Source: Sinorhizobium arboris LMG 14919
Lineage (GTDB): Bacteria; Pseudomonadota; Alphaproteobacteria; Rhizobiales; Rhizobiaceae
Length of the DNA: 64,000 bases
Reading direction: 5' to 3'
Assembly (NCBI RefSeq): GCF_000427465.1
Contig: NZ_ATYB01000014.1
Span: forward strand, 2,069,570 to 2,133,569
Made by a program: the position numbers and the translations under genes. Below the pieces are notes generated by a model. That model was not told where the DNA came from, did no database searches, and saw only the letters and a list, made by a program, of their open reading frames with translations. Of this stretch, positions 1 to 64,000 are shown one piece after another (position 1 is the first letter of the stretch; each line of letters starts with the position of its first letter).

Positions 1-36
1 GCGAAGAAGAAGTCTCGGCCTGAGCAGGCAGGATAC

Positions 37-71
37 TGAAAAAGGCCGCGACGGTCTTCCGCCGCGGCCTT
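37..71 (-). terminator. Intrinsic terminator downstream of murB
   Basis: On the minus strand a 9-bp perfect stem (AAGGCCGCG with CGCGGCCTT) encloses a 12-nt loop and is followed by a run of five U (GGCCTTTTTCAG). It lies about 20 bp past the murB stop, so most mur-operon transcripts should end here rather than read into ddl/ftsQAZ, which I expect beyond the window edge. Confidence 0.8.
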
Positions 72-93
72 CCTTTTGATCCTCGTTTTCGGC

Positions 94-1068
94 TCAGGCC
101 GCGGCCCGGCCGAGGAAATCCTTGATCTCGTAGCCCGGCATGAAATTGCCGACCCGCTTGATCTCCCATTCCAGCTTGACACCGGAATGCTCCATCACCC
201 GCTGGCGCACGGTCTCGCCGAGATATTCGAGCTCGTAACCCGTCGCCTGTCCGGTATTGATCATGAAATTGCAGTGAAGCGGCGACATCTGGGCATTGCC
301 GATCATCATCCCGCGGCAGCCGGCCTCGTCGATCAGTTTCCAGGCGGAATGGCCCTCGGGGTTCTTGAAAGTGGAGCCGCCGGTCTTCTCCCGGATCGGC
401 TGCACCGTTTCGCGATGCTGGCGCACGGCATCCATATCGTTGCGGATCTTGGTCTTGTCTTCCGCGTAGCCCTCGAAGATCGCATGCGTGAAAATCAGAT
501 CCTTTGCCGCGTCGGAGTGGCGATAGCCATAGCCCATTTCCGCTTTGCTGAGGACATGCCTGTTGCCCTTGCGGTCGACGGCATGGACTTCGACGACGCG
601 CTCGCTGGTTTCGCCGCTGTTGGCGCCGGCATTCATGCGGAGTGCGCCGCCGATCGAACCGGGAATGCCGTAGTAGAAATAGAAACCGCCTATGCCGTGG
701 TCGAGCGCCATGGCGGCGATATTCTTGTCCGGGCAGATCGCGCCCGCCTTGATGCGGTTTTCACCGGCGAGTTCGAGATCGCCGAAGCCCTTTGCCGAAA
801 GCCGGATGACGACGCCGGGAATACCGCCGTCGCGTACGAGCAGGTTGGAGCCCACGCCGACGACCATAACCGGCACCTCTTCGGGCACGAGCTTCAGGAA
901 GGCGACGAGATCGTCGGTATCGTGCGGCTGGAACATGAGCTCGGCGAGACCGCCCGCACGAAACCAGGTGACGCGATCCATCGGAGCATCGGGCGTGATA
1001 CGGCCGCGGATTGCCCCGACGCCGTCTCCGAGCGAATCGAGAAGTTTTAGACCATTGACCTGTTTCAT
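94..1068 (-). CDS. murB: UDP-N-acetylenolpyruvoylglucosamine reductase
   Basis: Reduces UDP-GlcNAc-enolpyruvate to UDP-MurNAc with NADPH and FAD, the second committed step of cytoplasmic peptidoglycan precursor synthesis. The 324-residue protein has the FAD-binding stretch [12 protein letters not shown] near residue 70, [16 protein letters not shown] near 135, and [10 protein letters not shown] carrying the catalytic Ser near 235, with no inserted tyrosine loop, as in type II MurB. I chose the ATG at 1068 because it overlaps the murC stop by 4 bp (ATGA). A much longer frame extends upstream inside murC but has no family similarity there. Last gene of the operon, followed by a terminator. Confidence 0.97.
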
Positions 1069-2480
1069 GCTCGACTTCCTGAAATTTCCGCGAGCTGCTC
1101 GGGCAAGGCCGCGGCCCAATAGGTGATGCTGCCAGCTCCCAAGAGAACCACAAAATCGCCCGGCTGTGCAATCTTGGCGATAACGGGCGCAAGTGCCTCC
1201 TGTCCCGGGACATGGCGCGCATCGCGATGGCCGGCGGCCTTGATGCGGTCGACAAGCGCTTCGGAATTGACGCCCTCTATCGCTTCCTCGCCGGCCGCAT
1301 AGACCGGGGCAAGCAGGATCGTATCGGCGTCGTTGAAGCAGGAAGTGAAGTCCTCGAAGAGGCTCGACAGGCGCGAGTAGCGATGCGGCTGGTGGACCGC
1401 GACGATCCGCCCCTGGCAAGCCTCCCGCGCCGCCCTCAGGACCGCCTTGATCTCGACCGGATGATGACCGTAATCGTCGAAGATGCGCGCGCCGTTCCAT
1501 TCGCCCGTCAGTGTGAAACGGCGTTTGACGCCGCCGAACGAGGCAAGGCCCCTCGCAATGTCCTCGGGCTTAATGCCGAGACGCTGCGCGACCGCCACGG
1601 CGGCCGTGGCATTCGAGACGTTGTGGCGACCGGGCATCGGCAGCCTGAGATCCCTGATCTCGATCACCTGGCCCGTCCGGCGGCGGCGGATCTCGATATC
1701 GAAGACGGAGGTCGCACCGTCCATGCGGATATTGTGAAAGCGCACGTCCGCCTGCGGGTTTTCGCCGTAGGTGACGACTTTCCTGTCCTCGATCTTGCCG
1801 ACCATGGACTGGACTTCCGGATGATCGAGACACAGCACGCCAAAACCGTAAAAGGGCACGTTCTCGACGAACTGCCGGAAAGCCGAGCGCACCGCGTCGA
1901 AACTGCCGTAATGGTCAAGATGTTCGGGATCGATATTGGTGACGACCGCGATGTCGGCCGGCAGCTTCAGGAACGTTCCGTCGGATTCGTCCGCCTCGAC
2001 CACCATCCATTCGCCCGCACCCATGCGCGCATTGGTACCGTAAGCGTTGATGATGCCGCCGTTGATGACAGTCGGGTCGAGGCCGCCGGCATCGAGCAGG
2101 GCGGCGACCATCGAGGTCGTCGTCGTCTTGCCATGAGTGCCGCCGATCGCGATCGCATTGCGGAAACGCATGAGCTCGGCAAGCATCTCGGCCCGGCGCA
2201 CGACCGGCAGGAATTTCTCGCGCGCGGCGATGAGCTCGGGATTGTCCTTCTTGATCGCCGTCGAGACGACGACCACCTCGGCGTCGCCGAGATTCTCCGC
2301 TTTGTGCCCGACGAAGACGCTGATGCCCTTTTCCCGCAGGCGCTGCACATTGGCGCTGTCGGCCTGATCGGAACCCTGCACGCGATGGCCGAGATTGTGC
2401 AGTACCTCGGCAATACCGCTCATGCCGATGCCGCCGATACCAATGAAATGTACGAGCCCGATCGTCTTCGGCATCTTCAT
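1065..2480 (-). CDS. murC: UDP-N-acetylmuramate--L-alanine ligase
   Basis: Cytoplasmic Mur ligase adding L-alanine to UDP-MurNAc with ATP. It has 471 residues, normal for the family. The N-terminal nucleotide-binding motif [15 protein letters not shown] starts near residue 11, the ATP P-loop [11 protein letters not shown] is near 115, and the C-terminal domain contains [10 protein letters not shown]. The start overlaps the murG stop by 4 bp (ATGA), as does its own stop with murB, which points to translational coupling along the murG-murC-murB end of the operon. Confidence 0.98.
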
Positions 2481-3601
2481 GAGCGTGTTTCCTTGAACTT
2501 GGCGACTGTGGAGCCGCTGGCAATAGCCTCTACCAGCAAGGCAAGCAAGCGCGCGGCATCCGGCTTGCCGGTCTGGCGGGCACCGGCCGCCATCTGCGTC
2601 AGTGCATCCGGATTGCTCATCGCATCCGCAAGGATGCCTGCGAGGCGCTCGGCGCCGAGCTCCGCCTGGGCGATCACGCGCGCCCCGCCCCTTGCGGCGA
2701 GTGCCGCCGCATTGGCTGCCTGATCGTGGTCGAGAGCGTAGGGATACGGAACCAGGATCGCCGGCCGGCCGATGACCGCGATTTCCGAAACGGTGGAAGC
2801 GCCCGAGCGGCAGATGACGAGCTGCGCCGAAGCGATCCGCCCCGCCATATCGGTGAAGAAGGGGGATACCTCCGCGGGAACGCCGAGCTTCTCGTAGGTC
2901 GCGATGACGCCTTCCCGGTCCTCGGGCCGGGCCTGCTGCGTCACCTTCAGCCGCTGACGCAGCGCGTCGTCCAGCCTGCAGACCGCCTGCGGCACCGTTT
3001 TCGAGAAAAATTGCGCGCCCTGACTGCCGCCGAAGACCACGAGGTGAAAGGGCGCATCGGCGGCGGCCGGCGCATAGGGAAGCCCGGCCGCTTCCAACAC
3101 CGCGGGACGCACGGGGTTTCCGGTCGCCACGGTCTTTGCAGCGAAGGCTCCGGCGCCTTCCGGAAGAAAACCGCCGGCTACGGCCTGAACGCGCGACGCA
3201 AGCATTTTGTTGGCACGGCCCATGACTGCGTTCTGTTCGTGGATGATCGACGGAACGCCCATGCCCGTCGCGGCGAGCAGAGGCGGCACCGTCGGATAGC
3301 CGCCGAAGCCGACGACGGCTCTGGGCTTAAGCCCTGCAATCAGCCGCCGGGCCGCTCTCAGGCCCGTCCATAGCTTCCACATCGACCGGGCGAGTTTCAC
3401 CGGATTCTTCGAACCGATCGTCGCCGACGGCACCACATGTATCTCGTCGGCGGGAAACTTGCCCGCGAAGCGTTCGGCACGGCTGTCCGTCACCAGATGA
3501 ACGGAATAGCCCGACGCTTTCAGCTCATGGGCCAGCGCCTCGGCTGGAAAGAGGTGCCCGCCGGTGCCTCCGGCGGCAAGAAGAATGATGCCTTTATCCA
3601 T
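2477..3601 (-). CDS. murG: UDP-GlcNAc:undecaprenyl-PP-MurNAc-pentapeptide N-acetylglucosaminyltransferase
   Basis: Peripheral membrane glycosyltransferase (GT28) converting lipid I to lipid II on the inner face of the cytoplasmic membrane. The 374-residue protein opens with the hallmark [16 protein letters not shown] loop. It has the second G-loop [10 protein letters not shown] near residue 98, [11 protein letters not shown] near 122, and the donor-site region [11 protein letters not shown] and [10 protein letters not shown] in the C-terminal domain. It starts 3 bp downstream of the ftsW stop and overlaps murC. Confidence 0.98.
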
Positions 3602-3604
3602 GTC

Positions 3605-4759
3605 TTACTCCGCCGGCACCCCGACACCCGAACGAAAGAGGCTGCGCTCGACGGCCCGTTTCTCCGGCCGATGACGCGTCAGTGCCAGAATGAAACCCGC
3701 CGTCACGCAGATCGCCACCATCGACGAACCGCCATAGGAAATCAGCGGCAGCGTCATGCCTTTCGCCGGAAGCAGTTCGAGATTCACGCCGATATTGATC
3801 ATCGACTGGATACCGATCTGCAGAACGAGCCCGGCAACGGCGAACCGGTTGAAGTCATTGCGCTCGCGGAAGGCATGATTGAGGCCGCGCATCACCACGA
3901 AGGCGAAGATCACGACGATGACCATGCAGAAGACGATGCCGAACTCCTCCGCGGCGACGGAGAAGATGAAGTCCGTATGGCTGTCCGGAATGATGCGCTT
4001 CACCACGCCCTCACCCGGGCCGCGGCCGAACCAGTCGCCTCGAATGATCGCCTCGCGGGCTGTGTCCACCTGGAACGTATCGCCCTCGCCGGTCAGGAAC
4101 CGGTCGATGCGGCCTGCGACGTGGGGCAGGACGGAATAGGCGGCGAAGAACCCGCCTACGGCCACCGACGCGAGCACGATGATCCAGAGCCATGGCATGC
4201 CCGCCATGAAGAACATGCCGCCCCAGACCACGGTCGTAAGGATCGTCTGGCCGAGGTCGGGCTGGGCAACGAGGAGCGCCCCGACGATGCCAAAGAGGAG
4301 GATCGAAAGCAGATTGCCGGGAATTTCCGGCTGCCGTGCATGTTCGGCGAAAAGCCAGGCACAGACCACGACAAAGGCCGGCTTCATGAATTCCGAGGGC
4401 TGGATCGAAATGCCGGCGAGCGACAGCCAGCGCCGTGAACCCTTGACCTCCTGGCCGAAGAACAGGGCGAGCACCATCATCCCGACCGAGATGACGAGCA
4501 GGATGATCGCCGTACGCCGCACCTGCCGCGGCGAAAGAAAGGAGATGCCGACCATCACCACCAGCGACGGCAGGAGGAAGAGTGCATGGCGCTTGACGAA
4601 ATGGAAGCTGTCGAGCCCGAGCCGCTCGGCGACCGGCGGGCTTGCGGCGAAGGACAGCATGAAGCCGACGCCCATCAGCAGGATGAAGGCGGCGAGAAAA
4701 AACCTGTCGATCGTCCAGAACCAGTCGGCCACGGGGCCACGTTCGGCTCGGCTTACCAT
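3605..4759 (-). CDS. ftsW: SEDS-family cell division protein FtsW, septal peptidoglycan polymerase
   Basis: Multi-pass inner-membrane protein that polymerises lipid II at the septum together with its cognate transpeptidase FtsI, encoded upstream. The 384-residue sequence shows about ten hydrophobic segments and SEDS signatures such as the region around PSEFMKPAF, the extracellular stretch before RIIPDSHTDFIFSVAAEEFG, and LPLISYGGSS near the C terminus. An upstream in-frame ATG at 4801 exists, but the ATG at 4759 has a clear GGGGA ribosome site about 7 nt away and matches the usual FtsW length. It follows murD by 58 bp. Confidence 0.97.
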   Translation of the reverse strand: MVSRAERGPVADWFWTIDRFFLAAFILLMGVGFMLSFAASPPVAERLGLDSFHFVKRHALFLLPSLVVMVGISFLSPRQVRRTAIILLVISVGMMVLALFFGQEVKGSRRWLSLAGISIQPSEFMKPAFVVVCAWLFAEHARQPEIPGNLLSILLFGIVGALLVAQPDLGQTILTTVVWGGMFFMAGMPWLWIIVLASVAVGGFFAAYSVLPHVAGRIDRFLTGEGDTFQVDTAREAIIRGDWFGRGPGEGVVKRIIPDSHTDFIFSVAAEEFGIVFCMVIVVIFAFVVMRGLNHAFRERNDFNRFAVAGLVLQIGIQSMINIGVNLELLPAKGMTLPLISYGGSSMVAICVTAGFILALTRHRPEKRAVERSLFRSGVGVPAE

Positions 4760-4817
4760 CAGTCTGTCCCCTTTCCCGGCGCGTACCGCGCCAACGTCCA
4801 CTACCCGGTCGAAGCCG

Positions 4818-6209
4818 TCAGATGAGCATGCTCACGCCCTCGAGGGCCGCCACATGGCCGACGAAGGCATCTCCGCGCACCTCGAAGTTCTTGTACTGGT
4901 CGAAGCTTGCGCAAGCCGGGGAAAGCATCACGGCCGCAGGACCCTGCAAGTCCCGCGCCGCATCCGCTGCCGCGTGCGCAACCGCCTTTTCCAAAGTACC
5001 GGAGATTTCGTAAGGCACCGCCTCGCCGAGCGTCGCCGCGAAGGAGGGCGCCGCCTCTCCGATCAGGTAAGCCTTGACGATCTTCGGGAAGAACGGCGCC
5101 AGCGACGCGATGCCGCCCTCCTTCGGCAAGCCGCCGGCGATCCAGTAGATGCGGTCGTAGCTCGAAAGCGCCGGGCCTGCGGCCTCGGCATTGGTCGCCT
5201 TGCTGTCGTTGACGAAGACGACCTCGCCTTTCTTCGCGATCGGCTGCATCCGGTGCTTGAGCCCCGGAAAGCTTCGGAGCCCGTCCACGATATCTTTCTC
5301 GGAAATGCCGACCGCCAGGCAGGCGGCGATCGCAGCCGCGGCATTCTGGGCATTGTGCCCGCCGCGCAGCGTCTGGATGCCCGCGAGATCGGTAAACAGC
5401 GACGATGCCCCGTCTTCCGCACGCATCAGCACCGATCCTTCGGCATAGATGCCTTCGGCAAGCGGGTGGCGGCGCGAGATACGCACGACCTTTGTTCCCG
5501 CCCGCTCCACCCGATCCGCGATCAGGCTCGATAGGCTGTCGTCGACGCCAACCACCGCCGTTCCGCTCCCCGCCACCAGGCGCTCCTTGATGTCCGCATA
5601 GTGCTGCATCGTGCCGTGGCGATCCAGGTGGTCCGGCGTCAGGTTGAGCAGTATCCCGGCCGTCGGGTCGAGCGTGGGCGCAAGGTCGATCTGGTAGGAT
5701 GAGCATTCGACGACATAGAAGCGCCCCGCTTGCGGCGGGTCCAGCGTCAGCACCGCGGTGCCGATATTGCCGCCGAGCTGCGTGTCCCGCCCGCTTGTCC
5801 TGAGGATATGGGCGATCAGCGCCGTCGTCGTCGACTTGCCGTTGGTGCCGGTGATGGCGATGAAGGGGCAATCGGGCGCGTGTTTGCGCCGCTCACGCAC
5901 GAAGAGCTCCACGTCACCGATGATCTCGACGCCGGCCTGATGCGCGAGATCGACGCTCCAGTGCGGCTTCGGATGCGTCAGCGGGACACCGGGGGAAAGC
6001 ACGAAGGCGCCAAAGGCATGCCAGTCCACGCCGCGCAAATCAGCGGTGGCTATTCCGGCCGCGGCAGCCTTGGCGATGCTGTCAGGGTTGTCGTCCCACG
6101 CCACGACATCGGCTCCGCCCGAAACGAGCGCCTGAGCCGTCGCGAGTCCCGAACCGCCAAGCCCGAAGAGTGCGACCTTCCTGCCCTTGAATGAGGTGAC
6201 CGGGATCAT
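4818..6209 (-). CDS. murD: UDP-N-acetylmuramoyl-L-alanine--D-glutamate ligase
   Basis: Adds D-glutamate to UDP-MurNAc-L-Ala, the second amino-acid ligation of precursor synthesis. The 463-residue sequence has the N-terminal [14 protein letters not shown] nucleotide-fold motif near residue 15, the ATP P-loop [14 protein letters not shown] near 120, [10 protein letters not shown] near 190, and [10 protein letters not shown] near 330. It lies 6 bp downstream of mraY, so it is surely co-transcribed. Confidence 0.98.
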
Positions 6210-6215
6210 CGCGGC

Positions 6216-7316
6216 TCACCGCAGCTTCAGCGTGGAGAGGCCGACCATCGCAAGGATGACTGCGATGATCCAGAAACGGATCACCACCTGGCTTTCCGTC
6301 CAGCCCTTCTTCTCGAAGTGATGGTGGATCGGCGCCATCAGGAACACGCGATGCCCGGTGCGCTTGAACCAGAAGACCTGGATGATGACCGACAGCGTTT
6401 CGATGACGAAGAGCCCGCCGATGATGACCATCACGATCTCGTGCTTGGTCGCGACGGCTACGGTGCCGATCAGACCGCCGAGCGCAAGCGAACCCGTATC
6501 GCCCATGAAAATTGCGGCGGGCGGTGCATTGAACCAGAGAAAGCCGAGCCCCGCGCCGATCACGGCGCCGAGAATCACCGCGAGTTCGCCGGTGCCGGGC
6601 ACGAAATGGATCTGCAGGTAGTTGGCGAAGACCGCATTGCCCGCGAGATAGGAGATCAGGCCGAAGGCGGCCGAGGCGATCATGACAGGCACGATCGCGA
6701 GCCCGTCGAGACCGTCGGTCAGGTTTACGGAATTTCCTGCGCCGACGATGACGAAACCGCCGAACAGCACGAAGAAATAGCCAAGATTGAGCATCAGGTC
6801 CTTGAAGAAGGGAAAGGTCACCGACGAGCCGAAGGTGGAGCCGGCCGCCCCTGCGGAAAGCGCCGCCCGCATCATGAAGAAGACGGCGACGGCGGCGATC
6901 ACGAACTCTATGCCGAGCCGTGCCTTGCCGGAGAAGCCCTTGTCCGACTGTTTCGTCACCTTGAGATAGTCGTCGTAGAAGCCGATGGCGCCGAAACCGA
7001 GCGTCACCAGAAGCGTCGATACGACATAGATGCTGGATAGATCCGCCCAGAGCAGCGACGACACCACGATGCCGGTCAGGATCATCAACCCGCCCATGGT
7101 CGGCGTCCCGGCCTTCTTGAAGTGCGTCTGGGGGCCGTCGGCGCGTATCGGCTGACCCTTGCCCTGGCGGATGCGCAACGAGGCGATCATGGCGGGGCCG
7201 AACAGGAACACGATCAAGGCAGAGGTGAAGAGAGCCGCACCCGTGCGGAAGGTGATGTAGCGAAAGAGGTTGAAGAATTGAAAGTGGTCCGCCAGTTCCA
7301 CAAGCCAGATCAGCAT
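6216..7316 (-). CDS. mraY: Phospho-N-acetylmuramoyl-pentapeptide transferase
   Basis: Integral membrane enzyme that moves phospho-MurNAc-pentapeptide onto undecaprenyl phosphate to make lipid I. The 366-residue protein has about ten membrane segments, the conserved cytoplasmic KAGTPTMGG loop near residue 68, FYDDYLKV with the catalytic Asp pair near 115, [13 protein letters not shown] near 197, and the His-rich loop [12 protein letters not shown] near 328. It is separated from upstream murF by a 240-bp gap that carries a RIME-like repeat, the largest gap in the operon. Confidence 0.98.
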
Positions 7317-7442
7317 AAGGGACCTTTCCCCCAGAAGTTTATAACAGGACGTCGTCCAACAGAATCATCTGCCAGAAGATACCCGCTTGCGTTCGACTAT
7401 GTTAGGCCATTTCCCCTGGCCGAAGGCCGTATCCACCGGCAC

Positions 7443-7550
7443 TGCCGCGCTTTGCGCCCTTTCGCGCGCACAAAAGCGGCCGCTGCACTTTCCGTTGCCG
7501 CACGGTCTTCCCCAAATCGGTTCCGGTTCAGGGCAACTGCAGCGGTGGCG
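7443..7550 (+). repeat. RIME-like intergenic mosaic repeat (diverged copy) in murF-mraY gap
   Basis: About 108 bp that align by eye with the element at 10484-10585: a GCCGCGC start, an inner GCGC-rich hairpin, GCGGCCGCTGCA, a CGGTCT stretch, then TTCCGGTTCAGGG and TGCAGCGG. The similarity spans the whole length but is patchy. The family resembles the rhizobial RIME1 element (about 108 bp with two palindromes). Assignment to RIME1 is from memory. The rest of the 7317-7556 gap shows no reading frame of interest. Confidence 0.55.
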
Positions 7551-7556
7551 ACGCCC

Positions 7557-8990
7557 CTATACTTCCCCCGCTCCGGCCGTCTCCTGCGGATAAGCGTCGA
7601 GCAGCGCCTGGACGATCTTTGCGCAGCCGGTGCTTTTCGAAGACTTGACCATCACGACGTCGCCGGGCGCAACCGCGCCAACGGCGTAGGCCGTGAGATC
7701 GTCCACCCGGTCTCGATGGACGACGGATACCTCCGGCGGCAGAGCTTCGCGCAAATGCGCCATTTCGGGTCCCGCCAGCCAGACATCGGCAATACCCGCC
7801 TCGACAATGGGCCTCGCCAGCGCCGCATGTACCGCGGCCGAATGTTCGCCCATCTCCAGCATGTCGCCGAGAACGGCGATGCGGCGCCCGCCGCGCGACG
7901 GCTCGGCATCGCGGAGAAGGGAGATCGCCGCCCGCATCGAGGCGGGATTGGCGTTATAGCTCTCGTCGATCAGCGTCAGGTGCCCGCCGCCGATCCCGAG
8001 TCGATGCCGCAGCCCCCGGCCCTTTTCCGGCCGCATGGTCGCAAATGACGCGATCACGCGATCGGTATCCGCGCCTGCCAGCGTCGCCGCGGCTATCGCC
8101 GCCAAAGCGTTCTCGGCAATGTGGCGCCCGGGTGCCCCAATCGCGATTTCAAGGGTCCTGCCTCCGACGCCGGCCCAGAGCACCGAGCCTTCCGCTCCAC
8201 CGGCGAACTCCGCCAGGCGGAATTCCGATCTCGGATTTGCGCCGAAGGAATGAACATGGCTGACCCCTGCCGCCGCAGCCGCCTTTTCGAGGAGTTCGTA
8301 CTGCGCACTGTCTCGATTGATGACCGCATGGCCGCCGCTGACGACTCCCTCGAAAATTTCGGCCTTGGCCGCCGCGATCTCGTCCAGGCTCGAGAAGTTG
8401 CCGAGGTGGGCGGCGGCAATGCTGGTCACAACCGCCACATGCGGACGAACCATGCGTGTCAGCGGCCGAATTTCGCCCGCATGGTTCATACCGATCTCAA
8501 AGACCCCGTAGTCCGTCGTCTCCGGCATGCGCGCAAGCGTCAGCGGAACGCCCCAGTGATTGTTGAAGGACGCGACGGAGGCGTGGACCCGGCCGAGCGG
8601 CGACAGCACGTGCCTCAGCATCTCTTTCGTGGTGGTCTTGCCCACCGAACCCGTGACGGCAATGATTTTCGCCGCGCTGCGATCGCGTGCCGCGCAACCG
8701 AGCCGGATCATCGCCTCCAGCACGTCGTCGACGACGATCATCGGGGCGATCAGCCGCCCGAGCGCCGGCAGCTTCGCTTCGCTGACGACAAGGAGCGCGG
8801 CTCCGTTTGCAAGCGCGATGCCGGCATAATCGTGACCGTCGACGCGATCGCCCCTGATCGCAAAAAAGGCCTCACCATCGCCGATCGTCCGGCTGTCGAT
8901 CGAAATGCCGGTGATACCTTCCGGCAGGTTCCCGACCGGGCGGCCGTTCATCGCGGCCAGAAGGTCGCTGCTTGTCCAGAGCCAGTTCAA
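7557..8990 (-). CDS. murF: UDP-N-acetylmuramoyl-tripeptide--D-alanyl-D-alanine ligase
   Basis: Adds the D-Ala-D-Ala dipeptide to complete the UDP-MurNAc-pentapeptide. The 477-residue sequence contains ISIDSRTIGDGEAFFAI near residue 30, the P-loop VTGSVGKTTTKEML near 115, FNNHWGVPLTLARM near 142, and DESYNANPASM near 335, all typical MurF features. Its start lies 1 bp from the murE stop. It is followed by the repeat-bearing gap before mraY. Confidence 0.98.
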   Translation of the reverse strand: MNWLWTSSDLLAAMNGRPVGNLPEGITGISIDSRTIGDGEAFFAIRGDRVDGHDYAGIALANGAALLVVSEAKLPALGRLIAPMIVVDDVLEAMIRLGCAARDRSAAKIIAVTGSVGKTTTKEMLRHVLSPLGRVHASVASFNNHWGVPLTLARMPETTDYGVFEIGMNHAGEIRPLTRMVRPHVAVVTSIAAAHLGNFSSLDEIAAAKAEIFEGVVSGGHAVINRDSAQYELLEKAAAAAGVSHVHSFGANPRSEFRLAEFAGGAEGSVLWAGVGGRTLEIAIGAPGRHIAENALAAIAAATLAGADTDRVIASFATMRPEKGRGLRHRLGIGGGHLTLIDESYNANPASMRAAISLLRDAEPSRGGRRIAVLGDMLEMGEHSAAVHAALARPIVEAGIADVWLAGPEMAHLREALPPEVSVVHRDRVDDLTAYAVGAVAPGDVVMVKSSKSTGCAKIVQALLDAYPQETAGAGEV

Positions 8991-8991
8991 A

Positions 8992-10452
8992 TCAAAGACC
9001 TCCCAGTGCCTTGCGGACCTCCGCGTGGTCGGAGAAAGGCAGCGTCACGGATCCGATCGTCTGCCCCTCTTCATGCCCCTTTCCGGCGACGATCAGCGTA
9101 TCGCCGGTCTTCAGCATGCCAACGGCCGCGCGGATCGCCTCGGCGCGATCCCCGATTTCCGTGGCCCCCTTGGCCGCTGCCATGATTTCGGCACGGATCA
9201 CTTCCGGCACTTCCGAGCGCGGGTTATCGTCGGTGACGATGACGACATCCGCAAGGCGGCTGGCGATCTCGCCCATGATCGGGCGCTTGCCCTTGTCCCG
9301 GTCGCCGCCGCATCCGAAAACCACCACGACACGGCCGGTGGTAAAGGGACGCACCGATTCCAGCACGTTTGCGAGTGCGTCCGGTTTGTGGGCGTAATCC
9401 ACATAGGCAAGCGCGCCATCCTTCGTCTGTCCCACGAGTTCGAGCCGGCCGGAGGCCCCCTGCAGCCTCTCCAGGGCCGAGAAAGCCGCCTTCGCGGTGA
9501 TCCCGGTGGACATTGCGAGCCCGGCGGCAACAAGCGCGTTGGCGATCTGGAAATCACCGGCCAGCGGCACGTGAACTTCGTAGATGTCGTCGCCGACATG
9601 AACTTCCGCCGACTGCTTGTGGCGGAAATGCTCGACACGTTTCAGGGAGATGAAATCGCCGTTGCGCCCGACGGTGCGCACATCGTGGCCCGCCCTGCGA
9701 GCGGCGGCGACCGCTTCGGCGGACCACTGGTCGTCCGCGAAGATCACCGCCGGCGAACCCTTCGGCAGGAGCGCTCCGAAAAGGCGCATTTTCGAGGCCA
9801 TGTAATGGTCGACGGTCGGATGGTAATCCATGTGGTCGCGGCCGAGATTGGTAAAGGCGGCGGCGGCGAGCTTGACCCCGTCCAGCCGCCTCTGGTCCAG
9901 GCCGTGGCTCGAAGCCTCCATTGCCGCATGGGTCACGCCTTCGTCGGCGAGGTCGGCCAGCAGCTTATGCAGGGAAACCGGGTCAGGGGTCGTCAGCGAG
10001 CCGTATTCGGTGCGGCCGGGCGCCACCACGCCCGTCGTGCCGATCATCGCCGCCGAGAAGCCGCTATGCGCCCATATCTGCCGGGTGAAGGAGGCGACGG
10101 ATGTCTTTCCCGCCGTACCCGTGACCGCCACCATCGTCTCCGGCTGGCGTCCGTAAAAGCTGGACGCCGCCTTTGCCAGAAACCGGCGCGGCTCGGAAAT
10201 CGAAAAGACAGGCGTACCCGCCTCTGCCTGGACGCCGGCCCCGGCGACGACCGCCGAAGCGCCGCGAGACAGCGCGTCTGCTATGTAAGCAGCCCCGTCC
10301 GTCTTCGATCCGGCGACCGCGACGAAGAGATCGCCGGGCTTGACCTGCCGGCTATCGGCCGTAATGCCGCCGATCTCGATAGTCGCGGCACCGCCCTTCA
10401 GCTGCGCCGAAAGTTCTGGGAAATTCGATCCCGCCAGGTCCGTGATTTTCAT
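8992..10452 (-). CDS. murE: UDP-N-acetylmuramoyl-L-alanyl-D-glutamate--2,6-diaminopimelate ligase
   Basis: Adds the third residue to the peptidoglycan stem peptide. The P-loop [13 protein letters not shown] lies near residue 110, and the DNPRSE motif near 405 is the DNPR signature of ligases specific for meso-diaminopimelate rather than lysine. The ATG at 10452 gives 486 residues, the usual length. An in-frame GTG 9 bp upstream would add three residues and cannot be excluded, since neither has a strong ribosome site. murE is preceded by a 166-bp gap containing a RIME-like repeat and ends next to murF. Confidence 0.97.
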
Positions 10453-10483
10453 GAACTGCACGTCTCACATCGATATGATCTAA

Positions 10484-10585
10484 CAGCGCCGCGCGTCTTT
10501 TCAGACGCATAAAGGTCGCTGCAACAAATTGAATGCAGCATGGTCTCGTCCTTGTATCCACTCCGGTTCAGGGAGCCATGCAGCG
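10484..10585 (+). repeat. RIME-like intergenic mosaic repeat in the murE-ftsI gap
   Basis: About 100 bp starting ACAGCGCCGCGCGTC, with an inner hairpin (GCGTC..GACGC around TTTTCA), then AAAGGTCGCTG, a TTGAATGCAGCATG stretch, and CCGGTTCAGGGAGCCATGCAGCGG. Both ends can fold. It resembles a very common short Sinorhizobium/Rhizobium intergenic repeat and is related to the copies at 7443-7550 and, inverted, at 23545-23645. Confidence 0.65.
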
Positions 10586-10618
10586 GAATCGCGAATCGTC
10601 CGCACTTTCATTTCACGG

Positions 10619-12367
10619 TCAATAAGACACAAGCAAGGCAGAACCGTCTTCTCCGAATTTTGGCTCGACGCCGAGCAGCGGAGCGGAGCGGCTGATGATG
10701 TCGCGGACCATCGGAGCGGCATTCGAGCCGGCGGTGCGCCCCCCACCCTCGCCGGTTTTCGGCGCATCGATAAAGGTGAGGACCATGTATTTGGGATCGT
10801 CGATCGGGAACGCCGCAAGGAAGGCATTGAAGTTCAAGTCGCTGGCATAGCGGCCATTGACGACCTTGTCGGCCGTGCCGGTCTTGCCGCCGACATTGAA
10901 GCCCGGAACGAGCGCCCGCTTGCCCGAACCGGCGATGCCGTTCCAGCGAAGCAGATAGCGCATGTCGTCGCTGGTGCTTTTCTTGACCACCGCGCTTGCG
11001 AGTTCGCTCGCCTCCTCCTCGCTGCGCGGCAGGAAGGTGGGAGGGATGAGTTTGCCGCCATTGACCAGCGCAGCGCCTGCCACCGCCGTCTGCAGCGGCG
11101 TGGTCGAGACGCCGTGGCCGAAGGAGATCGTGATCGAGTTGATCTTCTTCCACTCGCGCGGCTGGCTTGGCGCCTTGACTTCCGGCAGCTCGGTCGGAAG
11201 CCGCGTCAGCAGGCCTATTCGGGTGAGGAATTCCTTGTGGCCCGGAATGCCGATCAGGTCGGCGATCTTGGCGGTGCCGATATTCGAGGAGTACTGAAAG
11301 ATTTCCGGCACCGTCAGCACGCGGCGCTTGCCGTGGAAGTCCTTGATGGTGAAGCCGCCGATGCGGATCGGCGCGGTCGCATCGAAACTGTCGTTGAGCG
11401 TCACCTTTCCGGAATCGAGGCCCATGGCGATTGTAAAGGTCTTGAAGGTGGAGCCCATCTCGAACGTGCCGTTCGACATGCGGTTCATCCAGCCCTCTTC
11501 GGCGCCTTCCGCAGGTCTGTTCGGATCGTAGTCCGGGACGGAGGCCATCGCCAGAACTTCGCCGGTATGGACGTCGAGCACGACGGCGCCGGCGGCGATC
11601 GCCTGGTAGTTCTTCATGCCCGCGTCGATGACGTCGCGCACAATGTTCTGCACGCGCACGTCGATCGAAAGCCTGACCGGCTCCAGCTTGGCATCGCTGG
11701 TCATGCCGATGGCGGCAAGGTCGGCGAGCCCCTGATCGTCGATATAGCGTTCCATGCCGGCGACGCCGCGGTTGTCGATATTGACGTGACCGAGAATGTG
11801 GGCGGCGGTCGGCCCGCCCGGGTAAAAGCGCCGCTTCTCCGGGCGGAAGCCGATGCCGGGAATGCCGAGCGCGAGGATGTCGCTCTGCTGCTTCGGAGTC
11901 AGCTGACGGCGCAGCCATTGAAAGCGCGAATTCGACTTGAGCTTGTTGTAGATTTCGCGCGCGTTGAGATCGGGGAGCACCGTTGCCAATCGCTCCACCG
12001 CCTCGTCGGCATCGACGATCTTGTGGGGCTCCGCGTAGAGCGAGACGGTCCGAATATCGGTCGCGAGAACTTCGCCGTTGCGGTCGAGAATATCCGGGCG
12101 CGACGCCATGAGACTATCGGCGCGGCCGATCGAGGAAACCGTTTCCGGCTGCGCGAGACCGTATTGGACGAGGCGTCCTCCGATGACCGCATAAACGACG
12201 CCGAAACTGGCGATGATGATCGCGACCCGGCTCTTCGCCCGGCTCGCGCTCTTCTTGCGCGTTCCTTCGAAAGTGACGTTGAGCCCGCTATCGGCGGGGC
12301 GATTATTGCCGCCGGCCGAGAAATGCGCCTTGCTCTTCAGCACCATGATACGAGAAAGAAACGACAT
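10619..12367 (-). CDS. ftsI: Septal peptidoglycan D,D-transpeptidase (penicillin-binding protein 3)
   Basis: Class B penicillin-binding protein that cross-links septal peptidoglycan in partnership with FtsW. The 582-residue sequence has one N-terminal membrane span near residues 45-65 (VAIIIASFGVVYAVIGG), the PBP dimerisation domain, and the transpeptidase motifs SxxK (GSTFKTFTIA), SxN (YSSNIGTAKIA) and KTG (GGKTGTADK), in the right order. Its start codon shares one base with the ftsL stop (TGATG), a classical coupling arrangement. Confidence 0.98.
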   Translation of the reverse strand: MSFLSRIMVLKSKAHFSAGGNNRPADSGLNVTFEGTRKKSASRAKSRVAIIIASFGVVYAVIGGRLVQYGLAQPETVSSIGRADSLMASRPDILDRNGEVLATDIRTVSLYAEPHKIVDADEAVERLATVLPDLNAREIYNKLKSNSRFQWLRRQLTPKQQSDILALGIPGIGFRPEKRRFYPGGPTAAHILGHVNIDNRGVAGMERYIDDQGLADLAAIGMTSDAKLEPVRLSIDVRVQNIVRDVIDAGMKNYQAIAAGAVVLDVHTGEVLAMASVPDYDPNRPAEGAEEGWMNRMSNGTFEMGSTFKTFTIAMGLDSGKVTLNDSFDATAPIRIGGFTIKDFHGKRRVLTVPEIFQYSSNIGTAKIADLIGIPGHKEFLTRIGLLTRLPTELPEVKAPSQPREWKKINSITISFGHGVSTTPLQTAVAGAALVNGGKLIPPTFLPRSEEEASELASAVVKKSTSDDMRYLLRWNGIAGSGKRALVPGFNVGGKTGTADKVVNGRYASDLNFNAFLAAFPIDDPKYMVLTFIDAPKTGEGGGRTAGSNAAPMVRDIISRSAPLLGVEPKFGEDGSALLVSY

Positions 12368-12765
12368 CAGCGCGCCACCGAACCTGTTGCGATTTTATCG
12401 GCCTCGATGACCGCAGCGATATTGTCGACCGCCTTCTTGTCCTTGGCCTTCTTATCCTCTTCCGACGGAGGCAGATCGGCCTTCAGCATCGGCAGCTCCT
12501 CCGGTCGCGCAAGCTGCGTCGATGGGGTCGGCGCAAGCTGCAGGTCGGCGGCAAAGACAGTCACAAGCCTCTCCAGCCGGTTCGGCTGCGTCAGAAGCGC
12601 CCAGTCGGCCTTGAGCAGATCGATGGTGTCCTCTTCGAGCTTTATCGCCGCGTCGAGCCTGCGCACCTCTTCGAGCTTGTTCTCTGCCTTATGCTTGATC
12701 GTGTAGGTGACGGTCGCGGCCGCCGTCATGATGACGATCAGGACAATATCGAGCGTTCTGAGCAT
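12367..12765 (-). CDS. ftsL: Cell division protein FtsL
   Basis: Short bitopic division protein of 132 residues: an N-terminal membrane span near residues 6-24 (IVLIVIMTAAATVTYTI) followed by a heptad-like coiled coil (KAENKLEEVRRLDAAIK to about residue 55) and a conserved WALLTQPNRLERL stretch. The C-terminal third is low complexity, rich in Lys, Asp and Glu. FtsL bridges FtsQ/FtsB with FtsWI and activates septal synthesis. Identification rests on topology, the coiled coil and position between rsmH and ftsI. Confidence 0.93.
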   Translation of the reverse strand: MLRTLDIVLIVIMTAAATVTYTIKHKAENKLEEVRRLDAAIKLEEDTIDLLKADWALLTQPNRLERLVTVFAADLQLAPTPSTQLARPEELPMLKADLPPSEEDKKAKDKKAVDNIAAVIEADKIATGSVAR

Positions 12766-12771
12766 CGTCTC

Positions 12772-13797
12772 CTAGCCCCCCAGCCTTGCAAGACTCGCCA
12801 GTTCCGGCAGATTGAAAATCGAAAGGTCGGCGCCCGGCGCGGGAGCCTCGGTACGGATGCCGGCTCTCAGCTTCGCGGACCGGGCCCGAGGATTGCGGGA
12901 CGCCTCTTCCTCGCTCGCAGCGACCATAGGCTTGCCGGCTGGCGTGAAGGTTGCGGCGCGCGCCGTCACCAGCGGCAGATGCCGGGAACCGCCCGCCTTG
13001 CCGGAGCGGTCCTGGAAAAACGTCTTTACGATCCGGTCCTCGAGCGAATGAAAGGTGACGACGACAAGCCGGCCACCAGGCTTCAGGGTCCGTTCGGCCG
13101 CAAAAAGCGCATTGGCGAGCTCGGTCAGTTCGTCATTGACGAAGATGCGCAGCGCCTGGAAGACGCGCGTTGCGGGGTGAATCTTGTCCTTGGCCTTGCG
13201 CGGCGTCACCGTCTCGATGAGATTGGCGAGATCGCGCGTGGTCTCGAAAGGAGCCTCGGCCCGGCGCTTCTCGATGGCGCGCGCGATACGCCCGGCCTGC
13301 TTCTCCTCCCCGAGAAAGCCGAAGATGCGAATGAGGTCCGAAACCTTCGCGCGATTGATGACATCGGCGGCGGAGACCCCGGTGGCCGACATGCGCATGT
13401 CGAGCGGCCCCTTCTTCTGGAAGGAAAAGCCACGCTCCGCCTCGTCAATCTGCATCGAAGAGACGCCGATGTCGAGCACGACGCCGTCCAGTCCTTCTGC
13501 AGGAGCTTGCTCGGCCAGCTCGGAAAAACGGGAATGAACGAGCCTGAGCCTCCCGCCGCTGGCACTCGCCATGGGTTGCCCCGCGGCGATCGCCGTCGGA
13601 TCGCGGTCGAGCGCGATGACGTCGGCACCTGCGTCGAGAATGGCGGATGTGTAACCGCCCGCCCCGAAGGTACCGTCAAGAATGATCTTTCCGGGAGCCG
13701 GATCGAGCGCTGCGAGAACTTCCGTCAAGAGGACGGGAATGTGACGAACCGGTCCGCCGTCGGCTTCAGAAGTTCCGCCGCCTTGATCCGTCACCAT
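12772..13797 (-). CDS. rsmH: 16S rRNA (cytosine(1402)-N(4))-methyltransferase
   Basis: Formerly MraW; methylates N4 of C1402 in 16S rRNA with SAM. The 341-residue sequence starts with [15 protein letters not shown] near residue 20, has the SAM-binding [34 protein letters not shown], and [13 protein letters not shown] near residue 270. The frame is open far upstream across mraZ, but family similarity begins just before HIPVLL, so I use the ATG at 13797, 14 bp after the mraZ stop. It lies 6 bp upstream of ftsL. Confidence 0.96.
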
Positions 13798-13811
13798 TCC
13801 GCCTCTCCACT

Positions 13812-14252
13812 CTATTGCGAACGCAGCCCCCGTCGCTTGCGCCCCTCCCTGGCCTCCGCCTGCGCCCTTGCAAACGCCTGCGGCTCCCAGAGCTGAAAAT
13901 GATCGCCCCGCCCGACGAAGGTCACGTCGTTCGAGATGCCGGTGTAGTCGCGGATGAAATCCGTCACCATCAGCCGGCCCTCCGGGTCGAGCTTCACATA
14001 GACGCCGCCGCCGTGCACGAGGAGCGACATCTCGTTGGCCGCATCCGAAAACGGATCCTCGGCGGCCATCTGCTTCTCGAACCGGTCCAGAAGCTCCGGC
14101 CCGCCGACGCTGATCGCCGGAAAGACGAAGTCCTGAAAACAGTATAACTCCCGCACCCCCGCCTCCGAAAGCGCGGCACGAAAGGCCGAAGGGACGGAGA
14201 CCCGCCCCTTGGCATCGATCCGGTTCGTAACATTTGACAAGAAGCGGTTCAT
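13812..14252 (-). CDS. mraZ: Transcriptional regulator MraZ
   Basis: A 146-residue AbrB-like swapped-hairpin DNA-binding protein that forms ring-shaped oligomers and represses its own operon in E. coli. Two MraZ repeats are visible: [21 protein letters not shown] near residue 8, and [18 protein letters not shown] near 85. It is the first gene of the operon. Its likely binding site is the four-box TGGG array at 14426-14460, about 175-210 bp upstream. Confidence 0.96.
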
Positions 14253-14665
14253 GACGCGAAACGGCCGCCCCCGACTGACGGACCATCATCATCGGCCCGT
14301 ACATACACTCGCACCGCGCACGGATCCCCCGCCGGACACATGCGTGTCCGCCTGATCCTTCCATCGACGGAAGCCTCGAATTTCGCGATGGCGGGCCATT
14401 GCATGGCCCTTGCGCAGTACCATTATGGGATAACATGGGACCAAATGGGCGTCAATGGGAGAAGCTCGTCAGCAGCCTTGCGGATGATCAAATATTGATA
14501 GGTTGTTAAGTTTAACAAAGGGTTACGATCCGAACCCTAATGCCTTGGAATCGCGCGCGAAAACGAGCCGCGCCGGCAAGGGCCGGCCAGCCTCGGCGAA
14601 TGATTCGCAGGAGCGGAGGGATTCAGGAGATGTGCTCCGCCGAAGTGACGAAAGCGGCAAAGAAA
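14253..14665. other. mraZ-rnpB intergenic region (413 bp)
   Basis: Presumed promoter region of the mur operon and 3' flank of rnpB. It holds the four TGGG boxes at 14426-14460 and an AT-rich stretch at 14488-14525, with GTTAAGTTTAAC around 14505 and one imperfect CtrA-like pair TTAA-N7-TTAC. A short inverted repeat (GCGGAG with CTCCGC) at about 14613-14640 may act in rnpB termination on the minus strand. I see no credible gene. Confidence 0.5.
14426..14460 (+). promoter_or_regulatory. MraZ-binding box array upstream of mraZ
   Basis: Four direct repeats, TGGGA, TGGGA, TGGGC and TGGGA, start at 14426, 14436, 14446 and 14456, each separated by exactly 5 nt. E. coli MraZ is known to bind TGGGN repeats with 5-nt spacers upstream of its own gene. 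Here the boxes read TGGG on the plus strand, that is opposite to mraZ transcription, and there are four rather than three. Binding is inferred. Confidence 0.8.
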
Positions 14666-15074
14666 AGAGCCAGTTGGCCTGTAAGCCGGGTTCTGTATGG
14701 CTTCGCCTCCGAGGAGACGAAACGTGGCAGCCATTCATCTGGGACTGCGCTTGCGCGCAGCCTCGTGCAACCCACCCGGACGACGCGCCTGGAAACCGGC
14801 TGGGCGCTTGCGCACCCGTGTCGTCCCTATTCGGTCTTGCTCCCGGTGGGGTTTGCCGTGCCGTCCATGTTGCCATGGCCGCGGTGGGCTCTTACCCCAC
14901 CCTTTCACCCTTACTCCGCAAGCGGAGCGGTCTGCTTTCTGTGGCACTTTCCCTGGGGTCACCCCCGCCGGACGTTATCCGGCACCGTGTTTCCGTGGAG
15001 CCCGGACTTTCCTCCCCCCGCGGCCTTTCGGCACTTGCGAGGCGCGGCTGCCCGGCCAACTGGCAGAGGCTCAT
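14666..15074 (-). ncRNA. rnpB: RNase P RNA (class A)
   Basis: Catalytic RNA of RNase P, which trims tRNA 5' leaders. On the minus strand the transcript has the universally conserved GAGGAAAGTCCGGGCTCC (complement near 14992-15009) in the 5' third and ACAGAACCCGGCTTACAGGC at its 3' end. The P1 helix forms between 5' GCCAGTTGGCC and 3' GGCCAACTGGC. The length is about 409 nt. The exact ends are estimated from the P1 pairing. It is transcribed toward the mraZ operon. Confidence 0.95.
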
Positions 15075-15134
15075 TAAACGACCGGGGCAGCAAGCGCCAG
15101 AGAAATCGGCGCTGCCGCACGGTCCTGCGGTTAC

Positions 15135-16322
15135 TTAGCGATACGCGACCGCGAAGTCCGTTTCGTACTCGTCCGCCTCGAGCCGACCGCCCGCCACCAG
15201 CACAGCGCCGAGCCTGCCGATCTCGTCGGAGCTCTTGGCAGCCTGGCCATTGCCGCCGGTGAGCACGGCGATGCGGTCGCTTGCGAAGCCTATGTAAGGA
15301 TAGCCGTGCCGCGTAAACGCCGTGACGCAAGGCGAATAATGCATCGAAACGGGTTTCAGCTCCGGTATCGTCTCGGCGAGCAGTGCGCGCAAGTGCTCGG
15401 CTGCTTCGGCGTTGGCGCTGCTTCGGAACCAGTCCCTGATCGCCGGCTCGCTGGCAAGGATCCGGTCGATCGGATCGCCGCCGATCTTTATGTAGTGTTT
15501 GCCATCGGCATAGGCAACCGGCGGCAACAGATAATAGCTTCTCTCCTGCTCCGGCGCGGCGCCGATCAGCGACGGCATGCCCGCATAGGAGGGGAGATCG
15601 TCCGCGCCGACTTCGGCAAAAAGCACGGTGCGCGCCTTCACTGTGAGATCGATCGGCCGTGGGAGAAGCGCCTGCGAAAGCGAGAAGCCGCCCGCGGCCA
15701 CCAGGGCGCGACCGGCCCGAACCAGGTGCCCGTCGATCGTCCTCACCACGACGTGATCGGAACCGTCTTCGACCGAGACCACCTCCGAGCGGATCACCCT
15801 CGCACCGGATTTCTCGGCGGCGATCGTCTGCGCCCGGACGAGCAAACGTGCATTTATGTAGCCTGCGCCGCCTGCCTCGTGGATCCCGGCATAGCCTTGC
15901 GGGAAGCAGAACCAGGGAAACCGCCCGGCAAGTTCCTCGCCAAGGAGCAGAGGCGCCTCGACGCCGAGCCTGTTCCGGGCACGCTCGACATTCTCGAGAT
16001 AATCGAACGTGCCGCCCGGAACGGGAGCCGCGATCAGGCAGCCGACGGGGAAATGGAACTCGATGCCGCTCTCCTGTGCAATTTCCGGATAGCGATCGAT
16101 CGAGCGACGAGCCAGACGCGCCCAACACGGATCGTCGTCGATGGTGCGGGTGATTCGGGCATTGTCGTAATGGCTCGCGAAAACGCCGCCGTGGTTCGCC
16201 CAGTCCTCCGGTTCATCGGGGCCGATGAGAGCGACATCGGCGCCTGCCCTTGCAAGGTGACGAGCCGCCGCCGCGCCCATCATGCCCTTGCCAACGATGA
16301 CGACGTCAACGCTTTCCGACAT
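15135..16322 (-). CDS. FAD-dependent oxidoreductase, DAO/glycine-sarcosine oxidase family
   Basis: A 395-residue flavoenzyme of the DAO family. The N-terminal Rossmann motif VDVVIVGKGMMGAAAARHL begins near residue 5, and GGNGQAAKSSDEIG near 350 is typical of the C-terminal FAD contact. Similarity is to monomeric sarcosine or N-methyl amino acid oxidases, but the substrate cannot be told. An ATG 72 bp upstream is also in frame. The ATG at 16322 is preferred because a GGAG site lies about 11 nt away and the Rossmann fold starts immediately. No obvious operon partners. Confidence 0.8.
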   Translation of the reverse strand: MSESVDVVIVGKGMMGAAAARHLARAGADVALIGPDEPEDWANHGGVFASHYDNARITRTIDDDPCWARLARRSIDRYPEIAQESGIEFHFPVGCLIAAPVPGGTFDYLENVERARNRLGVEAPLLLGEELAGRFPWFCFPQGYAGIHEAGGAGYINARLLVRAQTIAAEKSGARVIRSEVVSVEDGSDHVVVRTIDGHLVRAGRALVAAGGFSLSQALLPRPIDLTVKARTVLFAEVGADDLPSYAGMPSLIGAAPEQERSYYLLPPVAYADGKHYIKIGGDPIDRILASEPAIRDWFRSSANAEAAEHLRALLAETIPELKPVSMHYSPCVTAFTRHGYPYIGFASDRIAVLTGGNGQAAKSSDEIGRLGAVLVAGGRLEADEYETDFAVAYR

Positions 16323-16443
16323 AACTATCTCCGGTCGTTCGCATTGCAACCGGAATAGCATGCCGTTTTGGCTGCCGCACCGAATTCCTTTCAATAATCA
16401 ACAATATGCCGGAACGCGAGACCCATCCGGCACACTTTCTGGA

Positions 16444-16983
16444 TTACAACCAATCCAGGATGTTCTTGACTTTGCCGCAATAGCGCTTCGAAACGGGATT
16501 CATTCGCTTGGCGCCATGGCCGGCATTGTATTTGAGGATGGTGCCGCAGGTGGTGCCGTCGGAAAGCTCCTGCGCCTTCGCCAGGTATTTCATGCCGAAT
16601 TTGATATTGGTCTCAGGATCGTAGAGGTCTTTGATCGAGCCGGAATAGCCCATCATCCGGGCCGTGGCCGGTTTGATCTGCATCAGGCCGACTTCGCCGG
16701 CACTGCCGCGCGCCTTGGCATCGAAGTTGCTCTCGACTTCGACGATGGCGTGGGCCAGATCGACCGGAACGCCGTATTGCTTGGCATAGGACTGGATGAG
16801 GATCGTGAATTGGGAGCCGCGCGGCAATTTGAGGTCCGGTTTCGGATAGCCCGTCGTTCTGGTCACCGACGGAATCGCAGAAGTCTTGACGGTTTTGTCG
16901 ATGCCCCCCGCATACGACGTACCCATCCCGGCGAAGAACATGCCAAGGCATGCCGCCACCGCAGCAACAGACGCTATTCTCAT
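16444..16983 (-). CDS. Lytic transglycosylase with SLT domain, secreted
   Basis: A 179-residue protein with a signal peptide (MRIASVAAVAACLGMFFAG, cleavage near SYA-GG around residue 26) and one SLT fold: VEVESNFDAKA with the catalytic Glu near residue 89, then GEVGLMQIKPATARMMGY and KYNAGHG. It cleaves the MurNAc-GlcNAc bond of peptidoglycan to give 1,6-anhydro ends and should act in the periplasm. A Cys pair (Cys145 and Cys169, approximate) may form a disulfide. It stands alone behind a 226-bp upstream gap. Confidence 0.88.
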   Translation of the reverse strand: MRIASVAAVAACLGMFFAGMGTSYAGGIDKTVKTSAIPSVTRTTGYPKPDLKLPRGSQFTILIQSYAKQYGVPVDLAHAIVEVESNFDAKARGSAGEVGLMQIKPATARMMGYSGSIKDLYDPETNIKFGMKYLAKAQELSDGTTCGTILKYNAGHGAKRMNPVSKRYCGKVKNILDWL

Positions 16984-17209
16984 TTAGTTTGAAGTCTCCG
17001 GTCTGGGGAACCGATCGCGCGGCGCACCCCACCGCGACGATCGAATTTCCCGATCGTTTTCATTGACAAGAGTGCCGCGCTCGAGGCCACATCTCCTGCA
17101 GTTGATGCTGCGGAAATGACCGGCGCATCATGGTAAACATGTGGCAGGGCGACAAAATCGTGCGCAAAAAACAACCGGGCGCTAATTTAGGGCGGAGAAA
17201 AATCGCCGT

Positions 17210-17974
17210 TCAGGCGTTGAGATTTGGCAGCGCTGAGAGCAGACGGTGCAGCGTATCGATAGTAGAAGCGTCGGCGATGCCGTCCACTCGCGATTGTCGG
17301 AAATGACGCTGAAATGCGGCAACCACCCCTTCCGTCCTGGGGCAGAAATCGCCTGTTATTTCAATTCCATAACCATAAAGAAAAAGCATGGACTGGAGTG
17401 CTTCCACGGGCTGGCCGCGGTCACCGCGCTGAAAGAAGCGGCCGCCCCTTACGGGCGCCGGCTCCACCCAGTGCCCGACCCCGCGACGAAAAAGCACATC
17501 CCAAGGAAAATTTTCTCCAGGATCAACCTTGCGAATCGGCGCAATATCGCTGTGGGCAAGCACCCTTTCGGGGGCGATTTGCCAGCGTTCGCCACAATTG
17601 AGACACAATTCGGCGACCGCGTCGATCTGCGCGTCAGGGAAGTCCGGAAGGCCGCCCGGATGACCGGGATTGGCAATCTCGATCCCGATAGAGCTGGAAT
17701 TGACATCCGTCTCGCCTTTCCAGACACCTTTGCCCGCGTGCCAGGCCCGCCGTTCTTCCGGCACCAGCTGGGCGATGCGCCCCTCTTCGTCGACGAAATA
17801 ATGGCAGGAGACCTGGCTTTCCTCGCGGCAAAGCCAGTCGAGCGCGGAAGCCGCAGTCTGCATACCGGTATAATGAAGGATGATCATGTCCGGCCCGCGC
17901 CCGCCGGCACGCTCGCCGTGATTGGGCGAAGGCACGAACCGAGCGCCGGGAAAATCGCAGGTCTTCGACGTCAT
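17210..17974 (-). CDS. N-acetylmuramoyl-L-alanine amidase (Amidase_2) with peptidoglycan-binding domain
   Basis: A 254-residue AmpD/AmiD-type zinc amidase that cuts the bond between MurNAc and L-alanine. MIILHYTGM near residue 30 supplies one zinc His, VLAHSDIAPIRKVDPG near 140 supplies the second His and the Asp, and GIEIANPGH lies between. A C-terminal PG_binding_1 unit (QPVEALQSMLFLYGYGIEI to the end) is present. No signal peptide is evident, so the protein is either a cytoplasmic AmpD-like recycler or exported by another route. The start overlaps the upstream TerB/DnaJ gene stop by 4 bp, so the two are coupled. Confidence 0.9.
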   Translation of the reverse strand: MTSKTCDFPGARFVPSPNHGERAGGRGPDMIILHYTGMQTAASALDWLCREESQVSCHYFVDEEGRIAQLVPEERRAWHAGKGVWKGETDVNSSSIGIEIANPGHPGGLPDFPDAQIDAVAELCLNCGERWQIAPERVLAHSDIAPIRKVDPGENFPWDVLFRRGVGHWVEPAPVRGGRFFQRGDRGQPVEALQSMLFLYGYGIEITGDFCPRTEGVVAAFQRHFRQSRVDGIADASTIDTLHRLLSALPNLNA

Positions 17975-18678
17975 GCCGCGCGGCGTTCCCTTTCGATGGC
18001 CTCATAGGCGGCGTTGAGCACGGCCATGCGGTCGTTGGCGATCGCGTGGAACTCCTCCGGCACGCCCCGCGCCACCAGCATATCGGGATGATTCTCGGAA
18101 ACGAGAACGCGATAGCGCCTGCGGATCGCGGAAAAGTCATCTTTGGGCGAGACGCCGAGGACCTGGTACGGATCGCGATCGTCGTCGTGAACGTGGCGCG
18201 CCATGATGCGCCCGAAATGTTCGTCGTCCATCCTGAAGATCTCGGCCACCCGCCGCAGGAATGCAAGTTCCTTCTCGTGCACGGCCCCGTCGGACTTGGC
18301 GATATGGAAGAGCCCGTCGACGATATCTTCGAGAATCGGGCAATTTCGTTCGCAGGAGGAGCAGAGCGAAGCCATTTTCTCCGCATAGGCCTCGTATCCC
18401 GCCACATCCTGGCGGGCGAGATTGTAGAGACGGGCGACGTTCCTCGCCTGGTCCGCCGGAAACTTGAAGATGTCGCGAAAGGCGCTCACCTCGGCCTCAT
18501 TGACGATGCCGTCGGCCTTCGCCATTTTCGCCGAAAGGGCGATCATGGCGACCGAAAAGGCGACTTTTCGCCGGGTTTCCGGATCTCCTTCGAAGAGCGT
18601 CCGGACCGCCTCGACCACTCCTGTAAGCGCATTACCCGTGGTCGTGACGATTTTGAGAAGGCTGTCCCAAAATGACAT
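17971..18678 (-). CDS. TerB-DnaJ domain protein (DjlA-like)
   Basis: A 235-residue protein with an N-terminal TerB/TerB-like helical region (residues about 35-150, including AKMAKADGIVNEAEVSAFRDIF and AKSDGAVHEKELAFL, which read like paired acidic metal-binding loops) and a C-terminal J domain with the HPD tripeptide (SENHPDMLVARG). This is the layout of DjlA without an obvious strong membrane anchor. A J domain recruits DnaK. The client is unknown. Start ATG 18678 was chosen over an upstream in-frame codon because the conserved part begins there. Its 3' end overlaps the amidase gene. Confidence 0.82.
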   Translation of the reverse strand: MSFWDSLLKIVTTTGNALTGVVEAVRTLFEGDPETRRKVAFSVAMIALSAKMAKADGIVNEAEVSAFRDIFKFPADQARNVARLYNLARQDVAGYEAYAEKMASLCSSCERNCPILEDIVDGLFHIAKSDGAVHEKELAFLRRVAEIFRMDDEHFGRIMARHVHDDDRDPYQVLGVSPKDDFSAIRRRYRVLVSENHPDMLVARGVPEEFHAIANDRMAVLNAAYEAIERERRAA

Positions 18679-18837
18679 GAGTGCGATTGTTCCCTGTCCA
18701 CCACGCGAGCATGATCTTATGTGGTGGCGATTTGCAAGCGGCAGAGCCGCATCAATCGTCATGGATGACGAATTTGTGATGGCCCCTCAATAATTCATAT
18801 CGCCGCAAATCTCAATCGAATTCCTGGAGGAGGCTAT

Positions 18838-18963
18838 ATGACCTTCGCAGCTATGCCTGCGCATTCCAGCTGCCGCAAGCGGCTTGCGACTTTTTGGCCA
18901 TCCACAGGCGTGTCATTTAATTTCCATCGGAATTGCGTTAGACCACGGTTATCTTTGATCTAA
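18838..18963 (+). CDS. Possible 41-residue small protein upstream of pfp
   Basis: An ATG at 18838 is preceded by an unusually strong GGAGGAGG ribosome site (18826-18833, 4-7 nt spacing) and opens 41 codons ending TAA at 18961, 68 bp before pfp. The product would be basic, with three Arg/Lys clusters and two Cys, and resembles no family I know. A small GCCGC-AA-GCGGC hairpin lies inside it. The Shine-Dalgarno is the main support and codon use is not convincing. It could be a leader peptide for pfp or chance. Confidence 0.3.
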   Translation: MTFAAMPAHSSCRKRLATFWPSTGVSFNFHRNCVRPRLSLI

Positions 18964-19031
18964 GGCAAGGATTTTAGAACGCGATTGTTCCCAAGACGAT
19001 CGCGTCGTGCCGAAAATCCCGAGGAGGACCC

Positions 19032-20246
19032 ATGGCCAAGAAGAAAGTCGCAATGCTGACGGCGGGCGGGCTCGCGCCGTGCCTTTCATCCGCTGTCGGC
19101 GGCCTGATCGAACGCTACACGGACATCGCGCCGGATTATGAGCTCGTGGCCTATCGTTCCGGCTATCAAGGCCTGCTTCTCGCCGACCGGATCGAAATCA
19201 CCCCGGCCATGCGCGAAAAGGCGCATGTGCTCCACCGCCACGGCGGATCGCCGATCGGCAACAGCCGCGTGAAGCTCACCAACACCGCCGATTGCGTGAA
19301 GCGCGGCCTGGTCAAGGAAGGCGAGAATCCGCTGCGCGTCGCGGCCGAGAGGCTCGCGGCCGACGGCATCAGCATCCTGCACACGATCGGCGGCGACGAT
19401 ACCAACACCACCGCGGCCGATCTCGCGGCCTATCTCGGCGCCAACGGCTACGACCTGACGGTCGTCGGCCTGCCGAAGACGGTCGATAATGACGTGGTGC
19501 CCATACGCCAGACGCTCGGCGCCTGGACGGCGGCCGAATACGGCGCGCGCTTCTTCGACCATGTCAGCAATGAGCAGAGCGCCGCGCCGCGCACCCTTGT
19601 GGTTCACGAGGTCATGGGCCGCCACTGCGGCTGGCTGACTGCGGCAACCGCGCGCGCCTATATCCAGCTGGCCGGCAACAAGGAATATGTCGACGGCTTC
19701 ATGATGAACGCACAGCTGAAGAACATCGACGGCCTCTACCTCCCCGAGATGAAGTTCGATCTCGAGGCTGAAGCCGAGCGTCTGCGCGAAGTGATGGATC
19801 GCGCCGGCTTCGTCACACTGTTCGTCAGCGAAGGCGCGTGCCTCGACGCTATCGTCGCCGAACGGGAGGCCGCCGGCGAAACGGTCAAGCGCGACGCGTT
19901 CGGACACGTGAAGATCGATACGATCAACGTCGGCAACTGGTTCTCCAAGCAGTTTGCGGCACTCCTCGGCGCCGAGCGCTCCATGGTGCAGAAGTCCGGC
20001 TACTATGCCCGCTCCGCACCCGCCAATGCCGACGATCTGCGTCTCATCCAGAGCATGGTCGACCTGGCGGTCGAGAGCGCGCTCAGCAAGACCTCCGGCG
20101 TGACAGGTCACGACGAGGACCAGGGCGGGCGGCTGCGCACGATCGAGTTCCCGCGCATCAAGGGTGGAAAGCATTTCGACACGTCCGTGAAGTGGTTCGG
20201 CGAGGTCATGGAAGTCGTCGGCCAGAAATGGCAGACCGCCGACTGA
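19032..20246 (+). CDS. pfp: Pyrophosphate--fructose 6-phosphate 1-phosphotransferase
   Basis: PPi-dependent phosphofructokinase, reversible between fructose 6-phosphate and fructose 1,6-bisphosphate. The 404-residue sequence has IGGDDTNTTAADLA near residue 117, where GGDDT replaces the GGDGS of ATP enzymes and marks PPi use. LPKTVDNDV near 150 holds the catalytic Asp, and EVMGRHCGWLTA near 195 completes the active site. A GAGGAGG ribosome site sits 5 nt before the ATG. It is monocistronic, with the divergent TerB/DnaJ gene 350 bp away. Rhizobia mostly use Entner-Doudoroff, so a reversible enzyme fits a gluconeogenic or anaplerotic role (inference). Confidence 0.93.
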   Translation: MAKKKVAMLTAGGLAPCLSSAVGGLIERYTDIAPDYELVAYRSGYQGLLLADRIEITPAMREKAHVLHRHGGSPIGNSRVKLTNTADCVKRGLVKEGENPLRVAAERLAADGISILHTIGGDDTNTTAADLAAYLGANGYDLTVVGLPKTVDNDVVPIRQTLGAWTAAEYGARFFDHVSNEQSAAPRTLVVHEVMGRHCGWLTAATARAYIQLAGNKEYVDGFMMNAQLKNIDGLYLPEMKFDLEAEAERLREVMDRAGFVTLFVSEGACLDAIVAEREAAGETVKRDAFGHVKIDTINVGNWFSKQFAALLGAERSMVQKSGYYARSAPANADDLRLIQSMVDLAVESALSKTSGVTGHDEDQGGRLRTIEFPRIKGGKHFDTSVKWFGEVMEVVGQKWQTAD

Positions 20247-20380
20247 CGAATCACGTGGGACGGTTCGCAGTTTCCTGAAACGGCGGACCGTTCCCCGTTG
20301 CTTCGGCCTCGACAGCAGTTGACGGCCGCGCTCCGCCGTGGCTCCCTCCTCTTCAGAAGCCATTCAACCGCGGAGCCCTC

Positions 20381-21016
20381 ATGTCCTTCGAACATTGGTT
20401 CGCCTTCGCCGCCGCGTCGGCGGTGCTGCTTGCGATTCCCGGACCCACGATCCTTCTCGTCATCTCCTACGCGCTCGGCCACGGGCGCAGGATCGCAGGC
20501 GCGACCGTAGCCGGTGTCGCTCTTGGCGATTTCACCGCAATGACCGCGTCGATGCTCGGCCTCGGCGCCCTGCTCGCGACCTCGGCGGCGATCTTCACCG
20601 TGCTGAAGTGGATCGGCGCCGCCTATCTCGTCTGGCTCGGCATCAAGCTCTGGAAGGCGCCCGTCGGCAGCGACAGCGGGAGCACCCTTGAAACGAGCCC
20701 GGCAGAAAGACCGCTGCGGATCTTCATCCACACTTATGCGGTGACCGCACTCAACCCGAAAAGCATTCTCTTCTTCGTGGCCTTCCTGCCGCAATTCCTC
20801 GACCTCTCGCGGCCGCTTTTCGCGCAGATGGCGATCTTCGAGGCAACGTTTCTGATACTCGCAACCATCAACGCGACACTCTATGCCTGGCTCGCCGCCG
20901 CTGCCGGAAGCACGATCCGCAAGCCGAAGATACGGCGCATCGTCAACCGTACCGGGGGATCGCTGCTCATCGGTGCCGGCCTGCTGACGGCCGGACTCAA
21001 GCGCGCCGCTTCGTGA
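20381..21016 (+). CDS. LysE/RhtB family amino-acid exporter
   Basis: A 211-residue inner-membrane protein with six hydrophobic segments and the LysE family N-terminal signature AIPGPTILLVISYALGHGRR near residue 20, followed by GDFTAMTASMLGLGALL. The family exports basic amino acids, homoserine or threonine. The actual cargo is unknown. A GGAG site lies about 6 nt before the ATG. It may be read through from pfp, 134 bp upstream, but there is no sign of a functional link. Confidence 0.88.
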   Translation: MSFEHWFAFAAASAVLLAIPGPTILLVISYALGHGRRIAGATVAGVALGDFTAMTASMLGLGALLATSAAIFTVLKWIGAAYLVWLGIKLWKAPVGSDSGSTLETSPAERPLRIFIHTYAVTALNPKSILFFVAFLPQFLDLSRPLFAQMAIFEATFLILATINATLYAWLAAAAGSTIRKPKIRRIVNRTGGSLLIGAGLLTAGLKRAAS

Positions 21017-21147
21017 AACACCCTTCCTGAAATGCCGCTCGCGCGCTTGCCGCAACCGGCGGCATAGGTTAATGGAGATTCAAGCGCAGCGGGTGGCAAC
21101 CGCTGATTTGCAGGGGCTACGGGGCCCAGAAGCACGAAAGTGACAGC

Positions 21148-22143
21148 ATGGCGAATTTCCGTACTCCCCTTTCGAAGCGGGCACTTGCCGCCGTGTCCCT
21201 TATGTCCCTGGCCGTTGCTTCCGGATGTTCTACGGTCGAGCATACCTCGCTTGCGGAGTTAACGGCCGTGCAGACGGTCACGCCCCTGCCGAAGCCCGGA
21301 ACGGAAACGACGGCCTATGCGCTGCCCGCACCGATCGGTGCAACGGAAAGCACGTCGGCTGCGCTGGCGGCGCAGAGTGCGTCGGCGGTGCCGGCAGGTG
21401 CCGCCGCAGCGTCGAATTCCCAAGCGGTGACACCGGCGACAGACACGACCCTTGCCTTCGCCGCACCCCAGTCGGTAGCCGTACCGGCGGCCAAGCCCGC
21501 CCAGGCCTTCGACGTGGCCATGGCGGCACCCGCCTCGGCAGATCTCTCCCGGGCAGCCGCGTCGCCAGCTCCTGAGACGGCTGCCGAACAGGCCGCCCCC
21601 GTCATCGGGGTCGCCGCCTCTTGGGAGTCGGATTTCGACACCGGCGAGCCGGTCGGTCTCGAGACGCTTGTCGCCAAGCGCATGATCGTTCCGACGGAGC
21701 GCCCGAAGACAGGTATGATCGGCACGGCAGTCGGCGCCGTCGCAAGCGTCATCCCCGATTCGCTGAAGCCGTCAAAAACACCGACGAGCTCGCGGCCCGA
21801 GCTGGACCGGCTGATCAAATATTATGCAGATCTGAACGGTCTTCCCCTGGAGCTCGTACATCGGGTGGTCAAGCGCGAGAGCAATTACAATCCGCGCGCC
21901 TATAGCAAAGGCAATTACGGGTTGATGCAGATTCGCTACAACACCGCCAGAGGCCTCGGCTACGACGGGCCGGCCGAAGGCCTCTTCGATGCGGAAACCA
22001 ACCTGAAATACGCGACCAAATACCTGCGCGGCGCGTGGATGGTTGCCGACAACCATCACGACGGCGCGGTGAAGCTCTATGCCAGCGGCTACTATTACCA
22101 TGCCAAACGCAAGGGGATGCTGGACGAGCTGAATATGAGGTGA
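21148..22143 (+). CDS. Lytic transglycosylase, probable lipoprotein, with SLT domain
   Basis: A 331-residue protein with a lipoprotein-like signal (SLAVASGCS, candidate lipid-modified Cys27), a long Ala/Pro/Thr-rich linker (about residues 30-200) and a C-terminal SLT domain: KRESNYNPRAYSKGNYGLMQI holds the catalytic Glu near residue 248, followed by KLYASGYYYHAK. Likely an outer-membrane-anchored murein lyase cutting glycan strands. The linker may span the periplasm. Its 3' end faces the serine hydrolase gene, 30 bp away. Confidence 0.85.
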   Translation: MANFRTPLSKRALAAVSLMSLAVASGCSTVEHTSLAELTAVQTVTPLPKPGTETTAYALPAPIGATESTSAALAAQSASAVPAGAAAASNSQAVTPATDTTLAFAAPQSVAVPAAKPAQAFDVAMAAPASADLSRAAASPAPETAAEQAAPVIGVAASWESDFDTGEPVGLETLVAKRMIVPTERPKTGMIGTAVGAVASVIPDSLKPSKTPTSSRPELDRLIKYYADLNGLPLELVHRVVKRESNYNPRAYSKGNYGLMQIRYNTARGLGYDGPAEGLFDAETNLKYATKYLRGAWMVADNHHDGAVKLYASGYYYHAKRKGMLDELNMR

Positions 22144-22173
22144 GCGCAAAGAGCGGTGGGTCCATGACCTCAC

Positions 22174-23535
22174 TCAGTCGAGCGCATCGATTATCCTCGC
22201 ATTCAGCTTCTGCACGTCGTAGCCGAGGCGCGACGGTGTCAGCCCCAGGCGTACGACCGCCAGACGAAGCGAGGGGACGAGCATGATCGCCTGCCCGTCA
22301 TGCCCAAGCATCCAGAACGTGTCGGGCGGAAAGTTTGCCGTTCCGGCGCGAGTACCATTTTCCTGGAGCCAGACCTGGCCGGAGCCGTAGTCGCCGCCGG
22401 AAGCCGACGAGGGCGTGCGCATAAAGGACACGTAACCTTCCGGCAGGAGCCGCCTCCCCTTCCAGCTCCCGTCCTGCAGCAGAAATTCGGCAAATCGCGC
22501 CCAATCCTGCGCCGACGCATACATGTAGGAGGAGCCCACGAAGGTACCGCTCGCATCCGTCTCCATCACGGCGCTCGTCATCCCAAGCGGGGCGAAGAGC
22601 GCCTCGCGCGGGTAGGAGAGCGCCTCGGCCGGATCGTCGAATGTCTGCATCCAGAGGCGGGACAGAAGATTGCTCGTGCCGCTCGAATAGGCGAATTTTG
22701 TGCCCGGAGGCGCTGCCAGCGACTTCGAGGCGACGAAGCCGGCCATGTCGCTTTCCAGATAGAGCATGCGCGTCACGTCCGTGACGTCGCCATAATCCTC
22801 GTTGAATGCGAGGCCGCTCTGCATCGCGAGAAGATCGGCAAGCTTGATGCGGGCCCGCGCGTCGCCGCTCCATTCGGCCATCAGATTGGTCCGGGCCAGA
22901 TCCATCCGCCCATCGGCAATGCGCAGGCCGATGATGGCCGCCGTCACGGACTTCGTCATCGACCAGCCGAGCAAGGGTGTGTTCCGGTCGAATCCTGGCG
23001 CATAGGTTTCGGCGACCAGCCTGCCGTCCCTGACGACTGCGATCGCGCGCAGACCCGGCCCCGCCAGGGCCGGGTCTTCGATCAGCATTTGGATGCTCGG
23101 ATCGATCTGAGACTTGCCCCCGTCCGGCCAGTTGACGTTCGGATCGACGGCGAGAGGCGCCGTTGCAGCCCCCGTCCCGCGCGTTCCCGCGATCGCCTCG
23201 GCGCTGCCTCCGCTCACATTGGCGCATCCCCGGCCGGGACGGTAGACGGCCCGAGCGGGTGCGGCAAAGCCCAGCATACGCGCGGTAACGCTCTGCCCTT
23301 CGCGGTCGACGGAAACGCGCACGAGCTTGAGCAGCGGATGCCCGGGCGCCTGGACATCTTCCGCCAGAACCTCCTGCGGATCCCGCCGCGCAAGGAATAC
23401 ATTGGAGCAGACAATTTTGGCGGCGTAGCCGTCGCCCACCTTGAGGAGTTCGGGCGGAAACAGCGCCAGCCAGCCGACGAAGCCAGCAACTGCCGCAACC
23501 GCCAAGCCGCCGAGCGTCTTCAGCAGACCCTTCAT
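22174..23535 (-). CDS. Serine hydrolase of the class C beta-lactamase / PBP-like family
   Basis: A 453-residue protein with an N-terminal membrane anchor (residues about 8-28) and a beta-lactamase fold. The Ser-x-x-Lys motif is GWSMTKSVTAAIIGLRIADG near residue 190, and the tyrosine motif is YSSGTSN near 275 (YxS/N type). The closing triad is probably HDGQ near 420, in place of KTG. Such proteins include esterases, D-aminopeptidases and 6-aminohexanoate-dimer hydrolase-like enzymes. True antibiotic hydrolysis is unlikely. AGGAGGG lies 8 nt before the ATG. Confidence 0.82.
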   Translation of the reverse strand: MKGLLKTLGGLAVAAVAGFVGWLALFPPELLKVGDGYAAKIVCSNVFLARRDPQEVLAEDVQAPGHPLLKLVRVSVDREGQSVTARMLGFAAPARAVYRPGRGCANVSGGSAEAIAGTRGTGAATAPLAVDPNVNWPDGGKSQIDPSIQMLIEDPALAGPGLRAIAVVRDGRLVAETYAPGFDRNTPLLGWSMTKSVTAAIIGLRIADGRMDLARTNLMAEWSGDARARIKLADLLAMQSGLAFNEDYGDVTDVTRMLYLESDMAGFVASKSLAAPPGTKFAYSSGTSNLLSRLWMQTFDDPAEALSYPREALFAPLGMTSAVMETDASGTFVGSSYMYASAQDWARFAEFLLQDGSWKGRRLLPEGYVSFMRTPSSASGGDYGSGQVWLQENGTRAGTANFPPDTFWMLGHDGQAIMLVPSLRLAVVRLGLTPSRLGYDVQKLNARIIDALD

Positions 23536-23544
23536 TCCCGCCCT

Positions 23545-23645
23545 CCTGCTTCCGATTGCGTGTCCCTGCGACGAAACATGCAGCCGATCGAAGTGCTACA
23601 GCAGCTTCGCGCGACCGCTGCACAAGACAATTGCATATTGGATCT
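23545..23645 (-). repeat. RIME-like repeat, inverted copy
   Basis: On the minus strand this stretch reads TGCAGCGGTCGCGCG, then GCTGTAGCACTTCGAT, GGCTGCATGTTTCGTC and finally AATCGGAAGC. It matches the consensus I recall for the common rhizobial repeat seen at 10484-10585. A 41-codon open frame on the plus strand (from 23578) lies inside it and is therefore not called. The remaining 23646-23902 interval carries the presumed btaA promoter. I see no gene and no convincing Pho box there. Confidence 0.5.
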
Positions 23646-23902
23646 GGCGCACGCTTTTTCCACTCTCGTTCCCGTGCCCGTCGTAGCGATAACGATGGCA
23701 TGAGAAGCCCTGCCACCCCACAACCGACAACGCCCGGGTCTGTAGAAGGAAACAGAATTCGATCGAAAGAAAAAGCCCCCAATGGATGCGGCGCGGCCGA
23801 TGGGGGGCGGTCGAAACGTGCGCAGCCTGTGCGAAACCTCGTCATCAAAGTGTAGCGGAGTCACCTTAGAAGCGGCTCAGTTTCAACTGGACGACAGGCA
23901 AG

Positions 23903-25153
23903 ATGACCGACTTCGCCCCAGATGCCGGCTTCGGCAAGAAGAACCCGAAACTGAAGAGCGCGCTCCTGCAGCATAAAGCTCTCTCCCTCGCCGGTCTCTC
24001 CGAACGCCTGTTCGGACTGCTCTTTTCCGGGCTCGTCTATCCGCAGATTTGGGAAGACCCGATCGTCGACATGGAGGCGATGCGGATCCGTCCTGGACAT
24101 CGCATCGTGACAATCGGTTCCGGCGGCTGCAACGTGCTGACCTATCTCTCCGCCGGGCCGGCCCGGATCGACGTGGTCGATCTCAATCCCCATCATATTG
24201 CGCTGAACCGGCTGAAGCTCGCGGCCTTTCGCCACCTGCCGAGCCACAAGGACGTGGTGCGGTTCCTCGCCGTCGAAGGAACGCGCTCGAACAGCCAGGC
24301 CTACGACGTGTTCTTGGCGCCGAAGCTCGATCCGGCAACCCGCGCCTACTGGAACGGCCGCGATCTCGCCGGCCGCCGGCGCATCGGCGTCTTCACGCGC
24401 AACATCTACCGCACCGGCCTGCTCGGCCGGTTCATTGCCGCAAGCCATCTTCTCGCACGGCTGCATGGAATCAACCCGGAAGACTTCGTAAAAGCGCGCT
24501 CCATGCGCGAACAGCGGCAGTTCTTCGACGATAAGCTCGCTCCGCTCTTCGAGCGGCCGGTGATCCGCTGGATCACTTGCCGGAAGAGCTCGCTCTTCGG
24601 CCTCGGCATCCCGCCGCAGCAATTCGACGAACTCGCGAGCCTGAGCCGGGAGAAATCCGTCGCCGCGGTGCTGCGCCACCGGCTGGAAAAGCTGACCTGT
24701 CATTTTCCCTTGCGCGAAAACTATTTCGCCTGGCAAGCCTTCGCGCGGCGTTATCCGCGGCCGGACGAGGGCGACTTGCCGCCCTATCTTCAGGCTTCGC
24801 GATACGAAGCAATTCGCAGCAACGCGGAGCGCGTCGAGGTCCACCATGCAAGCTTCACCGAGCTTCTCGCCGGCAAGCCCGCCGCCTCCGTCGACCGCTA
24901 CGTGCTTCTCGACGCGCAGGACTGGATGAGCGATCAACAATTGAACGACCTCTGGACCGAGATCACCCGCACCGCCGACGCCGGAGCCGCCGTGATCTTC
25001 CGCACGGCGGCAGAGGCGAGCATCCTGCCAGGGCGCCTCTCCACCGCCCTGCTCGATCAGTGGCACTATGATGCCGAGTCTTCTGCCCGGCTCGGTGCTG
25101 AGGACCGTTCGGCAATTTATGGCGGCTTCCACATTTACCGGAAGAAGGCCTGA
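23903..25153 (+). CDS. btaA: S-adenosylmethionine:diacylglycerol 3-amino-3-carboxypropyltransferase BtaA
   Basis: First enzyme of betaine lipid (DGTS) synthesis. It moves the aminocarboxypropyl group of SAM onto diacylglycerol to give diacylglycerylhomoserine. The 416-residue DUF3419 sequence contains FSGLVYPQIWEDPIVDMEAM near residue 40, the SAM-site GSGGCNVLTYLSAGPARIDVVDLNPHHIALN in two parts near 72-100, and LLDAQDWM near 335. The pair with btaB directly downstream (5-bp gap) confirms the call. In rhizobia DGTS replaces phospholipids under phosphate limitation through PhoB. I do not see a clean Pho box here. Confidence 0.93.
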   Translation: MTDFAPDAGFGKKNPKLKSALLQHKALSLAGLSERLFGLLFSGLVYPQIWEDPIVDMEAMRIRPGHRIVTIGSGGCNVLTYLSAGPARIDVVDLNPHHIALNRLKLAAFRHLPSHKDVVRFLAVEGTRSNSQAYDVFLAPKLDPATRAYWNGRDLAGRRRIGVFTRNIYRTGLLGRFIAASHLLARLHGINPEDFVKARSMREQRQFFDDKLAPLFERPVIRWITCRKSSLFGLGIPPQQFDELASLSREKSVAAVLRHRLEKLTCHFPLRENYFAWQAFARRYPRPDEGDLPPYLQASRYEAIRSNAERVEVHHASFTELLAGKPAASVDRYVLLDAQDWMSDQQLNDLWTEITRTADAGAAVIFRTAAEASILPGRLSTALLDQWHYDAESSARLGAEDRSAIYGGFHIYRKKA

Positions 25154-25158
25154 ACGCC

Positions 25159-25815
25159 GTGCAGACCGCGGATGAAGGCCACGCCCACCTCATGGATCGC
25201 ATGTATCGCTACCAGCGATACATCTATGATATCACGCGCAAATACTATCTCTTCGGCCGCGACACGCTGATCCGTGAATTGAGCCCGCCGCCGGGTGCAT
25301 CCGTGCTTGAAGTCGGCTGCGGCACGGGCCGCAATCTCGCCATGATCGGGAATCTCTACCCCGGTGCACGCCTCTTCGGCCTCGATATCTCGGCCGAGAT
25401 GCTGGCGACCGCCAGGACCAAGCTCCGGAGGCAGGGCCGGACGGACGCCGTATTGCGCGTCGCGGACGCGACCAACTTCACGGCCGCATCCTTCGACCAG
25501 GATGGGTTCGACCGGATCGTCATCTCCTACGCCCTGTCGATGGTTCCCGAATGGGAAAAAGCGATCGATGCAGCGATCGCCGCTCTTACGCCGGGCGGCT
25601 CGCTGCATGTTGCCGACTTCGGCCAGCAGGAAGGTTGGCCGGCCGGCTTCCGCCGCCTCCTCCAGACTTGGCTCGGACGTTTCCACGTCACCCCGCGCGA
25701 ATCGCTCTTCGACGTGATGCACGAAAAGGCCGAGAGAAATGGAGCTGCGCTCGAGGTCAGATCGCTGGGACGTGGTTATGCCTGGCTCGCAGTCTATCGC
25801 AGCGCAGCGCTTTAG
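25159..25815 (+). CDS. btaB: Diacylglycerylhomoserine N-methyltransferase BtaB
   Basis: Second DGTS enzyme: adds three methyl groups to diacylglycerylhomoserine with SAM. The 218-residue class I methyltransferase has motif I SVLEVGCGTGRNLAMIG near residue 48, an acidic LFGLDISAEML near 75, and VISYALSMVPEWEKA near 118. The GTG at 25159 gives this length. An ATG 33 bp further in is possible. It follows btaA by 5 bp, so co-translation is likely. Confidence 0.92.
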   Translation: MQTADEGHAHLMDRMYRYQRYIYDITRKYYLFGRDTLIRELSPPPGASVLEVGCGTGRNLAMIGNLYPGARLFGLDISAEMLATARTKLRRQGRTDAVLRVADATNFTAASFDQDGFDRIVISYALSMVPEWEKAIDAAIAALTPGGSLHVADFGQQEGWPAGFRRLLQTWLGRFHVTPRESLFDVMHEKAERNGAALEVRSLGRGYAWLAVYRSAAL

Positions 25816-25974
25816 GGGCGACGGAGGAGAGCGTCCGGTGCAATTCACACTTGAGCTAACGCAATTTTTACGATGATATGGTGAAAAGGAGGTCACGCCT
25901 CCCTGGGGGACATCATCAATCATGGAAACCATCGCGTGAGGCAGGATCGTCGTTCGTCTCCAAACGGAACCCCC

Positions 25975-26760
25975 ATGCGCCGGCTTCTCCTGGCTTTGTT
26001 GCCCATCGCCACCATTCTCTCCTCCTGCACCTCCACCGATTACGACCTCGTCAAGACGGCTTCCATACAGCCGCGCTTCCACGATACCGATCCGCAGGAC
26101 TTCGGCGACCGCACGCCGCACCATCACAGTGTCCACGGGATCGACGTCTCCAAGTGGAATGGCGACATCGATTGGCGCAAGGTGAAGAGTTCCGGCGTAT
26201 CCTTCGCATTCATCAAGGCGACCGAGGGCAAGGACCGGCTCGACACGCGCTTCCACGAATACTGGCAGCAGGCGCGTGCCGTCGGTCTCGCCTATGCGCC
26301 CTATCATTTCTTTTATTTCTGCTCCACCGCCGACGCCCAGGCCGACTGGTTCATTGCCAACGTACCGAAGAGCGCCGTCCATCTGCCGCCCGTCCTGGAC
26401 GTCGAATGGAATGGCGAATCCAAGACCTGCCGCCACCGGCCCTCGCCCGAAACCGTGCGGTCCGAAATGAAGCGGTTCATGGACCGGCTCGAGGCCCACT
26501 ACGGCAAACGGCCGATCATCTACACGTCCGTCGACTTCCACCGCGACAATCTGGTCGGCGCCTTCAACGACTATCATTTCTGGGTGCGCTCGGTCGCCAA
26601 GCACCCGAAGGACATCTACGTCGATCGCCGCTGGGCCTTCTGGCAATATACCAGCACCGGCGTGATCCCCGGCATCCAGGGCAGCACCGATATCAACGCC
26701 TTCGCCGGTTCCTCAAGGAACTGGCAGAAGTGGGTCGCGACCGTTTCGCAGACAAGGTAG
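25975..26760 (+). CDS. GH25 lysozyme-like muramidase, probable lipoprotein
   Basis: A 261-residue protein with a lipoprotein signal (LLALLPIATILSSCTS, lipidated Cys near residue 18) and a GH25 domain: HGIDVSKWNGDIDWRKVK near residue 50, FAFIKATEGKD near 70, VLDVEWN with the catalytic Asp/Glu near 142, then KRPIIYTSVDF and FWQYTSTGVIPGI. GH25 enzymes hydrolyse the MurNAc-GlcNAc bond. I chose the ATG at 25975 over a GTG 39 bp upstream because it puts the signal peptide at the N terminus. It acts outside the inner membrane, probably for cell-wall remodelling. Confidence 0.87.
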   Translation: MRRLLLALLPIATILSSCTSTDYDLVKTASIQPRFHDTDPQDFGDRTPHHHSVHGIDVSKWNGDIDWRKVKSSGVSFAFIKATEGKDRLDTRFHEYWQQARAVGLAYAPYHFFYFCSTADAQADWFIANVPKSAVHLPPVLDVEWNGESKTCRHRPSPETVRSEMKRFMDRLEAHYGKRPIIYTSVDFHRDNLVGAFNDYHFWVRSVAKHPKDIYVDRRWAFWQYTSTGVIPGIQGSTDINAFAGSSRNWQKWVATVSQTR

Positions 26761-26897
26761 ACCAGACGACCGCGCGGCATGGTCCGCATTTTCTTCATTC
26801 GGTCATAATGCTTTGAGAGAGCATCGATAGATTTCGTCTTCGACAGGCTTCAGGCCCGGCGGCATTCCTGTTCGGCCGGCCATGGAAAGGAATTGTA

Positions 26898-28115
26898 ATG
26901 ACAGGCACAGCCCGCAAAGCCCTTCTCTCCTTTGGATTACTCGCGATTGCGGGCGCGCCGGCTCTGGCGCAAGCCCCGGCTCAGCCAGAGAATCCGGCCG
27001 CTGCGTGCGGCGGCGAGCTCGGCGCTTTCCTCGAAGGCGTCAGGGCCGAAGCGGTCGCAAAGGGCATTCCCGCAGAGGTCGCCGACCGGGCTCTTGCAGG
27101 TACCGCAATCGATCAGAAGGTGCTCAGCCGCGACCGCACGCAGGGCGTGTTCAAGCAGACCTTCACCGAGTTCTCGAAACGGACCGTCAGCAAGTCGCGC
27201 CTCGACATCGGTACGCAGAAGATGCGGGAATATGCCGATGTCTTCGCCCGGGCCGAGCAGGAATTCGGCGTTCCGGCGCCCGTGATCACGGCATTCTGGG
27301 CGATGGAGACCGACTTCGGCGCAGTGCAGGGCGACTTCAACACCCGCAACGCGCTGGTGACGCTGGCGCACGACTGCCGCCGGCCGGAAATGTTCCGGCC
27401 GCAACTGCTCGCCGCGATAGAGATGGTGCAGCACGGTGATCTCGATCCCGCGACGACGACCGGCGCATGGGCTGGCGAGATCGGCCAGGTCCAGATGCTG
27501 CCGGAAGACATCATCGCCTATGGCGTCGATGGCGACGGCGACGGCCACGTCAATCTCAAGAAGAGTTCTCCCGACGCCATCATGACGGCGGCGAAATTCA
27601 TCCAGAGCCTGGGTTTCAAAGCCGGCGAACCGTGGATTCAGGAGGTCAGCGTTCCGGACCAGCTGCCGTGGGAAAAGACGGGCCTGCAGTCCGGCATGAC
27701 GGCTGGCGACTGGTTCGCCCTCGGCGTCACGCCGCGTGACGGCAACACCGCCAACAGTGGGCTCGAAACCTCGCTGGTGCTCCCCCAGGGCCGCAAAGGC
27801 GCTGCCTTCCTGACCTATCCGAACTTCAAGATCTATCTCGAGTGGAATCAGTCCTTCATCTACACGACGTCGGCCGCCTATTTCGCGACCCGGCTCGCCG
27901 GTGCGCCGCCCTATCAGCAGGGCAACCCGGAACCGGGGCTCGGCGACGCCGAGATGAAGGCCCTGCAGACCAGATTGCAGGCGCTCGGTCATGACGTCGG
28001 CAAGATCGACGGCATTCTCGGCTCGGGTACGCGGGCAGCGCTGCAGAAGGAGCAGCTGAAGCTCGGGCTTCCCGCCGACGGCTGGGCGACGCCGGGTCTG
28101 CTGGAGGCGCTCTGA
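26898..28115 (+). CDS. Lytic murein transglycosylase, MltB family, with C-terminal peptidoglycan-binding domain
   Basis: A 405-residue secreted protein: signal peptide ending at APALAQ (about residue 25), GH103 catalytic domain with ITAFWAMETDFGAVQGDFNTRNALVTLA holding the catalytic Glu near residue 135 in two parts, GQVQMLPEDI near 195, and DGDGHVNLKKSSPDAIMTAA near 215. A PG_binding_1 repeat (MKALQTRLQALGHDVGKIDG to the end) follows. It cleaves glycan strands to 1,6-anhydromuramyl products. AAAGGA lies 8 nt before the ATG. It follows the GH25 gene by 137 bp on the same strand and may share its role. Confidence 0.9.
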   Translation: MTGTARKALLSFGLLAIAGAPALAQAPAQPENPAAACGGELGAFLEGVRAEAVAKGIPAEVADRALAGTAIDQKVLSRDRTQGVFKQTFTEFSKRTVSKSRLDIGTQKMREYADVFARAEQEFGVPAPVITAFWAMETDFGAVQGDFNTRNALVTLAHDCRRPEMFRPQLLAAIEMVQHGDLDPATTTGAWAGEIGQVQMLPEDIIAYGVDGDGDGHVNLKKSSPDAIMTAAKFIQSLGFKAGEPWIQEVSVPDQLPWEKTGLQSGMTAGDWFALGVTPRDGNTANSGLETSLVLPQGRKGAAFLTYPNFKIYLEWNQSFIYTTSAAYFATRLAGAPPYQQGNPEPGLGDAEMKALQTRLQALGHDVGKIDGILGSGTRAALQKEQLKLGLPADGWATPGLLEAL

Positions 28116-28184
28116 GCGCGATTTCCCTGCGAAGCGGTTCCGTCCGGAGTCAGGCGCCCGAATCTCTCTCCTCCGCGGAGCGAC

Positions 28185-28216
28185 GCAAGAAGCGGGTGGC
28201 AACACCCGCGTCTTGC
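28185..28216. terminator. Stem-loop downstream of the MltB-type gene
   Basis: GCAAGA-A-GCGGGTG pairs with CACCCGC-G-TCTTGC around a GCAA tetraloop: 13 base pairs with one mismatch. It lies 70 bp past the transglycosylase stop. No long U tract follows, so it may be a terminator or a remnant of a palindromic repeat. Confidence 0.45.
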
Positions 28217-28283
28217 GATATTGCTTGCACAATTCTGAATTGTCGGGCCCTCTATCCCGGCTAAGCTGCTGCGCAGGCAAGAT

Positions 28284-29228
28284 ATGGTTTCAACCGCAAA
28301 TTCCATCAGCACCCACATGACCATGCGCCTTTGGGCGATGCTCGGGCTGCTCGGCCTCATCTGGGGCGGCTCCTTCTTCTTCGCCCGGGTGGCCGTTGCC
28401 CATGTGCCGCCTTTTACACTCGTGCTTTTGCGCCTCGGCCTCGCCGCTCTTGCACTGCATCTGTATCTGCGCGGCCGCCACGGCATCTATCCTGCGCTCG
28501 CAAGACGCTGGCGCGAATTTCTGCTGATGGGACTCATCAACAACGCCATTCCGCATGCTTTCATCTTTCTCGGCCAGACGCATATCGGCGCCGGTCTCGC
28601 TGCCATCCTCAACGCCACAACGCCGGTCTGGACAGTACTCATCGCCAATGTCGCGACCGAGGATGAAAAGCTGAGCACCGCGAAGTTCAGCGGCTGTCTG
28701 CTCGGCCTTGCCGGTACCATCGTGCTCATAGGGCCGAGTGCACTCGCCGGTCTCTTCGGCGCCGCCCGCGACGTGCCGCTCTGGGCGCTCGTCCTGCCGG
28801 TCCTGGCAGCGATCAGCTACGGCTTGTCCGCAACCTATGGCAAGCGCTTCCGCAGTCTCGCGCCGCCGGTGACCGCCGCGGGACAATTGACCGCATCGAC
28901 GCTCGTCATGCTGCCGGTCGCGATCCTTGTCGACATGCCATGGACCATGCCGGTGCCGCCGCTCACGACCGTGCTCGCGATCCTCGGACTGGCGCTGGTG
29001 TCCACCGCCTATGGCTATATCCTGTTCTTCCGAATCATGGCCGAAGCGGGCGCTACCAACACGTCGCTGGTAACGCTGTTGGTCCCGCCAAGCGCGATCC
29101 TGCTCGGTTATCTCTTCCTGGGAGAAACGCTGCAGGCGGCCGACGTCGGCGGCATGCTTCTCATCGCAGCCGGCCTGGCGATCCTGGATGGACGTATCCT
29201 GAAGCTCGGATATTCCGCCGGAAGGTAA
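28284..29228 (+). CDS. EamA (DMT) family transporter
   Basis: A 314-residue inner-membrane protein with ten predicted helices in two EamA repeats, including LGLIWGGSFFFARVAVAHVP near residue 22 in the first and a final FLGETLQAADVGGMLLIAAG. DMT carriers export or import metabolites such as amino acids. The substrate is not deducible. A nearby Met at residue 12 is an alternative start. No co-transcribed partners are apparent. Confidence 0.85.
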   Translation: MVSTANSISTHMTMRLWAMLGLLGLIWGGSFFFARVAVAHVPPFTLVLLRLGLAALALHLYLRGRHGIYPALARRWREFLLMGLINNAIPHAFIFLGQTHIGAGLAAILNATTPVWTVLIANVATEDEKLSTAKFSGCLLGLAGTIVLIGPSALAGLFGAARDVPLWALVLPVLAAISYGLSATYGKRFRSLAPPVTAAGQLTASTLVMLPVAILVDMPWTMPVPPLTTVLAILGLALVSTAYGYILFFRIMAEAGATNTSLVTLLVPPSAILLGYLFLGETLQAADVGGMLLIAAGLAILDGRILKLGYSAGR

Positions 29229-29505
29229 CCGCTCCGCAGGCGCTGCGCGCCCCCGCACAGTGGGCGCCGATGCACTGATTCATCGTCTTTCACGCCCTCA
29301 CGCAGCATTACAGATGTTTACATTAACGTCCCGGCAGGAATTGTGAATAAAATGTGGCATTCGAAATTACCGGGTACTTTCAGCAATTTAGATGCTTCCA
29401 TCAGAAAATTCGGCGTCTGCAGTTTCGCAGTGCAGCACAAGTTTCGCTTTCGTACGCCGCTTTTTCGCCCTATGTTTTACCCGTCAACGCAGGGAGGATC
29501 AGCTT

Positions 29506-29583
29506 ATGGGACTTACACACTCGTTGAACGTCCTTATGATCAGTGCAGCGTTCGCATTCGTGGCCGTAATGCTTTTCGTGTGA
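29506..29583 (+). CDS. 25-residue single-span membrane micropeptide
   Basis: A 78-nt frame begins at an ATG that sits 7 nt after a near-perfect AGGGAGGA ribosome site (29491-29498). The 25 residues start MGLTHSLNVLM and continue as one unbroken hydrophobic segment to the stop, with no charged residue in the distal part: a single-pass membrane peptide. The 277-bp region upstream (29229-29505) is AT-rich for this genome and plausible as its promoter and leader. The gene is followed by a strong hairpin at 29699-29734. No function can be assigned. Confidence 0.6.
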   Translation: MGLTHSLNVLMISAAFAFVAVMLFV

Positions 29584-29698
29584 GCCAGGGCCAGCGACAG
29601 TCCAGCCGAAACGGGACTTTAATTTCCGGAAAATCCATTTTGCAGCAAAGGATGTCTGACAGGCCGCTCGGGCGCAATTAGACAGGCTGCAACATTCC

Positions 29699-29734
29699 GA
29701 AAGCCCATGAATGCAGCGGCGTTCATGGGCTTTC
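29699..29734. terminator. Bidirectional terminator hairpin between micropeptide gene and metF
   Basis: A perfect 13-bp stem, GAAAGCCCATGAA with TTCATGGGCTTTC, closes a 10-nt loop only 5 bp from the metF stop. It serves metF on the minus strand and probably the plus-strand micropeptide transcript. The short U-rich stem ends (GGGCTTTC) replace a long U tract. Confidence 0.75.
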
Positions 29735-29739
29735 GAGCG

Positions 29740-30681
29740 TCACGCACTCACGACCGCCCGAACGGAGCGGCCCGTGTCGACCGAGCGAGTCGGCGCGAGT
29801 TCAGGACCATAGCCTATCAACTCGCAAACGGCGGTGATGAGCTGCGGGCGGTTCATCGTGTAGAGATGAACGTCGCTGACGCCGCGGCGGACGAGGTCGA
29901 CGATCTGCTCGGCCGCGATATGTGCTGCCTCCCTGAAGCGCTCCTCCGGCTGATCGTCAAGAGGGCTAAGCCGCGAAATGAGCGACTCCGGAACTCTGGC
30001 GCCGCAAAGACCGGCGAACTTCTGAGCCTGTGTGAGATTGTTGATCGGAAGTATTCCCGGCACGATCGGTATTCCGATGCCGGCGCGCCGCACGCGTTCG
30101 AGATAGCGCTCGAAGTCGTCATTGTCGAAGAAGAACTGCGTGAGCGCGCGCGTTGCGCCATTGTCGACCTTGCGCTTCAACATGTCTATGTCTGCAGCGA
30201 CGTCGGGGCTTTCCGGATGCTTTTCCGGATAGGCTGAGACGGAGATCTCGAAATCGCCGCGCGCCCGCAGGGCCTTGACGAGGGCGGCCGCATTCTCGTA
30301 ACCGCCCGGAAAGGGCTCGTAGACGCTGCCGATACCGCCTTGCGGATCTCCCCTCAACGCCACGAAATGCCTGACGCCGCAGGCCAGGAACTCCTCGATG
30401 ACCGCATCCACCTCCGCCTTCGTCGCGCCGACGCAGGTGAGATGCGCAGCCGTATTCCTGATCTCCATCTCCCCGATCATCCGCTTGACTGCCGTCAGGG
30501 AGCGCGCCTTGGTCGACCCGCCGGCTCCGTAGGTCACGGTGACGAAGGCAGGCGCAAAGACGGAGAGAGCCGTGACCGTCTGGAAAAGCTGCACCTCCAT
30601 CTCGTCGTTCTTCGGAGGGAAATACTCGAAGGAAAATCTAAGCGCGCTACAGTCCACCGGATTAAGCGTCCGTCCGTTCAT
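29740..30681 (-). CDS. metF: 5,10-methylenetetrahydrofolate reductase
   Basis: FAD enzyme reducing methylene-THF to methyl-THF, the methyl donor for methionine synthase. The 313-residue sequence has FSFEYFPPKNDEM near residue 16 with the catalytic Glu, FVTVTYGAGGST near 50, LTCVGATKAEVDAVIEEF near 88, FVALRGDPQGG near 110, and PIVPGILPI near 215. Start ATG 30681 has GGGGAG 8 nt upstream. It lies 2 bp downstream of the ArsR-methyltransferase regulator gene, so the two form an operon under that regulator. Confidence 0.95.
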   Translation of the reverse strand: MNGRTLNPVDCSALRFSFEYFPPKNDEMEVQLFQTVTALSVFAPAFVTVTYGAGGSTKARSLTAVKRMIGEMEIRNTAAHLTCVGATKAEVDAVIEEFLACGVRHFVALRGDPQGGIGSVYEPFPGGYENAAALVKALRARGDFEISVSAYPEKHPESPDVAADIDMLKRKVDNGATRALTQFFFDNDDFERYLERVRRAGIGIPIVPGILPINNLTQAQKFAGLCGARVPESLISRLSPLDDQPEERFREAAHIAAEQIVDLVRRGVSDVHLYTMNRPQLITAVCELIGYGPELAPTRSVDTGRSVRAVVSA

Positions 30682-30683
30682 TC

Positions 30684-31706
30684 TCAAACTCCCCCTGCAT
30701 GAAGACGCTGGCGCGGCCTGTCGGCAACAGTTTCGACCGCGCGCTGATCGCGCGCCAGCCAGATGGTGACGGTGAGTTTCCCCTCCTGCCCGCCTTCCGG
30801 CGCAAGATCGGCCGTTTTCTCGAGCGAAAGATTCGCCTTCTGCAGCCACTCGCCCATCGTCTGATGCGAGAAGCCGAGGCGCGCATGAGCGTGCTCGTCA
30901 CGCAGATTTTCAAGCCCGTGCGGCGCGAAGTCGATGATCACGAGCCGGCCGCCCGGTACGAGCATGCGTGCGGCCTCGGCAATCGCCGCTTCCGGCTCCT
31001 CCAGATAATGCAGCACCTGATGGATCGTGACGAGATCGAAGGATTGCCCGTCGAGCGGCAGGTTGAAGATGTCGCCGTGGCGGATCGACGCCTTGGTGAT
31101 GCCGGCCCTGTCCAGGTTGGACCGCGCCACTGCCAGCATGTCGCGGCTGGCATCCACGCCGATGCCGCGCCGGTAGATACCCTCGAAGAGCTGCAGGATA
31201 CGTCCTGTACCTGTGCCAAGGTCGAGCAGGCTGTCGACCGGCTCGTCGCCGACCATCGCCTTGAGCGCGGCCTCGACGTCGCCTTCGGCGATATGCAGAC
31301 GCCTGAGCTTGTCCCACTCGGCCGCGTTCCGGCTGAAATAGGCCTGCGCCTTCTCCGCGCGGGTTCTTTTCAATGTGGCAAGGCGGATTGCATCCCTGGC
31401 CAGAATTGCATCGTCGGCTGCGGCCGACGCGAGAAGCTCGCGGACCAGAGCAACGCGACGTCCCTCCTGCCGCAAGCGGAAATAGGCCCAGGCGCCTTCC
31501 TGATAGCGATCGATGAGCGCGACCTCAGCCAGCAATTTCAGATGGCGGGAAATGCGCGGCTGCGACTGTCCGAGGATTTCGGTAAGATCGGTGACCGTCA
31601 GGTCGCCGGCCGAGAGCAGTGCCAGCAGACGCAGGCGCGTCGGCTCGCCCGCCGCCTTCAGCACGTCGACCAGCGCATCCAAACCAAGCGTTTCCCGATC
31701 AGCCAT
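30684..31706 (-). CDS. ArsR-family regulator fused to a SAM-methyltransferase-like domain (SahR type)
   Basis: A 340-residue two-domain protein: an ArsR winged helix (residues about 8-90, with GEPTRLRLLALLSAGDLTVT and LGQSQPRISRHLKLL as the recognition helix) and a class I methyltransferase-like domain with motif I DSLLDLGTGTGRILQLF near residue 155 and FDLVTIHQVLHYLEEPE near 220. This is the architecture described for SahR, which senses S-adenosylhomocysteine and controls methionine-cycle genes. The metF partner 2 bp downstream supports that reading. ATG 31706 is preferred (GGGGAAGG upstream) over ATG 31718 and GTG 31724, because the operator overlaps the GTG. Confidence 0.85.
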   Translation of the reverse strand: MADRETLGLDALVDVLKAAGEPTRLRLLALLSAGDLTVTDLTEILGQSQPRISRHLKLLAEVALIDRYQEGAWAYFRLRQEGRRVALVRELLASAAADDAILARDAIRLATLKRTRAEKAQAYFSRNAAEWDKLRRLHIAEGDVEAALKAMVGDEPVDSLLDLGTGTGRILQLFEGIYRRGIGVDASRDMLAVARSNLDRAGITKASIRHGDIFNLPLDGQSFDLVTIHQVLHYLEEPEAAIAEAARMLVPGGRLVIIDFAPHGLENLRDEHAHARLGFSHQTMGEWLQKANLSLEKTADLAPEGGQEGKLTVTIWLARDQRAVETVADRPRQRLHAGGV

Positions 31707-31721
31707 AGCCTTCCCCATCAA

Positions 31722-31743
31722 CACATAAAGATATGTTTATGTG
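31722..31743. promoter_or_regulatory. Palindromic operator of the ArsR-methyltransferase/metF operon
   Basis: A 22-bp palindrome with arms CACATAAA and TTTATGTG around GATATG. Only positions 9 and 14 break the symmetry. It lies 16 bp upstream of the regulator's start codon, the position expected for autoregulation, and has the AT-rich form of ArsR-family operators. Binding is inferred. Confidence 0.65.
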
Positions 31744-31809
31744 ATTTGCGGCGGCTGCGCAAGAGATTTGCGCAGAAAGGCAACAGAATGGCGCTTGAAG
31801 GATATGAGA

Positions 31810-31833
31810 CGGGCGGGCCTTGCGGCCCGCCCG
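31810..31833. terminator. GC-rich stem-loop in the regulator-ettA gap
   Basis: CGGGCGGGCC pairs perfectly with GGCCCGCCCG around a TTGC tetraloop. It sits in the 346-bp interval 31707-32052, which is upstream of the regulator gene and downstream of ettA, so on the minus strand it could end ettA readthrough. No U tract, so a repeat remnant is equally likely. Confidence 0.4.
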
Positions 31834-31893
31834 GCAGACAAATGGCTGTGGAGATTTCAGAACGCCTCGCCAGTCGGCTCTCCCCGTCGACCT

Positions 31894-31952
31894 CCTCGGC
31901 CTTGCCCCCGGGGTCAAGCCCGAGGATGACTGCGGTCAAGCCCGAGGATGAC
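31894..31952. repeat. Palindrome plus 19-bp tandem direct repeat
   Basis: A 32-bp imperfect palindrome (31894-31925, arms CCTCGGCCTTG and CAAGCCCGAGG) overlaps the first of two exact copies of GGTCAAGCCCGAGGATGAC (31912-31930 and 31934-31952, spaced by TGC), with a degraded third copy after 31955. The motif resembles a widespread extragenic palindromic sequence of Rhizobiales (recalled, not searched). No gene lies in 31953-32052. Confidence 0.7.
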
Positions 31953-32052
31953 GGCGGTGAAGCCTGGCGATGGTGACCGGAGAAGCCGCCTTCGCCAGAT
32001 ATGCAGACTCAAAGAACGCCTTCAGCGATGCGCCGCCGCAATCGTATGACGA

Positions 32053-33702
32053 TTAACGCGTCAGACGTTTGTAGGTTACCCGCTTCGGGTTGACCGAGTC
32101 CGGGCCGAGGCGGCGGATCTTGTCCTTTTCATAATCTTCGAAATTGCCTTCGAACCATTCGACATGGCTGTCGCCCTCGAAGGCGAGGATATGCGTGGCA
32201 AGGCGGTCGAGGAACATGCGGTCGTGGCTGATGATGACCGCGCAGCCCGCGAAGTTCTCCAGCGCATCTTCGAGCGCCGCCAGCGTCTCGGTGTCGAGGT
32301 CGTTGGTCGGTTCGTCGAGCAGGACGACGTTGCCGCCGGACTTCAGCATCTTGGCGAGGTGCACACGGTTGCGCTGGCCGCCGGAAAGCGTGCCGACCTT
32401 CTGCTGCTGATCGCCGCCCTTGAAGTTGAAGGCCGAGCAATAGGCTCGCGAATTGACCTCATGCTTGCCGAGCCTGATGACATCGTTGCCGCCCGAGATT
32501 TCCTCCCAGACCGTCTTGTTCGCGTCGAGCGCATCGCGGCTCTGGTCCACATAGGCGAGCTGCACGCTGTCGCCGATGCGGATAGAACCCTCGTCCGGCT
32601 GCTCCTGGCCGGTGATCATGCGGAAAAGCGTCGTCTTGCCGGCGCCGTTCGGGCCGATGACGCCGACGATGCCGCCCGGCGGCAGCTTGAAGCTCAAGCC
32701 TTCGATCAGCAGCTGATCTTCATAGCCCTTGGAAAGATTCTCCGCTTCGATGACGACCTGCCCCAGGCGCTCCCCGACGGGAATGATGATCTGCGCGTCG
32801 CCCGGGCGCCGGTCCGCGGCCGCCTTGACCAACTCGTCATAGGCGCGGACACGGGCCTTTGACTTCGCCTGGCGAGCCTTCGGGCTCGAGGAGATCCACT
32901 CCTGCTCGCGGCTGATCGCCTTCTGGCGGGCAGCTTCCTCGCGTCCTTCCTGCGCCATGCGCTTGGCCTTGGACTGCAGATAGGCGGAATAGTTGCCCTC
33001 ATAGGGAATGCCCCGGCCGCGGTCGAGCTCGAGAATCCAGCCGGTGACGTTGTCGAGGAAGTAGCGATCGTGCGTGACCATCAGCACTGCGCCCGGATAC
33101 TCGCGCAGGTGCTTCTCGAGCCAGGCGATCGTTTCCGCGTCGAGATGGTTGGTCGGCTCGTCGAGCAGAAGCAGCTCGGGCTGCGACAACAGGAGCTTGC
33201 ACAGCGCCACGCGCCGCTTCTCGCCGCCGGAGAGATTGGTGACCTCGGCATCGCCCGGCGGACAACGCAACGCTTCCATCGCCATTTCCACCTGGCTGTC
33301 GAGGTCCCAGAGGTTCTGGCTGTCGATGACGTCCTGGAGCTTGGCGCCTTCTTCCGCCGTCTCGTCGGAATAGTTCATCATCAGCTCGTTATAGCGATCG
33401 AGGATGGCCTTCTTGGCAGCCACCCCTTCCATCACGTTGTCGAGCACGTTCTTCTGGGGGTCGAGCTGCGGTTCCTGTGCGAGATAGCCGACCCTCGCAC
33501 CTTCGGCGACCCAGGCTTCGCCGGTATATTCGGTATCAAGACCCGCCATGATGCGGAGGACGGTCGACTTCCCGGCGCCGTTCGGGCCGAGAATGCCGAT
33601 CTTCGCGTCCGGATAGAAGGAGAGATGGATGTTCTCGAGGACCTTCTTGCTGCCATAGGCCTTGTTGAGCCCGGCCATGTGATAGATGAATTGACGTGCC
33701 AT
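32053..33702 (-). CDS. ettA: Energy-dependent translational throttle protein EttA (ABC-F ATPase)
   Basis: A ribosome-associated ABC-F protein that binds the E site and gates the first peptide bond according to the ATP/ADP ratio. The 549-residue sequence (about 555 in E. coli) has two ATPase cassettes: Walker [17 protein letters not shown] near 35 and [16 protein letters not shown] near 345, signatures [16 protein letters not shown] and [16 protein letters not shown], and Walker [20 protein letters not shown] and [12 protein letters not shown]. There are no membrane segments. The arm and linker regions between cassettes are present and near-full length. Single gene. Confidence 0.96.
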
Positions 33703-33822
33703 AAAGGATTGCTCCGCATCGGAAGGGAATTTTGCCCGCTATGTAGGCGAATTATGATGGCGGGGCAACGCCAAAGGCCCTTTCCTCGACGCTCCCCGCC
33801 GCTCCCGAATGCGCGTGCCCGA

Positions 33823-34590
33823 TCAGCCCCGGCCGGCAGCGTCAGCGATCCCCTTTGCGCATTTGAACTCCGTCGGTCCTGCCGCCTGGATCAGATCCCG
33901 CAGTTCGACCTTGCCCGACAGGTCGCCCGAAAGCCCGACCGTAAGCCCGGTGATCACGTCGCGGCCGTTCACCGACTGGCAACGCATGCGCACCCGGTCG
34001 CCGGCCCCTGCCCCGAAGCTCCGGTCGAAGGCCTGCTTGATCTGCTTTTCGTCGAGTTCCTCGCCGATCCGATCGGCGAAAAGCGCGCGTACGGCCGAGC
34101 GGTTGAGCTCCTCCAGAAGCCGGAGCTGCAGCGTGAAGTAGTCCTCGGCGTCTGCCGTCTGGCACGTCCCGTTGCGCAGCCATTGGTGACGGTCCAGGCC
34201 GGACTTGACGCCCGGCATGGCGACGAGCAGGCGCTTGGCCGTCTCGTCACCCACGGCGACCTCCGGCAGTTCCAGCCATTCGCCCTTGCGGTCGCGCGCC
34301 TTGAGATCCGCTTCCACGCCGCAATAGCTTTTCTTGAGCGGCCACAGGCCGTGAAGCGAGAAATTGGTCGCGTCGAAGCGCTCCGCCGTCTGGTCGACAC
34401 ACTCCTTGCGATCAGGCCGCGTCTCGCAGAATCCCGGCTGCCAGCTGACAGCGAGGACATATTCCGTCTTTCCCGCGCCCGTCTCGGCCTCGCCCGCCGA
34501 GCTCTCCTGAGCCACGGCGAGGGGCGCGCTGGCCAAGCCCAACGCCAGCGCCGCCAACCTCATCAGATGTACTATCGCGCTTGTCTGCAT
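33823..34590 (-). CDS. RNase T2 family protein with altered second catalytic motif
   Basis: A 255-residue secreted protein: signal peptide MRLAALALGLASAPLAVAQ after a short N-terminal extension, YVLAVSWQPGFCE near residue 42, and the first active-site motif NFSLHGLWP near 78 with its catalytic His. The second motif, normally HEWxKHGTC, here reads HQWLRNGTC, so the general-acid Glu, the Lys and the second His are Gln, Arg and Asn. Cys pattern and fold are otherwise typical. It may be a weak nuclease or a binding protein in the periplasm. The ATG at 34590 is preferred. A much longer frame upstream is antisense to the hydrolase gene. Confidence 0.82.
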   Translation of the reverse strand: MQTSAIVHLMRLAALALGLASAPLAVAQESSAGEAETGAGKTEYVLAVSWQPGFCETRPDRKECVDQTAERFDATNFSLHGLWPLKKSYCGVEADLKARDRKGEWLELPEVAVGDETAKRLLVAMPGVKSGLDRHQWLRNGTCQTADAEDYFTLQLRLLEELNRSAVRALFADRIGEELDEKQIKQAFDRSFGAGAGDRVRMRCQSVNGRDVITGLTVGLSGDLSGKVELRDLIQAAGPTEFKCAKGIADAAGRG

Positions 34591-34779
34591 TGCCCCAAAC
34601 CCTCCAAAGGAAACAAAACAGGAACAAATAACACCATATACGGGAAAACTGCAACCCTGAATCGGCATCCGCAGATTCGTTGTGATCTCATGCGCAACGA
34701 GCAACAAGCTGCGATTGCCTTTCCCACCCAAATCGATTTGATATCCGCACGGCATCCGCAAGTGGGGAGAGCGCATGGC

Positions 34780-35724
34780 ATGTTCGGGCAGGTGAGGACG
34801 CATCAAAGCCCGACCGGCGCGACGCTCGGCTGGCGCCATGTCGGCGCCGCCGGCGAACCGCAAGGCATTCTCGTCATCAGCCACGGCCTTGCCGAGCATT
34901 CCGGCCGCTATGCCCGCTTTGCCGAAAGCATGGCCGCCCACGGTTTCCATGTGTACGCTCATGACCACCGCGGCCATGGCACGAGCCGCGCTCCCGACGC
35001 GCCTCTCGCCACGTTTGCGCAGCGCGAAGGTGCGGCGAAGGTCGTCGCGGACCTCCGCGCGCTCCGTCATATGGCGGTCGCCGGCCATCCCGGCCTGCCG
35101 GTCGTACTGTTCGGCCATTCGATGGGCGGCCTGATCGCGCTGAACGCCGCCGAGACCGATCCGGAACTCTACGACGCGCTTGCTGTCTGGAACTCCAATT
35201 TCCGGCCGGGTCTTGCCGGACGGGGGGGCCAGCTGCTGCTGGCGGTCGAGAAGATGCTGAAGGGATCGGACGTGCCGAGCCCGCTCGTAACCAGACTCAC
35301 CTTCGGCGCCTGGAGCACGAGTGTCACCGACCGGAAGACCGATTTCGACTGGCTGTCGCGCGATGAAGGCGAGGTCGCCAGATATATCTCCGATCCGCTC
35401 TGCGGCTTCGACCCGACCGTATCGCTGTGGCTCGACGTCTTTGCCTTCGCCTTTGCGGGCGCCCGCCGCGACCGGCTGTCGCGGCTGCCGCCGGGCCTGC
35501 CGGTCCACCTCGTCGGCGGCAGCGCCGACCCATCCACCTTCAACGGCGAAGCCGTTCGCTGGCTGGGGAACCGCCTGAAAGCGCGGGGCATGACGGATGT
35601 CACGATCGCGATTCAAGAGGGCATGCGCCACGAAACGCTCAACGAGATCGGCCGGGAAAAGGCGACAGAGGAATTCGCCGCCTGGTGCCTCAAGGCAGTC
35701 CGGGGGAAGCGTCAGGCTTCATGA
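34780..35724 (+). CDS. Alpha/beta hydrolase, lysophospholipase/monoacylglycerol lipase-like
   Basis: A 314-residue Hydrolase_4 family enzyme. ILVISHGLAEHSGRYARFAE near residue 35 contains the oxyanion HG, HDHRGHGTSR follows near 70, the nucleophile elbow is VLFGHSMGGLIA near 115, and the catalytic His lies in EGMRHETLNE near 285. It probably cleaves lysophospholipids or monoacylglycerols. The start is uncertain: ATG 34780 has a GGGGAGAG site, while ATG 34690 would add 30 residues. Its stop overlaps the next gene's ATG by 4 bp. Confidence 0.82.
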   Translation: MFGQVRTHQSPTGATLGWRHVGAAGEPQGILVISHGLAEHSGRYARFAESMAAHGFHVYAHDHRGHGTSRAPDAPLATFAQREGAAKVVADLRALRHMAVAGHPGLPVVLFGHSMGGLIALNAAETDPELYDALAVWNSNFRPGLAGRGGQLLLAVEKMLKGSDVPSPLVTRLTFGAWSTSVTDRKTDFDWLSRDEGEVARYISDPLCGFDPTVSLWLDVFAFAFAGARRDRLSRLPPGLPVHLVGGSADPSTFNGEAVRWLGNRLKARGMTDVTIAIQEGMRHETLNEIGREKATEEFAAWCLKAVRGKRQAS

Positions 35725-36674
35725 GCGAATTCTCCCTTTCCAAGGCGGCGATCGACCACAACCGTATCTCCTACGGTCTGACGCTGATGGTCCTTTCGGT
35801 GTTGCTTTCGCCGCTGATCGACATCTTCTCGAAGCTCGCCATCGCGACGGTGCCCTCGGCCGAGATCACGGCGGCCCGCTTCCTCCTGCAGATCGTCTTC
35901 ATCCTGCCGATCGTCCTTCTGCGCGGCACGCTTTTCGATCTCACATGGCGCAAGAGTGCGCTGCATGCGCTGCGCGGCGGCCTTCTCGTGGTGACCATGC
36001 TTTCCTTCATCACCACGCTGAAGGTCATGGAGGTGGCCGATGCGATCGCCATTTTCTTCGTGGAACCGATCATCCTCACCATTCTCGGCAGCATATTCCT
36101 GAAGGAGACGATCGGCTGGCGCCGCTATACGGCCTGCGCCGTCGGCTTCCTCGGTGCGCTGCTCGTCATCCAGCCGAGCATGCAGCAGGTCGGCCCGATT
36201 GCGCTTCTGCCGATCGTCGCCGCCTTCGGCCTCGCCTTTTTCCTGCTCGTGACACGGATGGTCGCGCAGAACGAGGATCCCTGGTCGATGCAATTCCATG
36301 CCGGCATCTGGGGCGGTCTCTTCTGTCTCGCGCTGCTTTGGTTCGGCGAGGGCAGCGGATCGAGCGTCTTCGATCCGGTCTGGCCGGAAGGACGCGCCTG
36401 GTATTATCTGGCCGGGGTCGGCGTCACCGCGACGATCTCCGGCGTGCTTGGCGTCTATGCGTATCGGGCGGCGCCCGCATCGGTGCTCGCGCCGCTGCAA
36501 TATCTCGAGATCGTGTCGGCGACGATTTTCGGCTGGCTCGTCTTCGGCGACCTGCCCGACGCGCTGAAATGGCTGGGCATCGCGATTATCATCGGTTCAG
36601 GACTCTATATCATCTGGCGCGAGCGGCAGATGCAGAAGACAGCGGGTATCGCGCCGGTGTCGCCGGCTATCTGA
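35721..36674 (+). CDS. EamA (DMT) family transporter
   Basis: A 317-residue membrane protein with ten helices and two EamA repeats, including SPLIDIFSKLAIATVPSAEI near residue 35, ITTLKVMEVADAIAIFFVEP near 92 and APLQYLEIVSATIFGWLVFGD near 255. The pattern is close to RhaT/SAM-transporter-like DMT proteins. It is coupled by ATGA overlap to the upstream hydrolase, which suggests a shared substrate or stress role. The transported compound is unknown. Confidence 0.86.
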   Translation: MSEFSLSKAAIDHNRISYGLTLMVLSVLLSPLIDIFSKLAIATVPSAEITAARFLLQIVFILPIVLLRGTLFDLTWRKSALHALRGGLLVVTMLSFITTLKVMEVADAIAIFFVEPIILTILGSIFLKETIGWRRYTACAVGFLGALLVIQPSMQQVGPIALLPIVAAFGLAFFLLVTRMVAQNEDPWSMQFHAGIWGGLFCLALLWFGEGSGSSVFDPVWPEGRAWYYLAGVGVTATISGVLGVYAYRAAPASVLAPLQYLEIVSATIFGWLVFGDLPDALKWLGIAIIIGSGLYIIWRERQMQKTAGIAPVSPAI

Positions 36675-36710
36675 CATCGGCGAAACAGGACAGCATTGGG
36701 AGGTGCATAT

Positions 36711-38357
36711 ATGAAAACGGGCGGACAACTGGTGGTGGAGGCGCTTGTCGCAAACGGAGTGAAGCGCATCTCGTGCGTTCCGGGCGAAAGCTATCTGGCG
36801 GTGCTCGATGCGCTTTGCGATGCCGACATCGAGGTCGTCGTCTGCCGGCAGGAGGGCGGGGCGGCAATGATGGCGGATGCCTGGGGCCGGCTGACGGGCG
36901 AACCCGGCATCTGCATGGTCACCCGCGGCCCCGGCGCAACCAATGCCTCCGCCGGCCTCCACGTGGCCCGGCAGGATTCTGTCCCGATGATCCTCTTCAT
37001 CGGCCAGGTGCAGCGCGACGCCCGGGAGCGGGAGGCTTTCCAGGAGATCGAGTATCGCCGGGCCTTCACGGAAATGGCAAAATGGGTCGGCGAAATAGAC
37101 GACCCTGCACGCATCCCGGAATTCGTCACGCGTGCCTTTGCCGTCGCGACGTCCGGCCGCCCCGGCCCGGTGGTCCTGACCTTACCGGAAGACATGCTGA
37201 CGCAGAGCACCGAGGCCCCGGCCGCCCGCGCCTATCGGCCGGTCGAGAGCCACCCGGGCCCAGGGCAGATCGCTCACCTCGCAGAGCTTCTCTCTGGCGC
37301 AAAAAGGCCGGTCGCCATTCTCGGCGGTACGCGCTGGTCCGCCGAATCCGTGGCCACGTTCCAGGGCTTCGCCGAGCGCTGGCAGCTCCCGGTCGGCTGC
37401 TCCTTCCGCCGTCAGATGCTTTTCGATCACCTGCATCCGAGCTACGCGGGCGATGTCGGCATCGGCATCAATCCGGCGCTGGCAGGCGAGATCAGGGAGG
37501 CTGACCTCGTCCTCCTCGTCGGCGGACGGTTCTCGGAGATGCCTTCCTCCGGCTACACGCTGATCGACGTGCCCTACCCCAGGCAGACCCTGGTACATGT
37601 CCATCCGGATCCGGGCGAGCTGGGCCGGGTCTACCGTCCGGACCTCGCAATTGCCGCAAGCCCGCGCGACTTCGTCGCGGCGCTCTCGAACCTTGCGCCT
37701 GCGGCCGAGCCCACCTGGTCCGCCCGCACGAGGGAAATGCATGCGGCCTATCTCAGATGGTCGACGCCGCCGGAAAAGGGGCCAGGCGATGTGCAGATGG
37801 GCCCCATCGTGAACTGGCTGGAGGCGAACACGGGGCCGGAGACGATCTTCACCAACGGCGCCGGAAACTACGCCACCTGGCTCCATCGCTTCCACCGTTT
37901 CCGCCGTTATGGAACGCAGGCTGCTCCCGCTTCCGGCTCGATGGGCTACGGCCTGCCGGCCGCGGTCGCGGCCAAACATCTTCATCCCGATCGCGAGGTG
38001 ATCTGCTTTGCCGGCGACGGCTGTTTCCTGATGCACGGCCAGGAATTCGCAACCGCCGTCCGCCACGAACTTCCCATCATCGTCCTCGTCGTCAACAACG
38101 GTATCTACGGCACGATCCGCATGCATCAGGAGCGCGAATATCCCGGTCGCGTCAGCGCCACGGATCTGACGAACCCGGATTTTGCAGCGCTCGCCCGCGC
38201 CTATGGCGGCCACGGTGAGACAGTAGCCCGGACGGAAGAATTCGCAGAAGCCTTCCTGCGGGCGCGTGAGAGCGGCAAGCCGGCCATCATCGAGATCAAG
38301 CTCGATCCCGAAGCGATCACGCCGACGCGGACGCTCAGCGAAATCCGGAAGGGGTAA
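36711..38357 (+). CDS. Thiamine-diphosphate-dependent enzyme, acetolactate-synthase-like
   Basis: A 548-residue ThDP enzyme with the three-domain layout of acetolactate synthase, oxalyl-CoA decarboxylase and benzoylformate decarboxylase. The cofactor-activating Glu lies in VPGESYLAVLDAL near residue 25, GPGATNASAGLHVA near 75 is typical, and the ThDP/Mg motif is GDGCFLMHGQEFATAVRHEL in the C-terminal domain, ending VVNN. No regulatory subunit gene is adjacent, so biosynthetic acetolactate synthase (ilvBN) is unlikely. The exact 2-keto acid substrate cannot be read. GGGAGG lies 8 nt before the ATG. It may be co-transcribed with the transporter 36 bp upstream. Confidence 0.83.
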   Translation: MKTGGQLVVEALVANGVKRISCVPGESYLAVLDALCDADIEVVVCRQEGGAAMMADAWGRLTGEPGICMVTRGPGATNASAGLHVARQDSVPMILFIGQVQRDAREREAFQEIEYRRAFTEMAKWVGEIDDPARIPEFVTRAFAVATSGRPGPVVLTLPEDMLTQSTEAPAARAYRPVESHPGPGQIAHLAELLSGAKRPVAILGGTRWSAESVATFQGFAERWQLPVGCSFRRQMLFDHLHPSYAGDVGIGINPALAGEIREADLVLLVGGRFSEMPSSGYTLIDVPYPRQTLVHVHPDPGELGRVYRPDLAIAASPRDFVAALSNLAPAAEPTWSARTREMHAAYLRWSTPPEKGPGDVQMGPIVNWLEANTGPETIFTNGAGNYATWLHRFHRFRRYGTQAAPASGSMGYGLPAAVAAKHLHPDREVICFAGDGCFLMHGQEFATAVRHELPIIVLVVNNGIYGTIRMHQEREYPGRVSATDLTNPDFAALARAYGGHGETVARTEEFAEAFLRARESGKPAIIEIKLDPEAITPTRTLSEIRKG

Positions 38358-38375
38358 GGGGTAAGTGCATTTGGT

Positions 38376-38395
38376 GGCCCGGCTGCAGCCGGGCC
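38376..38395. terminator. Perfect 20-bp palindrome between convergent genes
   Basis: GGCCCGGCTGCAGCCGGGCC lies in the 43-bp gap between the ThDP enzyme and the convergent DUF442-type gene. It can form a strong hairpin on either strand and is the only candidate terminator for both, though no U tract follows. Confidence 0.5.
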
Positions 38396-38400
38396 CCGCC

Positions 38401-38739
38401 TCAGCCCCGAATGTGCAATGTCTGCTGATAGACCGCAGTGGAGCGCGCGCCGGAGCGGCAATAGCCGAGCATCGGGCGCCGGAATTCGTCGAGAGCGTCG
38501 ACCATGCTCTTCACCGCATCCGCAGTCACGCCCATCGGACCGATCGGAATATGGGTGATCTCCAGCCCGAGTTCCTGGGCACGCGCGGCGATGGCATCGA
38601 AGGTCGGCTGATCAGGCGCCTCGAAATCCGGGCGATGACAGACGATGGACTTGAAGCCCAGTGCCTTGATCTCGTCGAGGTCGTCGACGGTGATCTGGCC
38701 CGAAACCGAGTACTCATCGTTGATCTGGCGAATGTCCAT
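38401..38739 (-). CDS. TIGR01244/DUF442-type phosphatase-like protein
   Basis: A 112-residue single-domain protein, MDIRQINDEYSVSGQI at the start and the cysteine loop GYCRSGARSTAVY near residue 93. The loop is C-x4-R, not the C-x5-R of protein tyrosine phosphatases, as is usual for this family, which is also found fused to metallo-beta-lactamase (Blh) and rhodanese-like domains in sulfide detoxification systems. Activity may be phosphatase or sulfur transfer. No Blh or BigR partner lies nearby. A GAGGAACG site precedes the ATG. Confidence 0.85.
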   Translation of the reverse strand: MDIRQINDEYSVSGQITVDDLDEIKALGFKSIVCHRPDFEAPDQPTFDAIAARAQELGLEITHIPIGPMGVTADAVKSMVDALDEFRRPMLGYCRSGARSTAVYQQTLHIRG

Positions 38740-38811
38740 GTGGCGTTCCTCAAGAAAAGCATTGCCTTGATTTAGGCCCGGCACCGGGCGGCGTCAATCG
38801 AGAAGGCGCCG

Positions 38812-39648
38812 TCAAGAGACCGCGAAAGCCAGCCGATAATCGCGCGACTGGCCGGGTTGAAGAGCAGGGAGTTCCCCGTTTGCGGCAAGCTGCGGCCGCT
38901 TCGCCAGGCGATGCGAGGCCGGTTCGATGCTGACGACATCGGCGCCGCCGCGCTGGCAGCGCCACATCTGCAGGAACGGCAGTGTGTCGGTCCGGAACCG
39001 CACGCGAAGTGCGCGTCCCTGAAGAAAGGGCATCGCGGTCAGCGCCACCTCCGACCACCCGTCGCGGCCGACTGCCGGGCGGCAGAAATGTGCACTTTCC
39101 CCCTCGCCGAAGCGCCAGGCAAGCGATCCGCCGTCGACCGATGGGCTTTCGATCCGCGTTTGCCCGCCGAGCAGCCGGCCCGCGATGTTCATGTGATACA
39201 TCATCATCGGCGCGAACGCCGACGAACCGATGTTGACGACCCGGTCCGAAAGCGTCACGGCGCGCGCTGTCGCATCGACTTGCCAGAGCCGCTCGATAGC
39301 CGCCCGGCCGCCGCAGGCGAGATCGACTTCGGTGACGGCAGCGCAACGATCGCCTGCACCGCACATCTCGGTCCTGCTGACAGGCGTGCCGGCGAGAGAA
39401 CCATGCAGGGGATAGTATTCGCCCGCGCGGCCTTCCAGAGGCTCGGGATGACGAATGTGCTCGGGACCGCAGGTGAACAGGAAGCCCGCGAGCGCGCGGT
39501 CGATGCGCGGATCGCCGTCCGAGGGGATCGCCGCGCCGGGCGACAGATCGACGCCGGCGACGACGAAGGCTGCGACGTCGAGTGCCGAGGACGGGTCGAA
39601 CAGAAGGTGGCCCGGCGCGTCACCGGCGGCGTTCAAGGTCGTCCGCAT
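38812..39648 (-). CDS. Aldose 1-epimerase-like sugar-binding fold protein (DUF4432-like)
   Basis: A 278-residue beta-sandwich protein resembling the galactose mutarotase/DUF4432 group: FTCGPEHIRHPEPLEG near residue 58 and EYYPLHGSLAGTPVS near 75 carry the His residues expected in the active site, MMMYHMNIAG near 148 and a WRFGEGESAHF stretch follow. The family likely acts on sugars or sugar phosphates, but the substrate is unknown. It has no neighbouring sugar genes. Its promoter would lie in the 191-bp gap shared with the divergent L,D-transpeptidase. Confidence 0.75.
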   Translation of the reverse strand: MRTTLNAAGDAPGHLLFDPSSALDVAAFVVAGVDLSPGAAIPSDGDPRIDRALAGFLFTCGPEHIRHPEPLEGRAGEYYPLHGSLAGTPVSRTEMCGAGDRCAAVTEVDLACGGRAAIERLWQVDATARAVTLSDRVVNIGSSAFAPMMMYHMNIAGRLLGGQTRIESPSVDGGSLAWRFGEGESAHFCRPAVGRDGWSEVALTAMPFLQGRALRVRFRTDTLPFLQMWRCQRGGADVVSIEPASHRLAKRPQLAANGELPALQPGQSRDYRLAFAVS

Positions 39649-39839
39649 TTCACCTCCAGAGAAGAAGCCCGGAATCAGGCAGAGAATCGATGATAGTCGA
39701 AGCCCCGGAACCGGGCCATTTCGGCGAGCGTTGCAATGGGCAGTATGTTGGCCTAACTAATTTAACCGGCTGTTCATGATGAATTCACTTTTTTCACATT
39801 AACGTCCAAATCGGTATGTACCGCCGCAAAGCAACCGCC

Positions 39840-41222
39840 ATGAAGACAGGTTCCCTCGTGACGCCCGCGACCCGCACCGGCCTTTCGCTCTTCGCAGCAC
39901 TCACCCTCATTGCCGTGGAGCTTGCGCCCGCCAACGCACAGGACGCCTATGGTGGCTATTGGGGCGGCGGCGACGTGATGCTCGTCACCCCCGAAGGCGA
40001 TATTCTCGACTATATTCCCGGAGAGGCCGAGGCGCACGCCATGCGTGATCGCCGCGGACGCACGGTGCTCGTGGACCCTTGGGGCAATGTCATCGCCACC
40101 GTCGTGCCGAATGACGGCTATGGGCGCCGGAACCGGTACCGCGAATACGGCCGCGACGGCTATCCCGATCCCCGCGATCGCGGCTACGGCTATTCCGAAC
40201 CCGGCGAGTTCACAGGCGCCGTCCCCGACTATCGCGATATTGCGCCCGCTCCGGTCGAGCGCGAGGAACTGCCGAACAGCCTTCCCTCACTCTCCAACCG
40301 CGAGGAGGCTGCCTACGACCCGCAATACGACGACCCGCTGGCGCAGCCGATGCCGCCGGCCATGACGGTGAAGGGAAAGTCGAGCGCGGAGATCGCCGCC
40401 CTGCAGGTCTTCCTCGACCGCGAGGGCTTTTCGCCCGGCGTGATCGACGGCAAGATGGGCTCCAACGTCACCAAGGCAATCGAAGCCTGGCAGCAGGCAA
40501 CGGGCGAAACGCTCGACCCGAACAATACCGAGGACATCCTCGAGCGGCTGCGCTTCAACGGCGGCTTGCCGATTACGACCTACACGATCACCGCCGCGGA
40601 CGCCGCCGGCCCCTTCGTCGCCTCCATCCCGGAAGATTACGCCCACAAGGCGCAGCTTCCGCATCTATCCTTCACGTCCGTGACGGAGATGCTCGGCGAA
40701 AAGTTCCACATGGACGAGGCGTATCTGCGGGAGCTCAATCCGGGCGTCGACTTTTCCATTCCCGGCACCACCATCAAGGTCATCAATCCGGGTCCGAACA
40801 AGAAGGGCAAGGTGTCGCGCATCGTCGCGGACAAGGGCCGCAAGCAGGTGCTCGCCTATGACGAGGCTGGAAAACTGATCGCCGCCTATCCGTCCACTAT
40901 CGGGTCGGCCGACACGCCGTCACCTTCCGGTACGGTGACGGTCGAGCGTATCGCCTTCGATCCGGGTTACACCTACAACCCAAAGATCAACTTCCAGCAG
41001 GGCGCGAACGATAGGATCCTCCAGTTGCAGCCGGGTCCCAACGGTCCGGTGGGCACTGTCTGGATCGCGCTGTCGAAGCCGACCTACGGCATCCACGGGA
41101 CACCGGAGCCGTCGAAGATCGGCAAGACCCAGAGCCATGGCTGTATCCGCCTGACCAATTGGGATGCGACCGAACTCGGCAAGATGGTGAGCACCGGCGT
41201 CACGGTCGAATTCGTCGACTGA
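39840..41222 (+). CDS. L,D-transpeptidase (YkuD) with peptidoglycan-binding domain
   Basis: A 460-residue secreted protein: signal peptide ending APANAQ near residue 35, a Tyr/Arg-rich low-complexity segment (95-150), a PG_binding_1 unit near 185-235, a LysM-like stretch (HLSFTSVTEMLGEKFHMDEA) near 283, and a YkuD domain with IHGTPEPSKIGKTQSHGCIR and the catalytic Cys near residue 435. It forms 3-3 cross-links or attaches proteins to murein. In Rhizobiales polar growth depends strongly on L,D-transpeptidases. ATG 39816 would add 8 residues. Neither start has a strong ribosome site. Confidence 0.9.
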   Translation: MKTGSLVTPATRTGLSLFAALTLIAVELAPANAQDAYGGYWGGGDVMLVTPEGDILDYIPGEAEAHAMRDRRGRTVLVDPWGNVIATVVPNDGYGRRNRYREYGRDGYPDPRDRGYGYSEPGEFTGAVPDYRDIAPAPVEREELPNSLPSLSNREEAAYDPQYDDPLAQPMPPAMTVKGKSSAEIAALQVFLDREGFSPGVIDGKMGSNVTKAIEAWQQATGETLDPNNTEDILERLRFNGGLPITTYTITAADAAGPFVASIPEDYAHKAQLPHLSFTSVTEMLGEKFHMDEAYLRELNPGVDFSIPGTTIKVINPGPNKKGKVSRIVADKGRKQVLAYDEAGKLIAAYPSTIGSADTPSPSGTVTVERIAFDPGYTYNPKINFQQGANDRILQLQPGPNGPVGTVWIALSKPTYGIHGTPEPSKIGKTQSHGCIRLTNWDATELGKMVSTGVTVEFVD

Positions 41223-41250
41223 CGAGGCTTTGAAAGGCCTGGCCCCCGCT

Positions 41251-41283
41251 GCGGCAGGGGCCGGACGCGGCGGCCCCTGCCGC
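41251..41283 (+). terminator. Stem-loop downstream of the L,D-transpeptidase gene
   Basis: GCGGCAGGGGCC pairs perfectly with GGCCCCTGCCGC over a 9-nt loop, starting 29 bp past the stop. The hairpin is strong but lacks a U tract. Confidence 0.6.
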
Positions 41284-41374
41284 CTCATCACGTCATGAGA
41301 CATTGTCATGAAAATCTCTTCTGCATTGGCCTTATCACAGGCGGAATAACCCCTGGTCGAAGGAACTGTCCGCG

Positions 41375-42664
41375 ATGGCAACGGAGCGTGCTCTCCCCAA
41401 TCTCTGGCATGCGACGGCACCGGCCGCTCCGCACACCGCTCCGCTTGCAGGCGACCTGACGGTCGAGGTGGCGATTGTCGGCGGTGGCTTTACGGGCCTT
41501 TCGGCTGCGCTTCACCTGGCCGAAACGGGAGTCCGGACAGCGGTCATGGAAGCGCGGATGATCGGCTTCGGCGGTTCGGGCCGCAATGTCGGCCTCGTCA
41601 ATGCGGGCATGTGGGTACAGCCGGACGACCTGATCGCAACGCTTGGAGCAGAAGCGGGCAACCGGCTCCTCGACGAGCTCGGCAGCGGCCCGTCGCTCGT
41701 CTACGATCTTGTCGCCAAGTATGGAATCCGGTGCGAAGCCGTGCGGAACGGCACGCTGCATATGTCTGTCGGTGCGGGGGGCCTGAAGGAAATCCGAGAG
41801 CGCGAGGCGCAATGGAAAAGGCGCGGTGCTCCTGTTGAAGTGCATTCGGCAGAAAAGGCGCACGCGCTTTCGGGGGCCGAGGGCTTCACCGGCGCGCTGC
41901 TCGACCGCCGCGCCGGGACGATACAGCCGCTCGCCTATGCGCGAGGACTGGCTGGCGCAGCGATTGCCGCCGGCGCCGAAATCTTCACCGACACCCCCCT
42001 CCTTGCAGCCAGCCGCCAAGGCGATCTCTGGAAACTGAAGACCGGGCGGGGCACGGTCACCGCCCGTCACGTCATTCTCGCCACCAATGCCTATGGCGGC
42101 CTTGTCGGCGATGTCCCATGGAAAGAGTACCGGCAGGAACTCACGATCCTTCCCTATTTCCAGTTCGCGACCAATCCGCTGCCCGACAACGTGGCCGCGC
42201 GGATATTGCCCGAACGCCAGGGCGCCTGGGACACGGGGCTGGTGATGACCTCCTTCCGCATGGACAAGCAGAACCGGCTGATTTTCGGATCGATCGGCAG
42301 GCTCGATGCGATCGCCGCAGGCACACACCGGGCCTTCGCCGTCCGGTCGGTGCGTAAGCTCTTTCCTTATATCGGGGACTTCCGCTTCGAACACTGGTGG
42401 GACGGCCGCATCGGCATGACGACCAACAACCTGCCGGCCATGCATGTGCTCGCTCCCAACGTAGTCTCTGTAAGCGGCTACAACGGCCGTGGCATCGCCC
42501 CGGGCACCGTCTTCGGCCGCGCTCTTGCCCGTCACGTGACCGGCGACACGTCCGCGATCCCGCTTGCGGAGACGCCGATCATTCCGGATCCGTGGCGGAC
42601 TCTGAAATCCGTCTTCTACCACGCCGGCGCCCAGGCGAAGCACTTCATCGACAACCGATTCTAG
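41375..42664 (+). CDS. FAD-dependent oxidoreductase, PuuB/OrdL-like (DAO family)
   Basis: A 429-residue flavoenzyme: Rossmann motif VEVAIVGGGFTGLSAALHL near residue 28, the flavin-contact GFGGSGRNVGLVNAGMW near 65, and the closing GYNGRGIAPGTVFGRALA near 370. The pattern is that of gamma-glutamylputrescine oxidase and related amine oxidases. It faces a soluble chemoreceptor gene and is about 3 kb from the glutamine-synthetase-like operon, on the other strand. Whether it works with that pathway is open. Confidence 0.85.
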   Translation: MATERALPNLWHATAPAAPHTAPLAGDLTVEVAIVGGGFTGLSAALHLAETGVRTAVMEARMIGFGGSGRNVGLVNAGMWVQPDDLIATLGAEAGNRLLDELGSGPSLVYDLVAKYGIRCEAVRNGTLHMSVGAGGLKEIREREAQWKRRGAPVEVHSAEKAHALSGAEGFTGALLDRRAGTIQPLAYARGLAGAAIAAGAEIFTDTPLLAASRQGDLWKLKTGRGTVTARHVILATNAYGGLVGDVPWKEYRQELTILPYFQFATNPLPDNVAARILPERQGAWDTGLVMTSFRMDKQNRLIFGSIGRLDAIAAGTHRAFAVRSVRKLFPYIGDFRFEHWWDGRIGMTTNNLPAMHVLAPNVVSVSGYNGRGIAPGTVFGRALARHVTGDTSAIPLAETPIIPDPWRTLKSVFYHAGAQAKHFIDNRF

Positions 42665-42710
42665 GGCCCTTCCGGGAAGGGTGTCGCGGTTTTCCGGGCG
42701 GAAGTGCGTG

Positions 42711-42770
42711 GTTTCAAAGTGTTAGAGTGGGATGCGGGCGGAAGACCGCACACGGTTTCCCATCCCGCTC
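42711..42770. repeat. Short palindromic rhizobial repeat between convergent genes
   Basis: GTTTCAAAGTGTTAGAGTGG opens a 60-bp element whose GAGTGGGATG (42725-42734) pairs with CATCCCGCTC (42761-42770) with one mismatch, enclosing a smaller GCGG/CCGC hairpin. I recall close versions in many Sinorhizobium intergenic regions. It may double as a terminator for the flanking convergent genes. Confidence 0.5.
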
Positions 42771-42785
42771 CAGTCGCTGCGCAGG

Positions 42786-44303
42786 TCAAGCCGCGGCTTC
42801 ATAGCCAGAGGCCGCATTTGCCTGCGCACGACCCGCCGTTACGAAAGCGCTGAGGCGCTGTGCGATCTGTTCAGCTTCCGCATTCAATGCCTGGCTGGAG
42901 GCATTGGCCTGTTCCACCATCGCAGCGTTCTGCTGCGTGATCGTATCCATTTGGCTGATTGCCCTATTGACCTCGTTCAGGCCCGTCGCTTGCTCGGCGG
43001 TACTCGATCGTATCACGCCGAAAACGGAACTCACCTCGATCACCTGCGCTACGATCTGCTGCAACGATTGCGCCACCTGGTTGACCGAAGCAACACCGTC
43101 ATCGACCTGACCGCGCGATTTTGCGATCAGTGCCTGGATGTCCTTGGCCGCATCGGCGCAACGCTGGGCAAGCGCGCGGACCTCGGATGCGACGACCGCG
43201 AAGCCCCTGCCCGCCTCACCGGCGCGCGCTGCCTCGATGCCGGCATTGAGCGCCAGAAGATTGGTCTGAAAGGCGATCTCGTCGATCACGTCGACGATGC
43301 GGGCGATGTTTGCCGAGGATGCTTGAATCTCCTGCATGACAGAGATGGCATGTTCGACGACGTGGCCGCTCCGTTCCGCGTTGGCACGCGCCGCAGTCAC
43401 CGTGGAATTCGCCTGATCGGCGCCTTCAGCCGTCTGGCGCACGGTACGTGTCACTTGCTCCACCGCAGCTGCCGTCTCTTCGAGGTTGGCGGCCTGACGC
43501 TCGGTGCGTTTGGCAAGGTCGTCCACGGCGGCGGCGATTTCCTTGGCGCTGAAGTGAATCTGGTTCGCCCCGGCACCGATGCCGCCGATCACACGCGCGA
43601 GTTCGGCGATCGCGTGATTGAAGTTCCCGGCTAGGTCGTTATAGGCTTCAGGCAGTTCGCAGGTGATGCGCGCGGTGAGATCGCCCGCCGAAATCCTCTC
43701 CAGCGCGACGCCGAACGTACGGGCGACCAAGGAGCGTTCTCCGGCAAGCACCTCCTCCTGCACCGCGCGCTGCTTCGCCACGTCGGAGGCATTCACATAA
43801 ACCGAGATCGAAAGGTCCATGTCGAGGAAGATGCCCTTGACGAGGCTCGCAAGCATGGCGCTCAACTCGTCTGCCGAAGTCTTCCGGCGTGCGAGGGCGC
43901 TCTTCGGCCAATGCGCCTGCACGATCCGGCCGATCAGGTGTTCGGCGATCAGTGCGTAACCACCGATATACCAGCGGGGGTCGAGGCCGATCTTCGCATG
44001 GACCTGGCCTATCGTCCTGACCTTCGCTCCGTAATCGGCGTTGAAGTCGGCGTCAGCGATGTTTTCCCAATGACCGAGCTGGGCGGCCCTCGCCCGGCTC
44101 ATTTGTCCCTCGGAAGGAAAGAAGGCGTTGGTTTCCGGCGTCTGCCTTATCTTGGAGTAAAGTTGGTCAAGCGCCGGCCCGAGTTCCCTCTGCAAGATCG
44201 GCTTCAGCGCCCGGAGCTTCGCCTTGGCGCGCTCATCCAGACCCATGAAGTTGAGGCGGCCGACAATATCCTCGTCACCGAGAGCTGCGTGTTCGGTTTT
44301 CAT
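42786..44303 (-). CDS. Soluble globin-coupled chemoreceptor (methyl-accepting chemotaxis protein)
   Basis: A 505-residue cytoplasmic chemoreceptor with no membrane span. Residues about 15-170 form a protoglobin domain: [20 protein letters not shown] contains the proximal heme His, followed by [24 protein letters not shown]-like linker ([18 protein letters not shown]) lies near 220, and the C-terminal signalling hairpin carries the canonical [20 protein letters not shown] near 370. It probably senses O2, NO or CO and feeds CheA/CheW. There is no C-terminal CheR-tether pentapeptide. ATG 44303 begins the globin domain. A ParA-like gene lies 244 bp upstream on the same strand. Confidence 0.93.
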
Positions 44304-44406
44304 CCGCGAACTTCCCTGCGTAATATGCCCGATTGGATCATGGAAGTTTCGCAGCCGGTGCAATGAAAGTTGCCCGGAGAGCTTGAGCCACATTCATCGT
44401 GGCCAT

Positions 44407-44433
44407 GCGTCAACTCGACATACGGGTTGACGC
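44407..44433. promoter_or_regulatory. Inverted repeat upstream of the globin-coupled receptor
   Basis: GCGTCAAC and GTTGACGC, perfect 8-bp arms separated by 11 nt, lie 104-130 bp upstream of the chemoreceptor start and past the ParA-like stop. It could be an operator for the receptor or a weak terminator for the ATPase gene. No U tract is present. The rest of 44304-44547 shows nothing else. Confidence 0.35.
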
Positions 44434-44547
44434 CTGATTACTTTCCGCGCTCGGCGTAGCGGGCCATGGTAAAGGAAGCTTTACGAGAGGCAGTCCTGCG
44501 ACACATTGCGCATAGGCCAATTTGGCCCCCGCAGGAACCGCCGAACG

Positions 44548-45264
44548 TCATGCCGCCCGCGGCAGAGCCGAGCGCAGGCGAGACATCAGGGCGCGGCGTG
44601 CGGTCACCGGGAGCAGGTTTTGCACCTCGGCGGCAAGCGCGTATGCGTTTTCGCGCGCCTTGTCGAGATTGCTGACCCGGTTCGGGTCCATCATCTGCAA
44701 GGTGCCCCCGCATTCGAAGATTTCGCGATAGGCGACGCGCTCGACGATGGGCGTATCGAGGACCGAAACGCCGCGAGAGGCGAGCAGCGCCTTGATCGTC
44801 TGCAGCGCCCGCGTCGTCACCAGCGAATTGACGCGGGTCAGCACGACCGAGTGGTTGATGCGTACCCTCGCCTTCTCTCCGATCTGGCGGATGAGTTCCA
44901 GTATCTGTACGGCGCCCCGCGCATCCATGGCGCAGCCCTGGACCGGTATCAGCACGTGATCGGAAAGGCCCAGTGCCAGTGCAACGATCGCATCCTTGGC
45001 GCCGGCGAGATCGATGACGATGAAATCGGCTTCACCCTTGAGCTCGCGGATCTGACAGGGGAGCGAAGCCGGTGTGACGTGCGATATCACCTCGAGGTTG
45101 GCGACATGGCCCGATGCCTCGGACCAGCTCGTGATCCAGCGTTGCGGATCGGCATCGAGTACCACGACGCGGTTGCCTTGCCTGGCCAGCTCCGTCGACA
45201 GGATCAGCGCCGCGGTCGTCTTTCCCGCACCGCCCTTTGCATTGGCGAATGTGATGACCGCCAT
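44548..45264 (-). CDS. ParA/MinD-superfamily ATPase (VirC1/ParA-like), orphan
   Basis: A 238-residue deviant Walker ATPase: FANAKGGAGKTTAALILSTE near residue 5 has the signature Lys of KGGxGKTT, VVVLDADPQRWITSW near 36 is the A' motif, and FIVIDLAGAKDAIVALALGL near 85 is Walker B. The layout resembles VirC1 and small plasmid ParA proteins without the N-terminal helix-turn-helix. No ParB gene or parS-like cluster is near, so it is an orphan positioning ATPase. ATG 45264 follows GAGGTGAG closely. A GTG 9 bp upstream is possible. It lies upstream of the soluble chemoreceptor on the same strand. Confidence 0.88.
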   Translation of the reverse strand: MAVITFANAKGGAGKTTAALILSTELARQGNRVVVLDADPQRWITSWSEASGHVANLEVISHVTPASLPCQIRELKGEADFIVIDLAGAKDAIVALALGLSDHVLIPVQGCAMDARGAVQILELIRQIGEKARVRINHSVVLTRVNSLVTTRALQTIKALLASRGVSVLDTPIVERVAYREIFECGGTLQMMDPNRVSNLDKARENAYALAAEVQNLLPVTARRALMSRLRSALPRAA

Positions 45265-45420
45265 TTCTCTCACCTCGTCCTTGCTCGTTTCCGGTCCGCC
45301 CGGCTATCCCCGGCGCGCGATTTTCTTAATAGAACCTTGCAGAACATGGTTAACGAAATGGAAACTTTTGGCCCCCAAAAGTTAACCGGATTAGCTGTTG
45401 ATTGCTTAGGCGCAGTAAAA

Positions 45421-45450
45421 AAGCCCGGAAAACATGAGTTTTCCGGGCTT
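45421..45450 (-). terminator. Intrinsic terminator of the amine/TRAP operon
   Basis: AAGCCCGGAAAAC pairs with GTTTTCCGGGCTT (13 bp) around a 4-nt loop. On the minus strand the stem runs straight into a T tract (GGGCTTTTTT). It lies 23 bp past the stop of the iron-type alcohol dehydrogenase and closes the gene run that begins at 53537. Confidence 0.9.
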
Positions 45451-45473
45451 GAAAAAATTAACGACGGCTCCCG

Positions 45474-46619
45474 TCAAATGCATTCGGCGAAGAGCTTCTT
45501 AGCAGCATCGAGCGTCAGTTCGACGGGATTGCCGCCGGCCGTCGGATCGACGATCGCCATCTCGGCCATCTCGCCGATACGGTCCGTGCCGACGCCGAGT
45601 GCGGAAAGCTTGTCCGGCACCCCGAGTTCCTCCCGGAGCTGCAGCACATAGTCATAGAAACCGTCGAAGCCGCCCGCAATGCCGAGATAGGCGGCGGCGC
45701 GACCGATCTTCTCCTCGATCGCGGAGCGGTTGAATCGCAGGACCGGGGGCATCACCACGGCGTTGGTCATGCCGTGATGGGTGTTGTAGATCGCACCGAC
45801 GGGATGCGACAGCGAGTGGATCGCGCCGAGGCCCTTTTGGAAAGCGACCGCCCCCATGGCCGCCGCGCTCATCATATGGGCACGGGCTTCGAGATCCGCT
45901 CCGTCCCGGTATGCACGCGGCAGGTATTCCTTGACGAGCCGCATGCCTTCGAGCGCGATACCCGCCGACATCGGGTGATAGAAGGGAGACGAATAGGCTT
46001 CGAGGCAATGGGCAAAGGCATCCATGCCCGTGCCGGCGGTGATCACGTCAGGCATGCCTACCGTCAGTTCCGGATCGCAGATGGTGACGCCAGGCAGAAA
46101 CTTCGGATGGAAGATCACTTTCTTCACATGGCTTGCCGAATTGGTGATGACGCTGGCGCGCCCCACTTCGGATCCGGTACCGGCGGTTGTCGGAACGGCG
46201 ACGATCGGCGCGATGCCGTCGACGCTCGCGCGGGTCCACCAGTCGCCGATATCCTCGAAGTCCCAGACCGGCCGCGTCTGGCCGGCCATGAAGGCGACGC
46301 ACTTGCCCAGGTCGAGGCCCGAGCCGCCACCGAAGGCGACGACGCCGTCATGGCCGCCGTCACGGAACGCTTTCACGCCGGCTTCGAGGTTCCTGTCGGT
46401 CGGGTTCGGATCGACGTCCGCGAAGATCGCGCGTCCGAGGCCACCCGCTTCAAGAATATCGAGCGCCTGCTGCGTGATCGCCATCGGGGCAAGGCCGCGA
46501 TCCGTGATGAGCATCGGCTTCTTCATGCCGAGCGCCTTGCAGTGGTCGGCAAGCTCCTTGATCCGGCCGGCGCCGAACTTGACGGCGGTCGGATAGCTCC
46601 AGTTGGCGGTGATGGTCAT
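45474..46619 (-). CDS. Iron-containing (type III) alcohol dehydrogenase
   Basis: A 381-residue NAD(P)-dependent metal alcohol dehydrogenase: GGGSGLDLGKCVAFMAG near residue 95 is the dinucleotide loop, PTTAGTGSEVGRASVITN near 138, and the metal ligands lie in MDAFAHCLEAYSSP near 192 and GAIHSLSHPVGAIYNTHHG near 260. It interconverts alcohols and aldehydes. Its ATG overlaps the upstream aldehyde dehydrogenase stop by 4 bp, so in this operon the pair likely takes an alcohol group to an acid. Last gene before the terminator. Confidence 0.92.
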   Translation of the reverse strand: MTITANWSYPTAVKFGAGRIKELADHCKALGMKKPMLITDRGLAPMAITQQALDILEAGGLGRAIFADVDPNPTDRNLEAGVKAFRDGGHDGVVAFGGGSGLDLGKCVAFMAGQTRPVWDFEDIGDWWTRASVDGIAPIVAVPTTAGTGSEVGRASVITNSASHVKKVIFHPKFLPGVTICDPELTVGMPDVITAGTGMDAFAHCLEAYSSPFYHPMSAGIALEGMRLVKEYLPRAYRDGADLEARAHMMSAAAMGAVAFQKGLGAIHSLSHPVGAIYNTHHGMTNAVVMPPVLRFNRSAIEEKIGRAAAYLGIAGGFDGFYDYVLQLREELGVPDKLSALGVGTDRIGEMAEMAIVDPTAGGNPVELTLDAAKKLFAECI

Positions 46620-48001
46620 GCGGTCACTTTCTTCAGGTGGTAGGATTTCGGGCGGGTAAGGTTGTGGAAGCCGAGCACCGAGAGCGAGCCGCCCCGGCCG
46701 GTCTCCTTGACTCCGGTCCAGCACAGCGCCGGGTCGAGATAGTCAGCACGATTCATGAAAACCGTGCCGGTTTCGAGCTCACGACCGATCTGTGCGGCGC
46801 GCTCCGCATCCTTCGTCCAGAGCGACACGGTGAGACCGTACTGGCTGTCGTTCATCAACTCGATCGCCTCGGCGTCGCTCTTCACCTTCATGATGCCCAC
46901 GGCCGGCCCGAAAGTTTCCTCGCGCATGAACTCCATGGAATGATCGACATCGACAAGAACCTGCGGCGCCAGGTAGGCACCGCCGTCGTCCTGCGGGAAG
47001 AGCTTCGGGTCGATCAGCGCCTTGGCACCCCTGGAGATCGCATCGGCGATCTGATTGCGCACGGTTGCCGCAAAGCGCTTGTTTGCCATCGGTCCGAGCG
47101 TCGTATCGGGATCGAGGGGGTTGCCAAGTCTGTAATTCGAAACCCAGGCGACCGATTTCTCGACAAAGGCGTCATAGAGCGACTCATGCACATAGATGCG
47201 CTCGATGCCACAGCAGCACTGGCCGGAATTGTAGGTCGCGCCATCCATGAGGGTGTCGACGGCCGCGTCGAGATCGGCATCCTCCATCACATAGCCCGGA
47301 TCCTTGCCGCCGAGTTCGAGTCCGTGGCCGGTGAAAGTCCCGGCCGCCGCCCGCTCGATCGACCGGCCGCCTTCGACCGATCCGGTGAAGTTGATGAAGT
47401 CGAAGCTCTTGGCGGCAATCAGCGCCGCCGTCGTGTCGTGATCCAGAAAAAGATTCTGGAAAACGTCCGCCGGAACGCCCGCCTCGATGAAGGCGCGCAC
47501 CATGCGCTCGCCGACGAGGATCGTCTGGCTGGCGTGTTTGAGGATCACGGTATTGCCGGCCATCAGCGCCGGCGCGACCGTGTTGATCGCGGTCATATAG
47601 GGATAGTTCCACGGAGCGATAACGAAGACGACGCCATGCGGCTCGCGCTCGATGCGCCGTTCGAAGCGGTCACTCTCCTCCACGACGAGCGGCTTCAGCG
47701 CATCGGCGGCGATCGAGGCGACATAATTGGAGCGCTCGTTGAAGCCCTTGAATTCGCCGCCATAGCGCACCGGCCGACCCATCTGCCAGGCAAGTTCCGG
47801 CACGACCTCGTCAACCATCTCGTTAAGGCGAGCGACGCCGGCAAGCACCAGCTTCACGCGCTCCTCGAGCGGGCGCTTGGCCCAGGCCTTCTGCGCGAGG
47901 CGCGCATGTGCCACGGCCTGCCTGGCCAACTCCAGCGGCATTGCCGGGCGTTCGGCATAAACCTCGCCATTGACCGGCGATATACATTTGATCATCGTCA
48001 T
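46616..48001 (-). CDS. Aldehyde dehydrogenase family protein
   Basis: A 461-residue NAD(P)-dependent aldehyde dehydrogenase. PWNYPYMTAINTVAPALMAG near residue 130 binds the cofactor, the catalytic base Glu is in GLELGGKDPGYV near 230, the nucleophile Cys is in NSGQCCCGIERIYV near 265, and EETFGPAVGIMKV lies near 365. Substrate class is open. Similar proteins oxidise amino-aldehydes and succinic semialdehyde. It is coupled to the alcohol dehydrogenase and follows the glutamine-synthetase-like gene after a 191-bp gap filled by an intergenic repeat. Confidence 0.93.
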   Translation of the reverse strand: MTMIKCISPVNGEVYAERPAMPLELARQAVAHARLAQKAWAKRPLEERVKLVLAGVARLNEMVDEVVPELAWQMGRPVRYGGEFKGFNERSNYVASIAADALKPLVVEESDRFERRIEREPHGVVFVIAPWNYPYMTAINTVAPALMAGNTVILKHASQTILVGERMVRAFIEAGVPADVFQNLFLDHDTTAALIAAKSFDFINFTGSVEGGRSIERAAAGTFTGHGLELGGKDPGYVMEDADLDAAVDTLMDGATYNSGQCCCGIERIYVHESLYDAFVEKSVAWVSNYRLGNPLDPDTTLGPMANKRFAATVRNQIADAISRGAKALIDPKLFPQDDGGAYLAPQVLVDVDHSMEFMREETFGPAVGIMKVKSDAEAIELMNDSQYGLTVSLWTKDAERAAQIGRELETGTVFMNRADYLDPALCWTGVKETGRGGSLSVLGFHNLTRPKSYHLKKVTA

Positions 48002-48034
48002 GATCGTCTTCCTGTTCTCAATTCAGAATGAATT

Positions 48035-48184
48035 CCCCTCCCCAACCTCCTCCCCGAAATGGGGAAGGGCTTAACCTGCGGCACCGCTCCGCACACCAGT
48101 TGGGCCATGCCACTTGTGGAGGCATCGGCTTTCGGTAGGAGCGTGCCGCAACGTAGCCCCTTCCCTTGTGGGGAGGGGTTGGGG
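48035..48184. repeat. About 150-bp intergenic repeat with inverted ends inside the operon
   Basis: The ends CCCCAACCTCCTCCCC (48040-48055) and GGGGAGGGGTTGGGG (48170-48184) are near-perfect inverse complements, and the right end stops 8 bp short of the glutamine-synthetase-like stop. The interior has smaller hairpins and no reading frame. C-rich elements with such ends are common between rhizobial genes (recalled). A folded structure here could separate expression of the ligase from the two dehydrogenases. Confidence 0.65.
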
Positions 48185-48192
48185 ACGGGTGT

Positions 48193-49563
48193 TTACGCCC
48201 GTTCGAAACCGCGCGCCACCTCCCAGTCGGTCACCCGCCGGTCGTATTCCTGCTGCTCCCATTCCGCGGCGTGCACATAGTGATCGACAACCTCCTCGCC
48301 GAAGGCGGCGCGCAGCATCTTCGAACCGGACAGCGCCTGGGTCGCCTCTCTCAGCGTATGCGGAATCTCGCGCACTTCCTTGCCCTGATAGGCATCGCCC
48401 ACGAAAGGCGCCTCGAGTTCCATCTGGTTCTCTATGCCCGAGAGGCCCGCCGCGATCAGGGCGGCAAAGGCGAGGTAGGGGTTCAAATCGGAGCCGCCGA
48501 CGCGGCATTCGATCCGGATCGCCTTGCTGCCTTCGCCGCAGAGCCGATAGCCGGCGGTGCGGTTGTCCTTGCTCCAGATCGCCTTGGTCGGTGCAAAGGT
48601 ACCGGCCATGAAGCGTTTGTAGGAGTTGATATAGGGCGCCAGGAAATAGGTGACCTCGCTTGCATGGGCGAGCTGGCCCGCCACATAGTGGCGCATGAGA
48701 TCGGACATTCCATATTGCCCGTTCTTGTCGAAGAACAGCGGCGTTTCGCCGTCCTTGCTCCAGAGCGACTGGTGGATGTGCGACGAGGAGCCGGCGGCCG
48801 AGTAGTTCCACTTGGCAAGGAAGGTGATCGCCTTGCCGCGCTGCCAGGCGATTTCCTTGCAGCCGTTTTTGATGATCGCATGCCGGTCCGCCATCGTGAC
48901 GGCGTCGGCATAACGGACGTTGATCTCCTCCTGGCCGGCGGACGCCTCCCCCTTGGAATTTTCGACCGGGATCCCGGCGCCCTGCAGGCCGTTGCGGATC
49001 GCCCGCATCACGTCCTCTTCCTTGGTCGTCTGGAAGATGTGGTAATCCTCGTTGTAGCCGCTGACCAGCTGCAGGTCGCGATATCCCGAAAGCCTCGCAT
49101 CGTCATAGGACTGATCGAAGAGGAAGAATTCGAGCTCGCTGGCCATAAGGGCCTTGATGCCCATGGCTTCGAGGCGCGCCACCTGCTTCTTCAGGATGGC
49201 GCGCGGCGAATGCGGCACTTCCGCATGCGTGTGGTGGTCCAGCATGTCGCAGAGAACCAGCGCCGTGCCTTCCAGCCACGGGATGCGCCGGAGCGTGGAA
49301 AGGTCCGGCTTCATCGTATAGTCGCCGTAGCCTTTCTCCCAGCCTGTCGCCTTGTAGCCGGGAACGGTCTCCATCTCCATGTCTGTCGCAAGCAGATAGT
49401 TGCAGCTATGCGTTTCCTTCCATGCGCTTTCGACGAAGTACTCCGCATGAAAGCGCTTGCCCATCAGGCGGCCCTGCATGTCGACCTGGCAGGCGAGCAC
49501 CGTGTCGATCCGGCCCTCAGCCACGTCTCTCTTCAAATCATCGAATGTATAGTTCGCGCTCAT
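48193..49563 (-). CDS. Glutamine synthetase family ligase (PuuA/gamma-glutamylamide synthetase-like)
   Basis: A 456-residue GS-fold enzyme. The N-terminal beta-grasp domain includes DTVLACQVDMQGRLMGKRF. The catalytic barrel carries MASELEFFLFD near residue 145 (metal Glu), GQEEINVRYADAV near 215, GSSSHIHQSLW near 275, and SKAIRIECRVGGSDLNPYLA near 350. Unlike GlnA it lacks the C-terminal adenylylation-loop signature and sits with two dehydrogenases and a transporter. Such GS-like ligases join glutamate to amines (putrescine, isopropylamine, ethanolamine). The amine is unknown. An AGGA site precedes the ATG at 49563. dctP lies 95 bp upstream. Confidence 0.87.
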   Translation of the reverse strand: MSANYTFDDLKRDVAEGRIDTVLACQVDMQGRLMGKRFHAEYFVESAWKETHSCNYLLATDMEMETVPGYKATGWEKGYGDYTMKPDLSTLRRIPWLEGTALVLCDMLDHHTHAEVPHSPRAILKKQVARLEAMGIKALMASELEFFLFDQSYDDARLSGYRDLQLVSGYNEDYHIFQTTKEEDVMRAIRNGLQGAGIPVENSKGEASAGQEEINVRYADAVTMADRHAIIKNGCKEIAWQRGKAITFLAKWNYSAAGSSSHIHQSLWSKDGETPLFFDKNGQYGMSDLMRHYVAGQLAHASEVTYFLAPYINSYKRFMAGTFAPTKAIWSKDNRTAGYRLCGEGSKAIRIECRVGGSDLNPYLAFAALIAAGLSGIENQMELEAPFVGDAYQGKEVREIPHTLREATQALSGSKMLRAAFGEEVVDHYVHAAEWEQQEYDRRVTDWEVARGFERA

Positions 49564-49658
49564 GGGAAGGTCCTGGTTCCGGTCTCGTACCGGTAGAAAT
49601 TGTTCCGTCCGCATCCGGGGCCGCATTGCAGCCCCGGATGTGAGTTGCAGGGCAATGA

Positions 49659-50708
49659 TCAGCTGTAACGATAGGGCGGCCCGGCCTTCTCCATCGTCTC
49701 GCGGTACTTCTTCAAAATCTCTACGACCTTCGCCGCGCGCGGGCTCGTGGCGGCAATTTCGTCCCAGAATTTCAGGGCCTCCGCTTCTACCGTCTTCCAT
49801 TCCTCGTCCGGAATGGTCGTCAGTTCCAGCTTGGTGCCCTCGGCGCGCAACTTTGCCTCACCTCCCCAATACCAGTGCTGACGATAGTAATGGGAGGAGT
49901 CGATGCAGAGGCGGAACAGCGTCTGCAGATGCTCGGGCACCTCCTTCCACCGTGCGGAGTTCGCGAAAAACGACCCGCACCAGGCGCCGGAGATATTGTT
50001 CGTCAGGAAGTATTTGGTGACGTCCGCCCAGCCTACGGTGTAGTCCTCTGTGATCCCCGACCAGGCGAGGCCGTCGAGTTCGCCCGTCTGCATGGCGACC
50101 TGCACATCCTCCCAGGGCAGAGTGACCGGGACGATGCCGAAACGCGTCAGGAACTTGCCGGCGGTCGGGAAGGTGAAGATGCGCAGGCCCTTGAGGTCCG
50201 CAAGCGTCTTGATCGGCTTCACCGTTGCGAAGTTGCAGGGATCCCAGGATCCGGCCGAGAGCCACGTGACCCCTTCGACTTCGCCATAGGCCTCGGCCCA
50301 GATCTCGTTGAGGCCGTACTGATGGAACAGCGTCGGCACGTCGAGACTATAGCGTGAGGCGAAGGGGAAATAGCCGCCGAACACCTTGATGTCGACCGGC
50401 GATGCCATCGAGTCGTCATCGCTCTGGACTGCGTCGATCGTGCCGGCCTGCATGGCGCGGAACAGTTCGCCGGTCGGCACGAGCTGGTCGGCCGTGTAAA
50501 GGTCGATCTGCATCTCGCCGTTGGCGGCTTTGTTGAAAGCGTCGATCGCCGGCTTGATGACATGCTCGGCGAGCGCCGGGCCGGCATAGGTCTGCAGGCG
50601 CCAGGTGATCTTGCCCGATTGCGCACGTACTGCCGGGGCAGCAAGCGCAGTGGTTCCGGCCGCGGCGGCGAGCCCGGCCTTCTTCAGAAAGTCGCGTCTG
50701 TTGGTCAT
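49659..50708 (-). CDS. TRAP transporter solute-binding protein (DctP family), Tat signal
   Basis: A 349-residue periplasmic binding protein with a twin-arginine signal TNRRDFLKKAGLAAAAG ending near AVRA, and the DctP fold: ITWRLQTYAGPALAEHVIKP near residue 32, KGLRIFTFPTAGKFLTRFG near 160 with the Arg that usually binds a carboxylate, and TGELDGLAWSG near 205. It is of the class seen with unusual carboxylate or keto-acid substrates. ATG 50708 follows AGAGGGA. An in-frame TTG 27 bp upstream lacks support. Encoded after dctQ and dctM in the same operon, behind a GAAA-tetraloop hairpin at 50782-50797. Confidence 0.9.
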   Translation of the reverse strand: MTNRRDFLKKAGLAAAAGTTALAAPAVRAQSGKITWRLQTYAGPALAEHVIKPAIDAFNKAANGEMQIDLYTADQLVPTGELFRAMQAGTIDAVQSDDDSMASPVDIKVFGGYFPFASRYSLDVPTLFHQYGLNEIWAEAYGEVEGVTWLSAGSWDPCNFATVKPIKTLADLKGLRIFTFPTAGKFLTRFGIVPVTLPWEDVQVAMQTGELDGLAWSGITEDYTVGWADVTKYFLTNNISGAWCGSFFANSARWKEVPEHLQTLFRLCIDSSHYYRQHWYWGGEAKLRAEGTKLELTTIPDEEWKTVEAEALKFWDEIAATSPRAAKVVEILKKYRETMEKAGPPYRYS

Positions 50709-50804
50709 CGTTCGTTTCCCTCTGTTTTCGTTCAACGTGTACTTCTTCTCTGGAGCCCCCCATCGGAGGGGTACCCTCTTGCGGCGCGAAAGCGCCGGCT
50801 CCCG

Positions 50805-52130
50805 TCAGCCCCTTACATAGACATGATGCGGCAGCCACAGTGCGATCTCCGGGAACGCCGTGACGATCGCCAGCCCCACGATCATCACCAGGACGAAGGG
50901 GAGCACCGATTTGTAGATATCCGTCAGCGATATCTCCGGAGGAGCCATCGCACGCATCAGGAACAGATTGTAGCCGAAGGGCGGGGTCATGTAGGCGATC
51001 TGGCAGGTGATCGTGTAGAGCACGCCGTACCAGATCAGATCGAAGCCGAGGCTGCCGACGAGCGGTATGTAGAGCGGCGCGACGATGACCAGCATAGCCG
51101 TATCGTCGAGGAATGTGCCCATGATCAGATAGGAAATCTGCATCAGGATCAGCACTTCCCAAGGGCCAAGCCCCCACTTCTCCAAGAACAGGTACTCGAT
51201 TGCCTTGACCGCCCCGAGACCGTCGAATACCGCGCCGAAGCAGAGCGCCGCCAGGATGATCCACATGAACATGCAGGAAATTCCGAGCGTCTGTTCGATC
51301 GTCTTGTCGAAGACGGTCCATGTCAGGCGTCCCTTCCACCAGGCCGCAGCGAGCGCGGAAAGCGCCCCCACGGCCGAGCTCTCGACGAGGCTTGTGACGC
51401 CCATCACGAAAAGACCCATCATCAGGAAGAAGATCATGAAGGGCAGGATGCCGGCCCGCAGCAGCTTGAGCTTTTCGGCAAGCGGGATGTCGCGCTCCTC
51501 CTTCGGAAGCGCCGGCCCCAGATGCGGCTGGATCTTGCAGCGGACGATCACATAGATCGAAAACAGCAGTGCCAGCAGCAACCCCGGAAACACACCTGCC
51601 AGCCAGAGCTGGCCTACCGGCTGACGCGCGATCATGCCGTAGAGCACCAGCACCACGCTCGGCGGCACCAGGATGCCGAGCGAACTGCCCGCCTGGATGA
51701 CACCGGTAACCATCGTCTTGTCATAGCCGCGGCGCAGGAGCTCGGGGAGCGCAATGGTCGCGCCGATCGCCATCCCCGCGACGCTGAGCCCGTTCATCGC
51801 GGAAATGATGACCATCAGCCCGATGGTGCCGAGCGCAAGCCCGCCGCGCAAGCCGCCCATCCAGACGTGGAACATCTTGTAGAGATCCTCGGCGATTCCG
51901 GACTCCGAAAGCATGTAGCCCATGAAAATGAAGAGCGGCAAAGTGAGCAGCGGATACCATTTCATCAGCTTCATCGAGGCGGCGAAGGCCATTTCGAAGC
52001 CGCCATTGCCCCAGAGGAAGGCAGCCGAGACTGCGCCGACGACGCCGATCGCCGCGAAGACCCTCTGCCCGGTCAGCATCGTCATCATCATGGACGAGAA
52101 CATCATGAAGGCGATCATTTCGTAGCTCAT
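50805..52130 (-). CDS. TRAP transporter large permease (DctM family)
   Basis: A 441-residue inner-membrane protein with about twelve hydrophobic segments and DctM hallmarks: TLPLFIFMGYMLSESGIAED near residue 68, AMNGLSVAGMAIGATIALPE near 115, and GSSLGILVPPSVVLVLYGMI near 150. It drives uptake with the sodium or proton gradient, with the DctQ partner overlapping by 4 bp (ATGA) and DctP encoded just downstream. The longer frame upstream is inside dctQ and is not used. Confidence 0.94.
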   Translation of the reverse strand: MSYEMIAFMMFSSMMMTMLTGQRVFAAIGVVGAVSAAFLWGNGGFEMAFAASMKLMKWYPLLTLPLFIFMGYMLSESGIAEDLYKMFHVWMGGLRGGLALGTIGLMVIISAMNGLSVAGMAIGATIALPELLRRGYDKTMVTGVIQAGSSLGILVPPSVVLVLYGMIARQPVGQLWLAGVFPGLLLALLFSIYVIVRCKIQPHLGPALPKEERDIPLAEKLKLLRAGILPFMIFFLMMGLFVMGVTSLVESSAVGALSALAAAWWKGRLTWTVFDKTIEQTLGISCMFMWIILAALCFGAVFDGLGAVKAIEYLFLEKWGLGPWEVLILMQISYLIMGTFLDDTAMLVIVAPLYIPLVGSLGFDLIWYGVLYTITCQIAYMTPPFGYNLFLMRAMAPPEISLTDIYKSVLPFVLVMIVGLAIVTAFPEIALWLPHHVYVRG

Positions 52131-52636
52131 GCGATCGGCCTCCCCATCGCCCGGGCGAGGTCCTTGATGAAGATGGACGTCGCCTGCAGGAAGGTGAGCG
52201 CGACGCCGATCGTCATGACGATCTTGATCGGCGCCATGTAGGGCGACCAGCTCGAATAGCTGGTCTCGCCGTATTTCAGCGCATAGGCGGTGCTGGAAAC
52301 GCCCCCATAGAACAGGAAGCCCAGATAGACGAAGAGCATGAGGATGGTAATCGCATCGACCGCAGCACGCGTGCGCGCCGTCCAGCGTCCATAGACCAGG
52401 TCCATACGCACATGGCTGTCCAGCTGGAGCGAATAGGCCCCGCCCAGCAGGTAGTACGCCGCCATCACGAACTGGGCCATTTCGAGCGTCCAGAGCGACG
52501 GCAGCAGCCAGGCCTTCGATACGGACGAATAGAGCAGAATGCCCATCATCGCGAAGATCAGATACATGGTCGCTCGGCCGACGCATCGGTTGAATCCGTC
52601 GACCGCGCGCACATAGGTTTTCAAGTATTCAGGCAT
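52127..52636 (-). CDS. TRAP transporter small permease (DctQ family)
   Basis: A 169-residue membrane protein with four helices, including ATMYLIFAMMGILLYSSVSK near residue 20 and LEMAQFVMAAYYLLGGAYSL near 50, the pattern of DctQ subunits that pair with DctM. Its stop overlaps the dctM start. The 127-bp gap to the upstream hydrolase gene contains no terminator, so co-transcription is likely. Confidence 0.9.
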   Translation of the reverse strand: MPEYLKTYVRAVDGFNRCVGRATMYLIFAMMGILLYSSVSKAWLLPSLWTLEMAQFVMAAYYLLGGAYSLQLDSHVRMDLVYGRWTARTRAAVDAITILMLFVYLGFLFYGGVSSTAYALKYGETSYSSWSPYMAPIKIVMTIGVALTFLQATSIFIKDLARAMGRPIA

Positions 52637-52763
52637 CGCGGCGTCCTGCCCCGCGCGCGCCGTCAGGCCGAGGAAGCTCCTCTCCCATAGCTGCCGATCC
52701 GATCATGGGCTGCATTTCTCCTGTTCAATGTCATCACCGCGGCCTTGCCGCTCCCCGGGTCTT

Positions 52764-53537
52764 TTATTGTGCTGGAAGGGCCGCCACGCTCTTTGCGAGC
52801 AGCCCCGCCAGATAATCGGCCATGACCCTTTGGCCGATTTTATCGCGGATGAGGTCGTTGCGGATCTCGATCATGACGTTGGGCACGCCAAGGCGGATGC
52901 CGTATTCGATCAGGCTGTGCGTCACACCGTCAGCCGGTCCGTAAGGCTCGTTGCGGCGCACGTCGTATCCCGCCTCCCCGATCGCTGCGGCGGCAAGCAT
53001 GCGCTCCGCGAGCCGGCTGTCCGAGTCGTGCAGAATGCCCAACTCGACTGTCCGCGGCTTGCCGAAATAGATCGGCGTGAAACTATGCATGGTCACGAGA
53101 ACCGGCTGCCTGCCCGCGGCCTTGCGGTCTGCGACCGCACGCGTGACCGCCTCGTGAAACGGCAGGTAGATCTCGTCCACTCGCGACTGCCGCTCTGCCG
53201 CGGACATCGTCCTGTTGCCGGGCACCTCATAGACCTCGCTGAGGACTGGCATCGCCGCGTCGGACTCCGGCGGCCTGTTGCAGTCATAGGCGAGCCGCGA
53301 AAAGCGTTGGTGGATCAGCGTGCCGTCGAGCTTTTCGGACAACAATTGGGAGACCGCCAGCGCGCCGGGGTCCCAGGCGATATGGCTCTCGAGCGCATCC
53401 TTCGAAAGGCCGAGCGTTCCCAAACGTTCGGGCATGCGGTTGGAGGCATGCTCGCAGACGAAGAGGAATTCTCCCTTCGCCCCGGGATTCTCTATTGCGA
53501 CCGGTCCGCCCTCTGCCTGCGTCAAAATTCCCGTCAA
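52764..53537 (-). CDS. N-formylglutamate amidohydrolase family protein
   Basis: A 257-residue FGase-fold hydrolase: EFLFVCEHASNRMPE near residue 22 with the first metal His, FSRLAYDCNRPP near 78, VLVTMHSFTPIYFG near 145 and LGILHDSDSRLAERM near 165. Classical members (HutG/FGase) release formate from N-formylglutamate in histidine breakdown. No hut genes lie near. As first gene of a transporter/GS/dehydrogenase run it may instead cleave an N-acyl or gamma-glutamyl amide (inference). It starts at a TTG with GGGGAG 7 nt upstream. No ATG fits. Confidence 0.85.
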   Translation of the reverse strand: MTGILTQAEGGPVAIENPGAKGEFLFVCEHASNRMPERLGTLGLSKDALESHIAWDPGALAVSQLLSEKLDGTLIHQRFSRLAYDCNRPPESDAAMPVLSEVYEVPGNRTMSAAERQSRVDEIYLPFHEAVTRAVADRKAAGRQPVLVTMHSFTPIYFGKPRTVELGILHDSDSRLAERMLAAAAIGEAGYDVRRNEPYGPADGVTHSLIEYGIRLGVPNVMIEIRNDLIRDKIGQRVMADYLAGLLAKSVAALPAQ

Positions 53538-53572
53538 AACCGGCTCCCCAATGCCTCGTCAGACGATGATTA

Positions 53573-53588
53573 TGAAGAGAATTCTTCA
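53573..53588. promoter_or_regulatory. Palindrome 1 in the FGase-RpiR divergent promoter
   Basis: TGAAGA-GAAT-TCTTCA, perfect 6-bp arms with a 4-nt spacer. It lies 36 bp upstream of the amidohydrolase start codon. Shares the TGAA...TTCA ends and 16-bp length with the second palindrome. Probable operator of the divergent RpiR regulator. Confidence 0.5.
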
Positions 53589-53614
53589 CGAATGGGCAGG
53601 TGTCAATGAAAAAC

Positions 53615-53630
53615 TGAAACGATCTTTTCA
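53615..53630. promoter_or_regulatory. Palindrome 2 in the FGase-RpiR divergent promoter
   Basis: TGAAA-CGATCT-TTTCA, 5-bp arms, 16 bp long like palindrome 1. The two centres are 42 bp apart, four helical turns, so both would face the same side of the DNA. It lies 78 bp before the RpiR start codon. Confidence 0.5.
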
Positions 53631-53707
53631 AAATTGCGATTGACTCCGATTGTGACAGCGATGTTTAATTTCTTACAAGCTGGCAAAGACCGGCCGAGGG
53701 GCGAACA

Positions 53708-54586
53708 TTGAACGGCAACACGGCTTCCATGACGGTGTCGGATGTGATCAACGCACATTTCGCCGCGCTGACGCGCGCCGAAAGGCAGTTGGCGGAGACA
53801 CTTCTCGAAAATTACCCGGTCTCCGGTCTCGGCTCGATCACCACGGTTGCCGAGAACGCCGGCGTTTCGACGCCGACGGTCGCCCGCATGGTTCAGAAGC
53901 TCGGTTTTCGGGGATTCCCGGATTTCCAGGCGCGGCTACACCAGGAGCTCGAGGCGACCATCTCCAATCCGATCGCGAAACACGATCGCTGGGCGGCAAG
54001 CGCACCGGGAACCCACACGCTCAACCGTTTCGCCGATGCGATCATGGGCAATATGCGCCAGACGCTCTCCCAGATCGAACCTTCCGAATTCGACGCGGCC
54101 GCAGCCCTCGTCGCCGATCTGAAACGCAAGGTCTATCTCGTTGGGGGGCGCATTACCCGATCGCTTGCGGACTATTTCTTCACTCATCTTCAGGTCATCC
54201 GAACCGGCGTGACGCAGATCGCCGCGAACCCGAGTTCGTGGCCGCATTACGTGCTGGACATGCGGCCGGGGGACGTCCTCATCCTGTTCGACATCCGCCG
54301 TTACGAGCAGGAGATGGAAACGCTCGCCCGCTTCGCCCGAAACCGCGGCGTCGAGATCATCCTCTTCACCGACCAGTGGGGCTCTCCGGTCGCCAAGTCT
54401 TCATCGAAGGTCTTCCGCGCCCGGATCGAGGTTCCCTCGGCCTGGGACAGTTCCGTCATGCTCCTGTTCCTCGTGGAGACGCTGATCGAGGCCGTACAGA
54501 GCTCGAACTGGGACGAAACGCGGGACCGGATGAAGGCGCTGGAGGGCCTGTTCGATTCCACACGCATTTTCCGCAAGCCGGTCTAG
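53708..54586 (+). CDS. RpiR family transcriptional regulator (HTH plus SIS domain)
   Basis: A 292-residue regulator: N-terminal RpiR HTH (residues 10-85, SGLGSITTVAENAGVSTPTV with recognition helix before KLGFRGFPDFQARL), and a C-terminal SIS domain (VYLVGGRITRSLADYFFTHL near 140, VLILFDIRRYEQEMETLARF near 200) that normally binds sugar phosphates. TTG at 53708 is preferred because GAGGGG lies 6 nt upstream. ATG 53729 has no site. Divergent from the amidohydrolase-TRAP-GS operon and probably its regulator. It may also control the ABC importer downstream. Confidence 0.88.
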   Translation: MNGNTASMTVSDVINAHFAALTRAERQLAETLLENYPVSGLGSITTVAENAGVSTPTVARMVQKLGFRGFPDFQARLHQELEATISNPIAKHDRWAASAPGTHTLNRFADAIMGNMRQTLSQIEPSEFDAAAALVADLKRKVYLVGGRITRSLADYFFTHLQVIRTGVTQIAANPSSWPHYVLDMRPGDVLILFDIRRYEQEMETLARFARNRGVEIILFTDQWGSPVAKSSSKVFRARIEVPSAWDSSVMLLFLVETLIEAVQSSNWDETRDRMKALEGLFDSTRIFRKPV

Positions 54587-54697
54587 GAGGGCTCCGGCGG
54601 CTTGAAACTTAAAAAAGAAGGGCATTCAGGTAAAACTCGAATGCAACCGGAGCGGATCGATCCGAAGCCGACATCCGTGTCGCAGAAGGGACAAAGC

Positions 54698-54715
54698 CTG
54701 TCACATAAGCTTCAT
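54698..54715 (+). promoter_or_regulatory. Weak Pho-box-like site before the ABC importer
   Basis: CTGTCAC-ATAA-GCTTCAT resembles the PhoB tandem repeat (CTGTCAT, 4 nt, CTGTCAT): the first half matches well, the second in 4 of 7 positions. It lies 57 bp upstream of the binding-protein start. I recall related ABC genes in the S. meliloti Pho regulon, but cannot confirm that this is one. Confidence 0.3.
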
Positions 54716-54771
54716 CGCATATCTTTAACTGCATCGGCGAAATTGACTGAAAACCCATAAGGAGAACGCCA

Positions 54772-55875
54772 GTGATTTCAATGACTCAACGTCTGCTCTC
54801 GCTCTCGACTGCCATGCTGCTCGCAACGACGGCAGTAGCTGTTGCCGAGCCGAGCGAGGAGCTCATCGCAGCCGCCAAGAAGGAAGGCACGCTAACGACA
54901 ATCGCGCTCCCGCACACTTGGTGCGGGTACGGCGATCTGATCGCCGGCTTCAAGGCAAAGTACGGCATCGAAGTCAACGAACTGAACCCGGATGCGGGCT
55001 CCGGCGACGAGATCGAGGCGATCAAGGCCAACAAGGGCAATACCGGCCCGCAGGCACCTGACGTCATCGACGTCGGCCTCTCGTTCGGCCCCTCGGCCAA
55101 GGCCGAAGGCCTGATCCAGCCCTATAAGGTATCGACCTGGGACACGATCCCGGACGCCGCCAAGGATCCGGAAGGCTTCTGGTACGGTGATTATTACGGC
55201 GTCCTCTCCTTCGTGGTGAACACCGACATCGTCAAGGACGTGCCCAAGGACTGGGCGGACCTCAAGAAGTCCGACTATGCAAACTCGATCGCGCTCGCCG
55301 GCGATCCGCGCGCATCCAACCAGGCGGTGCAGGCGGTCTACGCCGCCGGCCTCGCAGCCGGCGAAACGGACGCGGCAAAGGCCGGCGAAGCGGGCCTGGC
55401 CTTCTTCGCCGAGGTAAACAAGGCCGGCAACTTCGTCCCGGTCATCGGCAAGTCCGCCTCGCTTGCACAAGGGTCGACGCCGATCATCATCGCCTGGGAC
55501 TATAACGGCCTCTCCTGGCGCGACAGCTTGAACGGCAATCCGCCGGTCGAAGTCGTCGTTCCGGATTCCGGCGTCGTCGCCGGCGTCTACGTGCAGGCGA
55601 TCTCTGCCTTTGCTCCGCATCCGAACGCTGCCAAGCTCTGGATGGAATATCTCTATTCGGACGAAGGTCAGCTCGGCTGGCTGAAGGGCTATTGCCACCC
55701 GATCCGCTTCAACGACCTCGTCAAGAACGGCAAGGTGCCGCAGGAGATGCTCGACAAGCTGCCGCCGGCCGAATCCTACGAAAAGGCCGTGTTCCCGACG
55801 CTCGACGAGCAGGCCAAGGGCAAGGAAGCGATCACCACCAAGTGGGATAGCGTCGTCGGCGCAAGCGTGAAGTAA
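54772..55875 (+). CDS. ABC transporter substrate-binding protein (bacterial SBP family 1)
   Basis: A 367-residue periplasmic protein with signal peptide ending VAVAEP (about residue 26). The mature part, with LPHTWCGYGDLIAGFKAKYG near residue 46, GSGDEIEAIKANKGN near 78, APDVIDVGLSFGPSAKAEG near 98 and IIIAWDYNGLSWRD near 235, fits the iron/thiamine/polyamine/aminophosphonate group of binding proteins. The conserved Tyr pair of ferric-iron binders is not evident, so iron is unlikely. GTG 54772 is used: AAGGAG lies 7 nt upstream, too far from ATG 54781. First gene of a four-gene importer. Confidence 0.88.
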   Translation: MISMTQRLLSLSTAMLLATTAVAVAEPSEELIAAAKKEGTLTTIALPHTWCGYGDLIAGFKAKYGIEVNELNPDAGSGDEIEAIKANKGNTGPQAPDVIDVGLSFGPSAKAEGLIQPYKVSTWDTIPDAAKDPEGFWYGDYYGVLSFVVNTDIVKDVPKDWADLKKSDYANSIALAGDPRASNQAVQAVYAAGLAAGETDAAKAGEAGLAFFAEVNKAGNFVPVIGKSASLAQGSTPIIIAWDYNGLSWRDSLNGNPPVEVVVPDSGVVAGVYVQAISAFAPHPNAAKLWMEYLYSDEGQLGWLKGYCHPIRFNDLVKNGKVPQEMLDKLPPAESYEKAVFPTLDEQAKGKEAITTKWDSVVGASVK

Positions 55876-55952
55876 CTGCCATTGCGTGCCTCCCTGCCCG
55901 AAGTTTGGCGGGGAGGTCATTTTCCTCCGATGCCGGGACAGCCGAAAGCTTT

Positions 55953-56831
55953 ATGACCACGACAACAGCAGCACCTCTGATCAGCAAACGAGCGATTATC
56001 GACTGGCTGGGCATTGCACCCTTCATGATCTTCGCGCTGATGTTCCTGGTCGTCCCGACGCTCTATCTCGTCACCGGCGCCTTTCTGACGCCGGCGGGCG
56101 AGTTCACCTTCAAGAACATCGCCGACCTCTTCACCCCGTCGATCCTCTCCGCCTACTGGATTTCGATCCGGGTGTCGGTCGCTTCGTCGCTCGGCGGCGC
56201 CCTCATCGGCTTCTTCCTTGCCTGGGCCATCGTGCTCGGCGGCATGCCGACGTGGATCCGTTCCGGCCTTCTTACCTTTTCCGGCGTCGCCTCCAACTTC
56301 GCGGGCGTTCCGCTCGCCTTCGCCTTTCTCGCCACCCTCGGCCGCACCGGGCTCGTCACCGTGTTTCTGCGCGACTGGTTCGGCTTCAATCTCTATTCGA
56401 CCGGCTTCAATCTCCTGAGCTTCCTCGGCCTCACCATCACCTACATGTATTTCCAGATCCCGCTGATGGTGCTGATCCTGACGCCGGCGCTCGACGGCAT
56501 GAAGAAGGAGTGGCGCGAAGCCTCCGAAATTCTCGGCGCCTCCACCTGGCAATACTGGCGCATGGTGGCGCTGCCGATCCTCTGGCCGAGCCTGCTGGGC
56601 ACGACGCTCCTGCTCTTCGCCAACGCCTTCGGCGCGATCGCCACCGCCTACGCGCTGACCGGCAGTTCGCTCAATATCGTGCCGATCCTGCTCTATGCGC
56701 AGATCCGTGGCGACGTGCTCCATAATCCGAACCTCGGCTATGCGCTGGCGCTCGGCATGATCGTCATCACCGGCATCTCCAATATTCTCTATATCTGGCT
56801 GCGGATCCGCGCCGAACGGTGGCAGAAATGA
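55953..56831 (+). CDS. ABC transporter permease 1 (polyamine/iron-type)
   Basis: A 292-residue inner-membrane permease with six helices and the EAA loop EWREASEILGASTWQYWRMV near residue 190 that docks to the ATPase. The architecture is that of PotB-like permeases. An upstream TTG in frame is unlikely. It follows the binding protein by 77 bp and overlaps the next permease by 4 bp. Confidence 0.9.
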   Translation: MTTTTAAPLISKRAIIDWLGIAPFMIFALMFLVVPTLYLVTGAFLTPAGEFTFKNIADLFTPSILSAYWISIRVSVASSLGGALIGFFLAWAIVLGGMPTWIRSGLLTFSGVASNFAGVPLAFAFLATLGRTGLVTVFLRDWFGFNLYSTGFNLLSFLGLTITYMYFQIPLMVLILTPALDGMKKEWREASEILGASTWQYWRMVALPILWPSLLGTTLLLFANAFGAIATAYALTGSSLNIVPILLYAQIRGDVLHNPNLGYALALGMIVITGISNILYIWLRIRAERWQK

Positions 56832-57616
56832 AAGCAAGACGTCTCGGCGCCTGGATCGCCATCGCCATCGGAGCGAGCTACTTCATCATTCCGCTGCTCG
56901 GAACGCTGGAATTCTCGCTGCGCATGCGCCGCGACGCCTATTCCTTCGACGCCTACCGGTCGGTCTTCTCCGACTTCCAGTTTCGCGAGACCTTCGGCTA
57001 TTCGATGCTGATGGCGTTTTTCACGATCATCTTCGGCATGCTGCTGGTGGTGCCGACGGCCTATTGGGTGCGGCTGCGCTTGCCGCAGGTCCGCCCGATT
57101 ATCGAGTTCATCACGCTGCTGCCGCTCGTTATCCCCGCGATCGTCATCGTCTTCGGCTATCTCAGGCTTTACAACTCCTCGTCGATCCTGCCGCTGACCG
57201 GCTCCACCTCCGGCACCAACGCCCTCCTGATGTTTTCCTATATGACGCTGTCGCTTCCTTACATGTATCGCGCCGTCGACACGGCGATGCGGGCGATCGA
57301 CGTCAGAACGCTCACGGAGGCTGCCGAAAGCCTGGGCGCCAAATGGCCAACCATTCTCTTTCGCTGCATTTTTCCGAATGTGATGAGCGGCGTACTCTCC
57401 GGGGCCTTCATCACCTTCGCGATCGTCATGGGCGAATTCACCATGGCGGCGCTGCTCAACCGGCCCGCCTTCGGCCCCTATCTGCAGCTTGTCGGCGCCA
57501 ACAAAGCCTACGAGCCCTCGGCGCTCGCCGTCATCGCGTTCGCGATCACCTGGCTCAGCATGGGACTGATCCAGCTCGTGTCGCGCTTCCAGAAATCCGC
57601 TCCGGCCAAGGCTTGA
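56828..57616 (+). CDS. ABC transporter permease 2 (polyamine/iron-type)
   Basis: A 262-residue PotC-like permease: six helices, MKARRLGAWIAIAIGASYFI at the start, and the EAA loop TLTEAAESLGAKWPTILFRC near residue 165. It is coupled by ATGA overlap to permease 1 and lies 4 bp before the ATPase gene. It forms the membrane heterodimer of the importer. Confidence 0.9.
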   Translation: MKARRLGAWIAIAIGASYFIIPLLGTLEFSLRMRRDAYSFDAYRSVFSDFQFRETFGYSMLMAFFTIIFGMLLVVPTAYWVRLRLPQVRPIIEFITLLPLVIPAIVIVFGYLRLYNSSSILPLTGSTSGTNALLMFSYMTLSLPYMYRAVDTAMRAIDVRTLTEAAESLGAKWPTILFRCIFPNVMSGVLSGAFITFAIVMGEFTMAALLNRPAFGPYLQLVGANKAYEPSALAVIAFAITWLSMGLIQLVSRFQKSAPAKA

Positions 57617-57620
57617 TCAA

Positions 57621-58682
57621 ATGGCATTCCTGCAACTGACCAACATACAGAAATCCTTCGGCCCGGTTCAGGTCGTGCATAATTTCGACATGGGAATCGA
57701 AAAAGGAGAGTTCGTCTCCTTCCTCGGTCCCTCCGGCTGCGGCAAGACGACGGTTCTGCGCATGATTGCCGGTTTCGAGACGCCCTCCGGGGGCTCGATC
57801 TTCATCGACGGCAAGGACCAGGGCGCGCTGAAGCCGAACCAGCGAAATATCGGCATGGTTTTTCAGGCCTATGCGCTCTTTCCCAACATGAACGTTCACG
57901 ACAATGTCGCCTTCGGCCTCAAGGTCGCCGGCGCCTCCAAAACGGAGACCGCGGCCCGGGTGAAGCAGATGCTCGGATTGATCAAGCTCGAGCATCTGGC
58001 GGATCGCTTCCCCTATCAACTCTCCGGCGGCCAGCAGCAGCGCGTGGCGCTTGCCCGCGCCATAGCCGTCAAGCCGCAGGTGCTGCTCCTCGACGAGCCG
58101 CTTTCCGCGCTCGATGCAAAAATCCGCATCTCGCTGCGGGAGGAAATCCGGCAGATCCAGCAGCAGCTCGGCATCACCACGGTGTTCGTGACGCACGACC
58201 AGGAGGAGGCACTGTCGATCTCCGACCGGATCGTCGTCATGAATGCCGGCCGCGCCGATCAGATCGGCACGCCCTTCGAAATCTACAACACCCCGGCGAC
58301 ACGCTTCGTCGCCTCCTTCGTCGGCACGCTCAACATAATCGAGGGCAAGGTGGCCGATCCCGCAAGCGGTGCCGTCACCATCGGCGGGCAGCGGATTTCG
58401 CTGAAAGAGCCGATAGCCGGGGCGAAGGGCGGCGACAGCATTTCGCTGGCACTGAGGCCGGAAGCGGGCTCGATCGCCGAGGGCGCCAGGGGCGATACCG
58501 CGCTTCCGGGGCAAGTCGTATCGAGAAGCTTTCTCGGCTCCGTCATCCGCACCAAGCTGCGGGTCGGCGAAGACATCATCTCCTTCGACATGTTCAACGA
58601 CCCGGGCATGGCCCCACCGGTCGCCGGCGAGAGCGTCACGCTGCGTTTCGCGGCAAAGGACCTGCTCGTCATCCGCGAATAG
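57621..58682 (+). CDS. ABC transporter ATP-binding protein (PotA/FbpC-like)
   Basis: A 353-residue ATPase: Walker A FLGPSGCGKTTVLRM near residue 36, signature YQLSGGQQQRVALARA near 133, Walker B LLLDEPLSALD near 155, switch His in FVTHDQEEALSISD near 190. A C-terminal TOBE-like regulatory domain (about 240-353) is present, as in polyamine and iron importers. With the three preceding genes it completes a binding-protein-dependent importer. The substrate is unknown: polyamine, thiamine-like, or aminophosphonate remain possible. Confidence 0.92.
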   Translation: MAFLQLTNIQKSFGPVQVVHNFDMGIEKGEFVSFLGPSGCGKTTVLRMIAGFETPSGGSIFIDGKDQGALKPNQRNIGMVFQAYALFPNMNVHDNVAFGLKVAGASKTETAARVKQMLGLIKLEHLADRFPYQLSGGQQQRVALARAIAVKPQVLLLDEPLSALDAKIRISLREEIRQIQQQLGITTVFVTHDQEEALSISDRIVVMNAGRADQIGTPFEIYNTPATRFVASFVGTLNIIEGKVADPASGAVTIGGQRISLKEPIAGAKGGDSISLALRPEAGSIAEGARGDTALPGQVVSRSFLGSVIRTKLRVGEDIISFDMFNDPGMAPPVAGESVTLRFAAKDLLVIRE

Positions 58683-58799
58683 AGCAGCCGGAACGAATTG
58701 TTCGGGGGCGTGAAATCCTTGGAAAATTCTGTCGTGATTTTTCGCTTTCACGTCGCAGCGCAGATTTGACGGCGGCGAAACAGCCGCTATAGTCGCAGG

Positions 58800-59527
<728 letters not shown>

Positions 59528-59548
59528 TCTGCTGGAACGTTGGATCGG

Positions 59549-59582
59549 AAAGGGGCGCGGCCGCTATCGGCCGCGCCCCTTT
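59549..59582 (+). terminator. Intrinsic terminator of ribH
   Basis: A perfect 15-bp stem, AAAGGGGCGCGGCCG with CGGCCGCGCCCCTTT, closes a CTAT loop 22 bp after the ribH stop. Strong stem with U-ended 3' arm makes ribH a single-gene transcript. Confidence 0.9.
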
Positions 59583-59688
59583 CATTGAAGCGATTGAAAA
59601 CCCGCGCCGCCCGCGCTAATAAACTTGACTATATTTGGAAGGAATACTGCGGTCGGACCAGGGCGCCGGCAGGACCGAGAAGGCGACG

Positions 59689-60573
59689 ATGACATTCCAG
59701 CCGCGCATGCAGAACAGGATCAGCGGGTTTTCGATCATAGGCGGTCTCAACCGCCGAGAGTGGAACGGTGTGATCGCGGATGTCTGGGATGTGGAATGCG
59801 TTCCGCATGCGGGCGGCTATTATGTCGCCGAGGACCCCCGCATGTTCATCGTGCTCGATGCCAAGGGCGGCGGCAATTGCAAGGTGAAGCTCGCAGCGAA
59901 CGGCAAGGGTGCCGTCCAGAACTATCATCGGCAGGCCCTCTCCTATATTCCGGCCGGAATGGAGCTCTGGACCGATGTCGTCGACATCCATTACATCCGG
60001 CATCTCGATCTGCACTTCGATGTCGATGGGCTCGGCAGGCGCCTGAAGGAAGACCTGGACGCCGCGGCAATCGAAACGCCCCGGCTGATGTTCCAGGACG
60101 AACGCTTCCTCACGCTCGCCGGCCTGATCGCAGCCGAGTGCCTCAATCCCCAGCCCCTCCACGATCTTTACGGCGACGGCCTTACGGTGGCGCTTTTCAT
60201 CGATCTCATGAAGATCGGCAAGCGCAGCGGCCGCAAGCGCAGCCAGCTTGCGGCGTGGCAGTTGCGGCGGGCCGTCGACTTCATCGAGGAGAATTTTGCC
60301 CGCAACGTCCGGCTCGAGGAACTCGCCGACCTCACCGGCCTCTCCCAGTCGCATTTCAGCCATGCCTTCAAGGCCTCGACGGGTGTAGCGCCCCATCAAT
60401 GGCACATGAATGCACGAGTCGAACGGGCAAAGCAGATGCTGCTCAAGTCCGACGCCACATTGACGTCGATTTCCGCCGAGACGGGTTTCGCGGATCAGGC
60501 GCATTTCACCCGCGTTTTTCGCAGGATGGTGGGCACGACTCCGGCTTACTGGAAGAAAAGTCACACCGCCTGA
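59689..60573 (+). CDS. AraC family transcriptional regulator
   Basis: A 294-residue regulator with a divergent N-terminal sensing domain (residues 1-180) and a C-terminal double HTH: ARNVRLEELADLTGLSQSHF near 205-225 and AETGFADQAHFTRVFRRMVG near 265. It lies 160 bp upstream of the TonB receptor on the same strand. In S. meliloti, as I recall, an AraC regulator in this position controls the hydroxamate siderophore receptor, probably sensing the iron-siderophore. ATG 59689 follows GAGAAGG; an ATG 54 bp upstream is less likely. Confidence 0.87.
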   Translation: MTFQPRMQNRISGFSIIGGLNRREWNGVIADVWDVECVPHAGGYYVAEDPRMFIVLDAKGGGNCKVKLAANGKGAVQNYHRQALSYIPAGMELWTDVVDIHYIRHLDLHFDVDGLGRRLKEDLDAAAIETPRLMFQDERFLTLAGLIAAECLNPQPLHDLYGDGLTVALFIDLMKIGKRSGRKRSQLAAWQLRRAVDFIEENFARNVRLEELADLTGLSQSHFSHAFKASTGVAPHQWHMNARVERAKQMLLKSDATLTSISAETGFADQAHFTRVFRRMVGTTPAYWKKSHTA

Positions 60574-60650
60574 CGAGTCCGCCGGCACCACGCAATTTTG
60601 CCCAAAATCGTTCAATTTCCTGATATCGGGACAAGCGCGGCCAGAATAGT

Positions 60651-60665
60651 TGATCTAGACACTCA
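60651..60665. promoter_or_regulatory. Iron-responsive operator (RirA-type TGA-N9-TCA)
   Basis: TGA-TCTAGACAC-TCA, exactly the TGA-N9-TCA form of rhizobial iron-responsive operators, lies 69 bp upstream of the receptor start codon and between the AraC stop and the receptor. RirA represses such promoters when iron is plentiful. Binding is inferred from the motif and target. Confidence 0.65.
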
Positions 60666-60733
60666 TCTTATCGTTGACAGTGCCGGTCACGCGGGGCAAC
60701 GGCGGGGCCGGCCGATTTCGGGGCACGAATGAG

Positions 60734-62956
60734 ATGAAGTGCAGGATTCGCGGGGCGCATCTGAAGACTCTTTTGGCGAGCGGAGCGGCGCTCGCGCCGC
60801 TGATGATGAGCGGAATGGCGCTGGCGCAGGAGGGAAGCGCCACACAGCTTGAGCGAATCGTCGTCGAGGGCGGCAATGGGGCGGGAGCTACCGCGACCGG
60901 ACCAGTGGACGGCTACGTCGCAAAGGCGACCGCGACCGGGTCGAAGACCGCCACGCCGCTCAACGAAATCCCCCAGTCGGTCTCCGTCGTCGGGCGTGAG
61001 GAACTGGACGATCGCGCCGTGGTCAACAAGGTCGATGAAGCATTGCGCTATACGCCGGGCGTCCTGTCGGCACCGTTCGGCACCGATCCGGACACGGACT
61101 GGTTCTACATCCGCGGCTTCGATGCGGCACAGACAGGCCTCTTCCTCGACAGCCTGCCACTCTTCAGCTTCGCCTTCGGCAACTTCCAGATCGACCCCTT
61201 CATGCTGGAGCGGATAGAGGTGCTCAAAGGGCCTGCCTCCGTCATCTACGGCGGGTCCAATCCGGGCGGCATCATCAACCTGATCAGCAAACGGCCGCTT
61301 GACGAGCCGCTGTACTACACCGAGGCCGGCATCAACAGCAACGGCAACGCCTTCACCGGCTTCGACGTCAGCGACAAGCTGAACGATGACGGAACGGTTC
61401 GCTACCGCCTCACCGGCAAGGTTGCCGGCGGCGACAACTATTCGGACTATTCCGAAGACCTGCGCGGCTTCATCCTTCCTCAGGTAACCTATGCGCCTGA
61501 TGACGCAACCAGCCTGACCGTCTTCGGCCTGCTTCAGGGCCTCGATCAGGTCCATGTAGGCAACGGCTTCCTGCCTTATGTCGGAACCGTCGAAGACGCG
61601 CCCTTCGGCAAGATCGACCGCGACGCCTATTTCGGCGAGCCTGACATCGACGAGGGAAGCTACGCCCAGCAGATGCTCGGTTACGAGTTCACGCACGATT
61701 TCGACAGCGGCTGGACGTTCACCCAGAACGCACGCTACGCCCATCTTCACAAACACGAGAAGTACCCGTACCCCTACGGCTATGTCGGTCCGGGCTTCGG
61801 GAACGTAGAGCCCATCGCTCCTGACTACCTTCTAAACCGCATCGGTTTCGAGGCGACGTCGAAGGTCGACAGCTTCGCGATCGACAACCGGGTGGAAACG
61901 GATTTCGATCTCGGCGCCACAAATCACACATTCGTCGCCGGCCTCGACTACAAATACTACCGCCTCGACCATATCGGGGCGTCAGGAGGCGCAACGCCGA
62001 TCAGCCCCACCGACCCGGTCTACGGCGTGCCGCAGGGCCCGACTGCCGTCTATATCAATCAGATTTTCACACAGCAGCAGATCGGCATCTATGCGCAGGA
62101 CCAGGTGCGCTTCGGCGATGGCTGGCTCGTCACCCTCAATGGGCGCTACGACTATGTCGATACGGACCTCAAGAACGGCGCGACCGCTTGGGCCGGACCT
62201 TCCAACTTCGGATATGACGACGGCGCGCTCAGCGGTCGTGCTGGTCTGGCATACGAATTCGACAACGGCTTCACGCCCTATGTGAGCGTCGCGACCTTCT
62301 TCAATCCGCTCGTAGGCTCACGCGACTCGAACCCTGATCCTGCGATCACCACTTTAGTGCCGCTGAAGCCTGAAGAAGGCTATCAGTACGAAGCGGGAAT
62401 CAAATACGAACCGACATTCATCGATGGATTGTTCACCGCCTCGATTTTCGAGATAACCAAGCAGAATGTCCAGGTGACCGACACCCTCGGGATCTCCACG
62501 CAGCTCGGCGAAGTGCGCTCCCGTGGCTTCGAGCTCGAAGGCAAGATCAACCTCGACGAAAACTGGAAGATTATCTCGGCGTTCAGCTATACCGACCTCG
62601 AGATTACGGAAGACACCAATCCGTCGCTGCTCGGCAAGTCGCCCTATCTCATACCTGAAACGCAGGCTGCCCTGTGGCTGGACTACACCGTGACCAGCGG
62701 CGCGCTCGAAGGCATGAGCCTCGGTGCAGGCGTACGCCGCCAGGGCGAGTCCTGGGCCGATGCCGCGAACACGAAAAAAGTTCCGGCGGCGACGCTCGTG
62801 GATGCCGCTATCCGCTACGAGAAGAACGACTGGACGGCGTCGCTCAACGTCGCCAACCTCTTCGACAAGGAATATGTCGCCGGATGCCAGGGTCTCCTGA
62901 CCTGCGGCTACGGCGAAAGCAGGACCTTCACGCTGAAACTCAGCAAGAAGTGGTAA
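60734..62956 (+). CDS. TonB-dependent ferric hydroxamate siderophore receptor
   Basis: A 740-residue outer-membrane receptor: signal peptide ending MALAQEG (about residue 32), TonB box-like LERIVVEGG near 38, plug domain (about 60-190) with KTATPLNEIPQSVSVVGREE and PASVIYGGSNPGGIINLISK, then a 22-strand barrel ending SRTFTLKLSKKW with the terminal aromatic. The FhuA/FoxA class of plug sequence suggests ferrichrome or ferrioxamine B as ligand (I recall FoxA at this position in S. meliloti). It follows the AraC regulator and an iron box. ATG 60734 is preferred over 60674. Confidence 0.9.
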   Translation: MKCRIRGAHLKTLLASGAALAPLMMSGMALAQEGSATQLERIVVEGGNGAGATATGPVDGYVAKATATGSKTATPLNEIPQSVSVVGREELDDRAVVNKVDEALRYTPGVLSAPFGTDPDTDWFYIRGFDAAQTGLFLDSLPLFSFAFGNFQIDPFMLERIEVLKGPASVIYGGSNPGGIINLISKRPLDEPLYYTEAGINSNGNAFTGFDVSDKLNDDGTVRYRLTGKVAGGDNYSDYSEDLRGFILPQVTYAPDDATSLTVFGLLQGLDQVHVGNGFLPYVGTVEDAPFGKIDRDAYFGEPDIDEGSYAQQMLGYEFTHDFDSGWTFTQNARYAHLHKHEKYPYPYGYVGPGFGNVEPIAPDYLLNRIGFEATSKVDSFAIDNRVETDFDLGATNHTFVAGLDYKYYRLDHIGASGGATPISPTDPVYGVPQGPTAVYINQIFTQQQIGIYAQDQVRFGDGWLVTLNGRYDYVDTDLKNGATAWAGPSNFGYDDGALSGRAGLAYEFDNGFTPYVSVATFFNPLVGSRDSNPDPAITTLVPLKPEEGYQYEAGIKYEPTFIDGLFTASIFEITKQNVQVTDTLGISTQLGEVRSRGFELEGKINLDENWKIISAFSYTDLEITEDTNPSLLGKSPYLIPETQAALWLDYTVTSGALEGMSLGAGVRRQGESWADAANTKKVPAATLVDAAIRYEKNDWTASLNVANLFDKEYVAGCQGLLTCGYGESRTFTLKLSKKW

Positions 62957-62984
62957 CGGGCGGCACTTCGCCCCTCAACCGCCT

Positions 62985-63090
62985 GCCGGCACTTCTCCCC
63001 GCAGGCGGCGAAGGAGACTCACGGCACTCGCCACCCGTCCCTTCTCCCGGTCAGAAGGAGGAGAAAGGCGCGGCAGCGGGATGAGGGCCG
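62985..63090. repeat. Degenerate palindromic intergenic repeat
   Basis: CTGCCGGCACTTCTCCCCGC and CCTTCTCCCGGTCAGAAGGA with GCAGCGGGATGAGGG form partly folding, C-rich blocks of the type common between rhizobial genes. No U-tailed hairpin is present. The rest of the 62957-63211 gap holds the promoter of the downstream binding protein, with no convincing Pho box. Confidence 0.4.
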
Positions 63091-63211
63091 CCCCGCTCAT
63101 CGATGGAAACTTTCATCTTTCCATCATGCAGATTGGCAAAGACTGTCACACTCAGCTGGTAGCAAGCGCCCGGCTTCATTCGTGCCACCAATCTGCAAGG
63201 AGCGTTTTGCA

Positions 63212-64000
63212 ATGAGAATCTCCGTCACCACGTCCATATTTATCGGCTTGATGGCAGGCGTCGCGCTTGGTCCGTCGGCCGCGGCAGCCGAGAAGACGAA
63301 GTTCGAGTTCTGGTACGGCCTTTCGGGCGATCTTGGGGAACGCGTCCAGGATGCCTGCAAGAAGTTCAACGACAGCCAATCCGAATTCGAGATCGTCTGC
63401 ACCTCGCAAAACGGATACGACGCGACCCTGCAAAACACGATTGCCGCCTATCGCGCGAAGAAGCAGCCGGCGATCACGCAGATCTACGACGCCGGCACTC
63501 TGGACATGATGCTTTCGGGTGCATTCGTGCCCGCCAGGAAGCTGATGGCCGACAATGGCTACACCATCGACTGGAACAATTATTTCGGCGGCATCGCCAA
63601 TTATTATGCGACCGCCAAGGGAGAATTGAACTCCTTCCCGTTCAATTCCTCGACTGCGATGTTTTACTACAACGTCGACGCCTTCCAGAAGGCCGGCATC
63701 GACTTCAAGCCGGACACCTGGGAACAGGTCGAGCAAGCGGCCCGCAAACTCAAGGCAGCCGGATACGAATGCCCGCTCGCCTTCAACTTCGATACCTGGC
63801 AGCTCATGGAGCAGTTCTCGGCCATTCACAACCAGCCGCTTGCCACCAAGGCGAATGGTTACAATGGGCTGGATGCCGAACTGGTCGTCAACAAGACCAA
63901 GTTCGTGGACCACGTGAAGTTCTTCAAAAAAATGGCCGACGAGAAGCTCTTCGTGGTCAAGACCAAGCAGCTCGGCATGGATCTTGTCCCAGCCTTCACG
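63212..64000 (+). CDS. sn-glycerol-3-phosphate-binding protein UgpB-like, 3' truncated by window end
   Basis: The first 263 codons of a periplasmic binding protein; no stop before the window edge. Signal peptide MRISVTTSIFIGLMAGVALG to about AAA (residue 26), then FEFWYGLSGDLGERVQDA near 33, AITQIYDAGTLDMMLSG near 88, FPFNSSTAMFYYNVDAFQKA near 148 (PFNSSTP in UgpB), and a Trp-rich WQLMEQFSAI near 192. This pattern is close to UgpB, which feeds glycerol phosphate or glycerophosphodiesters to the UgpAEC importer. The rest of that operon would lie beyond the window. AAGGAG precedes the ATG by 9 nt. Confidence 0.8.
   Translation, partial: MRISVTTSIFIGLMAGVALGPSAAAAEKTKFEFWYGLSGDLGERVQDACKKFNDSQSEFEIVCTSQNGYDATLQNTIAAYRAKKQPAITQIYDAGTLDMMLSGAFVPARKLMADNGYTIDWNNYFGGIANYYATAKGELNSFPFNSSTAMFYYNVDAFQKAGIDFKPDTWEQVEQAARKLKAAGYECPLAFNFDTWQLMEQFSAIHNQPLATKANGYNGLDAELVVNKTKFVDHVKFFKKMADEKLFVVKTKQLGMDLVPAFT

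Follow-up and report, generated by a model that had tools for sequence, protein, structure and literature searches.

A locus of Sinorhizobium arboris that very probably encodes an ethanolamine gamma-glutamylation operon

The Puu pathway for putrescine and the Ipu pathway for isopropylamine proceed through gamma-glutamyl amide intermediates made by glutamine synthetase (GS)-like ligases, as is proposed here for a locus of Sinorhizobium arboris LMG 14919, but unlike that locus they use a PuuD-type hydrolase and other oxidases. The eut route of ethanolamine use is cobalamin-dependent, unlike the gamma-glutamylation operon. A pathway of the latter kind has been proposed for Chromohalobacter salexigens and Streptomyces (PMC6529630, PMC9397018; all publications are cited here from excerpts of their text), and its first enzymatic step was shown in Streptomyces (PMC6529630). 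For Streptomyces coelicolor, a figure legend labels the hydrolase gene a glutamine amidotransferase; the discussion assigns what seems to be this gene, SCO1615, to the formylglutamate amidohydrolase family (PMC6529630). The C. salexigens pathway comprises the families PF00120, PF00465, PF00171 and PF05013 (PMC9397018, Table 2). In Phaeobacter MED193 the operon reads RpiR-GGAH-EtoV-EtoW-EtoX-ETAGA-GAADDH-GETADH, its proteins are more abundant on phosphorylethanolamine, and EtoX binds ethanolamine with a Kd of 7.9 uM and does not bind PE, PC, G1P or G3P (PMC10132767). For C. salexigens and A. tumefaciens that paper refers to Vetting et al. 2015 (PMC10132767). In the excerpts cited here, prediction and proteomics, and no assay, stand behind the FGase step.

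The window analysed here, the whole stretch of 64,000 nucleotides, very probably holds an operon of this type; the find is real, and the operon is already described in other bacteria. A preliminary description had presented the pathway as a candidate for an undescribed one; this is wrong, because Phaeobacter MED193 has an ethanolamine operon with this gene order already in print (PMC10132767). Reading frames and Pfam searches confirmed all seven minus-strand genes claimed for positions 45474-53537, in the order claimed. These are an FGase-family enzyme of 257 aa, a predicted gamma-glutamylglycine amidohydrolase (GGAH; 52764..53537; PF05013, 154 bits); an EtoV-like TRAP small permease, DctQ (52127..52636; PF04290, 62.8 bits); an EtoW-like large permease, DctM (50805..52130; PF06808, 225 bits); an EtoX-like binding protein, DctP, predicted to bind ethanolamine (49659..50708; 77.5 bits); a GS-like ligase, the predicted ethanolamine gamma-glutamylase (48193..49563; Gln-synt_C, 347 bits); an aldehyde dehydrogenase (ALDH) predicted to convert gamma-glutamyl-aminoacetaldehyde to gamma-glutamylglycine (46616..48001; PF00171, Aldedh, 404 bits); and an iron alcohol dehydrogenase (Fe-ADH), the predicted gamma-glutamylethanolamide dehydrogenase (45474..46619; PF00465/PF25137, 161+139 bits). 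The most likely starts of GS (49563), DctP (50708), Fe-ADH (46619) and DctM (52130) were read from the frames. As had been claimed, the Fe-ADH and ALDH frames overlap, sharing ATGA at 46616-46619, and those of DctQ and DctM overlap likewise at 52127-52130.

The divergent RpiR-family gene, also claimed beforehand, lies at 53708-54586 on the plus strand, encodes HTH_6 and SIS domains (PF01418 and PF01380) and is likely the local regulator. Beside it, on the same strand, a divergent ABC importer (SBP, two permeases and ATPase) occupies 54772..58682. The strong terminator proposed for the end of the run is present as a minus-strand, terminator-like hairpin of 13 pairs with a T tail, but at 45450-45421, just beyond the seven genes; terminator-like sites over the whole scan numbered 10 against 8.1 (sd 2.6) in shuffles, no excess. 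Profile searches of ten proteins at the locus found no PuuD-type gene, in agreement with the absence of such a glutaminase from the preliminary description.

In the pathway that we infer for the window, from enzyme activities to regulation, an EtoVWX-type TRAP system would import ethanolamine, and the GS-like ligase would use ATP to attach it to glutamate at the gamma-carboxylate. The Fe-ADH and then the ALDH would oxidise the alcohol end to give gamma-glutamylglycine, and the FGase-family enzyme would cleave this to glutamate and glycine, the glycine entering central metabolism. The probable regulator of the operon is RpiR. The route from an imported amino alcohol through gamma-glutamylation and two oxidations to cleavage by the FGase-family enzyme, as first suggested, is well supported as a prediction of activities. 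Gene content, gene order, conservation and the ligand-site residues of the binding protein were observed directly here.

By the curated cut-offs the ligase is not a glutamine synthetase, in agreement with the GS-like ligase of the preliminary description. It scored 257 bits on the GlnA model TIGR00653 (cut-off 429) and 246 bits on the type III GS model TIGR03105 (cut-off 470), and was rejected as a true glutamine synthetase on both; at 198 of 650 bits on the gamma-glutamylputrescine synthetase model NF045547 (GGputSyn), membership in PuuA was rejected too. The ligase shares 39.7% identity with an annotated ipuC and matches PDB 11zs and 5dm3 at E<1e-200; its AlphaFold model is poor (mean pLDDT 47.8). 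That the ligase is nevertheless a true glutamine synthetase in a mixed bag of genes is hardly credible: the glutamine synthetase catalytic domain speaks for it, but the GlnA score, an identity of about 30% to the genome's top-scoring GS (474 bits on PF00120) and the conservation of the cassette all speak against it.

This conservation was assessed in the best-scoring 80 of at least 581 loci, mostly from Rhizobiaceae, where an importer or FGase was counted as absent if no tblastn match at E 1e-15 covered half of the query. The FGase, GS, ALDH and Fe-ADH genes occur together in 75 of these 80 loci, so their arrangement is not due to chance. The FGase gene is upstream of GS in 75/80, ALDH and Fe-ADH are each downstream of GS in 78/80, and an RpiR homologue accompanies 74 of the 75 FGase-bearing loci (74/80 overall). 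The expectation that all seven genes stay together in relatives therefore holds for the four enzyme genes and fails for the TRAP genes, kept in only 14 of the best-scoring 80. In the window the four enzyme genes lie on one strand as in operons of the eto/GGAH type. Plasmids carry the cassette too: 684 plasmid records had a GS match, of which 60 were listed and 16 neighbourhoods examined. Eleven of those examined have a GS at least 55% identical, and in ten of these FGase, GS, ALDH and Fe-ADH are all present. The exception, in Paraburkholderia sabiae, combines a GS 63% identical with a PuuD-type hydrolase and has no ALDH or ADH, which shows that the pathway cannot be told from GS identity alone.

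The TRAP binding protein allows the likely substrate to be named. DctP, whose leader scores above the cut-off of a Tat signal model, matched PDB 4uab at E 7.6e-161, the next-best chain scoring 73 bits. 4UAB is Csal_0678 in complex with ethanolamine (PMC12410723), a protein from which the conserved TRAP arginine is absent (PMC4646407). In the window DctP, Phe187 (numbering of the 358-aa frame) replaces this carboxylate-binding residue, whereas the same column holds Arg in all 16 other DctP proteins of the genome, which sets the window protein apart from the carboxylate type. The Arg common to these proteins, together with PMC4646407, suggests that the column is equivalent to SiaP Arg147. Position 230 is Glu in 18/18 cassette DctP proteins and in 0/16 of the others in the genome, two of which have Asp; by alignment, Glu230 would correspond to Csal_0678 Glu220. 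The 4uab match, the lost Arg and the invariant Glu230 together place DctP with the Csal_0678/EtoX-type binding proteins. TRAP import had been thought unusual; it is indeed atypical for such a ligand, but is already in print (PMC4646407).

Other importers are found in relatives, where permeases occupy the TRAP slot, one type being close to the ethanolamine permease family. Against the cut-off of 381.75 set by TIGR00908, a model of ethanolamine permeases, proteins of Agrobacterium leguminum (L095) and Rhizobium (L063) score 359 and 374, and in Thermomicrobium a permease above that cut-off (436) lies two genes downstream of a GS 52% identical; in the Sinorhizobium relative L020 the permease stays below the cut-off of every permease model. 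The SBP of the divergent ABC importer is nearest to 2-aminoethylphosphonate SBP models, far under their cut-off (62 of 310 bits). Homologues occur in 67 of the best-scoring 80 loci; of the 13 loci without a match, four (L058, L070, L083 and L113) are short, and no match was found in the flanks read of another six (L016-L018, L030, L036 and L038). These six cassettes belong to Aminobacter, Paracoccus and other Rhodobacterales. The ABC importer was accordingly rejected as an obligatory part, and is probably not essential to the pathway.

The same machinery might act mainly on a different small amino alcohol, for example L-alaninol (2-amino-1-propanol), yielding gamma-glutamyl-alanine and then alanine. 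The Ipu pathway passes through alaninol, and 4xf5, identical in protein sequence to 4uab, has a ligand that we take to be 2-amino-1-propanol. We consider this very unlikely as the main route, as binding of ethanolamine has been demonstrated for the homologue EtoX and cassettes adjoin glycine and glyoxylate genes. After the cassette of Salipiger abyssi come glyA and an L-serine ammonia-lyase gene, and closely related cassettes on two Aminobacter plasmids and one Paracoccus pantotrophus plasmid adjoin the glyoxylate-related bhc genes, which are those of the beta-hydroxyaspartate cycle. Among the best-scoring 80 genome loci bhc genes stand beside one cassette (L107), and the bhc-linked cassettes, being close kin, may count as one event. 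The context points to glycine as the product.

The window FGase had no match to the HutG model TIGR02017 up to E 0.001, and HutG function was rejected for it; its nearest solved structure is 2odf (Atu2144, E 1.3e-92). It could still be a plain N-formylglutamate deformylase, or act elsewhere while an unlinked glutaminase-like enzyme cleaves the gamma-glutamyl amide. The name of PF05013 would fit, as would two Bosea loci (L110 and L118) that hold GS, ALDH and Fe-ADH with no FGase match at E 1e-15 within 10 kb, and where another hydrolase may serve. This is very unlikely, however, given the missing TIGR02017 match, the position upstream of GS in relatives, and a separate FGase of the genome that, at 376 bits, exceeds the 278.75 bits required by the HutG model and lies directly downstream of a frame read by eye as histidine ammonia-lyase. 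Adjacency to GS argues the same way: across 41 genomes, S. arboris included, at least 18 of 65 FGases below 200 bits, including three from S. arboris itself, have a GS gene no more than 8 kb away, against at least 1 of 57 above 200 bits and roughly 2% expected by chance; these counts are lower bounds from an incomplete GS list, to which one S. arboris GS was added by hand. In a tree of 20 rows, several with very long branches, the cassette and GS-linked FGases together with that of L004 split from HutG, L001 and L007 (100/99), but the cassette FGases form a polytomy with those of L022 and L023 and no supported clade of their own. Hydrolysis of the oxidised gamma-glutamyl product by the FGase-family enzyme had been put forward as a new role for the family; it is not new for this operon, having been published for Phaeobacter MED193 (PMC10132767).

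Two further FGase+GS pairs lie in the genome outside the window, one with an aminotransferase, which suggests other FGase-based gamma-glutamylation routes. Locus L022 combines FGase, a class III aminotransferase, a GS 51% identical to that of the window, ALDH and a permease (several gene names in L022, L023, L110 and L118 were assigned by eye from the frames), and would be a transaminase-type diamine route with the FGase doing the job of PuuD. Matches to the aminotransferase occur in 196 plasmid records; of these 15 were listed, and from four stretches the three with annotation were examined. Rhodobacteraceae M382 holds a related aminotransferase-FGase-GS-ALDH set beside an ABC importer. In Pseudorhizobium flavum a similarly placed importer, annotated spermidine/putrescine, adjoins aminotransferase-GS, but the annotation there shows no FGase. 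Burkholderia vietnamiensis G4 has an aminotransferase 76% identical, accompanied by permease and dimethylformamidase-like genes, with no annotated FGase or GS close by; both cases speak against the diamine route. A literature search on the FGase with putrescine and aminotransferase brought up no description of the aminotransferase route in the excerpts cited (PMC9397018). Tentatively, and with somewhat less than even confidence, the non-HutG FGases may be a general hydrolase class for gamma-glutamyl amino acids across several gamma-glutamylation routes. The extra pairs are testable candidates for other amines and the less known part of these findings, which also suggest that many rhizobial genes named 'N-formylglutamate amidohydrolase' or 'glutamine synthetase family protein' are misnamed. 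Since ethanolamine derives from phosphatidylethanolamine, soil- and plant-associated carriers can recycle membrane lipid nitrogen.

Among the described systems, S. coelicolor GlnA4 is a GS-like ligase acting on ethanolamine, as is predicted for the window ligase, with the same proposed products, glycine and glutamate; its pathway has a short-chain dehydrogenase where the window has Fe-ADH, and the excerpt mentions no TRAP system (PMC6529630). C. salexigens, compared by families and sequence, agrees with the window in the families of all four enzymes, and its TRAP protein Csal_0678 is closely homologous to the DctP found here. For Phaeobacter sp. MED193, the published description gives the same eight genes, order and predicted reactions (PMC10132767); beyond RpiR, the window, from a different organism, adds the divergent ABC importer to that operon.

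The gene set and gene order of the preliminary description, from the FGase gene to the iron alcohol dehydrogenase (Fe-ADH) gene, are all present in the window, as are its divergent RpiR gene and terminator. On the minus strand lie genes for an FGase of the PF05013 family (53537-52764), the TRAP proteins DctQ (52636-52127), DctM (52130-50805) and DctP (50708-49659), a glutamine synthetase-like ligase (GS; 49563-48193), an aldehyde dehydrogenase (ALDH; 48001-46616) and the Fe-ADH (46619-45474), with ATGA overlaps at the DctQ/DctM and ALDH/Fe-ADH junctions. A terminator-like hairpin of 13 pairs (45450-45421) ends the operon, and the gene for the RpiR-family regulator (53708-54586) diverges from it. 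The operon is real and well conserved, and a function can be assigned to it with good confidence.

Nine aligned GS sequences were used to scan a single genome from each species, and the best 80 of at least 581 loci were compared. The FGase, GS, ALDH and Fe-ADH genes are kept together in 75 of these 80, with the FGase gene upstream on the same strand and the two dehydrogenase genes after GS; an RpiR match was found in 74. The TRAP set is present in 14. Among the five loci without an FGase, L058, L083 and L113 are truncated, lying on short contigs or at contig ends, and the remaining two are from Bosea (L110 and L118), where no FGase match (E 1e-15) was found within 10 kb. GMC-type oxidoreductase-like and MocR-like regulator frames, read by eye, precede GS-ALDH-FeADH in both. 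The window also carries a divergent ABC importer (54772-58682), whose substrate-binding protein weakly resembles those for 2-aminoethylphosphonate and has a homologue in 67 of the 80 loci.

Beyond the 14 TRAP loci, 47 of the 80 have an APC permease resembling the one in L020 (Sinorhizobium meliloti Ak57) and 19 have neither. In 15 of the 19 the FGase-GS gap is 1.7-1.8 kb; the two gaps read (L063 and L095) encode proteins that score 374 and 359 bits on the ethanolamine permease model TIGR00908, close to its cut-off of 381.75. The gap is nearly absent in L088 and L107 (199 and 71 bases), and the Bosea pair makes up the remainder. The L020 locus is 91-97% identical to the window at the DNA level in ten compared pieces, the RpiR-FGase gap (98%) apart, and the window TRAP genes (49659-52636) occupy the slot of the L020 permease gene (10358-11905) between flanking genes of 91-97% identity. 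L040 has the TRAP genes, with 86-87% DNA identity to the window. Of 150 genomes of the order, this strain's included, 54 carry a close homologue of the binding protein (E <= 1e-100). The operon is thus common and its importers are exchangeable.

The best PDB match of the window DctP is 4uab/4xf5 (538.6 bits, E 7.6e-161); the second-ranked chain reaches 73 bits. The 4UAB structure shows the Chromohalobacter salexigens protein Csal_0678 bound to ethanolamine, with Glu220 holding the amine and the hydroxyl (PMC12410723); a carboxylate-binding arginine is present in 96.8% of DctP proteins, with phenylalanine the commonest substitute, and Csal_0678, which lacks it, binds ethanolamine (PMC4646407). 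In this arginine column the window protein has Phe187, and the 18 cassette DctP proteins, the window's included, have F (15), Y (2) or L (1); the genome's 16 remaining DctP proteins all have arginine, one of them in a frame that an in-frame stop cuts short. At position 230 glutamate is present in 18 of 18 cassette proteins and in none of those 16, two of which have aspartate, and Glu230 would correspond to Glu220 of Csal_0678. Elsewhere in this genome, an in-frame TGA interrupts a DctP gene (C2:302734-303561), which is probably a pseudogene.

In the predicted pathway, ethanolamine would be imported through the TRAP system and converted by the GS-like ligase to gamma-glutamylethanolamide, which Fe-ADH and ALDH would oxidise to gamma-glutamylglycine; the FGase would then split this to glutamate and glycine. 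Cassette FGases and all six other FGases of this genome share a D-x-N-R motif (positions 85-88) and an invariant Glu (224). FGases resemble the carboxypeptidase A fold, and in carboxypeptidase A N-R and Glu are carboxylate-binding and catalytic residues. Similar carboxylate binding by the FGase N-R would account for oxidation of the amide to the acid ahead of cleavage.

The window FGase did not match the HutG model, which another FGase of this genome passes (376 bits; cut-off 278.75). Across 41 genomes of the order, this one included, a listed GS gene is found within 8 kb of at least 18 of the 65 FGases below 200 bits on PF05013 (three of the 18 are in this genome), against at least 1 of the 57 above 200 bits; chance would give about 2% (4.2 Mb genome, five GS genes). 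The sole listed high-scoring case (G035) shares its cluster with a low-scoring FGase, and a score above 200 bits does not equate to HutG: L001 of this genome reaches 257 on PF05013 and 119 against 278.75 on TIGR02017. Two cases speak against the FGase as the predicted hydrolase, namely the Bosea loci, where a different hydrolase may serve in its place, and Arthrobacter U41, where a PuuD-type hydrolase adjoins a related GS (49% identical) and a 3-oxoacyl-ACP reductase-type dehydrogenase stands in for Fe-ADH. This looks like the exchange of one hydrolase for another and fits the proposed FGase role. In Paraburkholderia sabiae (L031), a 63%-identical GS lies with an annotated PuuD-type hydrolase, homoserine O-succinyltransferase and 2-aminoethylphosphonate-pyruvate transaminase, with no ALDH or ADH nearby; the ligase is probably used differently there.

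Several gene contexts point to glycine or glyoxylate as the product, with an inferred step from glycine to glyoxylate. In Salipiger abyssi glyA and L-serine ammonia-lyase genes follow the cassette, and SC52 has a malate synthase gene behind its RpiR gene. The bhc genes, which belong to the beta-hydroxyaspartate cycle, adjoin the cassette in Aminobacter aminovorans pAA03, Aminobacter NyZ550 pMET3, a Paracoccus pantotrophus plasmid and the MAG locus L107; these four cassettes (L016, L017, L039, L107) are similar in sequence and may derive from one event. Among the 80 best loci, one has a bhc neighbour and none a glyA or serine deaminase neighbour.

Two further FGase+GS pairs of this genome lie outside the window. 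The first (L022; C5:768000-786000, 6359-15678) comprises permease, FGase and class III aminotransferase genes divergent from GS, ALDH and a dimethylformamidase-like gene; its GS is 51% identical to that of the window, a Rhizobium CB3171 plasmid (L033) has the same set, and an undescribed gamma-glutamylation route is possible. In Rhodobacteraceae M382 (L137, 6983-11999) aminotransferase-FGase-GS-ALDH genes form one group, after which come genes for a P1 peptidase and an ABC importer. Pseudorhizobium flavum (L139, 6983-9814) has aminotransferase-GS, with no FGase annotated beside the pair; here too a P1 peptidase gene and ABC importer genes come next, the importer being annotated for spermidine/putrescine. 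In Burkholderia vietnamiensis G4 the neighbours of a 76%-identical aminotransferase gene include those for a permease and a dimethylformamidase-like protein, no FGase or GS being annotated in the stretch read around it. An FGase-based diamine route of the L022/M382 kind is proposed tentatively, at somewhat less than even likelihood. In the second pair (L023; C3:122000-140000, 1889-15887; gene names by eye except GS and FGase), GS and RpiR genes diverge from FGase, isochorismatase-like and branched-chain-type ABC importer genes; its GS is closest to GGputSyn (246 of 650 bits). MttB-like and dimethylglycine dehydrogenase-like genes are close by. Any new element may lie in these pairs rather than in the operon itself.

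The operon is already described. GlnA4 is shown to be a gamma-glutamylethanolamide synthetase and an FGase-family member is proposed for gamma-glutamylglycine (PMC6529630), C. salexigens is tabulated with PF00120, PF00465, PF00171 and PF05013 (PMC9397018), and PMC10132767 cites Vetting et al. 2015 for C. salexigens and A. tumefaciens C58. With operon and pathway in print, the earlier label 'undescribed' falls; the chemistry then proposed stands as a predicted pathway. In Phaeobacter MED193, EtoX binds ethanolamine with a Kd of 7.9 uM, and five of the operon proteins, EtoV and EtoW not among them, reach higher levels on phosphorylethanolamine in the available part of the table (PMC10132767). 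The MED193 operon, RpiR-GGAH-EtoV-EtoW-EtoX-ETAGA-GAADDH-GETADH, has the same gene order as that of the window (PMC10132767).
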